Shown in pieces: positions 1 through 64,000 of a stretch of DNA of 64,000 nucleotides (its first letter is position 1; each line of letters opens with the position of its first letter). Source of the stretch: Eucommia ulmoides (Eukaryota; Streptophyta; Magnoliopsida; Garryales; Eucommiaceae); the NCBI GenBank assembly GCA_016647705.1, contig CM028328.1, positions 38,106,501-38,170,500 of the forward strand. Reading direction: 5' to 3'. The notes under the pieces were generated by a model. That model did no database searches. It was not told the origin of the DNA and saw only the letters and a program-made list of their open reading frames with translations. A program made the translations under genes and the position numbers.

Positions 1-300
1 CCTCCTTTGGGATTTGCTTGGGTGACTTTCGAGAAACCTTGCATGTGGAGTTTGGCCTAACTCAGATGCACCATCATCTTTGCTTCCTTTAATGCGTATT
101 TTCTGTAGACCTGATTTGCTATCAATAGAGAATCGCAGTAGAGTTCCACTTCGATTGCTCCGAGTTCTTTAAAAATTCTCAAATAAGATATCAACGCTTT
201 ATACTTGGCGTCATTTTTTGTTTCTTTGAAACCAAGCCTTTGGGCGTACTCTAAGATGTCTCATTCAAGGGTATGGGTTACTAGCTGACTCTTGAACTGA
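1..300 (-). pseudogene. gypsy RNase H fragment
   Basis: Read on the minus strand, about 100-235 gives NDAKYKALISYLRIFKELGA followed by IEVELYCDS. This matches the second RNase H block of Ty3/gypsy polyproteins (N-x-AEYEAL...L.LAKELG...Y.DS). The Asp of the final DS is one of the metal-binding acids. It is the C-terminal part of the pol gene whose RT lies at 985-1860. Between 300 and 985 the reading frame is scrambled and only short pieces persist. No start codon is expected because this is an internal polyprotein domain. Confidence 0.72.
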
Positions 301-984
301 CCCGTCCATATAGGCGATCTAAGTTTTAGTTGTTTGCTGGTTAGGATCTTGGACTTCGTGTGTCGAAGTTTTTTCCTTGGGGAAGGTACACTCCAAGATG
401 AAGTTCTCCAACGCCAACCCTTTGGTGAATGTCAGTGTACGGTACTCGATATGGAATTCTCCAAGCTCAACATACTACTTCAACAACCGGCCAAAAATCT
501 TCGACCAGTGGAGTATAACTCTTAAAGGTTGGTTGGTCAATACAACTATCAGTGAGCCTGGAATTAGTGTCAAGCTTCTTCACTGAGATTATCAGTGCGT
601 AGGCTATCAGTTTCAATCAACGGTAGTGGGACTCTACTCCATTAATGCATGACTGGCGTAGTATACAAACCTCTGAGCTCCTTGCTCTTCTATTACGAGC
701 GTGAAGATTAAGGTAGTAGATGTTGCTAGGTAGACGATCATTTTCTACCCCAACTTTGGGGTAGTGAGTATCGCTGGCTCTGAGACTTACTTCTTGAGTG
801 CCTGGAAGGATTTTTTGCATTCATCGGTCTACTCCAAACTCTTGTTTCCATGTACAGTCTTAAATAAGGATAGTCATCTTATTGACGCTCGGGAGATAAA
901 TCGATTCAAGGCAACTACCCACCCGGTTAAGCTTTGTACCTCCTTGATTGTCCTCGGGGAGGTCATGTTTAGGATCGCCTTGAC

Positions 985-1860
985 TTACTTAGGACTGGCC
1001 TCGATTCTCTTTTTGGTTACTAGATGGCTTAGGAACTTCTCTTTGCTGACCCTAAACACGCACTTTCTCGGGTTCAACTTCATCATGTGCTTCCTAAGTA
1101 CATCGAAACACTCTTGTAGATTGGTCAGGTGGTCATCGATCACTTTGCTCTTGACCATTATGTCGTCGATGTAGACCTTCATGGTTTTTCCGAGTAGGTC
1201 AACAAACATCTTATTCACCAACCTATGGTATGTTGCTTTAGCATTTTTAAGCCCAAATGGCATGACCTTGTAACAATAGAGGCCCTTGTCAATGATGAAG
1301 GCTATTTTTCCCTTGTCAAGCAGATACATACAAATCTATTTATACTCTGAGAAGGCATTAAGGAAGCCAAACGATTCTTAGCCGGCAGTAGTGTCCATAA
1401 TTACATCGATCTTTAGGAGCGAGAACTAGTCCTTTGGGCAAGCCTTGTTGAGATCGGTAAAGTCCACACACATGTGCCACTTTCCCATCTTCTTCTTAAC
1501 TAGGACCACATTCGCTAGCCAGAGGGGAAATTTGAATACTTCAATCCTGTTTACATCCGTCAACTTCTTGGTCTCCTCCTCAATCACAACTTATCATTCT
1601 AGATCGAACTTTTGCCATTTTTATTGAAGCAACAGGCATGTCGGGTTAGTTTATAATAGGTGCATAGAGATCATCCAATCCATCCTAGGTAGATCCGCAT
1701 ACGACCAGGCTAAAACGTCATGGTTGCCTCTTACTAGCTCGACCAACTACTCTGTTTTGTCCCTCATGAGGGCTCTCCTGATCTGATAGTCTAGTTCAGT
1801 TTCGTCGGATGTATCTGGACATCTTCAAGTTCTTGGTCAAGACAAGGCCATGGTTGGTAG
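985..1860 (-). pseudogene. gypsy reverse transcriptase
   Basis: RT domain of the minus-strand gypsy pol gene. The longest open piece (985-1329) contains MPFGLKNAKATYHRLVNKMF and then the catalytic YIDDIMVKS box (family YVDDMLVKS), with both active-site Asp residues present. Upstream, about 1431-1580, another frame gives ANVVLVKKKMGKWHMCVDFT and DLNKACPKD, the conserved RT entry motif. Around 1690-1740 is DVLAWSYADLPRMD, the linker that precedes gypsy RT. The frames are not continuous, so at least two frameshifts or stops separate these blocks. Not functional. Confidence 0.88.
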
Positions 1861-1862
1861 GG

Positions 1863-2400
1863 CTATTCAACTCGGGGTTCTAGAATGTCTTCTTCCCCAG
1901 GACATTCTATCATATAGCCGGGCAGGAAGTCCTTGTTGACCTCCTCGTCCTTTAATTTCTTGAGGGTTGTGCTTTTGGAAGATGCATCTAGGCCACGAAG
2001 TATTCCTGAGCTATCGTTTGGCTTTTCTCGTACCTTATCGATGTCGTTCTTGGTTGGGAACTTCAGTATTAGGTGGTACGTTGAAGAGATGGCCTTTAGA
2101 GCATTCAGGCATGGCCTTCCGATAATAGCATTGTAAGTCAACGGATAGTCCACTACCATGAACCGTGCATCGATAGTTGAGTGCTTACGCTCATTTCCTA
2201 CCGTGACTTGGAAAGTGATCCAGCCGAGGGGCTTCACGGCTTCTCCTCTGAAATTGAACAGAAGGGTCATCAATGGATTCAACTAGTCGCGGTTTACCCC
2301 CATTCTATTGAATGTAGTTAAGTAGAGTATCTCTAGCAAATTATCTTTGTCAGCTAGCACTCTTCCCACATTGTAGTTGGCAATCTGCAGGGTGACCACC
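1863..2400 (-). pseudogene. gypsy aspartic protease region
   Basis: The open stretch 1863-2282 reads PLMTLLFNFRGEAVKPLGWI, then FMVVDYPLTYNAIIGRPCLN. This is the conserved downstream half of gypsy-type retropepsins (LYGFTG..V.PLG...L; Y N.IIGRP.L). Just upstream (2283-2390, minus) the catalytic segment should read V-D-T/G-G-S-S but is decayed to LADKDNLLEILY, so the active-site DTG/DSG is lost. It lies between gag and RT, as expected. Classification is confident; enzymatic activity is excluded by the missing motif. Confidence 0.78.
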
Positions 2401-3799
2401 AATGTGTCGTCATGGGACATATAGACCCTGCAAGATCTTCCTCGGTGAAACAATAGACTCATTATCTGCTAGAGGCTTGTTGTATACTTGGAACACGTAT
2501 TCTTCTGCCAAGTATTTGTCGGGTTGAGCGTGAGCTTTGTGCTCGACCTTGGATGGTCCTAAGAAGTAAAATCCACCATGGATCGTGTGGATGTTCCCTC
2601 AGACCTCAAGCCTTTCGCTCTCCTCTTTAGAGCGTTGCTCTCCCTTGGTCTACATCAGTGGTGAATCTTTTAAGGTCGCCTCTACAGATTAGCTACTCAG
2701 GTCGTAGCAGTTGTCAGTGGTTTGGTCATGGTCCCGGTAAAAGTCACACCAATTGTCTATATTGATAGCTTTTCCTCAACTCTTCATTGGTTGAGTCCAT
2801 TTGATTAGTTTCTTGTCTCAGATATGAATCAAGATTGTTCCCAACGAGGCGTTTGTAAATTTGGTGAAACATAGGAGAGATCTATTTATCCCTGACTTCT
2901 TGTCGGGACCATCATTTTTTGCCTCGTTCTTCGTTTTCTTCGACCGGGAGTGATCTCTACTAGTTTTGTTGTAGTTAGGCTCTTCGGCCTTCCTCTTCCC
3001 TTTGGTATCCTCTTCCTCTTCGGCTCGCACTCGATACATGTCCTTCACAGCGATAAACTAGGTGGAGAAGGAGAAGGTCGCGGCCAAAGTCTTTGGTGAG
3101 GCATAGCCCATGTCGAACAGAAACGGACCTGTCCATACCCCCACCATCAGATCGGCCAATGTTATCCCGTCATTGAGTTCCTCCACTTGGTCAGACTCAT
3201 GGTGAAACCTTGCAATATAGGCTTCCAATCTTTCATCCTTCTTTTGTCTTATTGACATAAGATACGATGGGTTTTTGGCTTGTTATTTATTGCTCACAAA
3301 CCCATGTGCGAAAGCAAAACTAAAAGATTCTAAAGAATTGAAATTACCTGGATTAAATGCCTTGTACCATTTGTGCGTCGCTCCAACAAAAGTGACCTAG
3401 AAGGCTTGACACTTCGTTGAGTTTGAAGCTCCTCGCAATTCCATCTGTGCGTGGTAGGTGTCAAGTTACTCCGTTGGATCGGGGTCTCCCTAATACGACC
3501 TGATCTGTGAATGCATCTTGGGCTCCTTCTTCTCGATCCGACTAAGCTTTTCGTTGATGGACTTGACCTACTCACACAGGTCCTTGTCGTTTTGTCAATC
3601 TGACCCGCTTCATCACTCATTTGGTTGGGATGTGGATGAAGCCTCCATGGACAGTGGTGGGGGAATTACTAGACACATCGTGGGTCTTTCCCGCATCTCA
3701 GGTATGACGTGTCTCTTTTTTTCACGTAAGTGCTTCGTTCGGTCTAATCCCATATTAGGCATTAAATATCCTGGGTCCCAGACATGAATGCACATCATG
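2401..3799 (-). pseudogene. gypsy gag, C-terminal and middle part
   Basis: Fragmented gag of the same element. 3058-3258 carries RQKKDERLEAYIARFHHESD, matching the retrotransposon gag family (QKKGESLR.Y..RF..E...V) that forms the capsid. 2818-3048 is a basic, KR/E-rich segment typical of the gag tail before the protease. 3330-3620 is another gag piece. Several frameshifts separate them. The gag N-terminus resumes at 5440-5751 after the solo LTR. No CCHC knuckle was seen, so it may be lost or absent. Confidence 0.7.
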
Positions 3800-4886
3800 T
3801 GTAACGACCCGATTTCCTAAGACCGCCACGTGATTTCTCCTTTCAGGGAATTAACACCAAAATCCGAGTCACCAATATTCATTATTTCACAAGTGTGAAA
3901 AATTAATCATAATCATTAAGTATGTTATTAACAAATTAATTAAGAATTAATACCAAATTAACCATTAAGAATTAATACCAAAAATTTAAATCAACAGTGG
4001 CGACATCATGGAAACCATAGCCACAATTAGGAAACCACCCGAACCGGGTTAAACATTCGCCAAAACAGAAACCCAAGAATTTGAGCTGGTCACCTTAATA
4101 TACTAATTATCATAACCTAGTCGACCCGGTTGCACTAATCAACTGTTGGGATTTGATATAATAATATAATTGAAATTAATACTTTCAAACTAAATAATCA
4201 CATAATAATATCAACTAATGTGACCACAATTGATATCAACTAGTATATCTATTATAGTATTTCTCAGACTATATATTAACTATAATAATAATATTATACT
4301 ATATATTTATTATTAATACCCCATAGTCTCCAATGGTTTTACTAGTATGGTTTTAATATTCTATTTTTTTTATTATAACCGAAGAATTAATATAATATGA
4401 TAATTATAATTATCGAATATTTTGTTGATTTTAAATCCGAGAAATTTTACAATGCGACGTCAAGAATTATACTCAATTTATCGAGTTAATTTTTACAACG
4501 GTAAATAATAGATACAATTATTACAAATAGAATTGAAATTCAAAAAGAATTCCCATCGCAGCTTTACTCTCACCGGCCTTGCAATCAAAATTGTGAGGTT
4601 GTGACCCAACGCTCAGTAGAATTTTAACCCCTCTAATACGTGTATTTAATTAATACAACGAATAAAGCACATTGGCATGATTTTCACATTATTTTCACAT
4701 AATCATAATTATTTCATGCGAATTAACAACTATAATTCACCAGCAATAATAACTTAAATCACCCAATAAACAGATTAAATACAAATATTATAAGAGTTAG
4801 AAATTCTACCTGAAATCCAAAGTCGAAATCGAAATAATTTTTCTTGCTGAAACATTCCGTATATATCCCTTATAACTTTCCTTAAT

Positions 4887-4921
<35 letters not shown>

Positions 4922-5434
4922 TTATATGCGTAGACTCATGTCTCGGCTCCCACTCCAACTTCCTTCTTCCTATTACTACTCTTAGAATTATTTATATTAG
5001 TTTCATATAACACATGCCATCCTTTGCATATGAAATGATTATACTCATATTAGTTTCACACAACATGTTTTTCTTTTGCCACGTGTCAAGCCTTTTCTCT
5101 TTTCAATTTTATGGCCACAAATTGGTTTCTTAAAGATTAAGAGTTTAGAAATTACATTTAATACCCCATAATTATAAAGTAATTCATATTAAATCTAATA
5201 ATTACACTTATCTCTCCAAAATTATCACATATTTATTATAAATTACCATAATATACAAATCAACACAAAAATATTACACTCATATAAAATAATATTTTTA
5301 AAAATATAAATTTAACATTTAACTCTAAAAATTATCAAATATATATTTATACCACAAATTTACAAAACCGTCCCAAAATGTTAGACTTATATAAAATAAT
5401 ATTTTTCAAAAATATAAATTTCTGAGGTATTACA
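3800..5434. mobile_element. solo LTR inserted in gypsy gag
   Basis: The block starts TGTAACGACCCGATTTCC and ends GAGGTATTACA, so it has TG...CA ends and a TGTAA/TTACA inverted terminus. It is AT-rich and non-coding. The flanks are tcatg (3795-3799) and ccatg (5435-5439), a 5-bp target duplication with one mismatch. The interrupted minus-strand gag continues on both sides. About 1635 bp with no internal domain, so it reads as a solo LTR left by LTR-LTR recombination. The family is not identified; a similar start occurs near 48921. Confidence 0.75.
4886..4919. repeat. (TA)n microsatellite
   Basis: An uninterrupted AT/TA dinucleotide run of about 30 bp inside the solo LTR. Confidence 0.9.
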
Positions 5435-5439
5435 CCATG

Positions 5440-5751
5440 GGTCTTCTTAGATCGTAGGGCTTCGAGACCTTGCTGATTGGTTTGGTGTCCTCAATGTATC
5501 TCATCCATTTCCCTTTATATCATCTCTAGTTCCTTGCGAGGGTCACACTGCGCATGGCAACGTTCATCCTCTTGGTGCTAATCATACTAGATTATTTGTC
5601 CCTCATCCACAATAAGTTATACCTCACTAATAGGAGGCACATACCCTTGGAGGACGGGTGACGGCAAAGGCAGTTGACTCTGATCAGCCTGTCCAGTCAG
5701 ATACTGGATGATTTGGGAAGGATCTCGATTATCTCTCACTCTAGTCTTCAT
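5440..5751 (-). pseudogene. gypsy gag N-terminus
   Basis: Minus-strand ATG at 5751 gives MKTRVRDNRDPSQIIQYLTG, then QADQSQLPLPSPV and a Glu/Gln-rich stretch. The frame is hit by several stops (two TAG, two TAA, one TGA) where CAG, CAA or CGA would fit, which points to C-to-T decay. The frame leads toward the gag piece at 3330-3799 once the solo LTR is removed. Start chosen because it lies about 85 bp downstream of the PBS, with no better ATG between. Confidence 0.65.
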
Positions 5752-5819
5752 TGGTCATGATCCCAGATCTCAAGGTAACCATTTACGTAGTTGATGAAAT
5801 TTGCAAGAACAATTGTTTG

Positions 5820-5859
5820 TCATTTCCACAGACGATGTCAATCTGATGATACCCAAAAA
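5820..5859 (-). other. degenerate primer binding site region
   Basis: On the minus strand the bases directly after the LTR read TTTTTGGGTATCATCAG followed by ATTGACATCGTCTGTGGAAA. The usual plant gypsy sequence here is TGGTATCAGAGC plus a leader ending GGCGCCGTCTGTGGGAA. The match is imperfect but positioned correctly between LTR and gag. The primer would be initiator Met tRNA. Confidence 0.55.
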
Positions 5860-6561
5860 TGGATCACCGAACACATCACCTTGAGATCCAAAATACATGA
5901 ATATCCTTTGGTTTAGCTTTCTTTCTATCAGCTTGGGTTCTTTCAAAATAATACAACGTGGGTGGGCTTACTGATGTTGCACCTCCAATGTGAAAATCAG
6001 TCGAAAGTTTCTCGACAACATTTTGACAAAGTGGTGTCTAGGAAAAAGTTTGTGCTTACCTGGTTAGCTTACTGCTTTGATATTTATAGGATGGCAAAGA
6101 ATTTTTTGATAAGTCTTCCCTAATTCTCAGCTCGTTGTCATTAAGGTGATGGTGATTTCGACCCATCACCATGAAGTTGGCGTTGATCATGGTCGCAGAT
6201 TGTGGAGCCATTATTTAAGGGAGGTAATGGCTCTTTCCTTGTTAAGCAAAGGTCATTTTATCCGCTCCTGAGTAAGACTAGCGATAGCTCACCTGCTTGG
6301 GGCCTGGCCCTGACCGGGGTTAGGGGAAAAAGTATGATTGGGCTGACGCCCTTAGTTAGTTAAATCAAGGCAGTATGCTTCCTGAGGTAACACCAGGCGA
6401 GAATGAATGTGTCAACCAACAAAGAACCCCTTGTAGCTTTTTGTGCTTATTACATGTTTATGACACATGTCGTCCTCCTGAACATTGTCGAATTTTCCCT
6501 GATCAACAACTATCAACACCATAACTTGCTTGAAGCATTAGATGTTAGGGGATGATTCACA
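5860..6561 (-). repeat. 5' LTR of the minus-strand gypsy element (boundaries approximate)
   Basis: On the minus strand this runs from TGTGAATCATCCCC (6561) to GGTGATCCA (5860), giving TG...CA ends and abutting the PBS. It is non-coding. The outer boundary rests only on the TG and on element length; no target duplication could be confirmed because the other LTR is outside the window. Confidence 0.5.
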
Positions 6562-6754
6562 CCAAAAGTTCTAAGCCCATCTTTTATTGTTATGTATTCC
6601 TTCCGGTTGGCCCATCTTTAATTTCAAGTGTGACTTTATGTGTGTAGTGTAATGGAGTTCTTTACACAATAAATATATTTATAAAAATTGAAAACATGTT
6701 TTTTCGAACTTATTTACGAAACACAAGTATCCCGGTATTCGAAAGACTGAAATC
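6562..6754. other. short spacer, nothing recognised
   Basis: AT-rich DNA between the gypsy LTR and the MULE inverted repeat; no ORF or repeat recognised. Confidence 0.5.
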
Positions 6755-7233
6755 TTAGCCCCGGTGTTCTGAACACCGAGATTAGTAATTATTATTTTTT
6801 TATTTTAATGATCCTGACATTGTGGACGCTCGGATCATTAATTATTATTTTTATTTGAATGATCCCGGCGTTGTGAACGTCGGGATCATTCAAATAATAA
6901 ACGGTGATACACCGTTTGGGTTGGTCAAATGGTACAACCGTTTGACCAACCCAGCTGTAAAGAATAGGCAGCCTTTGGTCCCAGTGTTGTCAACACCGAG
7001 ACCAAACCCCTATTTCACCCAGCATTGTGAATTACTTCTTCTTCCTCATTCATAATGCGCCTTCTTCTTACTTTTTCTTCATTCATAGTTCGAAGAGTTG
7101 CCTTCTTCCTAAGTGTTCATCCTTACTTTTTTCTCCCGATTTAACCTGAGTGTTCATCCTTTATTTGCCCGATTTCCTTCTTCAAAATTTGACAAATTTC
7201 ACAACTTCACAACTTCTTCCTCCTCCTACAAAG
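6755..7233 (+). repeat. left TIR of the MULE with leader exon
   Basis: Matches the reverse complement of 22876-23155. It holds a run of palindromes: 6762-6778 (CGGTGTTCTGAACACCG), 6853-6895 (20-bp arms, one mismatch), 6918-6952 (GGGTTGGTCAAA / TTTGACCAACCC) and 6977-7003. The inner part 7020-7233 is pyrimidine-rich like a 5' leader and ends CTACAAAG|GTAAATT, a good splice donor at 7234. By analogy with MuDR the TIR would carry the promoter. A TATA box is clear in the right TIR but here is decayed to CCCTATTTCACC. Confidence 0.75.
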
Positions 7234-7944
7234 GTAAATTTGTTTTAATTTTTTTTGGTTAATTTATTTTTTAGTTTGATTAGTATGTTTTTTACTTGTT
7301 ATTTGTTAGTTTGATTAATTTACTTGTTTTTTGGTTTGATTAATTTACTTGTTTTTGGATTACTTATTTTTAACACATTATAATATATTGTTTAAAAAAA
7401 TAGTTATTTAGTTAATTAATTAATTTAGTTGTTAATTTAGTTTTTTTTTAAAAAAAACATCAAAAAAATATTAGAGGTTAGTTTAATTTTAATTAGTATG
7501 TTTTTCATTTATTTAATTTGTTAATTAGTTTGTTGTTTTGTTAGTTAGTTAGTTTACTTGTTTAATTTGTCGGTTAGTTAGTTAATTTAATTTGTTGGTT
7601 TAGCTTTTTAATTAAAAAATATGCACTTTGCCCCCTCAAAGTTTGACAATTAGAAAAATATAAATTTTTAATATATTGTTTAAAATAAATTGTTACTTAG
7701 TTTAATTTTTGAATTTAGTTAAAATTGTTAATTAGTTAGTTTAATTTTTGAATTTAGTTATTTAATTAAAAAATATTTAATTAAAAATTGTGCACTTTGA
7801 CCCCTCAAAGTTTGACAAATTAGGAAAATATAAATTAAAATTGTTTTAAAATAAATTGTAAGTTAGTTTGAGTTTAATTTTTTTAATTTAGTTGTTTAAT
7901 TAAAAAAAAAAAACATGCACTTTGGCCCCTCAATGTTTGAGTTT

Positions 7945-8252
7945 AATGAAAAATATAAAATATTAAACTTATATAAAATAATATTTTCAAAATATAAATT
8001 TAATTTATCAATTATATGTAACAAGTTTAATTTGTTACAAATATGTAGTCGATGCAGGTTTTCAACTTCATCAATAATTGACTTTAACTTATCAAAATCA
8101 GGCTTTGAAATAACTTTAATGTTTGATGAAGTTGAAAAACTTGTATCGGCTACGTATTTATAACAAATTAAACTCGTTATATATACTTAACAAATTAAAT
8201 TTATATTTTGAAATTATTATTTTATATAAGTTTAATATTTTAGATTTTTCAT
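7945..8252. repeat. inverted repeat, about 130-bp arms
   Basis: 7945-8074 is repeated in inverse at 8122-8252 (share TATTAAACTTATATAAAATA, GTTTAATTTGTTA, TACGTAG/TATGTAG, TTTTTCAACTTCATCAA). The loop is about 48 nt. The left arm also resembles the true transposase 5' region at 8770-8880, so the hairpin is built from a duplicated piece of the element's own intron-exon junction. Confidence 0.8.
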
Positions 8253-8280
8253 TAATAATCGACTTTAACTTATCAAAATC

Positions 8281-8398
8281 GACTTTAACTTATCAAAATC
8301 AGGCTTTGAAATATCTTGTTTCTCATCTGCAACAATATATTGATTGTTGCAGATGAGAAAGAAGATATTTTGAAGCCTGATTCTGATAAGTTAAAGTC
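8281..8398. repeat. near-perfect hairpin, 56-bp stem, 6-nt loop
   Basis: Arm 8281-8336 pairs with 8343-8398 with four mismatches; the loop is ATATTG. The arms contain CTCATCTGCAACAAT / ATTGTTGCAGATGAG. The first 20 bases of the left arm are also tandemly repeated immediately before it. Confidence 0.92.
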
Positions 8399-10158
8399 AT
8401 TAAACAAGAAAATTAAACTCAAATTAATCAAAAAAATATGCACTTTGGCCCCTCAAAGTATGACAATGAGAGAAATATAAATTTTAATCTATTATTGTAA
8501 AATAAATTGCTAGTTAGTTTATTTTTTAATTTAGTTAAAATTGTTAATTAGTTAGTTTAATATTTTAATTTAGTTTTTTAATTAAAAAATATTTAATTAA
8601 AAATTGTGCACTTTGATACCTCAAAATTTTCCAAATTGAAAAAATATAAATTTTAATATATTGTTTTAAAATAAATTTTAAGTTAGTTTGAGTTTAATTT
8701 TTTAATTTAATTGTTTAATTAAAAAATATGTACTTTGGCCTCTCAAAATTTGACAAATTAGAAAAATATAAAATATTAAACTTATATAAAATAATATTTA
8801 AAAATATAAATTTAAATTGTCAAGTATATATAACGAGTTTAATTTGTTACAAATACGTACCCGATGCAGGTTTTCATCACCATTATTCACCAAATAGTCC
8901 ACCGCAAGATAACACAAGTAATTATGGTGGTGAGTTTGATACAATTAATAGTCATCACAGTGTGTTAGAAGAAGAGTTAGTTGTTGATGTTGCGTTTGAG
9001 CCAAACGAAGATCTAGATGCTGGACCTAGCGGGCAAGGGAGTCAGAATCATCAATTGGAGTTGGATAGGGTTATTCCATTTTTCAATAACTTGGACTAGG
9101 GTGACGCGATGACATGGCGAAATACTAGCCGAAGTTGCCAAAGAATTTCTGAACACCAGAGATGGACGAATTTTGTACTGGTATGGTCTTTAAGGACAAA
9201 GAACATGTCCAGCAGGCCATCAAACATTACCATGTCAAGAAGAACAAAGAGTATTATGTGTTGGAAACGAACAAGAAGATCTGGTCGGTTCATTATTTGC
9301 ATGGATGCGGTTGGAGGTTGCGAGTGAGTAGGAAAAAAAGTCACGGTATGTTTCAGATTACGCAGTATGAAGGAAAGCACATATGTTTCTATAATCATAC
9401 TATTATAGATCATAAAAATTTGGATTCTAAACTCATTTTGAACTTAATGCTTGGACAAGTCAAACAGGATCCAGAATTGAAGATTGACATCATTGTGGCT
9501 TACGTCAAGGAGTCTTAGAGATTCACCATCTCCTACTGAAAAGCTTGGTTGGCTAGATTTAAAGTCATCGAGACCTTGTTCGGAGATTGAGACGAATCAT
9601 ATCGAAAGTTGTCAAAGTTTATAGTCGCGTTGCAGCACTACAATTCAGGTACAATTGTCGAGTGGAGCATTGTGTCGACTGATATGCCTGGCTCCAGGAC
9701 ATTCAACATGATATTTTTAGTATTCAAAGCTTCAGTTAACAGATGGCGTTATTGTCACCCCGTCATCACAATTGACGGGACCCACTTGTATGGTAAATAC
9801 GAGGGGAAGATCTTAATCGCCATTGGAATGACGTCGTCCAACAAGTGTTATCCATTGACTTTTGCCGTCGTACCAACAGAGGACTACCACTACTAGTGTT
9901 CATCTACATGCTTAAACGCCTATTGTCGGTGATCGTCCTGAGGTGACAATGATATCTAACAGACACTCCGGCATTACTAGTATGGTTGACAGTATTTGGC
10001 TTAATCAACAGAACGAGCCCCTCTAATATCATCGATTTTGTTTGCAGCACCTTTGCTGCAATTTCAACAAGATTGCTAAAAATCAGCATCTCAAATATCT
10101 TGTTTGGAATGCGGGTGTTGTGACACAAATTCGAAAATATGATGCTATCATGGAAGAG

Positions 10159-10160
<2 letters not shown>

Positions 10161-10207
<47 letters not shown>
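10161..10207. repeat. (A)47 homopolymer inside transposase
   Basis: Forty-seven consecutive A at the point where the transposase reads MEEIKKK, apparently an expanded lysine codon run that now shifts the frame. Confidence 0.95.
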
Positions 10208-10209
<2 letters not shown>

Positions 10210-10530
10210 AATTGATGTTTGGGCACATACATGGTTGAACGATATTCCAGCTTACAAATGGACCAAGGCACATGACGATGGTAAGCGTTGGGGAGTAATG
10301 ACGACCAATTACGCAGAGGTATTTAACAATTGCTTGAAGGGTGCAAGAAATGTTCTAATTACTGCATTCGTGAAGATTACGTTCTACATAATGATTAAAT
10401 ATTTTGATATTGGTCGACAAGAAGCTCTAAAGGACTCAACCGATGGTTACCAAAACGTTAAACACGTCGTTCAAAAATTACAAAAATCTCAAGCCAAGTC
10501 TAAAATATACGAAATTCAAATATTCAATTG

Positions 10531-10617
10531 GTAAGTTGGTATTTATTATTTACTTTTTTTCACGTTACATAAAATTGTTGCGACACATATTTTAGTAAAA
10601 TATGATATTTTTTTTAG
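10531..10617 (+). other. transposase intron
   Basis: GTAAGTTGG at 10531 and a T-rich tract ending TTTTTTAG at 10617. Removing it joins IFN with CENVIYHVKTRK in one frame, restoring the alignment with MULE transposases. Confidence 0.75.
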
Positions 10618-12703
10618 TGAGAATGTGATCTACCATGTGAAAACTAGAAAGACTCCCATTGGGGGCTTAATTGCTCACGAAGTCACATTAGGGGATAACA
10701 CTGATTGCACATGTGGCAAGTATAAAATTTGACGATATCTGTGCTCCCATATACTTGCGGCCACCGAGTATAGTGGAGTTGATGCATTTCCCTATATTGC
10801 AGCTGAGTACACAATAATGAATCAATTGATGGTATGGGAGTTATCGTTTCGGCAGATTATTCACAAGGACTACTGGCCATAGACCAATTTTTTGAACCTA
10901 ATTCCGGACCATAACAGACTTCGAGTTGTGCATCGTGGTCGACCAAATTCCACTCACATTCAAAACGAGATGGATCAATCACGAAGAATAATGATAAATC
11001 GGTACAGTTTATGTTCCCAGACTGGACATGATAAGCGAAGGTGTCCATCCCGACCCCGTCATACACCCAATTGATTTTGTCAGTTCATTGTAATAAATGT
11101 TTAAGCTATTTTATTCGTTCGTTATGTCAGCTTTTATGTATTACAAATTACTTGCACTTGTTGTACTTATTCCTTTGTAATGAATGTTATAATTTGTTTA
11201 TAAATGTGATTAAATTTTAATTTCATACTAACAAAATTGGACACAAGTGTTGGAGGAAAAATTTTAGATATGTCAAACCCTGGGGTCGTAAATCCTTCAG
11301 TTCTACACCTGCAATTGGAGCATAGGTCCGCATTAGTCTGGACAACACAGGTAAATATTTAAGCTAATACATTAATTTTTTTATTTTATTTTTTAAAATT
11401 TTAATATTATTTATTGTGTCTTAATTAATGCTTCAGGATATTGGTGCTCTTGACTATTTTGGATTTGATGTAGGGAGATGGAGAAAAAATACCCTCCTTG
11501 AGTTATAGAGCTGATAGAATTGGTTGGTTTGTACAGCTCATACAGGTTATGGTTGAAGTGGTTAGATAGGGCCCTCATAACCGCGTTGGTAGAGAGATAG
11601 CGTCCGGAGACACACACTTTCCATCTACCCATTGGGGAGATAACCATCACACTACAGGACGTGACCGTCTTGTTGAGGTTACCCATGCATGGGCAACCGA
11701 TTATCGCCCCTGAGGACTTGCGACTGATAGACGCCTGGCAGGCACTTTGCTTTCATCTCCTTGAAGTGGCACTGCCAGTTAATAAGATTAGGAATGGTTG
11801 TTTGAAGCTCAAATGGTTATGGAAAACCTTTACCCAAGTTCATGAGGATGCCGACGAGGAGGCCATGCATTGCTACGCACGTGCGTATTGCTTGATTATA
11901 CTTGGCTAAATGTTGTTGCTTGATAAATCGCATAACAGCGTCAAGCTAGCCTACCCCCCACTGCTTGGTAACTTAACACCTACCGTCAAGTATAGCTAGA
12001 GCAGTGCGACACTAGCGGTCCGCTACCATGAGCTATGTAAGGCGTTGAAGGCTAAGACGAAAGACATAGTCAGCTGCCTATTTTTGTTAGAGTATTGGGC
12101 CTGGGAGCCGTTTCCTAGCCTTTGACCTGAAGGTATCCCTTTCCCCCATTATGATATATCATTTGGAGAATTGGACTTCGGTGAGGGCTTGACATTCTCA
12201 GCTGCTCCGAGGGGTGCCTAGTAAGTAATTAGTATTTTCTTTATAATTTTATTTATCATGCAGTGGATATTTATTTATGGATATTAAAATTATGGTATAT
12301 ATTTTTGGTGTATAGTTCGACCCTTGAGTTCAATTTGGAAAATTTGTTGATGCATGTTTTGGTGGACTATCGCGATCAGTTAGATCGGTTACAGAATAAT
12401 GAGATTAGTTATTTATTTACATTGAAATTTTAATTTTTTTATTTGTTTATTTATATTTTGTTTTACAGGTCATTTGAATGCCTTATTTCCTGTTGACTTT
12501 GCCATCATATACTAGAGATAGAGAAGATATGTGGATGGCAACGCTGCCCCTCATTTTCTACGAGGTCATCAAGTACACGTATCCCCTGCGCGTGCTACGA
12601 TAGTTTGGTTATCGGCAGGGGATTCCTCAGCCGGTAATTTTGGATAAGAACTTGCACCAAATTACTCGGCAAGGACACTTCAGTGCGAACTGGACTGAGA
12701 AGC

Positions 12704-14120
12704 TGATGAGTAGTTTATTTACCAACAAATCAAGTATTTTTAAGTTTAAATATTTGTGTGCTTTCATACATATTTGTTAGTTTAATATGTTTTTGTGTTG
12801 TTTTATACGTTTATAAATAAATTGGTGAAAATATGCAAAATTGGTTCAGGTGCAGTAAATTCAAAGCCATTTTTGACAATGATTCAATTCAATTTTGTAA
12901 AATCTAAAAACATGAAAGTTATATATCTATGTCTTAGATTTCCATAGGTTTTTTAATCACATTAGTCGGAGTTCAGAAGAGAACATTACGGCCAAAAGAA
13001 GAACCTAGTGTCAGCACTACCTTGAGCATCGCTGCAGCAATCTTTTCCATCGCTGCAGCGGTGATCCGGTAGTAAGTTTCTACCTTTCCATCGCTGAACC
13101 ATCGCTGCAGCGACCCGACACCAGCTGGCATTGATATTTTGAGATATTTTGCATTCTCACTCATTCCCACTCCAACCAAGAACGTTTTTGGGATATTTTT
13201 AAGAGCTCAAGATCAGAACCAAGAGGAGGAGAACACATTTGGAAAAGAGAGAACAAGATCGGAGTGGATTTTATAGTCGTAGAACCATCCATTCTTCAGA
13301 TAACGGCTATTCTCCCTTGTTTCTCTCTTTCATTCTAAGTTGTTATTGGTTGATTGATCATGTATATATTGTTTTTAGTTGAATATTTGGTTATGGCCAT
13401 GAGCTAAACATATATTATCTAGGGATTGATGTAGATCACGTATATGTTGTTTGATTAAATCGTTATTTTGTTATCGGTTGTTCATCCCTGTTCGATTGTG
13501 TTTACCATTTTTTTAGTTCCATTATATGTTTGTTATGGTATTTTGATTGATTTGAGAATACAGGGTTTGACACTCGAGAGAGGTAACTCCGGATTCGGAC
13601 TAGGGTTTAAACATAACGCGGTGTTCTAATGTTTCGAAGATTATTAGAAAGTGCACAATCCATAAGGTTGGGGCGAGACTCATGTAATCGTTTAGATGTT
13701 AGATAAAGATATCAGTGTTGACACGAATTGCATATTTATTCACTTTACACTAGGGAGAGGTAGTGAGTGAATTTTAGACACCTAGATTGTCGGATAAATT
13801 AATGACCCTTAATGTAAACTATACTAAATCAAACACGTTTAAGTGAACGAAGTGAATCCCAAGATAATTTATTCTCATAGACGTTATTCTTAGTATTGTA
13901 GTTTAATTAGTTAGTAGTTTAGTTTAGTTTAGTTTTATATTTCTATATAAAAAAAACAAAAATTGGAACGCCTAAATAAAGTTCGGTTACGATAATCGCA
14001 GTACTTAGCGATAATTTAATCCAATCCTTGTGGATACGATAATCATACTCATCACTATTCTATTAAAACTTGACCTCATGCACTTGCGAGTAATTCAAAG
14101 TGATTAAAATATCGCTAACA
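12704..14120 (+). repeat. 5' LTR of the TR-GAG element
   Basis: Starts TGATGAGTAGTTTATTTACC and ends ATATCGCTAACA, followed by the PBS. The 3' copy starts TGATAAGTGGTTTATTTACC. Positions 13020-13115 hold repeated palindromic ATCGCTGCAGCGA motifs, also present in the other copies. Non-coding. Confidence 0.85.
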
Positions 14121-14142
14121 AGTTTTTGGCGCCGTTGCTGGA
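14121..14142 (+). other. primer binding site of the TR-GAG element
   Basis: AGTTTTTGGCGCCGTTGCTG immediately after the LTR is the usual start of the internal region in Athila/Tat gypsy elements. Confidence 0.75.
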
Positions 14143-14263
14143 GATTGATTTTTATATTGTTGTTGATATTGTGAATAAGTAACTTGATTCTAATTTAGGT
14201 AATTATTTTATTTTTAATTTAAGTTTTAGTTTTAGTTTTATTTGTCTTGCGAGGTACTTGAAG

Positions 14264-15274
14264 ATGTCTCACCAACAAGTCTTCTTGAGTTTTTCTTAAC
14301 GGGATTCTGAGTCGTTCTATTGTGCTTGGGAACGATACAATAAGTTGCTATTTTGGTTCTCCAATCATAGTTTCCCGAGGGAGTGTCAACTACTGAACTT
14401 CCTAGATAGGTTACAAACCGCAACAAGAACTTGGATGGAAGGGGGAAATGGTACCACCTCATTCGACCAACTAACCACGGACGAAGCCTATTGGTTGTTG
14501 GAAGACATGGCAGAGTTTGATTGTCAAAGTTGAAATTATTCAACAAGCTACCAAAGCTTGGGGGATAGTTCCACTGTTTTGGCGCCATAGATTGACACCT
14601 CGGACCAACCTGTGGAGTCTTTCCCCACTCTGGAAGAGATGTTCACTAAATTTATGGGAGAGACTTAGGCTTTCTGGGGGGAAACGCATGACCGTCTCAA
14701 TGAGCATGAGAATCGTCTTAACAATATTGAGACGACCTGCACTAAAATTGATGTGACCGTAAAGTCCCTCGAGATGCAAATCGGTCAGCTTATTTACTTT
14801 ATTGAGGCCGAGTCAGAAGTGGTAGCACTGAGAGACGCACAAGCCACATCCATCCATGAAAGGCACTTTGAGGAACCAAATGCAAGTAGGAGGACTTTGG
14901 AAGTGCATTATGAAGATGATTCGAAAAAGTATGAGGCTCAAGAATTTTTCGTTGATGACAAATCAAAAGATGATTTTGGGTCCTCACCTCTTGAAATCCA
15001 ATTGGTGTTGCCACCACCGATCCAAGACGATCACATCTACGAGGATCCGATGTGGCTCACTTGTCTTTCACCACCTTTAACTCCGTTCATTCAAGATTCC
15101 CAAGCACATGAGCCGGAGAAGAATCAAGTTGAAAGCACGTGCCAATTAATGTCACATTTCGCCAAGCTTGAGGGCGTTGAGAATCAAGACCCGTATGTCG
15201 TGTTGTATGACACATACTATGGGCAGAAGTCGCTCTTTGACGAGCCCTTCTCGGTGTCAAGCCGAGGACATTAA
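14264..15274 (+). pseudogene. Athila-like gag
   Basis: ATG at 14264 (MSHQQVFLSF, then a stop). The frame continues ESFYCAWERYNKLLFWF, LLNFLDRLQTATRTWMEGG and EAYWLLEDMAEFDCQS. These match the retrotransposon-gag blocks of Athila-type elements (ES.YEAWERFK.LL..CP; TEEAYELLE.MA). After a frameshift, 14753-15274 is open (MTVKSLEMQIGQLIYFIEAE, then an acidic tail) and ends at a natural TAA. It makes up the whole coding capacity of the element. At least one stop and two frameshifts, so non-functional here. Confidence 0.8.
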
Positions 15275-16980
15275 ACCAAGCACTTCTTGGGAGGCAACCC
15301 AAGTTTTCAAAAAAATCAATTTATCACCGCCGACTACACTCGGAGGCGAGATTGTCTCGCCTCCCACGTACGTGTTCAAAATCCCCTTCATCTCCATGCT
15401 ATATACCATTTGTTGAATTCAATGTTAGGTCATTGTGGACACTGACCAGTCTAAGTTTGGGGAGATGTTGATGTTTTGTCTATTTTTATTGTTTAATGAC
15501 TTTTTGTTGGTTAAGTAGTTATGTTAAATAGTTGTTAAATGTTGTGTAGTTTAAGTTAAATTGTTATTTAGTTTCATGCATGTTTAGTTGTTAAATGTTG
15601 TGTTGTTTAATTTCATTCATGTTTGTTTAGTATTAGGTGTAAGGGTGTTTATGTTTGTAGTAGTTATTTTTGTGTGTTGAGCTTTGTAGTTCTTCTGAAC
15701 CATTACCCGATGATGATTATCCCCTAATTGTTTATCGAGGTCAAAGGATAATGCTCATTCATGTGTGTTATGTGTGCTTGACATTTCGCTTTGGTAAAAG
15801 TCATTGTGGATCCTAATTTGCACGAGCACGTAGACTTAATGTACTAGCTATCTAATTCATTTGACTCCAATTATCCAGTAGCCAAGTTCATGATAATTTA
15901 AGGGATTCTAGAACCTGATTGAGGGAAATTCGAGGTGAAATCCTAGGCGAGGTAGTTCAGGAGATATAATTTACGCATTCATTTTTATCGCTTGAGCCAT
16001 TGAAACTTTCTATGTAATATGTTTTACCCCTCGTTACCCTGTCGAAGCATGTTAGCCGTTTCAATTCTAAACACGTAACAAATACCCTAGCCAATTAAAT
16101 TTTTTCCAAACCATTGTCGTTAAACCTAAGGCACGATTTGAGTTGAAATCAAGTTAGCATTTGTTTATGCTACTTGAAGTGAGCATTTGGGTTTTGGACG
16201 AACTTTTGATTAGTTCGGTATTTGAGTGCTCCCTTATCATTTTTCTATCATATTTTCACACCCGTGAAATTGTACAAATTAAATAAGTTTGGGAGTGTGG
16301 TCGTTAAAAAAAAAACATATGTAAATATAGTTTTATTTTTGTTTGTTTTGACAAGTGAGTACTGCGTTTTGAAATGTTAGTTCGAGGTTGTTTCAAATTG
16401 ATCTTTGTAGGTACGAGTGTGATTGAGTTCCAAGCATGTGCCTTGGGTATCGTTGAGTTAATGACGTTTACCTGTTTTATATTCTTGATATACCCTTGGC
16501 CAGTTGATCAAAAAAATAAAAAATAAAAACGAACCAAGTCATTTTGATCTTTTTGAATTTCTAAACCTACATTAGTGGAGAGTGGAACCCAATCTAGCAT
16601 ATGGAAATCATATACCTTCTCGGTGTTAAGTCATGAACTTTGTTGGTGGATAATCCGATTCAGTCTTTAGATGGTTGTATATTAGAGTTTTCGCGCACAC
16701 ACTTGGAAATGATCTAGAATAGCGTTTACCGTTATTGAATGTTGAAATTCTAGAACACCACGTGGTGCAGTTTATTCTTGAATTCGATATGATTGGGGGC
16801 CGTTGAGAGAAAACTTTTTGGTCGATTAGTTTGAGTTCAAAACTCACACGTCGTTATTTTTAATTCGTTTGTGTTTTTTTTGTTTTTAGTATTTAAGTTC
16901 GTTAATTAGTTATGGTAGTTTATTTTAGTGTGTGAGTGTTTTTGCTTGAGGACAAGCAAACGTTTGAGTTTGGGGGTATT
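15275..16980 (+). other. non-coding internal region and polypurine tract of the TR-GAG element
   Basis: No ORF of interest. The right end has GCTTGAGGACAAGCAAACG, then GAGTTTGGGGGTATT at 16966-16980 directly before the 3' LTR, the usual polypurine tract of this group. A second AAGTTTGGGGAGATG occurs near 15452. Confidence 0.75.
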
Positions 16981-18133
16981 TGATAAGTGGTTTATTTACC
17001 ACAATCAAGTATTTTTATTTTCAAATATTTGTGTGTTTTTATGAATTTTTATTAGTTTAATATGTTTTTGTGTTATTTTATAGGTTTATAAATAAATTGG
17101 TGAAAATATGCAAAATTAGTTCAGGTTTAGTAACTTCAAAGCCATTTTTTATAATGATGCAATCCGGTTTTAGAAAATCTCAAAACATGAAAGTTGTATA
17201 TCTGTCTTAGATTTCCATAAGTTTTTGAATCATCAGAATCGGAGTTCGAACAAAAACATTACGAGCAAAATAGGAATCTGGTGTCGGCACTGCCTCGAGC
17301 ATCGCTGTAGCGATGGGAACCATCGTTGCAGCAATGATCCGACAGTAAGTTTCTATCTTCCCATCGCTGAACCATCGCTGCAGCGACCCGACACCACCTA
17401 GAATTAATATTTTGATATATTTTGCATTCCCACTCCAACCAATAACATTTTTGGGACATTTTTGAGAGCTCAAGATCAGAACCAAGAAGAGGCGAACACA
17501 TTTAGAGAATAGGAAACAAGATCGGAGCTGATTTTATGGACGTGGAACCATCTATTCTTTAGATAACGACTATTCTCTCTTATTTCTCTCTTTCATTCTA
17601 AGTTCTTATTAGTTAATTGATCGTGTATATATTGTTTTTAGTTGAATATTTGGTTATGGCCATGAGCTAAACATATATTATTTAGGGATTGATGTAGATC
17701 ACGTATATGTTGTTTGATTAAATCGTTGTTTCGTTATCAGTTGTTCATCTCCATTCGATTGTGTTTACCATCCTTTTACTTCCATTATATACTTGTTATG
17801 GTATTTTGGTTGATTTGAGAATACAGGGTTTAACACTCTGGAGAGGTAACCCCAGATTCAGACTAGAGTTTAAACACAACGCGGCATTCTAATTTTTCGG
17901 GAGATTATTAGAAAGTGTGCAATCCGTGTGGTTGGGGCGAGACTCATGTAATCGTTTAGACGCTAGATAGGAATATCGATGTCAACACGAATTGCATATT
18001 CATTCACTTTACACTCGGGAGAGGTAGTGAGTGAGTTTTAGACACCTAGATTGTCGGATAAATTAATGACCTTTAATATAAATTAGATTAAATCAAACAC
18101 GTTTAAATGAACGAAATCAATCCCTAGATAATT
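16981..18133 (+). repeat. 3' LTR of the TR-GAG element, truncated
   Basis: Collinear with 12704-13873 and stops abruptly at CTAGATAATTTAT (18133). The last about 250 bp of the LTR are missing. Confidence 0.85.
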
Positions 18134-18576
18134 TATGTTTAGCTCATGGCCATAACCAAATATTCAACTAAAAAAAATATATACATGAGCAATCAACCAA
18201 CAAGAACTTAGAATGAAAGAGAGAAACAAGGGAGAATAGCCGTTATCTGAAGAATGGATGGTTCCGCGTCCGTAAAATCCGCTCTGATCTTGTTCTCTCT
18301 TCTTCAAATATGTTCTCCTCCTCTTGGTTCTGATCTTGAGCTCCCAAAAATGTCTCAAAAACGTTCTTGGTTGGAGTGGGAATAAGCGGGAATGCAAAAT
18401 ATCTCAAAAATATTTCAAAATATCAATGCCAGCTGGTGTCGGGTCGCTACAGCGATGGGAAGGCAGAAACTTACTATCAGATCACCGTTGCAGCGATGCT
18501 CAAGGTAGTACCGACACGAGGTTCTTCTTTTGGCCGTAACTATCTCGGGCGAACTCCGATTGAGGTGTTTTGTAGG
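18134..18576 (-). repeat. inverted LTR fragment
   Basis: GTTTAGCTCATGGCCATAAC at 18134 is the reverse complement of LTR sequence at about 13385-13408. The block continues in inverse to GGCCGTAACTATCTCGGGCG, corresponding to about 12975. It differs more from either LTR than they do from each other near its right end, so it may come from a different family member. Confidence 0.82.
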
Positions 18577-19207
18577 ATCCGGAAGTATCACAGCTGATAC
18601 GCTTAAGTCAATTTTTCTCTGCGGATGCGTACTCTGGACTCATACGAAAATATGGCTTATGCCGTCTACGATGCCACCTCTGCGGCAGTGTACCATTGGG
18701 TACCGCACCACGTGCCAACTGACGTTTTTCCATCTCTTCAGGCTTCTCCTCAGCCATGGACTTATGACGCCTACCGTCCAAGTAGTATGGTGATGCCAAA
18801 CCTTCTACATCGTACAGCATGGGTGCTGATGCCGGACCATCTAATACATATGGCATGGGTAATGGTACTAGGTCGTCCGGCGTGTACCACATGCATGACC
18901 CTTATTTGCATTACGCATCGCAGCTAGGTACACGACCATCATCGTCATTCATCAATACGGCGATGGACGAAATTGTCTCAACTTCAAGAGTGATTCCTTC
19001 GATGGCATTTGTCCAACCCACAAGATTGGAGAGACAAGTGTCACCGATGCCATGATTCGGGGATGACGTGGATGCCACCCAGGGATGATGCAACAGTCAT
19101 TCATGAACTTTAGACAAGTTATACAGGTTCATGAGGAGGCTGAGGAACCTCCTATTGCTCAATGCGGAGGGCGGAGAAACGTTCGACATAAGGGTTGTTA
19201 TACATAA

Positions 19208-19780
19208 TTAGTTATATAGTCGATAGTTTAGTTATAGGAATATAAATACTTTTTTTTGTAAATACATTTTTTTGTAACATTTGTAACTTTAGAAAGTTGT
19301 TAATCTACCTTATATATTACTTCGCAAATGGATAAAGCATTTAAATGGGAAATCGAGCAACAAATTCTTAGACAGCATACAGATTGGCTTGTGGCTGAAT
19401 ATATATAACAATTTCTATCTAACAATTTTTTGTTCGATCTCCCATTTCAATGTTTTATCCAATTCAAAAGCAATATACACGGTAGATCAACAGCTTTCTA
19501 TGTAAATACATTTCGGTGTACGCTATTGTACAGGTTTGTTGTACTCCATCTTCGAGACTTGTATATGCATAGGTAAGATTTACCATCATCGTCGTCACTC
19601 TGGCATAAGAAATATGTATTAAGAGATTACATAATCACCACAAAACTCATAGCGAAGACAATACATAAGGAACATATTTAACGATGTTTGTTACAAAAAT
19701 GATAACAAAGACACTAAATAAGGAACATGTTTAACGATATTTGTTACAAAACTCATAACAATTGAACTGCCAAAAATTCT
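19208..19780. other. convergent intergenic region of the MULE
   Basis: Lies between the end of the plus-strand PMD gene and the end of the minus-strand passenger genes. It contains a large hairpin (19291-19500). A short tandem duplication (AACGATGTTTGTTACAAAA / AACGATATTTGTTACAAAA) lies near 19681 and 19734. Confidence 0.6.
19291..19500. repeat. hairpin with 82-bp arms between convergent genes
   Basis: Arm 19291-19372 pairs with 19419-19500 at roughly 80 percent identity (AGAAAGTTGTTAATCTACC / TAGAAAGCTGTTGATCTACC). The loop is about 46 nt. The plus strand encodes a tiny ORF at 19328-19408 (MDKAFKWEIEQQILRQH...). The inverted arm encodes the similar LDKTLKWEIEQKIVR before a stop, so the arms look like an inverted duplication of a coding fragment. 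Confidence 0.75.
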
Positions 19781-20290
19781 TTATTCTTCATTGGACATAT
19801 ACCCCTCAAACAAATATTCATTGTTATTTATCACGTTATGGTATTCGCTTGGAGAGAGTGCTATGTTGCTTGCGGCAGCCATTTCATTGGCTAGTTGAAG
19901 TAGATAATATCGATTCCCGCACAACAACATTCGATTATTCTCCAGGCGAATTTGTGTAATAGCATCTTCAATCTCAGTTGTGTCATCAATTATACATCAT
20001 CTAAACATCTGAAGACTTTGACGATGCAGAACTGGTGCATTAAGATCTCTCATAGAAGATACAAGGTGGTTAGACTTATTCACCCTGTATTTACATTCTT
20101 GGCGTAGACCGAAGCGATACTCTATCGGGTCGGTGTCTTGATCACCCCAATAGTCATCATAATATGGTTGTAGAACCCAACATCTTTGGTGATCCCATGA
20201 TCCAGGCCAACCCCAAACACCATATGAGTTCTCCTCACTTGAAAAACCAAATGAGCTTCCTTCACTTGGATTAATATGTGAAGACATCAC
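19781..20290 (-). pseudogene. unknown MULE passenger protein A, one internal stop
   Basis: Unknown family. Minus-strand ATG at 20290 gives MMSSHINPSEGSSFGFSSEE, then an aromatic-rich stretch YGVWGWPGSWDHQRCWVLQP, FGLRQECKYRVNKSNHLVSS, a single TGA after LQMF-R, then AITQIRLENNRMLL and an end FEGYMSNEE at TAA 19781. Read through the TGA (CGA in the likely ancestor) it is 169 codons, without signal peptide or membrane segment. It is similar to passenger B in three blocks (RCWVLQ/RYWLLE; KYRVNKS/TYCVNQS; ENNRM), so the two are an old tandem duplicate. It sits where MuDR carries mudrB, but I see no similarity to MURB from memory. Confidence 0.6.
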
Positions 20291-20553
20291 GAAAATTATA
20301 GGTTAAATAATTTATTTACAAATATTATACTGCACATTACGAGTTTACAAAAAAAATAGTTTTTTAAAACATAATTACTGAAAAATAATGTTTTAGAACT
20401 TATGTACACGAGGCTTAATTAAAAAAAGCTAACCCAACACCACTTATCAATTAAAAGCAAGAAAGTCAGTTATTTGGTAGAATTAGCATTATTATAATTT
20501 AACGTAAAAACGAAACATTAGACTTTAAAGGAAATACATAGTTAAACTACAAT
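20291..20553. other. spacer between the two passenger genes
   Basis: AT-rich, no ORF of note; may hold a promoter or be an intron if A and B are exons of one gene. Confidence 0.4.
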
Positions 20554-21006
20554 TCACCAAGGCGAAAAACAATAAACATTACTCTCATCATCAAACATTT
20601 CAATATCTGATTGATATTGAGGTTTTCTTGCACATCTCATGTAATTACACGTTTCGGCAACCAAATCTTCTTTGAGACGCTCACGTGCCGTCGTTTCAAG
20701 CTCATGTCAAAAGATTCGAATTTGCATTCGGTTATTTTCTTCGCGGTAGCGATGCAACGTCATCTGAAGATTATGCGGCGTGTCTATTGGCATTGTTCTG
20801 GCCAATTGACGCATTATTGGAATATTATATTGCTTGCATCCGTCCACCATAATCTTTGATTGGTTGACACAATAAGTATATTCCTCCCGCATCCTTGCAA
20901 CCCACCGTGAAGAGTAACGAACTCTTGAATCTAAAGAGTATGACAATTCGTCTTCCAAAAGCCAGTAACGTCCTATTGAACGATACAAATCTCTCACCGT
21001 GTACAT
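20554..21006 (-). pseudogene. unknown MULE passenger protein B, one internal stop
   Basis: Unknown family. ATG at 21006 gives MYTVRDLYRSIGRYWLLEDE, then YSSRWVARMREEYTYCVNQS, MVDGCKQYNIPIMRQLARTM and HRYREENNRMQIRIF, a TGA at 20707-20709, then HELETTARERLKEDLVAETC and an acidic end DDESNVYCFSPW at TGA 20554. Read through, it is 150 codons. The single TGA fits C-to-T decay of CGA. The central half is charged and probably helical. It is a diverged paralogue of passenger A. A TIR promoter, leader exon and acceptor (AAAAG near 21016) lie upstream, so it is likely the first gene driven from the right end. Confidence 0.62.
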
Positions 21007-21009
21007 TTT

Positions 21010-22875
21010 TCAATCCTTTTCATTTTATTTATTTTTAATTTAGTCAATAATTTAATTAACTTTGACTTTCAATAGAATATAAATTTTTTCAAACACATTA
21101 AAAAAGATAAACTAACTAACAACTATTATTATATTTTCTCACATGTGTAATTAATCAAATTTTGAGGAGGCAAAGTGCACACTTTTTAATTAAATATTTT
21201 TTAATTAAACAACTAAATTAAAATTTTAAACTAATTAACTAACTAACAATTTTTTTTAAAAATAATCTATTATAATTTCTATTTCAATTTATAATTTTAC
21301 AAGTTTTGAGAGGCCAAAGTGCACATTTTTAATTAAACAACTAAATTAACAAATTAAAATCAAATTAAGTAACTAACTAACTAATAATTTAAAAAATATA
21401 TATATATTATAATTTATATTTTAATTTATAATTTTTCACACATGTATAATTTACTCAAAATTTGAGGGGCCAAAAGTGCATAGTTTTCAATTAACAACCA
21501 AATTAACAAATTAAACTAACAAATTAACTAAAAAATTAAACAACTAAGGTAACAAATTAAATTAACCAACTAATTAACAATTTAAATAAGTAAACTAACT
21601 ATCTAAAAAACATATTAACCAAATAATTAAACAAGTAAAAAATATAGTAATCAAACTAACGAACAAATTAAAAAAAAAAAAAATTAAACTTACTTTTATT
21701 TTTATATTTTTTCACATGTGTAATTTATCAAATTTTGAGGGGTCAAAGTGTACATTTTTTAATTAAATATTTTTTAATTAAACAACTAAATTAAAAAATT
21801 TAACTAATTAACTAACAAACAATTTTTTTAAAACAATCTATTATAATTTCTATTTTAATTTATATTTTTTCACATGTGTAATTTGTCAAACTTTGAGGCG
21901 CCAAAGTGCACATTTTTTAATTAAACAACTAAATTAACAAATTAAAATCAAATTAAGTAACTAACTAACTAATAATTTTTAAAAAAATAATATATTATAA
22001 TTTATATTTTAATTTATAATTTTTCACACATGTATAATTTACTCAAAATTTGAGGGGCCAAAAGTGCATAGTTTTCAATTAACAACCAAATTAACAAATT
22101 AAACTAATAAATTAACTGAGAAATTAAAAAATTAAGGTAACAAATTAAATTAACCAACTAATTAACAATTTAAATAAGTAAACTAACTATCTAAAAAACA
22201 TATTAACCAAATAATTAAACAAGTAAAAAATATAGTAATCAAACTAACGAACAAATTAAACAAAAAAAATAAATTAAACTTACTTTTATTTTTATATTTT
22301 TCCACATGTGTAATTTATCAAATTTTGAGGGGCCAAAGTGCACATTTTTTAATTAAATATTTTTTAATTAAACAACTAAATTAAAAAAATTAACTAATTA
22401 ACTAACAAACAATTTTTTTAAAACAATCTATTATAATTTCTATTTCAATTTATATTTATATTTTTTCACAGGTGTAATTTGTCAAACTTTGAGGGGTCAA
22501 AGTGCATATTTTTTAATTAAACAACTAAATTAACAAATTAAACTCAAATTAAGTAACTACCTAATAATTTTTTTTAAAACAATATATTAAAATTTATATT
22601 TCAATTTATAATTTCTCACACATGTATAATTAATCAAACTTTGAGGGGCCAAAGTGCATAGTTTTTAATTAAACAACTAAATTAACAAATTAAACTAATA
22701 AACTAACTAAGAAATTAAACAACTAAACTAACAAATTAAATTAACCAACTAATTAACAAATTAAATAAATAAATAACTAAATAACAAACAGATTAACTAA
22801 ATAATTAAACAAGTAAAAAATATAGTAATCAAATTAACAAATAAATTAAACAAAAAATAAATAAATTAAACTTAC
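21010..22875 (-). repeat. repeat-filled leader intron, right arm, with about 580-bp higher-order repeats
   Basis: CAAACTTTGAGGGGCCAAAG followed by TGCACA recurs nine times (near 21169, 21301, 21456, 21734, 21889, 22048, 22322, 22484 and 22638). It is the inverse of the left-arm motif. Units are grouped in three larger blocks of about 580 bp (about 21130-21700, 21707-22290, 22291-22870); blocks one and two are nearly identical for long stretches. On the minus strand the zone begins with a donor AAAAGTAAGTTT at 22875, so it mirrors the left intron. Confidence 0.75.
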
Positions 22876-23155
22876 TTTTGTACTAGGAGGAAGAAGTTGT
22901 GAAATTTTTTATAAATAGACACTGACCAAACTGCTTTTGCTTTGCAAACTACACCGTTGCAGTCTGCAAAGCTGTTGGTCAAACAGTACATTATGTACCG
23001 TTTGACCAACACAAACGGCACATCACCGTTTTGCACAAACGGCACATCACCGTTTTGCACAAATGGTGATGTACCGTTGTAATTAAATGATCTCGGCGTT
23101 CACAACGTTGGGATCATTCAAATAAAAAAAAATTACTAATCCCGGTGTTCGTTAA
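22876..23155 (-). repeat. right TIR of the MULE with promoter and leader exon
   Basis: Inverse of the left TIR. On the minus strand: CGAACACCGGGATTAGTAAT, palindrome 23087-23119, three GGTGATGTGCCGTTTGTGCA-type tandem units (23014-23080), a palindrome 22975-23009 (TTGGTCAAACAGTACAT / ATGTACCGTTTGACCAA), then GTCTATTTATAAAAAATTTC, a TATA box at 22907-22920, the leader CACAACTTCTTCCTCCTAG and a splice donor. The order matches the left end. Confidence 0.75.
22907..22920 (-). promoter_or_regulatory. TATA box in the right TIR
   Basis: TCTATTTATAAAAAA on the minus strand, about 32-45 bp upstream of the leader exon's splice donor and inside the TIR, oriented toward the passenger genes. Confidence 0.5.
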
Positions 23156-23490
23156 ACTCAAACTTTGAGGGGGTCAAAATACATATTTTTTAATTAAACA
23201 ACTAAATTAAAAAATTAAACTCAAACTAACTTACAATTTATTGTAAAACCATTTTAATTTATATTTTCCTAATTTGTCAAACTTTGAAGGGTGAAAGTGC
23301 ACAATTTTTAATTAAATATTTTTTAATTACATAACTAAATCCAAAAATTAAACTAACTAATTAACAATTTTAACTAAATTCAAAAATTAAACTAACTAAC
23401 AATTTATTTTAAACAATATATTAAAAATTATATTTTTCTAATTGTCAAACTTTAAGGGGCCAAAGTGCATATTTTTAATTAAACAAAAGA
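23156..23490. repeat. additional MULE subterminal repeats outside the right TIR
   Basis: Three more units of the TTTGAGGGGNCAAA-type repeat (near 23156, 23278, 23447), same orientation as the right arm, directly abutting the TIR. Either a remnant of a second, related element or a rearranged end. Confidence 0.65.
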
Positions 23491-23560
23491 CTTGATTGGG
23501 TTAGTTTCAGGGTTGCTGACTAATCATTGCAAATGAATCTCAATTACGTATTAAACAAAA

Positions 23561-24341
23561 GGGAAAAGTACATTATAAACCCTCTAGATATTGGCATTTT
23601 TCTAAATAGTTTTTCTTCATTTAAGCGTTTCATTTTAAACTCTCTAGATATCAACTCATTTTTATTCGGTCCTTCCGTCAAAAAATCTGTCAAATATAAC
23701 AAAATAGAGAAACAAATCTATCTTTCTACATATTTTTAATTTTTAAATAATTTTTATTTTATTTTTTTTATTTTCTTTTTTTGATCTCCCGCTCATTTCT
23801 CTCTCTCTTCCTCCTTCCTTCTTCCTTCCTCCCTCCCTCCTTCCTTCCCTCTATTCTCTTTCTATTCCTCCTTCCCTCCTCCTCTCTCTCCCTCCCTCTC
23901 CCCGCCGGCAGGAACAGGCAAGGGGTGCCACCCCCTGTTACGGGGATGTTTCACCCCCCATAACAGAGGGTGAAACACCCCCTGTTGCCACCCCCCATAA
24001 CATAGGATGGTTCACCCCTTGTTACGGGGGTGGTTCCGGCCGGCGGGGAGAGGGAGGGAGGAAGAGGGAAAGAGAGGAAGAGAGACTGTTGAGCGGGAGA
24101 GAGAGAGAGAGAGAGGGGTCAAAGAAAGAAAAAAAATATTAAAAAATGATTAAAAAATTGAAAAAAAAAATGTAAAATGACGATTTTGCTCTCAAAATTC
24201 TGTTAGTTTGGACAATTTTTTTTATAGAATGACCAAATAAAAACGTTCTGATACATAGAGGATTTAAAATGAAACGCTCAAATAGAGAGAGGTCATTTAA
24301 AAATTCGTCAATACCTGGAGAGTTTAAAATATACTTTTCCC
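23561..24341. mobile_element. non-autonomous MULE (about 780 bp) with long TIRs
   Basis: Starts GGGAAAAGTACATTATAAAC and ends in the inverse GAGTTTAAAATATACTTTTCCC. Similarity between the ends continues for about 150 bp (TAAACTCTC.AG.TATT, GCGTTTCATTTTAAA, TTTATT.GGTC). Flanks TAAACAAAA (23552-23560) and TAAATAAAA (24342-24350) are a 9-bp target duplication with one mismatch, the Mutator hallmark. The centre is CT-rich, then a GC-rich palindromic block (CCCCTGTTACGGGG, CCGGCCGGCGGGG), then GA-rich. No coding capacity. Confidence 0.82.
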
Positions 24342-24350
24342 TAAATAAAA

Positions 24351-25100
24351 ACTTAAAAAAAAAAAATAGTATGAATAATGTTTTCCTATCTTTTTTTTTT
24401 TTTGTTTTTGTCATAACTCACGCACCCAACTCTCACACACACACACCCTACGAGTTTGAATGGATGGAATTGAAATCCCACACCCAAATATGTGAGGAAG
24501 GGGACACAGTCCCTAGCCACAAGTGTGGGAGGGTGATTAGCATTTTCACAAGGCTAACAGCAAATCCCATTTACACTCACTTAACACACGCACCCGATGG
24601 GATTCGACCCCTACAACTGTGGGGGGGAGAGGTGAGCCAATCTTCAATTGCCACATATTCCTGATTGAAGGTACCAAATCTTTTAGCCATGTATTAAGCT
24701 CCTCGTGCGAGTTTACTTGTACTGGTAAGTGTGTTTGACCCAAGACTTAACAGGGTTATTTTTGGGGTTACTTTGAAGAATGTATGCATAATCAACACTT
24801 TATCATCATAAAATATTAAAACTGAATTAAGATATCAATTTTCTTAATTAACTAGACTCTTCACAACCAGAAATGACCGAATTAAAATAAACTTTTCTGA
24901 AAATAATACTCACGGGTTTGATTTTAAGGTTCTTTCAGAAAAAAGAGAAAAGAACAAGAGGATATCGACGGTACTCGCATAATCTGTACAATCCTGCAAT
25001 TGAATTTTATACGTAGTGGAGAAATTGATGTCAGTGCGTCAATCAGGAGGGGAGGGAACACTGAAACGTTCAACAAAGACAAGACTAATCTGAGACGCGG
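24351..25100. other. intergenic, low-complexity; nothing recognised
   Basis: Homopolymer runs and (CA)n-like DNA near 24380-24450; no gene or known repeat family recognised. Confidence 0.5.
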
Positions 25101-25158
25101 CTAACCATCCAAGTACCAACTGAAGCACACATCTTCCAAAAAGATTTGAAGAAAAAAA

Positions 25159-25183
25159 AAGAGAGAGAGAGAGAGAGAGAGGA
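25159..25183. repeat. (GA)n microsatellite
   Basis: About 25 bp of AG/GA repeat in the likely 3' UTR of the MUSTANG gene. Confidence 0.85.
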
Positions 25184-25347
25184 AAAAGGGAAACATTTCG
25201 CTTCGACACAGACTACATAGTTTTAGACATACACTAGTCTTTACACAAGTGCAGCGCATAATTACTGACAACATAGTACCACTAGCATTACTGCCTAGAA
25301 GGTTGTGCAACTCGTACCATATACAAACCAAAGAGGTAAGAGAGACG

Positions 25348-27637
25348 CTACAAGTTGGCCTTGCAAGTAGACTTATTGTGCCCTGCCACCTTGCACTTGC
25401 TGCAAACGACCGTCCTCTTAGCTGATCCACCTGTCTCTGCCTCTTCCTCCTCATCTTCACCCTGAGATTCAAGTGGGGTAGGTGGAAGAACATGCTCAAC
25501 AATCTCCAAATCCGCCGCACCATCGTTTTCAAAAAGTTTTCCAATGTCCACAACAGGGTTTATCGACTCGGCATATGTAGTTTGGAAGCTACTCACCGTG
25601 AAGTATTTTGAACAGTAATCGTAAACACTCCTACCGGTGCAATTCAGGACCGCAATAGCGTGGCGGCAGGGAAGCCCAGTTTCCTTCCACCCGAGGCATG
25701 TACATTCCCAGTCATTAATATTCACGACATGGATTAAATCATCATGAACCTCAAATAAGGTATCAGATGAAAATAAAACCTTCAGCCACTGTGCCTTGAG
25801 GCTTTCTTCTTCTATGTGCCGCTCTTTAGATGGAGTGAGTTTTGAGGACCAATTGCCAGAATCAGCACGACGATTGTTGAACAAGTCAGTCATCATGGAT
25901 CTGAGAGCTTCAATCTTATGCAAGATGGGGGCTTCCCGCATTTCCTTCATCAATTTGGCATATGGCTCCGCAACATCTTCAATGATATGGTTATAGCGCT
26001 CGCCCTTGAATGCAGCATTTGTCCAACACTCGGGCTCAATTTGCGCCACGAAATCATAAGCCAGCGAAGAAGACTGTTTAAGTTTCTCGGTGAACTTGTT
26101 AAAATTAGAAAGCCGGGTTGCATGTGCTGCAGCCATAAGATTTCCACGTAGAGTACCTCTCCAATCTTCATAAAATACGCTCTTCAAGTTTTTCTTGAAA
26201 CTTTCCAATAGATGATACATGGAGTAACCATGGTGAGCATTGCTAAATACCTCAGCCACTGCTTTGTGTAAACCCTTCTCTCCATCTGAGACAAAAGTTA
26301 CGGATTGTGAAGTTGAAATTGCGGATCTCAACTCCTCTAGAAACCATTGCCAATTGCTTTCATTCTCAACATCGACTATGGCATATGCAACTGGAAAGAA
26401 GGAATCATCTCCATCCATTGTAGTGGCCGTCAACAAAATTTCCCGGTTCTTCGATTTTAGAGATGTCGCTTCAAGGAAAAGGAGGGGACGACAACCATTT
26501 AGGTAACCATGTATTGCAGCATGAAAAGAAACAAAAAGGCGTCGAAATATTTTATCAGTATCAGTGACAAGCTTTGCCAAACTACCAGGATTTGTCTCCA
26601 AAACCTTGTCACAAAAATGAGGCAGTAGATTGTATGCCTTTTCATAAGAAGATGGGCTGTAAAGATTATCCACTTTTGGTACGATATCTTGAATCTGTTC
26701 GACATCGTCATCTGCTGCAACAGTTCTCCTTCGGGTATATTTTCTTGATTTTCTACTCCCAGTGTTACCAGTGGTTGAACTGTTAATGGACACTTTCCAG
26801 GAAGACTTTCTCCGCCTCTTAACAGTACTTGCAGGGGTACCAATCAATTCAGTTGCATTTGGGCTGTCACTTAGTGCAACAGGGACAGAGTAACGTGGAG
26901 CATAATCTGAATCATCATCAGTATCATGGTCAGAAGGAGTTGAGGCAGAAGTGTCTCTACTGGGGCTCTCCACAGTTACATCAACAGCCATTACAGATTC
27001 AAGCTCTGCTTTGGTCGCTGACGAGACCAAACAATCCACAGTTCCAGCACGTCTTCTCTTTTTTCTGCCTAATATTTCCGTCGGTTTTACACCAGATACC
27101 CTGCAAGTGATACCCATGATGACAAGTAAACACGTTAAAGCAGATGAAATGCAAACCACGAACCATAAAGCAAGATGGTTGTTGCAATCACTTTAACAAG
27201 AATATGTGCGCTCCTGTAAGTGATTGAGAGATCATTAACTTGACAAAAAGATGATAGTCCAAAAATAAAACAGGAATTGCAAAGAAATACCTGCCACCAT
27301 GCATCTTCAAGGCATCACGATCAAAACCTTCTTTTCCCATAACAAAAGCTTCTGCTGTCACTGAATTCCCATGAAAATCAACCATCCTTTTTAGGTCTTT
27401 GTCATTCTTTACAAGGATGAGATTCTTCTTGTTCCCTGGAAGAAAATACTTGATGGAAACTGTTCCATACTCCAAGTTACACAATTCAGCTAACTCTAAC
27501 TTCAAATCATCAAATTGTGTCTCATTATTGACATTTATTGCATTTGCCTCTCCTCCATTATATGACATGGTCCCATCCTCATTTTTCACAAACTCACCAC
27601 CATACTGGCAAACTAATATCAGCTTCCCTCTTGCCAT
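25348..27637 (-). CDS. MUG: MUSTANG-type protein (PB1 + domesticated MULE transposase)
   Basis: Host gene, two coding exons: 27291-27637 and 25348-27100. The intron has GTATTT donor and CACTTGCAG acceptor; joining gives 2100 nt, 699 residues, no stop. Residues 1-90 form a PB1 domain (MARGKLILVCQYGGEF, basic Lys; acidic end KNDKDLKRMVDF); PB1 domains mediate protein-protein binding. Residues 130-260 are basic/Ser-rich with likely nuclear signals (GRKKRRR, VKRRRK). The MULE core starts about 300: LFLEATSLKSKNRE has Glu at 326 where active transposases have Asp (DGTHLK); SDGEKGLHKA keeps an Asp at about 388. A SWIM finger follows (C582, C584, C594, H596) and a C-terminal CCHC-like knuckle (C682, C685, H690, C695). 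The combination fits the PB1-containing MUSTANG clade, domesticated genes kept across flowering plants and linked to growth and flowering. No TIRs flank it. Confident in family, not in biochemical role. Confidence 0.93.
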
Positions 27638-29409
27638 AGCAGTAATCTTCAGAAGTTGATATTAAAAAAATATTAGTGTATGCCTCTAATCATCATTATA
27701 TTGGCAATTCTCTGCGTTTGAATAGCACAAAAAAATAGGTCAAAACAAAAATAAGTGAACAGTAATTAACAGAAACATGTTCCAGTTGTACATTTGATGG
27801 ACACCAGATCTAAATTGGTTTGGTCCTTTTGCTCTATTGCTAAATATTATTTGTTTCCGAAATTCAAATCTGAATCTACCCGATTGATTAACAATCTCGA
27901 TCGGCAAGTGGAATGGAGTCCAGACTCAGGATTAACTAGGACTATTCCACACTGCCACTCTATCTCTTGTTGCAATTATCAGCTCAAATCCTCAGCTATT
28001 TACTGTGGTAATAAATGTCGTACAGATTTTTCTGGTGGTCCTTCCTTACACTTGAAGAGTTCGGTCAAATTAATGTTTCAAGTGTTAATTTATTCATGTC
28101 AAATCAAGAGTTCTGTCAAGTTTTAATGTTTTAAATTTTAAAAATTATTTTATTTTTTGATGAAGTAATTATGACGTTACGGTTCAACCATGGTTCATTT
28201 ATCGATTAAACCGATGACCCGTAGCTCGATGACTTTTACGGTCCGATGTCCGGTACGAATTTAAAAACATTGTTTCAATTAGCAGAATTGTTGAGATCCA
28301 TGAAGGGAATTGTGAGAGGGGGAGAGAATTAAGCCCGAAATGTGGAGAATTAGGTCCAGCATTCTCCCACGGGACACGTCATTTCCATAGAGGGAGATGA
28401 TGTGAGAAAGAACAAGTGATTTCTACAGATGGAGGTGGGAAAGGGATGGAGGATTTCCACAGATGGAGAAGCCTTACCGAGAGAGAGAGAGAGAATAGAA
28501 GTGATGTGAGGCTGGGGGTAGGGAGAGAGGAAAGGCATGATTTCTATAGACAGAGAAGGCGTGATTTCAATCTTCTCCATATTCGGCCCTACCAAGAGAG
28601 AGAGCGAAGCAACATGATGGAGAGAGAAGAAACAGCCAGGCCTCTCATGTAAAATAATTACAATCATTAATCACTACCCATATTTGTAGCCTTGCCATGT
28701 GCAATCAAAATTATATAACTGGAGCGAATTGAAACACTTTGTGTATTTACCTATTTATTTATATATTTATATAAATAAAAATAAAAACTAAATAAAGTTT
28801 AGTTATCTTTTAATCTCACCCTTTCTGTCTCACAAGACATTATAGACAACTGAAAACTAAATAAAGTTTAGGTATCTTTTAATCTCACCCGTTCTTTGTC
28901 TTACAAGACATTGGATGGCTGAAAAATTTTCAAGCCTCCTCACCGGTCCTCTCCAGCCATTGTCGGCAACGTCTCTCCCGCGCCATTCACCCTCAAAAAT
29001 GGAAAAACCCTAGCAGCCACTAATCTAACCATCAAATCTTGTGTCGTGGAGATCAAATCCTGTCTCGTCAGTCCCCCCACGTTGCTTGCTAGGCCTCCTC
29101 CCTAGCCACCGTCAACGTTGTCTCGACCTCCACCACTATTGTTTGGGTACTCCGTTGTTGATTTGTCATTCTTCCCCAGTTCAGCGTTGTTCTGTTCAAT
29201 CTTCAGCAGTTCACTCCCATATTTTTTAATTAAAAAAAGACAATGCCTTTTTCTCAGTCTGAAAAAAACATCCCATTTGTTTGTATGCTTTCCTTCTTAC
29301 TATTTAACTAAGCTATTACCACAAGTGTATCTCCAATTACAATTTCATAGTTAGTTTGTTATTCTATGCTAGCATCACAATTGAGTTATGCCTAGAACGG
29401 TACCTCCAA
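27638..29409. other. intergenic region upstream of the MUSTANG gene
   Basis: 27638-28300 is the presumed promoter/5' UTR; no clear TATA was chosen. 28340-28640 is purine-rich with GA runs and imperfect repeats of GATTTC-ACAGATGGAG. 28786-28923 is a tandem duplication. 28925-29400 includes CT-rich DNA with AAACCCTAGCAGCC; no gene recognised. Confidence 0.5.
28786..28923. repeat. tandem duplication, unit about 69 bp
   Basis: AACTAAATAAAGTTTAG.TAT followed by CTTTTAATCTCACCC and ACAAGACATT occurs twice in a row (28786-28854, 28855-28923) with a few substitutions. Confidence 0.88.
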
Positions 29410-30200
29410 TGTTAACCACTCATAAGTTAAAATGGGAATAAAAATCTACATTGGTCCAAGGCCATCAGAGTGGTCTTCACCCGACAAAGGAAACATTGTC
29501 ATCTCCCCGACGATCCTCCGAATAAGGATAAAAAAAGATTAATGAGTGGGCCCAATCAGATGCTCAGATATTATCTCAATTATGGAACTCTATAAAGTCT
29601 CAGGCCACAGTGTAGCTATGTTGACACTTGTAAAAAGCTATAGGAGTTTTTCACCTCTTGTTTGCAAATAATCTTACTCGAATGTATGATGTGTCGGTCG
29701 AGCACTTTCAATCCAGGTTGTCTAGCAGGATACACAAACTACTTTTACATCTAACAGGATACAGAGACTGCTATCGAGTATTTCGCCACGAGACTTCATG
29801 AGGAGATGAATGTTCTTCTTCAGTGTCCTCCGATGCCAAGGTCATATAGAAGCAACAGGAAGAGATGGTTGTCCAAAAGTTCCCTGCTAATCTTTGTCCA
29901 AAGTCGGAGCCCATTCGTTCTCATATTCTTTTTCTTTTGTTTGGGTGGGTGGGGGGGGGGAAGGGGACTACTCTCCTTTGCTTTACCCAGACCTACTCTC
30001 GAGTTCAGCATGCCACTACTCGCGACAATTCGTTTCCCTCTAGTCTACCTTCATCAGATCGTGCAGCCCTGGTTACACAGACCTCTTAGGGCAATCGTGG
30101 TGACAAGTCTACTGGTGGTTGCAATGGTCGCTCCCAAGGTGGCCGTATTGGTTGCATTAATTAACGTCCCTAGATTGTGGGGCTTGTCAATTAAGAAAGC
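29410..30200 (+). pseudogene. copia gag (UBN2-like)
   Basis: In several frames: LVQGHQSGLHP, NEWAQSDAQILSQLWNSIKS, then GVFHLLFANNLTRMYDVSV and VEHFQSRL. This follows the plant copia gag pattern (W......D......LW.S........A...W......Y....N..R.YDL). From 29760 the tail is Ser/Gly-rich. Capsid role in the family; decayed here. Confidence 0.65.
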
Positions 30201-30224
30201 CTCATAAGTGCTTCATTTGCTTCC

Positions 30225-30705
30225 CAAGTTAATCAAAGAACTTTTAAGTCCATTTACGTTAGTTCATTCCGATGCTTAGGGTCCTCATGTGTCTCTTCGA
30301 GCTTAGGATTTCTTTATTTTGCCACCTTTGAGGATGGTTTTTCAAGAGTCACTTGAATTTATTTAATGAAAGATCGTTATGAATTATTTTCTATATTTCG
30401 CTCCATTTATGCTAAAATCCACTCCATTTAGTGTGCCCGTTCCAATATTCTCTCACCCATTTACCTCTTTCATTACACTCGGGTGTTGTTAACCAGTCAT
30501 CTAGTACTCACGCCACAACAAAATGGTGCTACTAAGAGTAAGAATCGCCCCCTACTTGAGGTTGCCCCGCATTTTGTTGTTTGAATGATGGTTCCCAAAC
30601 GCTTTTTAAGTGATGCGGTTCTTACTACTTGTTACTTAATTAATCGAATACCTTCCTCCACCCTGAATGGCAAAGTTCCACATTCTGTTCCTTTCCCTAG
30701 TTCTC
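30225..30705 (+). pseudogene. copia integrase
   Basis: Shifted frames give LVHSDA-GPHVSLRA, FLYFATFEDGFSRVT, IYLMKDRYELFSIFRSIYAK, LTPQQNGATKSKNRPLLEVA and AVLTTCYLINRIPSSTLNGK, ending HSVPFPSSHG. These are consecutive blocks of copia integrase (HSDVWGP...; D.SR.TW.Y.M...E; TPQQNG..ERKNR.LL; A..T..YLINR.PS..L). The third catalytic acid (E of the QNG-x-x-ERK region) appears as K/S here. Interrupted directly after this by the hAT element. Confidence 0.8.
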
Positions 30706-33258
30706 ATGGATAATAACTCTAAAGTCGAACCTAAAGAAAGAGAAGGCGAACATAAGAAGTACTTTGCTTAGAAGTATGCAAGACAAGTTACAGGAGAAAA
30801 ATATGTTAAGGTGCCGATTTTGTAATCAGCAAAACAATTGCGTCATTGATAGGCTAAAACAACATTTGGCTAGGACACACAAAAGGATGAAAGCATGTTC
30901 TTCAGTTCCTCAAAATGTTATGGAGGAATGTAAGAAAGCATTACAGAATTCTCAGAAAGTTAAAATGCAACAAAGTTTAATGCTTCAAGAGATACGTAAA
31001 GGTGGAAGTAGGAATTATCATGATCCAGTGGATTTGGAAAGCGGGAGTAGTAGTGTTGCATCTCAACCAAAAGCTAAGGATTTAATGGACACCTATGTCA
31101 ATAGTCAAGCTCGACAAGCGACTCTCAACTTGAAATGGAAGAAAGAAGAAAGAAAGAGGTTTGCCAACTTAATTGGACGTTTTTGTTTGTCAAGTAGACT
31201 AGCTTTCAATAAGATTAATGACCCATACTTTGAGCCAATGTGTGATGGAATTCCTAAATATGGGTTGGGATTCGCTCCCCCTAAAATTCATGAGATGAAG
31301 ACGTGGATCTTGAAAGATAAAGTTATAAACATCAATTATATGCGAAAAGAACACGAGAGAACGTGGAAACAATATGGATGCTCAATAACGTCTGATGGTT
31401 GAACGGATGAAAAAAAGAGATGCCTCATCAATTTTCTTGTGAATAGTCCTACTGGTACATGGTTTTTGAAGTCTATCGATACATCCACTTCTAATAAAAA
31501 TGGAGGGTTGTTATTCAAGAATTTCAATGAAGTTGTATAACCAATTTAAGAAAAGAAAATGTGTTGCAAGTTATCACAGATAATGCAATGAATTATGTAA
31601 ATGCTGGGAAGAGGTTAAAAGAAAAAAGGAAACAATTATATTGGACTCCATGTGCAGCTCACAGTATTGATCTAATGTCGGAGGACATAGGAATGTTAGA
31701 GGTTCATGAAGATGTTGCAAAAGCCAAGCAAGTGGTTAAGTACATTTATGGGCATACTTTGGTTATAGATATGATGAGGTCATTTACAAGAATATCAAAC
31801 TTCTTCGTCCTGTTGTTACACGATTTTCTACCGCTCATCTCACTCTTCAGAGCATTTACAAGCAAAAACAATCTCTAATTTCTATGTTTTCTTCTGAAGC
31901 TTGGGCCAACTCACTTTATGGAAAGAAAGAGGAGGAAGTGAAAATACGAGCTATTGTATTTTTTGTTCAACATTTTAGTCCCGTGTTGCTTATTGTATCA
32001 AAAGCATAATCCCTCTAGCTAGTTTGTTAAGAGAGGTTGATTTAGAGGAAAGACCTGTTATGGGATTTATAAATGAGTTGATGGACTCGGCAAAGGAGAA
32101 GAGAGCATATAATTGTGGAAGAAATGAAAGAAAATATCTACCAATTTGGAAAGAAATTGATGATAGATGAACTCCACAACTCCATCAATCATTGCATGTC
32201 GTTGAATATTATCTCAATCCTCAGTTACGTTACGAAGCAAGTGTTTCTCGTGATGATAAAGTGAGGAGAGATATTTGAGTGCATGAATAGGATGTTGGAT
32301 TATAATGATCGGCTAAAAGCAGACATTCAGTTTGACATATATGATCATGCACGGGGAGACTTCAGTACTCGTGTGGCAATTGACTTTAGAAAACTACGGT
32401 GTCCAGGTAATTAGTATTTGATTTGCTTTTTATATTTTAATTTTTACTTTTTCAATCAAGTAGCTGACTGGTGGATTTTGGAGGTAAAACACTCGAGCTC
32501 AGAAGTTGCAATTCGTGTCTTAAGCCTGACATGTAGTACCTCAGGTTGTGAAAGAAATTGGAGCACTTTCCAAGACATATCTTGTTTTTTCTCTTAATTT
32601 TTTTTTTAATTTATTTATTTACCATTCTTTTGTTTTTGTTTTATTCCTTAACTTTCTCTAACATAAATGTTAGATTCATACCCAAAAAAAAAAATAGGTT
32701 TGAGGGTAAAAGGTTGCATGCTCTAGTTTATTTGATCTATAACACCCGACTTAGAGAAATAAGTATTAGGAGAAAACATAAAATTGATCCAATTTTAGTT
32801 GATGAGATTGATTCAGATGTTGAGTGGTTTGATGAGAAAGAAGATCCTATTATCCCAATCGATACATCTTGTATTGATGATGAAAACTTATTTGTTGTTA
32901 CCGCGGTTAAGACAATACTCGTACCTACTCACGAGATGTTGGTAGACCTCATGTGCTTAACATTCATCCTTCTTCTGGATCCACCACCAAAGAAGCTAAA
33001 GACGGTGGAGCGCTCAAGTACCAAATAATAAATCATTCTTTTTTATTTGTCAAGTCTTTTATTAGCATTACTTGCTATTTCGTTTAATAGGGACAAACAA
33101 AGAGAAAGACAAAGGAAAAGACAAAGAAACAGAACTACTACCCACCCAGCCAAGTTCTAAATGATGGAGACATAGAAGATTTGGAGAAGGATGACGGAAG
33201 AATACTAGACCTGGCGAATGATTTGGATATTGACAATGATGAAATAGATGAAGAATAA
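30706..33258 (+). pseudogene. hAT transposase (BED finger, DUF659, hATC)
   Basis: ATG at 30706 (MDNNSKVEPKEREGEHKKYF, then TAG). A BED-type zinc finger MLRCRFCNQQNNCVIDRLKQ-HLARTHKR with C, C, H, H in place lies at 30808-30890. Next come GIPKYGLGFAPPKIHEMKTW and WKQYGCSITSDG-TDEKKRCL (DUF659-like; the W of GW is a TGA stop), then VLQVITDNAMNYVNAGK (31561 on; the DNA.N motif) and YWTPCAAHSIDLMSEDIG. The C-terminal hATC dimerisation region is about 32470-32580 (SSSEVAIRVLSLTCSTSGCE, RNWSTF) and 32680-32870 (LVYLIYNTRLREISIRRKHK, IDPILVDEIDSDVEWF), separated by a likely intron. The tail DGDIEDLEKDDGRILDL ends at TAA 33258. Five or more stops/frameshifts; inactive. Inserted in the copia element; TIRs and 8-bp duplication not fixed. 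Confidence 0.88.
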
Positions 33259-33304
33259 TTGGAGTGAAATTTATTTGGCTTTTGTAGGTATTTGAGCGAG
33301 AATT

Positions 33305-33920
33305 GAACGAGTTAACACTTTGTTGGTTTTTCATATTAATTAACACTTTCAACCTTTCATATATATTGTCCATTATTTTATTGATCTAGTTAACACTTTG
33401 TTGGTTTTTTATATTAATTAACACTTTCAACCTTTCATACTTATTGTCCATTATTTTATTTTTTTGGCCATCTTATAATTTTATCTACATCTATTCTTCA
33501 TAATTCATATATATCCTTTTTAACTACTTTTTTGGTATTTTTTAATTACATATAATATTTTTTAAATATTAAACATTTATGTATCGCAAGGCTTACATCC
33601 CATGCCCTAGTTAACACTTTGTTGGTTTTTTGTATAAATTAACACTTTCAACCTTTCATATATATTGTCCATTATTTTATTGATCTAGTTAACACTTTGT
33701 TGGTTTTTTATATCAATTAACACTTTCAACCTTTCATACTTATTGTCCATTATTTTATTTTTTTGGCCATTTTATGATTTTATCTACATCTATTCTTCAT
33801 AATTCATATATATTCTTTCTAATTACTTTTTTGGTATTTTTCAATTACATATAATATTTTTAAAATAATAAAAATTATTATTTTTATTATCTCAAGGCTT
33901 ACGTCCCATGCCCTAGGGCT
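33305..33920. repeat. duplicated AT-rich 3' segment of the hAT element
   Basis: A unit of about 75 bp (GTTAACACTTTGTTGGTTTT ... CCTTTCATA..TATTGTCCATT) occurs four times (33308, 33388, 33607, 33687) in two larger copies of about 300 bp (33308-33600, 33607-33915), each ending CAAGGCTTAC.TCCCATGCCC. A C-run follows at 33931-33945. Confidence 0.85.
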
Positions 33921-33957
33921 TCCCCCTTCCCCCCCCCCCCCAAAAAAGCCCCCGCCT

Positions 33958-34620
33958 TTTACAACATTGGGTTAAGGATACGCTTAGTTGCGGTTACACC
34001 AAGTATATGGCCTTGATTACTCGAAGACTTCTCCCCAGTTGCCAAAATTGCATCTATTCGCCAATTAATCTCTCTTGCAACCATCTTTCATTGGCCGTTA
34101 CATCAGTTTGACATCAAGAATGCATTCTTGAACGGCGATTTACTCGAAGAAGTACATATAGAACAACCTCAAAGGTTTGTTGTTCCAGGGGTCAAGGTTG
34201 ATAGGTCCTATAAAGAAATCGATCAATGGCCTCAAACCATCTCCCCGAGCATGGGTTGGGAGATTTAGTGACGGAGTTAGATCTTCAGAAATGTAGAGTT
34301 AATCATTCAATGTTCTACAGACACGGTACAACAAGGAGAATATTGTTAATTGTGTATTATAATGACATCGTGATTACAGGAGACGGTCGCAGAGATATTG
34401 AAACAATCAAACAGTTTCTGTATAATAACTTTCAGATTAAAGACTTGGGAAGTTGAAATATTTCTTGGGTATAGAAGTCAAGATATTTACCATTCTCAGA
34501 GAAAATATGTCATCGACTTATGGAGCAAACCAAGGATCCGAGGGTCCATCCAACAAACTAACCAATGGATCCAAATACGAAATTGCAGGCAAATCTTGGA
34601 GAGTTATTGATGTACTCCGG
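33958..34620 (+). pseudogene. copia reverse transcriptase
   Basis: Frames give EDFSPVAKIASIRQLISLAT, FHWPLHQFDIKNAFLNGDLL and EEVHIEQPQRFVVPG, the N-terminal RT blocks with the first catalytic Asp (FDIKNAFLNG; family LDVKNAFLHGDL). Then 34226-34456 has HSMFYRHGTTRRILLIVYYN, DIVITGDG (family YVDDIVITG, here YNDI, one Asp of the pair changed to Asn) and FQIKDLGS, followed by FLGIEV in another frame. Non-functional. Confidence 0.87.
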
Positions 34621-34759
34621 GCAATCTAGATGGTTAGATGATAAGTTGAATCATTTTATGTTACCAGACCTAATATATCATTTGTAGTTAGTGTTATCAG
34701 CCAGTTTTTAAATCGTCCAAGAACCAGTCATGGGAAAGCTATTGTTCGCATTCTTAAAT

Positions 34760-35290
34760 ATCTAAAAAGTGCACCTGGATATGGTATGTTGTACAAGAAT
34801 CATGGACACACTCAGGTAGGGGGGTTACACAGATATTAATTGGGCCGAATCTCCTTCAGACAGAAAATCCACAATAGGCTATTGTGTATTTATTAGAAAT
34901 AATCTGGTCTCTTCCAAGAGTAAGAAACAGAGTGTGATTGCCCAATCAAGTGGTGAATCAAAATATAGAGTTATGGCTCGTACCAAGTGTAAGTTGATTT
35001 AGTTGGCTTCCAATGAGTTACGACCATTGGAACACATGCTAGAAGAACTTAGGTTCAACCATTCAACTCCAATGAGTTTAGCGTGTGATAATCAAGCCAC
35101 AGTCCAGACAGAGTGAAATCAAATTTTTCATGAGCGAAAAAAACACATTGAGGAAGATTGCAACTTCATTCAAGAGAAACTACTACAGAAGTTGCTCTAT
35201 ATTCAACATGTTAACTCTATTGATCAATTAGCAAGATTTATTTACTAAACTACTTAGAGGTTCTCAAGTAAAAATACATTTGTAACAAGT
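34760..35290 (+). pseudogene. copia RNase H
   Basis: Shifted frames match the copia RNase H series: YTDINWAESPSDRKSTIGYC, VFIRNNLVSSKSKKQSVIAQ, SSGESKYRVMARTKCKLI, LACDNQAT, HERKKHIEEDCNFIQEKLLQ and HVNSIDQLARFIY-KLLRGSQ, ending YICNKL-IYDI. Follows the RT in the expected order and abuts the putative 3' LTR. Confidence 0.82.
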
Positions 35291-35320
35291 TGTGAATATA
35301 CGATATATAACGAGAGGGGT

Positions 35321-35400
35321 GTTAGAGAGCATTTTCCTCTTTATCTTTGTATTAGGGGTTTCAAGTACAGCCTAAAGTCAAGTTGTCTCATTAATACCCA
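35321..35400 (+). repeat. start of a putative copia 3' LTR
   Basis: TGTTAGAGAGCATTTTCCTC follows the RNase H end and a G-rich tract (GAGAGGGG). The far end is not resolved. Confidence 0.4.
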
Positions 35401-36857
35401 AATCATGATTTCCCCTTCACAAAAAGAGGAAATGCATGCATTCAAAGAAATGAATTGCAATTCGCCACTAGCCAACTAAAAATAAAATCCACAGACTCCT
35501 CATAATCGCAAGTCACAAGACAACCATCTACGAAAAAGAACAAGTCAAGGCAAAACATCAAGCTGTAACCACTAAAAACATAATAACTTTGAAGTTTCAA
35601 TAACTAAAGTAGTTGCTGCATGGAAAATGAATATAGATTGGACAATAGAAAGGCCCTAGAAAAACACAACATATATTGATATACTGTGTATATCTCTTGT
35701 CTAACCAAACAATTAAAATATCAACCTTCCAAAAACAATATCCACCAAACCACGAATGTAAGCCAACAGATCAATGGGAAACCCAAAACGAATAAGAACT
35801 AAAATTCAAACAAAAAAGGGAAGCATGTTTTACAAATAGTTAAGGAAGGATATCAGGTTAGGTAGCAGTGCAGCTACTACCTCCCACCTAGGAAGCAAGG
35901 ACATGCATAGGTAGATTAAGTATCAGATACATTTTACTCTTAAAGTAATCGTTGGACACATCTTACATACTCAGATATTTTTAGAAAATATATATATATT
36001 CAAAAAAAAATAAAAAAGTAGAATATGCAATATTAACAAGTTCAATAACAAGTAATGAGTTCGAATTAAATGAGACATGAACGGAAGGAGTTCGTCTTTT
36101 GGTGTTTAGTTTACTGATGTCTAAATGACAACTAAGCATTTGGATCAATTTGAAGATCAGTTCCTATCCTTTTTATGTGCCTCGATTGATTAAAGAATCT
36201 TTTACTTGGAGCAATTCGAAATTCAATTTGTATTTTATTTATGTGACTCATTTGATTAAACATAATCTACTTTCATATTTTTGACTATGTGCTTGAAGGC
36301 ACTATTTTATTGAAAATGTAAATTACTTAATTTTAGGTTCTAAAATTAATGATTAATTGGAATTGCATACTTGATCTATCTATTAAATTTATCTATTTAG
36401 CGTTTTAAATTTGGCTACTTCTTATCAAAGGGTACCTAAAAAAATTCAAGTACAACTTCAAGAAGCAATATGACAAAATCATACTATTAAGATTCAATTA
36501 AAATATCTATATTTACAATGGTGAAATATATAATTAAGTTCATGTTCAACCACCTGGGGAGTGGATAGTATTTGGGCCAAAACTTTCCCTCTAAAAGTTT
36601 TACGAAGCGATCTTACCCTTCTATTTTTTTTCCAAATAAATCTCAACCTTCTAATAAAAGATATTTTCAAAAACATAATGATTATTAAATGTATATCTAT
36701 CTGTGTTATATTATATAACAGCTCTTAGTATATTTCGCCTACACGTTTTACCTCCTCATTTGAGGAACTATTTAAGGAAATTACTCCAATTAAAAGTTCA
36801 AGAGATCTTGAGATAGATTAGTTGGCTAGACTTTTCAACGACATTTTAAAGACTAAG
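35401..36857. other. AT-rich intergenic, nothing recognised
   Basis: No ORF over 60 codons with similarity I recognise; may include the remainder of the copia LTR. Confidence 0.5.
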
Positions 36858-37306
36858 GTGACGTTTGGTATGCTAGATTCAAGATGGGATTGGGATGGCC
36901 ATGGGAATGGTCATTCCATTCCTATGTTTGGTACATGTCCCATTCCCATTACCAAGTATTTCCTAATCCCACAAAATTGGGATTAACCAATACCAACATA
37001 AACTTGGTATTAGTTAATCCTAATTACATGAGATTAGGTTTTAATAATTCATCGGCCAAAAAAAAGACCAAATAATAACCAAATATTAGAATTGGAATGA
37101 AATTTAATTAAATTAACTATTATACTGTTTGAAAATTTAATTAAATTACTAATTTACCCTTTGATGTCATTCCAATACTACATATGATCCATTTTATCAC
37201 CAAACATAGGAATGGTAATAACTATTCTATTCCATTATTATACTAATTTCAATCTTTTTATCATTCTATTCCATTAAATTTCATTACAACGTACCAAATG
37301 CAACAC
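36858..37306. mobile_element. MITE, 449 bp
   Basis: Ends GTGACGTTTGGTATG ... CGTACCAAATGCAACAC are imperfect inverted repeats (GTG...TTTGGTA). The inner parts also pair (TTCCATTCCTATGTTTGGTA / CACCAAACATAGGAATGGTA). Flanking AAG on both sides is a possible 3-bp target duplication, as in PIF/Harbinger-type MITEs. No coding capacity; superfamily tentative. Confidence 0.7.
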
Positions 37307-37319
37307 AAGAGAATGCCTA

Positions 37320-38415
37320 ATGACTGGAGGAGAAGTAATCTTAGTATCCATCAATAAAAATAGAGTGGATGTTCAAAATTGTACGAACTATCGGGACATA
37401 AAACTTATGAATCAAACTATGGAACTTTGGGAGAGCGTGGTAGAATATAGAATAAGACATGAACCAAGCATAGAGGAGAACCAATTTGGATTTATACCCA
37501 ACCGATCCACCACTGAAACTATTTATTTACTCAGAAGATTGATGGAGAAATATAGAAAAAAGAATAAAGATTTACATATGATTTTTGTGAACCTGGAAAA
37601 AGCTTATAATCGAGTTCCAAGAAAAGTTTTGTTGTGAGTATTAGAAAAGAAGGTATTCAATGAGTATATTGAGGTAATTAAGGATATGTATGCAAGGTAT
37701 AGTCACTAGTATTCCAACAGGAGGATGTGATACTTGTGCATTTTCTATTAATATAGGCTTATATCAAGAATTATCTTTAAGTCCTTACCTTTTCATTCTA
37801 GTGATGGATGAACTCACAAAACATATTCAAGATGGGGTACCTTAGAATATGTTGTTTGCAGATGACAACGATGAAAATATAATAGGTATTAATACTATGT
37901 TAAAAAAATGGAGAGAAATCTTATAGTTTGAAGATTAGCAGAAGCACACGGAATACATGCATTACAATTTTAGTAATGCCTGGAGAAATGATAGCGCGGT
38001 CAAAATTGGAGATCAATAGGTTCATAAGGATGAACATTTTAGATATTTAAGTTCAATGACGAAATACATGCATTACAATTTTAGTAATGCCCGGATCCAA
38101 AGAGATGATGGCGCGGTTAAAATTGGAAATCAAGAGATTCATAAGGATGATCATTTTGGATATTTAGGTTCAACGATTCAAGACAATGGCGAAATCGATG
38201 AGGATATTACTCATAGAGTCAAGGCAAAATTATTAAAGTGGAGAAGTGCAGTTAAGGTCATGTGATCATAGGATATCATCGAAGCTTGAAAGAAAATTCG
38301 ACAAAACTGCAATAAGATTGGTGATCCTATATGGTTCGGAATGTTAGGCAATAACAAGAAGCATGTCCAGAAAATTGGTGACAGAAATGAAGATGCTAAG
38401 ATGAATGATCGAGCA
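37320..38415 (+). pseudogene. LINE reverse transcriptase (RTE-like)
   Basis: 37320-37637 reads CTNYRDIKLMNQTMELWESV, then ENQFGFIPNRSTTETIYLLR, LMEKYRKKNKDLHMIFVNLE and KAYNRVPRKVLL, the RT palm/finger blocks of plant RTE-like non-LTR elements (family FIDLEKAYD.VPR; the catalytic Asp of DLEKAYD is Asn here). After frameshifts, LVMDELTKHIQDGVP and MLFADDND occur near 37800-37870. The end (38056-38415) has KIGNQEIHKDDHFGYLGSTI, GEIDEDITHRVKAKLLKWRS and a decayed thumb with ILYGSEC. Part is tandemly duplicated. 5' end missing, as usual for LINEs. Confidence 0.85.
37937..38165 (+). repeat. tandem duplication inside the LINE
   Basis: AATACATGCATTACAATTTT followed by AGTAATGCC and GGCGCGGT.AAAATTGGA occurs at 37941 and 38063, unit about 122 bp. 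The second copy is the more intact one. Confidence 0.85.
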
Positions 38416-40700
38416 CTGGATTGCCACGAATCCATTGACAAAAGCCTTTTGGTACGTGTACACATTGAGGGCATGTTGAGGGATTATAAGGTGCATGTGA
38501 TTAACCTAGAGCTCCCAACCTTCAAGTATTTGGCTAATGTTGCCCGTAAGCTCAATGGAGTGGTCCGAGTGCCGTAGCCATTACCGGCAAATAATTGGAA
38601 GAATCCCAGTGGTCGAAAGCCTGCTAAGGCAGCTGGTGTACAATTAAAGCGATGGGCAGATCAGCCAACAGGCGAAAGAAACCACCGACCCCAAAGCGAA
38701 CCCCCAGAATAGCCATGTGGTTCAGCCGAGGTTGGAGAGTTGTTGGCCAACTAAATTAGGTATGCAAAATTCACCTTACACCGGTTAAGACAATACCAAC
38801 ATGAGACAAGCATGCACGAGGAAAATATTGTTCATTCCATCACAATATTACACATAGCACAATGGATTGGCGGACACTCCAACGGATATTCCACAAACGT
38901 CTGCAGGATAGATACATTCGACTAAAGGATCAGTCAAACATGAATGAATGACCATTCCCTCAGCACAATTCTCCATCCGCCATTCATATGGTTCCTTCTA
39001 CGATGAAGAAGTGGGCCCACAGTCACAAATGGCGGCTACCCATCAAGCCAACATGGAAAATTGCTCCTATGGAGGTTGACTTTCACGTCAAAAGTTCATT
39101 ACCCCCAAGTCTGAAAAGAGAAAACTACCAAAGGACACCCCTAGGTGCACCAGAGTCAGGCTACTAAACGGGCGCTTTATCTACCGTTTATGATGGTGTC
39201 CAGGGACATCCTCGCCCGGAGAAAGGGCTGGTCCTCATTCAAGTTGTTTTACCAATCAAAAAACCGCAATAGAGCCAAAGGTGCCTTAGCAGGTCCAAGA
39301 ATTCTTCGAAGACACTCCACATCTGCACCCAGAGACAGGAGTCCAGACCGGTGTTCATAACCAAAGGACTGTTGGAGGAGATAAGGAAGAAGCTTATCAG
39401 TCGGTTAGGCAAGTATGACGATATCTTCGCCTAGACCTATGCAGAAATGCCCGGACTAGATCCAGAACTATCCGCCCATACCCTTAACAGAATTGAATTT
39501 TTTTACCAGAGCAGAAATTGAGAAATTGTTGGAAATCTATTTAATCAAGCTGATTCAACATCCAATTGGGCTATCAAACATCGTTCCCTTCAAAAAGAAG
39601 ACCGGCCCAGTTGCAAATCTACTTATATTTCAGTGATTAGAATTGTGCATGTCTAAAAGATGACCATCCACTCCCACGTATCGACATACTGATCGACGCT
39701 ATAAACGAGTGTGAGATGTATTCCTTTGTGGACTATTGCGCTAGGTACAACCAAATACGAGTGGCACCAGAGGATGCAGAAAAGATAGCCTTCAAAACTC
39801 CGTTGGGCAATTTCTACTATGTTGTTATGCTTTGGCCTGAAAAATGTGAGGGCCACATACCAACGCACTATGATGGCCATCAGTCATGATTTAGTGCACA
39901 AAGTGGTTAAATTCTATGAGAACCATTTAGTAATAAAATCAAAGCATGAATACAATCACTTTAAGGATGTACAATTAGTTTTCGAACACCGTCGCAAATA
40001 CAGATTGAAATGAAATCTGCTCAACTGCGCATTTGCAATCACTGCCAGCAAGTTCCTTGGGATGGTGGTTCATAGGCATGGGATTGACATTGACAAAAGT
40101 AAGGAGAACGTTGTACTTGAAATGCTGACACCAACGCCCAGATGGAACTCAAAAGTTTTGTGGGGAAGGTGTCATACCCCCGAAGGCTTATACCCACTCT
40201 AAGTGAGCATCTATTCCCGCTTACTCCATTACTCAAGGATAATACTACTTTTGTGTGTAAAGAAGATCATCAAGCAGCGTTCGAATCAATAAAAAGGCAA
40301 TTGAGCTCTCCTCAACATATGGTATCCCCCGAGGCAGGGATATCTCTATGATTGTATCTGACTTCGACGTCTAGGTTAATCGAGGTGTTACTCGCTCAAG
40401 ATCATGATGGTCAAGAGCGACCAATATATTACCTTAGTAGATCAATTCATGGCCCTGAGAAGCGTTATAGCACGATGGAGAAGCATTGTTTGGCATTTGT
40501 ATTCGTTGCTAACAAATTGAAGCATTATTTGTCCGCACATACCATTCACCTGGTGAAGAAGTCAGAGTCGATCAAATATTTGTTGGCCCACGCGCCAATA
40601 GACAATTGACTAACACGATGGCACATGGAGGCATCATAATTTGTTGAGATTGGCTAGAAGTTGCCGACCGAGCAACCCCTTTATGGCTTCCCCGAGAATT
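38416..40700 (+). pseudogene. Ty3/gypsy gag-pol remnant, plus strand
   Basis: Begins beside the LINE with gag-like LLVRVHIEGMLRDYKVHVIN and LELPTFKYLANVARKL. After decayed DNA (38590-39150), TGALSTVYDGVQGHPRPEKG leads to FITKGLLEEIRKKLISRLGK and YDDIFA-TYAEMPGLDPEL, the linker before gypsy RT. RT blocks are scrambled (39500-40140): CFGLKNVRATYQRTM, then YENHLVIKSK where YVDDM.VKS belongs, so both catalytic Asp are gone. 40142-40609 is the RT-RNase H connection and RNase H: LKSFVGKVSYPRRLIPTLSE, PLTPLLKDNTTFVCKEDHQA, RPIYYLSRSIHGPEKRYSTM and EKHCLAFVFVANKLKHYLSA. No integrase recognised. Confidence 0.85.
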
Positions 40701-41099
40701 CCATAACAAAGCCCAAGAAGGAACACTAGGTGACACGTTCTCACCAACCACAATAGGAGGGGAATATCCTGAGTGTGATCGCCTCTAGATGAGAACATAT
40801 TGAAGATACCAAGAATATCGTCCAAAGGACAGGCAAGCATTTGGGAATCAGGATGAGACTTCAAACTAAAACCTGAATCTTCTGCTCGGAATAAAGAAGC
40901 ATCCAACGTACCCAAAAGAGGCGTCGAATCAAGTAAAGTTTGGCACCGCAACAAGGGGAAGTTGCACGAATAAGGAAAATTGAGCTTCAAAAGTTTGACG
41001 TTATTTATAGAAACTAGAGAAGCTTACCAAAGCATCGCACCATACTATGGTTGGACCCACCATCCTCCAACATATCAATCATATCATCAAAAGTTGAAG

Positions 41100-42760
41100 C
41101 TAAGCCACATCCTCCATGATCAGATTCACACAGTCAGACCAACCATCCCACGATGACCTAGCAATACCATAGTTTGTTGCCCCCGAGCCACATGTTCATT
41201 TTGGAATGGAACCAAAGGAGATAAATATATAGTGGCAACTTGCCAGTCCAAATCAAACGGCTTCAAAGAAATGTCTGATCGCGGGAGGAATGCAACGTGA
41301 AGAAAAGCAGGTGGACTATACAAAAATACCCTAATCATTAGGAGAGTGCCGAACCAAAGGAATGGGGCGATACTAACATAAGCACCAGTCCGCGACGCAA
41401 ATGATTGCCAGCTAGCCGCATATGATATCTCCCCAGTAGTGTCGTTAAAACTACCTAGAATCAACTGATCAAAACCCATTTGACGAGCTACTCGGTGCAA
41501 ATTATAGGACATCGCAACATGCTCAAACTCCGTGAGGGCGAGAAGGTAACCTCATTTGTAAAAGCAATTATACATGTCCGATAATGTACCGATCAACTCA
41601 TCTTGAGGTATTCGCTTGCGACGTATGGGATAGTGCTCATGATGAAAGACGTCATGGACAGGGTCCGAACATGGTCGAGGTACAAACGCCGACCATATCC
41701 AAGATCGTCATGTCACCAAGGATACATAAGGTTTCAAAGTGGGCCACCTAGCTAGTCTTGACAACAGTACACCAGAAGAAACCACCTCACGAGGTAGTGA
41801 TTAAAAACATTGAATATGCTCAAACAGGAAAAAGTGAAGTAACACTGACAGTACGAAGCTTCGAATGTCAACACAACCCATTAAATGCATTTGGTCAAAC
41901 CAAATGCAGTCAAGGCGGGTGTACAAATTTCCCAAACACAACGGCACAAATGCAAGAGGGAGTACCATAAATAACCAGGCCACCAGGGAAAAAAGATGAT
42001 TGTTCGGAACTTCTTTTGGGAAACCAGGCAGGATAAACCGGGACAACCATGAGACCAAGAAGGCAACCATGTGACCTAGACAATAGCTGATGTTCTTCAG
42101 GCTCTTTGTCGAATCTACCAAACCAATATTTCAATCATACAACGTAGGATGCCTTCTTGCCAATGCAACCATATGAGCAGAAATCATAAGCTTGGTGCAA
42201 ATATTGTACCACCTGTGTCTCATCTTCCGCAAGGTTGTCAGCATCGAAAAGTGACCCCTGAATGGCAAGGACTATAAGAGAAAGTACATAATCCAACGTT
42301 ACGGTGAACTCACCCTACAAGCTAACATAAGTGTGGGTTCACACTTATATTTGCGAACTCCATCTAGAATACAACACCACAAAGCCCAGAGAATCTCGTT
42401 GGGTTTTGAGATGTTGGGTCGATAATATAGCAGATACAATATTAGCCGAAGCCAAAGCATCGATATAGTGGTTGACCCTGAAGACATAATCGACCCAGTG
42501 TTCCCAGCCCTCAGCAAGTGAAAAATGGAATTAAAGGTCAAATAGGCATTAGGAAAGTCGCCTAGCTCGAGCTGAAAGTGAGGATGTACTTAGGAGAAAC
42601 CATATCGACGGTTTCAACGCCGACAACCGAGCATGGTGTACAGATACTTCCACTTGCCCCGTTAATAAAAAAATCTAATAGCGGAAATCCAGAAATCCAA
42701 AACGATCCCCAATAAAATATGGTGTTGACTTCCACCCCTGCCTCTCACGGAATGCCATGA
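41100..42760 (-). pseudogene. antisense plant mobile domain gene of the gypsy element
   Basis: On the minus strand, downstream of plus-strand pol. Pieces from N to C: PNEILWALWCCILDGVRKYK (42299-42541), GEFTVTLDYVLSLIVLAIQG (about 42240-42310), HMVAFLVSWLSRFILPGFPK and LAFVPLCLGNLYTRLDCIWF (41801-42121), then YNLHRVARQMGFDQLILGS (41126-41512). These match the PMD (PF10536) variant found in plant transposons (WGE.TVTLEDV; H.AFLL.WL.RF.F; LALAP..LG.LY.DL; Y.PHRVARQFG.DQ). Several Tat-lineage gypsy elements carry extra antisense ORFs between pol and the 3' LTR, and this fits that layout. Broken in several places. Confidence 0.72.
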
Positions 42761-43706
42761 TGGGGGATAAAAGTAAGATTTGATTTTACTTGCCTTAAAA
42801 GCTCGATGCGGCTTAAATTATTTTTCAAGTCAACTAAGAGTCTAGAGGTGACGAACTAAGAGGGAGCTCACAACCTTCTTTTAACAATTACAAAGTTGTT
42901 GAAAGGCTTGTCAACAATCCCAACCTGAAAACAAAAGAAGGAAAGATAACAATCCCAATTTGAGCAAGAGAAGTAAAGGTATGTTTTCCAAACAACAATG
43001 CAGTTAGGAAAACATTGGGGCAAACGTGCAAGGTATCAAAAAAGGAAAGTGGCGAAAAAGTTAATTCCCTATTCAACGCCTTAATTAAGGGAAAAACAAA
43101 TAATGGGGGGGGCGCTCGAATACCCTCTTGAAACACAACACAATCGTCGTCACACAGATGCGGGAAGCATACTAGGCTGCAGCAAACGAAATTGCCCAAA
43201 CGCACCACACACAGGCAACGAGGCCAGTGCACATCACAAGAAGCCTCATCGGCCAACCACCCTAGCCAAAAGCACGGTAGGCACAAAGGGGCACACGGCC
43301 ACTGCCGACCACCCTAGCCAAAAGCACCGCAATGCGTCAATAGGGTCGACGCGTGAATAGTGACCTCACCAATGATGGTGCCAACAACAATTCCAAGAAG
43401 GATCGCATCACCGTCAACCTCGCCAGCGCCAGACAATGAACATCGGCAACTCTGCCCAGCAGCGCTACTGGCGACAGCGCTGAGGCTGACGCTAACGATC
43501 TCACCCACCAACACCAGAGTTTCACGCCGCTTCCACCAGTGTTGCCGCCCACCAACCCTACCCGCGTTTTCACTGGTACAGATACTAGAACTTTCCAGAC
43601 GCCTCCATCGGAATTATCATCGCCACATCAATTTATTTTCAATAAATTAAAAAAAATCTCTAAAATTACTTAGTCCATAAGTTGTTGAGAGCAAATCACA
43701 ATACGC
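42761..43706. other. GC-richer non-coding tail, nothing recognised
   Basis: 43090-43640 is GC-rich relative to its surroundings, with overlapping open frames on both strands but no family match. Possibly 3' UTR/LTR of the gypsy element; no LTR partner visible. Confidence 0.4.
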
Positions 43707-44379
43707 TGTCATGTCCTACTAAAGTTGCCCTTAAATATCCAAAGAAATTGCGTTGCCTAAGGATCTAGAAATTTCTACAAGCCACTGGAAGGTTCTAGAA
43801 GATGCTAGAGTGGTCTAGAGATGTCTAGTGGAAGCTAGAGTTTGACAGACTCAACTCAAGCATGTAAGACTCTGGAATGTTCTAGAGTACACTAGCATGT
43901 GCTAGAAGGATCCGGAAGAATCTAGAAGATGCTAGCACTTGCAAGGCACTAGACCATCCTAGAAGGCTCTTGAATTTGCTAGAGTTGGCTTGACATGGTT
44001 AGGCTTGAATAGAAGGTTCTAGATACTTATGGCATGTTGTACATAAACTAGAGTTGTGTAGAGAACTCATGAATATTCTAGATATGTTGTAAGATGTAGA
44101 CATGTGGCACAATCCTAACCATTGGTGTACTTGGTGTCACCCTATAAATAGGCATCTTGGCCACCATTTGTAAATATCTTGGGAAAGCCTCTCTAAGAGC
44201 AATATAAAGCATTCTTTCAAAAACTCTCCTGTGTTCTTGCTTCGCTCTTGAATCCTTTAAATCTCTAAGTCCCGTTCCCATCTCTTTGGAGTGTTAGTTT
44301 TAGGTTGGAAGGCAGGCTTAGTACAACAGACCGTGTCAAGTGCCGCACGATTGCTATATAAAGTGCTAGGGTCGTGACA
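43707..44379 (+). mobile_element. solo LTR, 673 bp
   Basis: Starts TGTCATGTCC and ends GGGTCGTGACA, a TGTCA/TGACA inverted terminus. Flanked by ACGC on both sides (43703-43706, 44380-44383). Within it CTAGA-type motifs recur many times (TTCTAGA, GCTAGA). CCTATAAATAGGC at 44141-44153 is a good TATA box, with a transcript-like pyrimidine-rich region after it. No internal domain on either side. Confidence 0.72.
44141..44153 (+). promoter_or_regulatory. TATA box of the solo LTR
   Basis: CCCTATAAATAGGC about 240 bp before the LTR end, giving its orientation as plus. Confidence 0.6.
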
Positions 44380-46080
44380 ACGCGCTCCCCTAAACCGTAC
44401 GAAATCTACTATGTACACAAATTCCTAGCACTGTTGATTCTTTTACAGAATGGGATCGCGGTGAAGATCTAATTAAACCAAGATTCTGGAAAAATTGTGG
44501 AATGGAGGATGAAAGTCGACGCCCGCGGGGGCATGCCGACCACGCGCCTCAGCCTGCGTTACCTACCGGTTAGGTTGACTGGACCTCAGGCATACGCTAA
44601 TTTTAAAAAACTCTTTAATTATGTTATTAATGACATAATTAACTTAACATTACAAAACTATATGTAGCTAGAAAGCCATTTGGAGACAGGTAGAAAACTG
44701 ATATACAAAGCAAAAGCTTAGCCCAAACAATATGGGATTACACAGTCAATCTAACAATTGTGCAACTAAGCTCTCTCTCTCTCCCTTAGATAAGTTGATC
44801 GTTATTTTCTCTCCTTTTCTCAAACTCTCTAGGTCCATTACATGTAACACCCTCCAATTACTCAAATACCCTTCAACCTTTGTCTAACCCTCCATAAAAT
44901 TATTCTTATTTTAATGAAATTGGTTTTTTTAAGCATCTTCACTTGCTCACTTTATCATTTCTTTCTTTTTCATATTCAAATTGATATTTATGGCGGCTTT
45001 AGCCATAAGGAGTTTATTCCAACAATTAGTCCCATTATGATTATATACTGGAAAGAAAAGCACAAGGATGACAACAATGGTTTGGTTTGGTTTGATCTAC
45101 TCTGTCTATAACCAGATCTTCCTTCTTCCGCAATAGGTAATTTTATTTTATTTTTTCTTAATTAGTCGTTCATATTGATTGAATTTATTTTCTCATAAGT
45201 TATCTGCCCCTCTTGCATAGACAAAAAGGCAAAAAGTTTCGTAATTTTTTTTTTTTCTTTAGGTGTTTCTGTGTTTGTGAAATTACATACTTCTCTTTGT
45301 CAATTAGTAGAGCCTCCTCTGTGTTTCGCGTCTACAATAAAATATTAGATTTTTATTTTCAAAAGGTATTTTTCTTTGTTCTCAAGAAATATAAAATTGT
45401 TATTCTCCTCCAAGAAATATATTTGGTTATTTTTAGTACTCTTAACTATATTCAAGTTGTGCTAGCCTAAAGTTATAAATCCATTGGTTCATGACTAAAG
45501 AGTTCCATTGTGAACAACATTAACATAAAATAGTAAAACATTACTGGGTTAATTAAAATGTGTGCCTTCAAACATGATATATATACACACACATACGCAC
45601 ACAACATATTAAAACTTTTTCATGTCCGTGTCCTACTTTTTTGGAATGTGGCATATCTAGCTCCTATCCGCTTCCCCATGTGTATCAATGCTTCTTAACC
45701 TCCCACTGCCAAATTTTGGAATGTGGCATATCTAGCTCCTATCCGCTTCCCCATGTGTATCAATGCTTCACCATTCTTATCTTTCCTGCCAAATTTTTTT
45801 TCCTCCAAGTCCAGAACCAACAATTCCCGTTTTTAACCTAAGCACCGGAAATTACAATATCCACATATCAAAAGATACCAAATCTCTACCGCCAACATTA
45901 TAAAAATTATTATAATAAAACTAAAATTTGGAAAATCTAATCTCAAATTATAGAATATTTTTTTCTTAACAAGAATTTAAATTCATTTTTGGGGGCTTCA
46001 AGTACACATCAATATGCTTCTATTGGTTCGCTTGAATGCATCTACATCAGTTTAACGAAGACCCTCTGTTTATTCTTGTA
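44380..46080. other. AT-rich intergenic DNA
   Basis: No gene recognised. 45639-45770 is a tandem duplication, listed separately. Confidence 0.5.
45639..45770. repeat. tandem duplication, period about 76 bp
   Basis: TTTTGGAATGTGGCATATCT followed by AGCTCCTATCCGCTTCCCCA and TGTGTATCAATGCTTC occurs at 45639 and 45715, essentially identical, so recent. Confidence 0.9.
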
Positions 46081-46740
46081 ATCTCCGCCCGGAATGGGGT
46101 TTAGTAGATCAACTGTAGTTGAATGCGTCATGGCGGATCTTGGATGCAGATTCCCCAATCATGCGGGCTGGTGGGTGGTGTACTGGTGTGCGTGGTGGGG
46201 TTGGTGTCGAACGGTGGAAAGTTGTGGGAGGTGCCAGTGGTGCGTGAAGGTACATGGTGGGTCGGTTGATAGAGAAAGAGAGAAGAGGAAAGGAAGCAAA
46301 AGATAGAGAGAGAGTAGCCGAGAGAAAAGTACCTGGGTTGCGAGGCGATGGCGCTTTTAGTGTCTGTACAGAGGCCGAATGGTGACCGCGGTTTGCTGTT
46401 GTTCGTTGGTCGGGGTTGCGGCGGCGAACGAACGGAGCCCGAGTGAAATAATTTGGGGGGAAGAACGAGGGTTTCTCAACGCGAGAGAAAAAAAATTGGG
46501 AAAGGAGTCTGATTTGGGGGTGGATTTGGGTCGGGCGGGAACCCCCCATCCTCCCAATTACATTGACTTCCGCAGCACAGTTAGCATCGGGCGGTTCTTC
46601 TCGGGTGTGGGCTGAACCGCCGGGAGCAATGGGCTTGAGTTAAAAGTTTAAGACGCGCAGGCCGTTCAATGGGACCGAGGTAGCCAGCCGAAAATGGGCT
46701 ATTTATTTCAGGGGGCCTGAGGGTGAGCCCAATGAATTTA
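46081..46740. other. GC-rich, CpG-containing patch of unknown origin
   Basis: A clear GC/CpG island-like patch in AT-rich surroundings (GGTTGCGGCGGCGAACGAAC, GAACCGCCGGGAGC, GGACCGAGG). A 146-codon minus-strand frame (46109-46549; MGGSRPTQIHPQ start, Pro/Ser/Arg-rich) and a shorter plus frame overlap it, so frame openness may only reflect composition. Could be the truncated first exon and promoter of a host gene captured or left behind. No family recognised. Confidence 0.35.
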
Positions 46741-48920
46741 AATTTAGACTCCGGAATTTGGGCTTACAAGGGATAGACATTATATATTTATTTATTTTGG
46801 TATTTATGTGGTAAGTTTTTTATCTTACTTTTGATTTTAAAAAAATCACATACACAATTTCAACTTATATTTTAGTCATGCGCATTAAAAACGACGAAAA
46901 ATCCAATATAAATATTGCATTCTCGCAATTACATGTATACAAATTGTGTATAAAATATTTGTTAGATGTAAATATTACAAAACTACGTGTAAAATATAGC
47001 ATAATGATATTATGTATATTTAATAGTAGTGTTAGGAAAGGACATTGTGGGCTTCCTGGCGCTTCAGCTGTGTAAAATTTCTAGGGTTTTAGTAGTAGTA
47101 GATGTTCATATTGATTTTTAGTAGTTGTTTCTTATATAATTGACCAAAATCCTTCTTTCTTCACAAGATTGTAATTCTATTGAAATTTCATCATCTAGTT
47201 GTTGGATTGAAGTTGCAGGAAAAAATTAATTAAAATTTAAAAAAAAAAAAATTGTAACATATAACTAATATTACATAAACGTGAGTATATGCAAAATTAA
47301 TATGCAAACAAAAACTAATTTAAATAACTAAATCAAAACTTATGTTTTAAATAGAACTAATAACATATTATACCAAATATTTAGGACTAATCACCAACTA
47401 GCCTTATTTTTTTTATCATGCATGAAACATTATATAAATGTATCATAAAAAAATAAAAAAATAAAATCCCCACAAATTTGAAGCTGATAATTCATTTTTA
47501 ATAGTTTTAGACTTTTAATATCACTTCAATTCTGTTTTTTCTTTTTATATATTAATAGTGTTTCGAATTCCAATGGACATTATCTGTAAGTACGCCATTT
47601 TATTTATAAATTAGAACCTGAAAAACTAAAAGAATAGAACAAAAAGAAACTTAAATTTAACATTTAGTTCTTTCTCCTTCATTTTAAATAATTTATCTTT
47701 TTAGTGTCTTTAATTTTTTAGGTTATACATTTGAATTTTTTGTTGTGTTATATTTTCGTTCTTTATTTTCAATTCGTAGTTGCCATTTTCCTTTTTTATT
47801 TTTGATATTTCTTTTTTGTGTGTGTATTTTATTTTGATTTTATTATTGTCTTTTTTCTTTTCTTTTTTGTATTATTCAATATATTTTTTGTTTTTTATTT
47901 TCTATTTTTCATTCTTTTTTTTCTTTTTCTTTTTCTTTTTTTGTAATAAAAGTGTTAACTACTAAGAGGTAAAAGGTAGGTACATTCAAATTTTTAATGT
48001 AAAATTTGTAATATTTAATTCTTCAATATATTTTTTTATTCTTTATTTTCTATTTTTGCATTTATGTTTTGTTTTTAATTACTATTGTATACTACAGACT
48101 AATAGAAAATAAAAATAGTAAGAGATAAAATGCAAGTACAATTAAAGTTTAAGGGTAAAATTTATAATATTTTATTTAAAAATTAAGAAGAAAAATATAA
48201 CCATGCTTAAACTTTTAAGGGATGTATTTGTAATTTTAACTCAAAAATAAAAAATGGGAAAGAATGGAAAAAATAAAGAAATAAATTACCAAATTAGTGA
48301 TTGCCTAAAAAAAAGACCATGGATGAGGGAGTAGGATAGAAGCTTGTAGTCTCTTCTAGCATGTTGGAATAACAGAAATGTAAGGAGACATAGAAAAATC
48401 ACGAAATTGCCATTAAAGTGGTGGAAATTATTATTGTGCACAAAAGTAGAGAGAGAACGAAATTGTCGTCGTTAAAAAAAAATTAGCATGAATCACGAAT
48501 TTGCCATAAAGTAGTGGAAATTACCATAGAGGACAAATTTGCAGAGAAATAACAAAGTTGCCACCACAGAACAAAGGACAAATTGGAATAGAAACTACGA
48601 AAATGCCATCAATTAAGTTGCTCATTGTTTCGTTTATATAAGCTATAGAAATATTGACTTTTGAGAACTGACATTCAAGTGATGTGAAAAATCTTAAATT
48701 TTTAAGGAATGTTTGGCTGAGAATTCTAATAGCATTTTACGTTTTCAAAAATTCTAAATATTTTATAACACATAATAAATTTAGAAGAAATAGGATTGAA
48801 TTTTGGTTGTTAATCTTCTTCGTTTCTTCTTATATCTCAATTATCTTTCCAAAAATCATATATAGAGGCATGTCAAGTAACATTTTATATTGATCATCAT
48901 GATGTATGAATCTGGATCAT
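46741..48920. other. AT-rich intergenic, homopolymer-rich
   Basis: T-rich tracts at 47780-47940; short imperfect repeats of a CGAAATTGCCAT...GTGGAAATTA type at 48395-48600. No gene seen. Confidence 0.55.
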
Positions 48921-50395
48921 TGACACGTCCCGATTTTCCAAGAAATATTTAATAATGTGAAATATTAAAGCTTAAAGGATAAGAGTTTTTTTAAAGGGCC
49001 GGTTTTCTCAAAAAGTATTTAAAGAAAAGGGAATAAAAATGTTTTTGAAGTATCATTTGTTTTGGGATAACAAATGAGACTTGATTTTTGGTTTTTTGAT
49101 CAAAATGAAAAAGAACAAAATTTTCCATTGTAACTTTAACAAAAATCATTTTTTTGGGAAAGGTTCTTAATTCAAATAGAACCATTTTCTCTTTTCTTTT
49201 TTTTTTTTCTTGTTTTTCATGATTTTTGTAATTTGGGTATGTAAGCAAAGTATGTAAGTACATATATTTATGTAAGTACATATATTTATATTGTCAGTCG
49301 AGAGAAACACGGGTGTAAGATTAAAAGCAAAGAAAATGAAAGGGGAGTCTCCTCTATTTATAGAGGAAGCTGCACGCGCACTCCTTTGGGCATGCATCCT
49401 GGGGAGCGCACAGGGCTCCTGTTTTTTGGCCCATGTGGTCCCATGATGGCCATACCCCCCTATTTCGTAAATTTTACACTTTAGCCCCTAAATGTGGAAT
49501 TGATTGTAAACTTTGGTTGATGTGACCCCTCCTAGTCATACAATTTTAGGAAATGGTTTGGGGAACTCCTTTAGCTACTTGGGGCAATCTGATTTTGAAA
49601 TCCAATGCTGTGTCTTATTCTTGGATGGTGTTTTCTTAGTATTTTTTGTAATTTGGGCACCTTTTAGCAATTACACATGCATTTTTTTTAGTTTTCTTCA
49701 AATTGAAACGATAAAAAAGAAATTAAACTATCCAAATAAATACTGCAAAGTTTAATTTCGGAAAATAAAATATTTTTTGTCATTAATTTGATAAGACGGG
49801 CAAAAAAGTATACTTTTTTGTTGGAATTGGTAAAATATTCTTCAAATTAACGGGTGGAAAATCAAATTAATTATAACAAAAGTGATTCTATGAAAATACA
49901 CTTTCAGTTTAACCACTTTAGTCCCTACTTAAAGTTTAGAAATTTCGATTTTAGACTAAAACTTTATTTTTAGCTAATTTGATCAAATTGTCAATTTTTT
50001 AATTTCTTTTCTTTTCAAAACATTAAATAAAATTTAAACACATGAATCTAAGATAAAAATTTATCCATTTAAATGTGGTTTAAAGTTTTTCTAAATTTTC
50101 ACTTTAGACCCAATACTTTTTCGGAATGCAAAAACAAGCGCGACAAAATGCGAAGTCTACAACTGTCTCTCTTTGTCATACGAGTTTACTCATGATGACA
50201 AAGATAGAAGACAATGCCCCATTTTTTCCTACTAGAAAATCTACACAAATTGAACCGAACCCGAATAAGACTAGGTTGGCTTTTCTTTTCTTTTCTTTTA
50301 CTTACACAGAGAAGGAAATGAAAATGGTGTTTTTAGGGCATCCCAAAATTATCAAAAACACATTCCACTTTTAAGAAAGTGAAAAGTGATAATTA
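48921..50395. other. possible LTR-derived region
   Basis: Begins TGACACGTCCCGATTTTCCA, resembling the solo LTR start at 3800 (TGTAACGACCCGATTTCCTA). CTCCTCTATTTATAGAGGAAG at 49340-49362 is a TATA-containing palindrome. The end and any target duplication were not found. No coding. Confidence 0.35.
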
Positions 50396-51376
50396 TAATG
50401 GTGTTCGGGTTTAACCTAGAAGTCACCAGAATAAGCAAATCTAAATGGTGTTCTAGGGCTAGTCTAGATAAGCCCGAAGTAAATGGTCATCCAGGGGTGT
50501 GCCTAGGTAACACCGAAGAAAAGAAATTTAAATGGTGATCTAGGAATGCGCCTGAGTTAACACCGAAGATAGAAAATTTAAATGGTGATCCAAGAGTGTG
50601 CCTGGGTTAAGACCAAAGATAGAAAATTTAAATGGTGATCCAGGAGTGTGTCTGGGTTCGCATAGACAACAAAAAATTTAAATAGTGATCCAGGAGTGTT
50701 CCTGGGTTTGCACCGACGATAGGAAATGTAAATGGTGATCCAGGAGTACCGTTGGGTTCGCATCGACAACAGAAAACTTAAATGGTTATCCAGGAGTGTG
50801 CCTGGGTTAAAACCTAAGACAAAAAAATTAAATGGTGATTTAGGAGTGTGCCTGGGTTCGCACCGAAGATAGAAAAATTAAATGGTAATCCAGAGTGTGC
50901 TTGGGTTCACACCAACAACAAGAAATTTAAATGGTGATCCAAGAGTGTGTTGGGTCCACACCCACAATAGGAAATTTAAATGGTGATCCATGAGTGTGCC
51001 TGGGTTCGCACCGAAGATAGAAAATTTAAATGGTAATCCAAGAGTGTGTCTGGGTTTGCATCGAAGACAAAAAATTTAAATGGTGATCCAGGAGTGTGCC
51101 TGGGTTCGCACCAAAGACAAAAAATTTAAATGGTGATCCAGGAGTGTGCCTGGCTTCGCACCGACAACAGGAAATTTAAATGGTGATCCAGGAGTATGCT
51201 GGATTCGCAGAGATAATAGAAAATTTTAAATGGTGATCCATGAGTGTGCCTGGGTTCGCACCGACAACAAAAAATTTAAATGGTGATCCAGGAATGTGCC
51301 TAGGTTTGCTTCGACAGCAAAAAATTTAAATGGTGATGCAAGAGTATGCTTGGGTTCACACTGACAACAAGTAAAT
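50396..51376. repeat. minisatellite, about 50-bp unit x about 20
   Basis: The unit is roughly AAATGGTGATCCAGGAGTGT followed by GCCTGGGTTCGCACCGACAA and CAGAAAATTT. Copies begin about every 50 bp (near 50480, 50530, 50580, 50630 ... 51328). The first two or three are diverged and the central ones are regular. No long ORF through it. Ends at AAATTTAAATTCCTACGTGA. Confidence 0.95.
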
Positions 51377-53326
51377 TTAAATTCCTACGTGACGGGTCAG
51401 GAACAACTCTATTAAAGGATTAGTAAATCGGTCCTAGAGGAATACGCCACAGTGTAAGGACAGAGAATGTTGATCGTCAACATCTTCGTAGTTTGACCAG
51501 ACCCACCCACGGGTTTCCAACATATCTTAGATAGCTACGATTCAGGCCAAAGACATGAATTTATTATGATGATGTATGAAATGTATCCCAATCCTTAACT
51601 GGGGCGATTGGCTTAAAACGTATCCCAACTCATAGCTGGGGGACGATGATGATGTATCATATAATGTGGCCCAGCCCAAGGCTGGGGCAGTGGCGATTGA
51701 TTTCATTTTCGAGGAGACCGAACATTTGTGAGTCATATACAAGCATGTGCCAAGATAGTAGTCAATGAGGGTGGGCTTTTTAGGGAGTCGAACCTGGTGA
51801 AGTGCTTATCGACGCATGTTGGAGGTGATAAAAAATGAAGTCGTATTTCCCTCAAGAAAGTCAATTTTATCGTATTATGCCCCGACTTCTGATCGGGGGC
51901 GATGAAAAACAAAGTTGTATTTCCCTTGTGGAAGTTGATTTTTCATGATATGGGCTTTGTTCGTGGAGCTTGCTGTGTATCGATGATTTATTTTTCATTT
52001 GATGACCGAACCCGCGTGGGTTGCCTATTTTTCTTGATTTACATAAGGAATTAGATCGATTCGTAGTTTGTTGGCCAGTATAATGAAGATTTGTTTTAGC
52101 TGGATGACCAAACCTGCGTAGGTTCCTATATATTCCCGTTTTTACTGGGAATCCGGTCGAGAAGTAGTTCGAATGTTAAAATAATGACTTTTGTTTTAGT
52201 TGGATGACTGAACTGATGATTTCATTTTATCTGTGTGACTAAATTGATGATTTCGTTTTATGCGTGTGACCAAACCCGCATAAGTTGCCTTCATATCCCA
52301 GTTTTCACTAAGAATCAGGTAAAAAGATAGTTTGTGTTTTTGTTGCAAATACGTGCCACGTGCTTTTAGAGGAAATCACATAATTTTATTTTTAGGATAA
52401 AAAATGTCCCAGCGCATGCTGGGGGTGGGAATGAAGTCGTGAAGCTAACCTATAATAAAATTACCCCTGCCAGGGTGATTGATTTATGAATGCGAGATAT
52501 TAATCCCTGTTAATAGGGGTACCAGGGTTGGTTACCTTTTCCTACATGGATTTTTTTTTTTTTTTTTTTGTAGGAGTTTTATTATGTAAAAACAAAAAAA
52601 GAATTAGATAAAAAGAAACTCCCATTTTTCCCATCTTCTTTCATTTGATACTTGTTTCGATAGCTTGCTAAAGTCTCTAGAAATGACATTTTCTTGTCTT
52701 ATCCTTAAGAACTCATGCATTCTCGTACCTTTGTTTTTCTACATACCCTTATCATGGTATACGAATTTTTCTGAAATCGAATGATTAGATCTGCTAAGTA
52801 ATATGAGGATTTCCTTTGCATGTTTCTTCCTATCGGAACTTGTTGAGACGATTTGTTTTTGGCTTTCGAGGTTTTTGAAGGACTTGGGGCTATCATCGGA
52901 AAATGGAACCTTTGGGCTTCGCCATTCGTTTGTTGATTTTACTCATCGTAGCGCAGAAACCCTAGTATTCTTCTTCTGTAAGAAATAGACTCTGTCATCC
53001 GAGAAGAAGGAGCAAGAAAAGTATAGAATCTGACTCCCTTCTGCCTAATATTGATAGTATCTTGGTATTTTCTTGTTTTATTTTTAGTTGCATTGGTTTG
53101 TTGAGACGGCAGGACATTGTATCATGGGATTAATGGTTTCATTCTTTCATTGGCTCTTGTCACCTGTTCTTTACCTTTATTTGTATTCGAGTGTTAGTTA
53201 TATAGAAAATATGATATAAAAAATTAGAAATTACAATTACTTAAACTGATGCATTACGTATCAAATGTATATTTCCATTTATTTTTCAAGTCACCCTCTT
53301 GGAAAAAACAATATTTAATTTAGTTA
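51377..53326. other. repetitive non-coding DNA after the minisatellite
   Basis: 51560-51700 has repeats of TATCCCAA/CCCAGC-CC..GCTGGGG motifs. 52000-52310 has three copies of a GATGACC(A/G)AACC-GCGT-GGTTGCC-type unit at roughly 130-bp spacing. A T19 run is at 52552-52570. 52570-53326 holds nothing recognised. The whole may belong to a large LTR. Confidence 0.45.
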
Positions 53327-55504
53327 TGTTGGCCCAAATAACTATCCAAGAGGGGGTGAATTGGGTAGTTACAAAATTTAAACAATTAACTCCTTAAACA
53401 CAAATAATAAAATTTTCTAAATCAATTATTATCTTATTACACAACGGAAATGTGTTTAATTCTAAATGCACACCCAAACACAATATAAGAAAATAATTAA
53501 TGCAACACAGAAGAATTTATCCTAGTTCGGCAAGCTACTTTAACTTATGTCCAATCCCCGAACTCAACGGATATTTGTAATCCACTAAACCCCTTGATTC
53601 TTTTACTAGGTAGGAACCAAACCCTTACAATTCTCGATTCTTTTCACAGGCTCATAATTAACCTTTATAATCCCTGATTCTTTTCACAGGTTAAGAATCA
53701 ACCTATAACTATATCATTTTCACTGGTTTAGGACAAACCTTTACAATCACATTTTAATTCATTTACAGGATGAATCAAAATCTAATTCTTTTTAAAGAAA
53801 AATAATAACCTAACCATTTTGTAGAAGAAAGATCAAACCCTAATTTTTTCACAGGAAAAAGATTGAAACCCTAATTACCCTGATTAGATATTGACCCAAA
53901 CATGTCAAATCCGTTCAAACTCAAAAATACAAAAAATATAAGTTTATTCCCATAAAGAGTATCTACTACCTCAAAACAAATATATTCGATTAATGGCTCG
54001 AATAAATACTACGTGATTGATAGAATATGAGGCAAATTAAATTTGATTAAATAATAAAGTGGGTAATACACAAGAAACATGTAATCAGATAATCAATTAA
54101 AAATCATTTTAAAAGATTTTCAAGACTAAAGTTAAAAAACGATTTTCTAATAATCCTTAACCAAGCAATAAAATATATATATAAATCTTAGAAAGCAAAT
54201 AAAAACACTTGGCAGGATCTCATCGGGATTCACCGAAGATTAGAATGATTTCGCAATAAGAACACAAACTGGTGACGCAAATAGCAAGAACTTTTAGATC
54301 AAGAACTCGAAAAAAATCTCTTGCAGAAATCTCATCAATATTCTCACTCTTAAAAAGCTCAAAACTAATAGTTTTTAATGTGCTTAGACTCAAACTGACA
54401 GGTTTTTATAAATAGACTTAGAATTAGACCTCCAACCGCTAGTTTTCAAAAGATATGTCATTAAATGACATCCCAGGATCCTATATATCCCATATATTTA
54501 AAATAGATATGTTTCATTTTAAAATACTCTTGGAAAAACTCATTTTGCTCCTTAAAACATTTTCAATTCAAAATCCATCAAAATAGGAAATATTAAAGAA
54601 CTTTAATTAAAAGAATATTTTTTTAAATGAATCAAATTAATAAGGATCCCAAAATATATCAAATATATCTGAAATAGACTCACATCCCTCAAAAATCTCT
54701 CTTGGAATCATAAAAAACTAGATGATTTGACCAAGAAACCGAAACAATCAAAATATTGACTGAATCAGTCGGTTGACCGGCCATACGCCTCGGTCGACCG
54801 CCCTGTGCCAAAATCTTAACTTAGCCGTTGGCCTTAACCGTGTCGGTTGACCAACAGGATCAATAGCCTTCTCCAATTTCTTCATTTCGGCTATTGTTTC
54901 TTATGGTTGATAGATCCAATTTTTCAATTGACCGAATTGATTAGAGGCTTCACTCATTTACACAATTTGGTCACTATTTTTATCGGTTGACTAACTCCTT
55001 TTCTTGGTTGATCAAGTGGATCATAATGTCTCCACTTCTACTTCCAAAATACATTGTTTTGATAAGTCGACCGACTCTTTTTGCCAGTTGACCTAATTAA
55101 CCCGAAACCATAACAATTTATGCTTTAAAAGACATTTTTCACTTAGGTCATTTATCAAAACCATTTTACATATGGAGTACATAATAAATCATATTTTAGA
55201 AGTTAAACTTATCGCTTCTTACTAAGACACACATAAAATTAATTCATTTTTAAGTGTTGTGTATGATTCTAATTTGGGTTGCATTAAGATTATATAAGTA
55301 AATAGTTATTTTTACCTAGTTTTCTTCAACATCTTCAAAACTTTTTACGTCTACATCATTTCCATCTTGTACCCGTTACATGTTTTTCAACGATTCTTCT
55401 TCTTAATAAAAAATATGAAATTTTAAATCTAAAACACTTAGTAAAATCATAAGTTCCATAAAAATATCAACACTTAATTTTTCGTCAAAACCTTGGATTC
55501 AACA
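53327..55504 (-). mobile_element. SIRE-like copia solo LTR A
   Basis: Minus orientation: starts TGTTGAATCCAAGGTTTTGA (55504) and ends CACCCCCTCTTGGATAGTTA-TTTGGGCCAACA (53327). Flanks AGTTA (53322-53326) and AGTCA (55505-55509) are a 5-bp duplication with one mismatch. A TATA-like GTCTATTTATAAAAACC lies near 54395-54412 on the minus strand. Orientation was set by comparison with copy D, where the PBS follows. GGTCGACC / GGTTGACC motifs recur in the body, as in copies B and C. Confidence 0.78.
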
Positions 55505-56744
55505 AGTCACTCGTAAAAAATTTATAGATCTCTAGCAGATTTTGACTTTTCTTCCTTGGATGACCGAAGTAGTCTGGATTACCAGTCGAACACCTCGATT
55601 CCTTAACCTTTCCCAGAGTCTCTGTATACCATTAGTTCTTTTATATTCAGACTGATTGCATTTTGAGTCCCAAGATACACGCTTCGTATTCGATACATGC
55701 TCTGTATTGTTAGTGTTTTTTTTTTTTTGCAAAGTTCAACTTAGTGGCGACCGGAAAGTGTTGCCTTGTTGGGAAAATCAGAACTGCCCTAATTTTCTAT
55801 CTCCTTTCAAGTTGTTGGCTCTATCAAAGTACATCTCCCACATCTTTTACTTTTCACTAGACGTTAGGAGTGCTACAAGCTTGTTAGGTAATTATGTCTC
55901 TAACAATTCATTATCAACTGCCGGATTGTTTGCAAGTTGGTTGGCGATTACCTACCCTTTGACTACCTTCTAGGTTACATACATGATGTCAAATTCGGTG
56001 AGCAATATTTTCCATTTGAAAATTCTTCCGATGAGCACGGGATTCTCAAATATGTATTTTAAAGGATCCATTTATGGGATCAAGTGAGTGGTGGAACATA
56101 GCAACGATCCAGGTCAATGTACAACATGTCCTTTCTAGTATTGAGTATTTTTCTTCGTAATGGGTGAACCTTTTGGTGACGTAGTAGATTGTTTGTTGTT
56201 TTTTTCCTGATTTGTCATGCTGTCTCAACTTCGTCCCCATGGAAGTTTCAAGCACGGTGAGGTATAGCAATAGAGAATGTCCTTGTTGTGGTGGTATTAA
56301 AACTGGAGGATTTATAAGATAAACTTTGATTTTGTCTAAAGCTGCCTGACATTTTTCATTCTATTTTTCACTAAAGTTCATTCTTAATAACTTAAATATT
56401 GGTCCGCATGTTGTTTTCAGTTGCAAAATGAATCGAGCTATGAAGTTTACCCTCCCAAGGAAACCTCGGATCTTCCTTTCGGTTCTAAGTGCGGGTATCT
56501 AGATTTTGACTCTAGTCTTTGTAGAGTCATTTTCGATACCATGGCGATTTACCATGAAACCTAGCAATTTTTCAGATATTACTCCGAATGCGCACTAGGC
56601 CGAGTTTTATTTTAATTGGAATTTTCGAAGGCGATTGAACATCTGCTTTAAATGCTCGAGGTAATTTTCATCTTCTTTCAATTTTACTATCATGTCATCT
56701 ACGTATACTTCAATTTCTTTGTGGAACATATTGTGGAAAAGTGT
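55505..56744 (-). pseudogene. gypsy RT C-terminal half and RNase H
   Basis: Minus strand. From 56744 down: LFHNMFHKEIEVYVDDMIVK carries the catalytic YVDD box intact, then CAFGVISEKLLGFMVNRHGI, IRGFLGRVNFIARFI, QAALDKIKVYLINPPVL and, in the open piece 56046-56270, KKQQTIYYVTKRFTHYEEKY and SILERTCCTLTWIVAM (RT connection). Below 55990 a second RNase H follows: MYFDRANNL, frames giving CIEYEACILGLKM and NIKELMVYRDSGKG. Several stops. The N-terminal half lies at 60375-61120, separated by LTR B. Confidence 0.87.
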
Positions 56745-57165
56745 TGTTGGCCCAGTGAGCTACCCAAGGAGAGGGTGAATTGGGTAGTAATAAAAATTTA
56801 AACAATTAAATCTTTAAACACTTAATTAATCAAATAATCAATTTTATACTAAATCAATTATTATCTTGTTATGTAGTAGATAAGTGTTTAAACTACATGC
56901 ACAACCAAACAAAATGTAAATAATGCAGAACACAAAAATATATTTTGGTTCACCAAACTACTCTTCGCCAATCTAGTCCCTCGAGCTCCACAGAGATTCG
57001 CACCTACTAAAACCTAGATTCCTTTAAATGTAGGAACCAAACTCTCACAATGATTCTTTTCACAGGCTCAAAATCAACCTTTACAATTAATTTTTCACAA
57101 GATAACGAAGAACTTTATCTTTTTGTAAGCTAAAGACTAAACTAATTCTATTATAAAAAGAAACA

Positions 57166-59167
57166 TTGATAATTAATTAAAATTGGATTTAAGAATTTAG
57201 TGGAGTTAATCGAGAAAAGAAAAAACATCGAAGAAAATGGATTAAAATCGAATTAAGGAGAAATGTTCCAGCACGGTCGGTCGACCTGAGCTTAAATGGT
57301 GAACTCTATGAATTGGTCGGTCGACAAGTAAGTCGACCTATGGCCAAAAGAGGAACTCTTTGAATCTCTAGGTCGACAAGTAAGTCGACCTATGAAACTC
57401 TCTGAATCGACTAGTCGACAGGAGAAGGATCAATAGTCAACCGATGGGCGAATAGATTTTGGCTGAAGAAGCTCTCTGTATCATTCGGTCAATAGACCGT
57501 GAATTACTAGTCGACTGATGAGCTAGAAACGTTTGGCTTGGGTTACAACCTGAATCGGGTGGTCGACTTATGGGCGTTGGTAGGTCAATTGATGAGTCTG
57601 TTTTAAGTTTAAAGGATTTCGAGGATTCTGATCAAATAGTAGTCGTTACTAGCTGTTTATGATTACGATATGAGAAAATTTTTAGGGATATGATATTATT
57701 AAAGATATATCATTGATATTTTGTCATCCCAATAGATATGGTTCATATATTTTTAATATTTCTCAATTTGGTATATGAAATTCTTTCTATCTTATTTAAT
57801 TGAGTTTGAGGGACTAAATTGAATATTTAAAAAAATATTATTAAGTGAAATAAATCAGGATTAAGTCATAATAATATATTGGGTCTATAGGTGCAATTAG
57901 TTATCATGACAAGTGAGAACTAGCCGTTGGAAGGCTTGTTTTATTTCTCTATAAATGGACCTGCATTTTTAAGATTAAGGATATCCCAATCAATCAAATT
58001 TCAAGAGCTATTCAGTTTCTGAGATTTCTAAGAGTCATCATTCTAAAATCATATTGAGTGCATTGTGAGATCATTCTTGAGATTTAGTCTTGAGAAAATT
58101 TGTTGTGAATTATTGCTACTACCGATCTGAAGTTTCATTGCTATTATATTTATTCAGTAAATACTTGGTGAAATCATTTCAAATTATTTGCTATTAATTG
58201 TTGCTCGATCTTATTATCTATTATTTGGAATTTAAACTTTGAAATTATTTTTCAAATTTTTTAATTGAAAATTATTTTTGAAACAATTTCTTAAAGAAAT
58301 TTGATTACGTGCTACCCATCTTTATTTGAAATCAGAATTTGAAATTCTCACTTTTTCTATCACTAGTATCGGTATATTAATCAAGTTTAAATTTATCTGG
58401 GGTGGTAGAAACTCCGAGTGGAAAAATCACTTATCAATTTTGTAATTAATGAGTTGAGTATCGGATTAGATACTATTGGGAGTGTCTAATTAAGGGTAGT
58501 TGGTTTCAATCTCTTCCGATAAAGAGATTGAGGTTTTGATCTTTGCCTAGAGTATAAAAATATTAGGTTTTAATTCTGCCTTTATAGAATTAATTGTGAG
58601 TGATTTGTAAAGGAACCTTACCTGGGAAAATGGATAGTTGGAGCGTTTCTGTGAGGTTTTGATTCTTGAGCCTAAGGTATAAAAAGAATTAAGTCATGAT
58701 TCTCTCTGTAATAGAATTAGGTTAATCTTTAGCTTGTAAAAAGATAAGATTATTCTTGAGCCTGGGAAAAAGAAGAGGTTATTCTTGAGCTAGGGAAAAA
58801 GAATTTGTAAAGGTTGATTCTGAACCTGTGAAATGAATCATTTTTGTAAAGGTTTGATTCCTACCTGTTTAAAGGAATTTTAGTGATTAGTGGGTGCGAA
58901 TCTCGGTGGGGCTCAGAGGATTGGATTAGCCAAGATTAGCTTGGTGAACCAGGATATATCAGTGTGTATTGCATTGTTTATTTCCTTTACTTTATTTTGT
59001 GTTGTTTGGGTGTGTATCTAGATATTATAACACTTATCCGCTGCTATAAAGAGATAATAATTAATTTATGATAAAATTAATTATTTGATTTTTAAAGTAT
59101 TACTATTTGGATTAATTTTTATCTACCTAATTCACCACCTCTTGGGTAGATCACTGAGCCAATAACA
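57166..59167 (+). repeat. inverted SIRE-like LTR C nested in LTR B
   Basis: Plus orientation, ending TACCTAATTCACCACCTCTT-GGGTAGATCACTGAGCCAAT-AACA at 59167, the inverse of the B terminus. TCTCTATAAATGGACC at 57946-57961 is a TATA box and the sequence after it resembles an R/U5 region. The left border is only approximate; the start TGTTGA was not found intact, so the copy may be 5' truncated. Confidence 0.72.
57949..57957 (+). promoter_or_regulatory. TATA box in LTR C
   Basis: CTATAAATGG preceded by CTCT-rich sequence and followed by a region collinear with the transcribed part of the other LTR copies. Confidence 0.5.
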
Positions 59168-60374
59168 TTTCTTAGAAATCTCAGGAACTTTGATAGTTCT
59201 TGATTGATGTGATATATTGATATGAAATTCGCAAGTTTATTTAAGTTGATTTTAAATAAGCCCTCTAACGGCTAGTTTCCTCAAGATATGACATTTAAAT
59301 GCACCTATAGACCTCATATATTATAACCATTCATTCATGGCATAATTCACTCAAATATAGCTTTAAAATATTTTAATAAAGTCCTCAAATTAATTCTCAA
59401 TTTCAAATCGAATAGATAGGAAGTATCAAATATACCAAATTGAGAAACACTTCAATTTTATGTACCATATCTATAGGGATATCAAAATAAGTGTGATATA
59501 TCTCAAATATATTCAAATCCCAAGAATATCTGAATCAGATATGCCAAAAACGACTAGTTAAAGACTAGTTTTGATTTAATTCTTAAAATCCTCAAAATTC
59601 TAACCAGACAGTCGGTTGACCGATTAATATATGTTGTAACACAAGCCAGTCTTTCACAGGTAGTCGGTTGACCGACCAATGCATGGTTGGTTGACCGATC
59701 GTTACATGATGCAATTCTAGGACAATTTTAAGCCCTGGTCGATTGACCGATCCCCTGCAGTCGGTTGACTAATCAATATAGAGAGTTTCACTTCGGCCAA
59801 TCGATTTACCGATCTCCCCTAGTCAGTTGACCTATCGATTTAAAGACTTCCCAATTTTTAGTATACTCCATTTGGTTGACCAAACCATCTATGGTCGGTT
59901 GACCGAACACTGTTGGAACACTCATTCTCAATTTATTTCAACTCTAAACTTCATCGTTTTAAACCCTTTAATCGATTTTTTTTCTCGGTTAACTTAATTG
60001 ACACTAATATTCAATTTAAACACTAATCTTACGTAGGACAATTTTCATTTTTTAATTTCACATTGGAGTAAATAATTTAACACTAATTAGGATCTTAATT
60101 TCATCAAATTAAGCACACATAAATATAATTCATTAATTCGTGTGTGTGATCTTAATTGGGATACATTAAGAGTAAAAGAAGTTTGAGTTGTTTTCATCTA
60201 ATTTATTTAGAATCTTCAATACTCTTTATCTCTTTAATGTCCATCTATGTATCTTCAATAATTACTTCATGATTTGATCTTTAATGGAAATCTTAAACTA
60301 AAACACTCAACAAATACGTTAGTTTTACCAAAAACATCAATCCTTAATTGTCCATCAAAACCTCGGGATCAACA

Positions 60375-61120
60375 AGTATCATCATGGCCATTTTGTAAGT
60401 TGCTCTCGAATTATTGAATCCGAAAGGTATCGACCTATAGCATAATACACCCCACGGGTCGATGAAGGCAATTTTGTGTTTGTTCTCTTCGTCAACTAGA
60501 ATTTGATTATACCCATAGAATCCGTCTATGAAGGATGAGATTCTGCACTTGGCGGTATTATGTAAGATAATGTGTATATTAGGTAATGGGAAGTCTTTTT
60601 TTGGACTTGGCTCGTTGAGTCCTCGGTAATCCACACAAACTTGAATTCTTCTATATTTCCTCGGTACCGGCACTACGTTGCTTAACTACTTACAATAAGT
60701 GCATACTTTAATTAGGCGTGCCTCAAATTATTTCATTACTTCCTCCTTAACCCTTAAGCTGAGGTCAAGTCTCATTTTTCGAAGCTTCTACTTAATTGGC
60801 TTAATCTATTCTTTAATATGAAGCTTATGTGTTATGATGTCAGTCTCTAGTCCTACCATGTCGTCATAGGACCACGCGAACACATCCTGATATTCTCGTA
60901 ACAACGATACCAAATCATCTATCTCTTGGTGGCTCAATGATTTCCCAATCTTAGTTTCTCTCGGATTTTCTAGGTCCCCTAGTTTTTTTCTTTCTGTTTT
61001 GCCTTGGCTCGGGATTGGTCGAGTCTCAAATTATTCTAAAGCTCTCTGTATTTTCTCAGTATTCTTAGGGATAAAATCATCTTTTGTTTCGATTTTCATT
61101 AATTCCCGACTTATTTCCTT
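60375..61120 (-). pseudogene. gypsy RT N-terminal half
   Basis: Minus strand: EYQDVFAWSYDDMVGLETDI (about 60860-60920), KPIK-KLRKMRLDLSLRVKEE, NVVPVPRKYRRIQVCVDYRG, LNEPSPKKDFPLPNIHIILH, CRISSFIDGFYGYNQILVDE (first catalytic Asp in the FIDG block) and IPFGFNNSRATYKMAMMI. This matches plant gypsy RT in order. It continues at 56744 after LTR B. Upstream (60930-61120) is Glu/Lys-rich linker. Confidence 0.88.
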
Positions 61121-63224
61121 ATCAAGATTAGACAAATTAGAAATCAACTCCATGCTAGCATGACCAAGACGTCTATGCCATAGTCAACTATTTTTAGATA
61201 AAGTATTCAAACATGATAGATTATGTGCTAACAAATCCTCAAATGACTAACCATAAACATTCTCAACACGTGATACCACAAGTAAGATACTACTATCATG
61301 CTCATTCTTAATAATGCATCTATTATTACAAAAATAACATTATAGCCCTTGTCACATAATTGACTTATACTAAGCAAATTATGTCTAAGACCATCCACCA
61401 ATAAAACATCATCAATAGTAGTAGAACCATTACTGATATAACCTATACTGATAATCTTACCCTTGACGTTGTCTCCAAAAATCACATGACCTCCGTCTTT
61501 CAGTGTTAAAGACGTAAATTTAAATTTGTCACCCCTCATGTGCTGAGAATAACCACTATCTAGGAGCCATCTTTACTTGCTTAATGATGCTTTTAAAATA
61601 ACCTGGAAGAAACACCTCAAATAGTTTCTAAGTTGTACCCAATCTAAGTGGGTCCTATTTTGTTAGCCGGATCAATATTTGTTCCTTTAGGAACCCATAC
61701 CTGTTTATATTTACATAACATTTGAAAATATCTTCTTATATTTTGCCCTACAACATTACAATTAAAACATCTAACAAGATTCTTAATTTTAGAAAAGAAT
61801 TTTTGAAATCTCTTTTGCCTAATATTTTTCTAAAAACCAATTCTAGTTTAATCAAATACTCCTCTTGAACTGCCCAAAATCTTGTTTAAGTTATTTTCAC
61901 CACTTGTGAAATTGAGAACAAATTAACTTAGATCCAAAATTTTGGATTTTAATTTATTTTTTTTAGATTTAAATTTGACTACTTGTTTGTCAAGTGTGTT
62001 AATCGTACTTTGTAAAGCATTTATCTGAGAATACTAGTTTTTATAATCATGTAATAATTCTTGATAGATATCAAATAATTCATCAAAGTTTAAAGGATAA
62101 GAACTAGAACATTTAGTTACCTCATCTCCAGTGACCATTAAAGTAAGCATAGATGAATTGTCACGACTAGACTTTTCAGCGCTACTTGATTCTGAGTCAT
62201 CCCTTGTGGCTTTCATGGACTTTTTCTTACCCTTTTTCACTGTCTTCTTTTCTTTTTGTTTCTTCTCTTTATCATTCTTTGGCTCTGGACAATCAAATTT
62301 GAAGCGACTAGTTTTATGACAATTGTAGCATTCAATATTACTCATATTGGAATTTTTTTTTTCCACGGAATGTTTGCCGGATCGTCCATCTAAAATTATT
62401 GGTGAGAAGTGTCATATCATTTTCTTACTCACTATCAAGGCTTATATCATCACTGTCATAATTTTTCTTAACCTTATGAGCTTTTAGTGCCAAAGATTTC
62501 CTTTTAGTGTTTTTAGATCCATCCTCATATCCACGAATAGTTGACTCATGGGTCATTAAATTACCAATGAGTTCATCGAGCGTATATTTGGTGAGATCCT
62601 TAGTTTCCTTAATTGCCATTATTTTGGGTCCCATGTTTTGGTTAATGATCTGAGGATCTTCCGCACTTTATCATTCACGGTATATGGCTTTCCAAGTACT
62701 CCAAAATTATTACAGATATCAGTGAATCGAGTGCACATCACCTGAATTAATTATGCGTCACCCATTCTGAACAGTTCAAATTGATGGACCAAGGCATTGA
62801 TTTTGGATTCTTTTACTTGATTTGTTCCATTATGTGTGATTTGTAATTTATCCCACATCTCTTTTGCCGATTCGCAACCTGAAATCCTATTATACTTATT
62901 TACATCTAAAGAACAAAACAAGAGATTAATAACTTGTGCATTAATGGATAACTTTTGTTTATTCGAATCAAAATTTTCTTTCTTCTTAAGCACACCATTA
63001 ATTTTGGGAATATAGAGACCATCTTCAATAACCAACCAAGCATCATAGTTAGTGGCTTGTAAGAAAGTAGTCATTCTAGCTGTCCAGAATACATAATTAT
63101 CACCTGTAAACGATGGAGGACGATGCAAAGATTGCCACCCAGCTAGTGTGTTCATATGGTGTGCCATATGATCGTTTTAGTTAGGATTTTAAGCCTATCG
63201 AACAAAATCAGCTCTAATATCAAT
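61121..63224 (-). pseudogene. SIRE-like copia gag and start of pol, truncated
   Basis: Minus strand from ATG 63167: MAHHMNTLAGWQSLHRPPSF, TGDNYVFWTARMTTFLQATN, CESAKEMWDKLQITHNGTNQ and VKESKINALVHQFELFRMGD (plant copia gag). Then, after frameshifts, a CCHC knuckle CYNCHKTSRFKFDC at 62280-62340 and a Lys/Ser-rich region. The 61228-61539 piece reads KFTSLTLKDGGHVIFGDNVK, LLVDGLRHNLLSISQLCDKG (protease C-terminal / pre-integrase), and finally LWHRRLGHASMELISNL at 61140-61190 (GAG pre-integrase HH motif). It stops there, against the gypsy fragment. Integrase, RT and RNase H are absent. Confidence 0.88.
63205..63224 (-). other. copia primer binding site
   Basis: Minus strand ATTGATATTAGAGC directly after the LTR terminus; canonical initiator Met tRNA PBS is TTGGTATCAGAGC. 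Differences are consistent with C-to-T/G-to-A decay. It fixes LTR orientation. Confidence 0.75.
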
Positions 63225-64000
63225 TGTTGGTCCACAGATCTCTCCAAGAAGAGGGATGAATTGGGTAGTTATAAAAATTTAAATAATTAAATTCTCAAAC
63301 ACACAAGTTATCAATTTCCTGATTAATTATTATCTTGTAATACAACAAAAATATTTTTAACTAAGTGCATACCCAAATAACAGAAATATAAAAAAGTAGC
63401 ACACAACGATTTATCATAGTTCGGTAAGTTATTCTTACATATGTCCAGTCCTCCGAGCTCCATTGGGCTTTCACAATCTACTAATCCCTTAATTCTTTTC
63501 TTAGGTAGAAATCAAACCCTTACAATCTTTCTTGTAGTTTCATGACTAACCTAATTCTTTTTGCAGGTTCAGAATTAAACCTTTACAATCTTACACTATT
63601 ATACTTTACCTTTTTCACAAACTTAGAAAGATCCTTATCTTGCTACCAAGCTAAAAACTAACCTAATTTTATCACAAGAATAATCACAATAATAATCAAA
63701 ACCTAATCCTTTTAATAGGTTAAAGATCAATCCTAATTATTTTCTCAAGCTAAAGATCAAACCCTAACTATCCTGAGTAGACACCATCCCAAATATGTCT
63801 AATCCATTCACACTCACAAATACAAAAAAATCATGAGTTTCTTCACAAGAGCTTGTATCACCTAAAAACAATTATACTAAATTAATGTCTCGAATACTAT
63901 GTGATAGAATTACGTGAGAAATAAATCTAATTTAACTCAATTTAAAGCATAGATAATATGTAATTAGATTTCGCAGGCAAAAATCATTTCTTAAGAGATG
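63225..64000 (-). repeat. 5' LTR (copy D) of the SIRE-like copia, runs off the window
   Basis: Ends on the minus strand with CATCCCTCTTCTTGGAGAGA-TCTGTGGACCAACA next to the PBS. Collinear with the 53327-54100 part of LTR A (AAATTTAAATAATTAAATTC, CACACAACGATTTATCATAG-TTCGG). The upstream end is beyond 64000. Confidence 0.82.

Follow-up and report, generated by a model that had tools for sequence, protein, structure and literature searches.

Several described Mutator-like elements (MULEs) share parts of the organization reported here. MuDR of maize has two genes, the second on the opposite strand, and uses its terminal inverted repeats (TIRs) as promoters; in the accessible text of PMC8224964, it differs from the present element in TIRs of ~200 bp, the lack of any reported PMD and a single second gene, mudrB. 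A PMD occurs in plant MULEs in sense or antisense orientation (Dupeyron 2019, PMC6446971). As far as the available part of that source goes, MUDR, MUDRAVI2 and MULE-Solanaceae_1 share with our element a SWIM-bearing MULE transposase, a sense or antisense PMD and 9-bp target duplications, and MULE-Solanaceae_1 also shares an unknown ORF along with its antisense PMD, whereas TIRs are 14-500 bp and neither paired small genes nor two block orders are mentioned there. These groups were compared with the Eucommia family by description. Abermu likewise has a transposase, a second ORF on the same strand and a third on the opposite strand, as well as types lacking ORFs and variable ORF places, but in the accessible text its TIRs are 138-145 bp, its ORFs are of unknown function and no PMD is mentioned (Abermu 2022, PMC9168764). 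VANDAL21/Hiun with VANC likewise has oriented motif arrays, located in accessory-gene introns and in tandem repeats that precede the transposase; the PMD tail here also resembles a VANDAL21/Hiun protein with variable tandem peptide repeats (available parts of PMC5735166 and PMC13317346). VANDAL elements have no TIRs or short degenerate ones, according to the portion of PMC6446971 at hand, in contrast to the element described below. The Foldback-like MULE Tm1 shares a MULE domain, a 9-bp duplication and composite, repeat-containing TIRs whose length varies; it comes from a nematode, its repeat motif is ~14 bp long, and the accessible text mentions neither a PMD nor a gene pair (PMC3169594).

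We analysed a window of 64,000 nucleotides from Eucommia ulmoides (contig CM028328.1, positions 38,106,501 to 38,170,500). At 6.65-23.15 kb it holds a decayed MULE that has genes on both strands and inverted ends with palindromes, and within which LTR material is nested. This copy is a member of a high-copy family, has two converging arms and retains the older gene order: the left arm carries the transposase and then the PMD gene on the plus strand, and the right arm carries two small genes, passA and then passB, on the minus strand. This division between strands had been proposed in a first-pass annotation and is borne out by Pfam domains and reading frames. The left end (6654..7233, plus strand), comprising the terminus, a palindrome-rich TIR and the presumed promoter and leader, aligns with the ends of relatives A, B and D, which moves the terminus from the earlier 6755 to ~6654. 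The palindrome-rich inverted ends are real, but the right one is damaged. The right TIR (22875..23150, minus strand) has lost its outer end, which is replaced by an inverted copy of the left array with three further motifs (23151..23483, minus strand); ~23150-23483 matches 7607-7950 in inverted orientation with 92.8% identity. The element had been called giant, but ~5.9 kb of its span is nested LTR material that splits the PMD gene (12704..18570), with LTR-like copies at 12704-13872 and 16981-18136 (86.5% alike) and an inverted piece at 18086-18570; relatives B and E measure ~12.4 and ~12.6 kb. No target duplication was found among exact 8-12-mers flanking the window copy, but duplications of 9-10 bp, within the 8-11 bp typical of MULEs, flank B (found by script) and D and E (found by eye).

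Each TIR of the window copy, read by eye, holds a leader with a splice donor, as first annotated: at ~7200-7240 on the plus strand (donor ~7233/7234) and at ~22875 on the minus strand, where a TATA box lies at ~22908. No clear TATA was seen in the left TIR. TIRs are present in B, D and E and partial in the window. In B and E they are 2.4-3.3 kb long and nearly identical at both ends, each module containing palindromes, a TATA-like site, a leader, a donor 126-127 bases further on, and the start of a repeat-packed intron. Long TIRs of this composite build, with tandem repeats inside them, are a feature of Foldback-like elements, and their length sets the family apart from VANDALs. The left array intron (7234..8874, plus strand) contains six oriented motifs (7626, 7795, 7920, 8443, 8611 and 8733), and the right one (21092..22879, minus strand) nine (21175 to 22654). 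The motif, which was chosen after the repeats had been seen, is absent from 46,600 bases outside the element and from 20 shuffles that preserve base composition only. Arrays of oriented motifs, as in VANDAL21, are present at the sequence level, and could mean that passA or passB itself encodes an array-binding, VANC-like anti-silencing factor. We regard this as highly doubtful: the C and D versions of the two genes are 87-89% alike, yet the arrays differ, D containing a single C-type motif alongside 11 of a type peculiar to D, and A has 31 motifs but neither gene.

The transposase remnant in the window (8875..11078, plus strand) has a broken frame in four pieces and lacks the first 217 residues, its match to the intact protein beginning at residue 218. 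Pfam identifies DBD_Tnp_Mut at 9153-9515 (E 3.4e-7) and a MULE domain at 9591-9893 (E 3.9e-5), whose 24.4 bits fall short of the curated cut-off of 27.6. The domain set of the MULE superfamily is present in relative C, whose transposase combines MULE (3.4e-17), DBD_Tnp_Mut (1.3e-7) and SWIM (4.3e-7) domains. The PMD gene is interrupted by the LTR material into a first part (11252..12735, plus strand), with a presumed splice acceptor in front at 11252-11267 and a PMD domain at 11601-11906 (E 3.9e-17), and a last part (18565..19204, plus strand).

On the minus strand, the passB remnant (19791..20302) has an open frame at 20000-20302, and the passA remnant (20575..21009, its limit at 20575 being an estimate based on relatives, in which the gene measures 435 bases) has a frame at 20710-21009 that is closed early at 20707-20709, giving 100 aa compared with 145-157 aa in most relatives among the matches listed. 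The passengers had been described as duplicated, and their counterparts in C are paralogous, aligning with a score of 118 against a mean of 31.7 (sd 5.2) and a maximum of 54 in 500 shuffles. At passA, whose upstream sequence differs between C and D, no obvious splice acceptor was found. Pfam gives no match to the two window frames even at E 1, the best hits to solved structures reach only E 0.23 (passA) and 0.44 (passB), and no relatives of passB were found in bacterial or archaeal genome contigs.

Ratios of dN/dS were estimated by NG86 for single pairs with no tree, codons with stops being left out. Between C and D and between C and G they are 0.27 and 0.30 for passA, 0.15 and 0.16 for passB and 0.24 in both pairs for the PMD exon, and the transposase gives 0.21 between C and A; in none of these did any of 100 bootstraps reach 1. 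The passenger values (0.15-0.30) make it look as if passA and passB are under constraint between subfamily C and subfamily D/G. In other pairs passA gives 0.78 (C-E), 0.85 (C-W), 0.80 (C-F, with 38 of 100 bootstraps reaching 1 or more) and 1.96 (C-I, 91 of 97); these pairs involve close or decayed copies. That passA and passB are passive captured cargo, functionless for the element as in Pack-MULEs, would fit such high ratios in some close comparisons, the lack of any Pfam or solved-structure relative and a subfamily, H, without either gene. It is nevertheless improbable given the low ratios between subfamilies, the frames open in C, D and G, and the occurrence of the pair in both diverged subfamilies. 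Pack-MULEs are non-autonomous and carry unselected captured host fragments, whereas in C the transposase, PMD and passenger frames are all open.

The first-pass annotation had suggested a search for relatives free of the nested LTR element and for a gene order shared by several copies. E, F and I, and G of the diverged subfamily, lack the LTR material and have the window's order. Some of these copies are decayed: F has 7 stop codons in the transposase frame and 2 in passB, and F and I each have 3 in the PMD exon and 1 in passA. The same annotation treated the full gene set as fixed and named separation of these genes into different elements as evidence to the contrary. The relatives come close to that, since H lacks the passengers, D lacks the transposase, A has the transposase alone and B also lacks parts. 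A does not typify a subfamily with the transposase alone, because H, which is 95.6% alike to it, has a PMD too; nor does D prove a transposase-free one, since G, 96.2% alike to it over 5.8 kb, has both a transposase (residues 1-579 matched) and the window order. Since H has no passengers, either some lineages can do without them or H relies on other copies.

The gene set also varies in orientation. In a second group of relatives the PMD-passB-passA block is inverted, and its junction, a common one at up to one mismatch, occurs at 72 places. When junctions were paired with 150 listed transposases within 13 kb, the inverted ones gave at least 50 same-strand pairs and no opposite pair. The 58 exact non-inverted junctions gave no same-strand and at least 8 opposite pairs. 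These counts are lower bounds, the remaining junctions having no listed transposase in range. The non-inverted pattern is 24 bases long, so some of the 58 may not be passA junctions; allowing one mismatch yields 192, of which only the exact 58 were used. An earlier pairing by passA gave, among the matches listed, at least 47 same-strand cases at 1.5-3.5 kb, at least 5 opposite cases at 3-16 kb, and at least 2 others, on the same strand at 11.7 and 14.4 kb. In C, the 3′ end of the transposase is repeated in inverted orientation (210 bases, 92%), one copy lying in front of PMD. Because this duplicated 3′ end adjoins PMD in C, the window order came first, and the C order is ruled out as the older one. 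Copies with the two orders are 93-95% alike, and in C the inverted repeat flanks the block, as might be expected if the block were a reversible switch that flips by inverted-repeat recombination and changes the pairing of promoters and genes. This is extremely improbable: a single junction is common to all 72 inverted places and no such repeat is reported for the stretch of E examined, which fits one event followed by amplification better.

The arms had been said to converge on a hairpin, and an inverted repeat is present where they meet (19290..19507; arms 19290-19381 and 19415-19507). The 591-base interval in the window folds at -134.6 compared with a mean of -98.9 for 50 mononucleotide shuffles. 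As a conserved structure, however, the hairpin is weak: in neither C (-58.4, shuffles -62.4) nor E (-69.4, shuffles -66.9) can the fold be told apart from shuffled sequence, and in D, where one and the same stretch matches both arms, the arms are 1.6 kb apart.

Taken together, we favor, at roughly 65% and from sequence comparison, a two-armed decayed MULE with TIR-driven transcription. Each TIR would start transcription, and removal of the array intron by splicing would join its leader to the genes of the same arm. The transposase would move the element by cut and paste, and passA and passB would encode accessory proteins kept by selection. The gene block could be inverted yet still expressed, because both ends would be equivalent as promoters, and hence the inverted form could amplify. 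Less certainly, the PMD protein or the transposase may recognize the arrays and counter host silencing. A bolder and rather unlikely version would make the element promoter-symmetric, each TIR supplying a full promoter, first exon and splice donor together with its array intron. Gene blocks would then be interchangeable cassettes, open to inversion, loss or exchange between subfamilies, and the PMD protein would be an array reader that co-evolves with the repeats and counters silencing as VANC does, but with an independent origin.

It is somewhat unlikely that this is an ordinary MuDR-type MULE with PMD whose extras are family detail already recorded in Repbase or subscription papers. PMD and unknown ORFs are tabulated in plant MULEs (PMC6446971) and Abermu has a similar three-ORF layout (PMC9168764), so the earlier statement that no such element had been described was too strong for the layout. 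On the other hand, the TIRs here far exceed those analysed in PMC6446971, and the accessible parts of these sources do not mention paired paralogous small genes or block inversion. By layout description, order varies between species in Abermu (PMC9168764) but within one genome here. Of the proposed MuDR-like organization, the MULE identity, convergent arms, PMD and duplicated passengers stand, but the full set is not fixed. Paired small genes, kilobase TIRs with putative promoters and block inversion were not found in literature searches covering mainly openly accessible papers.

What accessory genes do for MULEs has been an old question since mudrB. This family is present in many copies within a single genome, and in some of them every frame read is open; its natural copies with and without each gene, in both orders, make that role approachable. 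The family may also add a second example of an element protein that evolves together with oriented repeat arrays, this time in a long-TIR MULE that carries a PMD, and the block turned around in its relatives shows how such elements can rearrange themselves.

A Mutator-like element (MULE) spans about 6654 to about 23150 of the window. Its plus strand carries Pfam matches to DBD_Tnp_Mut, MULE (under its cut-off) and PMD, and the two small minus-strand frames (the passenger genes passA and passB) have no Pfam match, so the transposase and PMD gene proposed on one strand and the two small genes on the other in the first-pass annotation are borne out. An element is indeed present at 6755..23155 as proposed there, but alignment with the ends of relatives A, B and D places its left terminus about 100 bases further out, and its right terminus is missing, with about 23150-23483 being an inverted copy of 7607-7950 (92.8%). 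No target duplication, for which 9 bp was suggested as a check, was found at the window copy among exact 8-12-mers. This copy is dead, since its transposase is in four pieces (first residue matched, 218), its passA frame has 100 aa and its PMD gene is interrupted by LTR-like material, whose two long LTR-like copies are 86.5% alike. That material (12704-18570) also includes an inverted third LTR piece (18086-18570) and a 201-aa frame with no convincing Pfam match. Inside the left array, where the transposase start is absent, there is an inverted self-match at 7943-8255 (about 315 bases, 85%), and a palindrome-like stretch at 23560-24342 (matching itself in inverted orientation at 65% over some 860 columns) adjoins the damaged right end from outside. 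Two kilobases beyond the element, a long open frame on the minus strand (25348-27661), preceded by a PB1-domain frame, matches MULE, SWIM and Transposase_mut and resembles the domesticated MUSTANG transposase genes. A hAT-like frame at 30701-31402 (plus strand) has weak DUF659 and BED-finger matches under the curated cut-offs.

Relatives are numerous in the 947 Mb searched. The transposase exon gave at least 150 scored matches among 1858 candidates and passA at least 150 among 1296; the first 29 bases of passA occur at 377 places (at most 2 mismatches; control, 0). Nine relatives were fetched. E (C16:46.07 Mb), F (C5:37.18 Mb) and I (C9:21.55 Mb) have the window order, transposase and PMD on the plus strand and passB and passA on the minus strand, without the LTR material, and G (C2:18.53 Mb), from a diverged subfamily, has it read in reverse. 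The gene order shared by relatives lacking the nested LTR element, sought as a check, is thus found in E, F, I and the diverged G. The full gene set is not kept throughout: D (C3:36.75 Mb) is G-like without a transposase match; B (C2:2.60 Mb) resembles C except that the stretch bearing both passengers and the second exon of the transposase is absent; H (C77) keeps transposase and PMD on the same strand and presumably ends on the right at 5779, about 1 kb past PMD, with no passenger match in 12 kb; and A (C8:5.25 Mb) has the transposase alone, then a presumed right end near 7028. In C (C8:6.03 Mb) the block is inverted (transposase, passA and passB on the plus strand, PMD on the minus strand).

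The pieces shared by C and E agree at 93-95%, with the PMD-passB-passA block reversed between the two. In C the 3' end of the transposase is present twice, the copies inverted to each other (210 columns, 92%), once at the transposase and once before PMD. The latter copy reads on into the 5' sequence of PMD, just as happens in E, so before the inversion PMD followed the transposase and the window order is older, which is supported by the same order in G, from the second subfamily. The inverted junction occurs at 72 places (43 of them exact, the other 29 having a single mismatch) and the exact non-inverted junction at 58 (control, 0 for each). Paired within 13 kb against 150 listed transposases of the 1858 candidates, inverted junctions gave at least 50 same-strand and 0 opposite pairs, and non-inverted junctions 0 same-strand and at least 8 opposite pairs, window included, among the matches listed. 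The inverted form is probably younger, judging from few copies, since F and I carry stops whereas the frames read in C are open.

The two terminal inverted repeats (TIRs) of B can be aligned over 3.3 kb (87%) and those of E over 2.4 kb (91%). Pattern searches (at most 3 mismatches) found in every one of them a TATA-like site with a splice donor 126-127 bases on, in nearly the same sequence, and the repeats of the array begin behind this donor. The array motif, CTTTG(N2-3)CC(C/T)TCAAA with at most 1 mismatch, occurs 6 times forward on the left of the window element and, in reverse, 12 times on its right (3 of the 12 in the extra right-end copy), with 0 in the 46,600 window bases outside the element and 0 in 20 shuffles. 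Counts elsewhere are 31 in A, 7+14 in B, 5+11 in C, 6+9 in E, 3+5 in F, 6+5 in I, 0+1 in both D and G, and 0 in the fetched part of H, which stops short of its left array. The array of D and G is a different one; in each of them its characteristic motif recurs 11 times, all on one strand. At C8:79517696-79639657, a region of about 120 kb contains a cluster of at least 8 short matches to the palindromes of the left TIR.

The two passengers are paralogous. Constraint is evident between subfamilies: in NG86 comparisons with 100 bootstraps among A, C, D, F, G and I, dN/dS is 0.27 (C-D), 0.30 (C-G), 0.36 (F-D) and 0.40 (I-D) for passA; 0.15, 0.16, 0.21 and 0.20 for the same pairs of passB; and 0.24 (C-D and C-G) and 0.27 (F-D) for the PMD exon. 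The transposase gave 0.21 (C-A), 0.29 (F-A) and 0.30 (C-F), and no bootstrap reached 1 in any of these pairs. Higher values count against constraint, though they come from close or decayed copies: passA 0.80 for C-F (38/100 bootstraps at least 1) and 1.96 for C-I (91/97), passB 0.40 (4/100) and PMD 0.42 (1/100) for C-F and, without bootstraps, passA 0.78 (C-E) and 0.85 (C-W, the window copy), passB 0.50 and PMD 0.57 (both C-W). Between C and D, dS is 0.90 for PMD against 0.22 for passA and 0.33 for passB, which suggests that modules were exchanged between subfamilies. The PMD tail has 36-base repeats that differ in number between C (locus L043, 7364-7449) and D (locus L045, 8827-9096); by eye, the translations show YGMG repeated 3 times in C and YGM(G/S) 7 times in D. 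A 187-base repeat array lies between passB and PMD in D (6715-7939); two inverted stretches of A, outside its transposase, match it as well.

A layout of this kind has already been described: plant MULEs carry PMD in sense or antisense, MULE-Solanaceae_1 combining an unknown ORF with antisense PMD (Table 1 of PMC6446971); Abermu combines a transposase and an ORF on its strand with an ORF on the opposite strand (PMC9168764); and the TIRs of MuDR are the promoters of both its genes (PMC8224964). PMD has been suggested to be captured by MULEs for anti-silencing (PMC5418596). The claim that no described element has the full set is too strong for the layout. The paralogous small genes, TIRs of kilobase length that include promoter, exon and array, and the inversion of the gene block were not found in the portions of the literature searched (Repbase lay outside that search), and the TIRs of the PMD-bearing MULEs tabulated in PMC6446971 measure 14-500 bp, in contrast to those of B and E.

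From sequence, both TIRs would start transcription, the leader would be spliced across the array introns, and the accessory proteins may be functional. A splice acceptor (GGGAAAAAATTTCAG and similar) precedes PMD in C, E, F and W and one is seen before passB in C; none is clear before passA. VANC21 motifs are described as lying in a single orientation within tandem repeats, which are located upstream of VANA and inside introns of VANB and VANC (PMC5735166), and by analogy with VANC21 an element protein may read the arrays. Since the arrays and PMD differ between C and D and passA and passB hardly do, PMD or the transposase would be the better candidate reader. A has arrays and no PMD, which favours the transposase as the putative reader, or action in trans.
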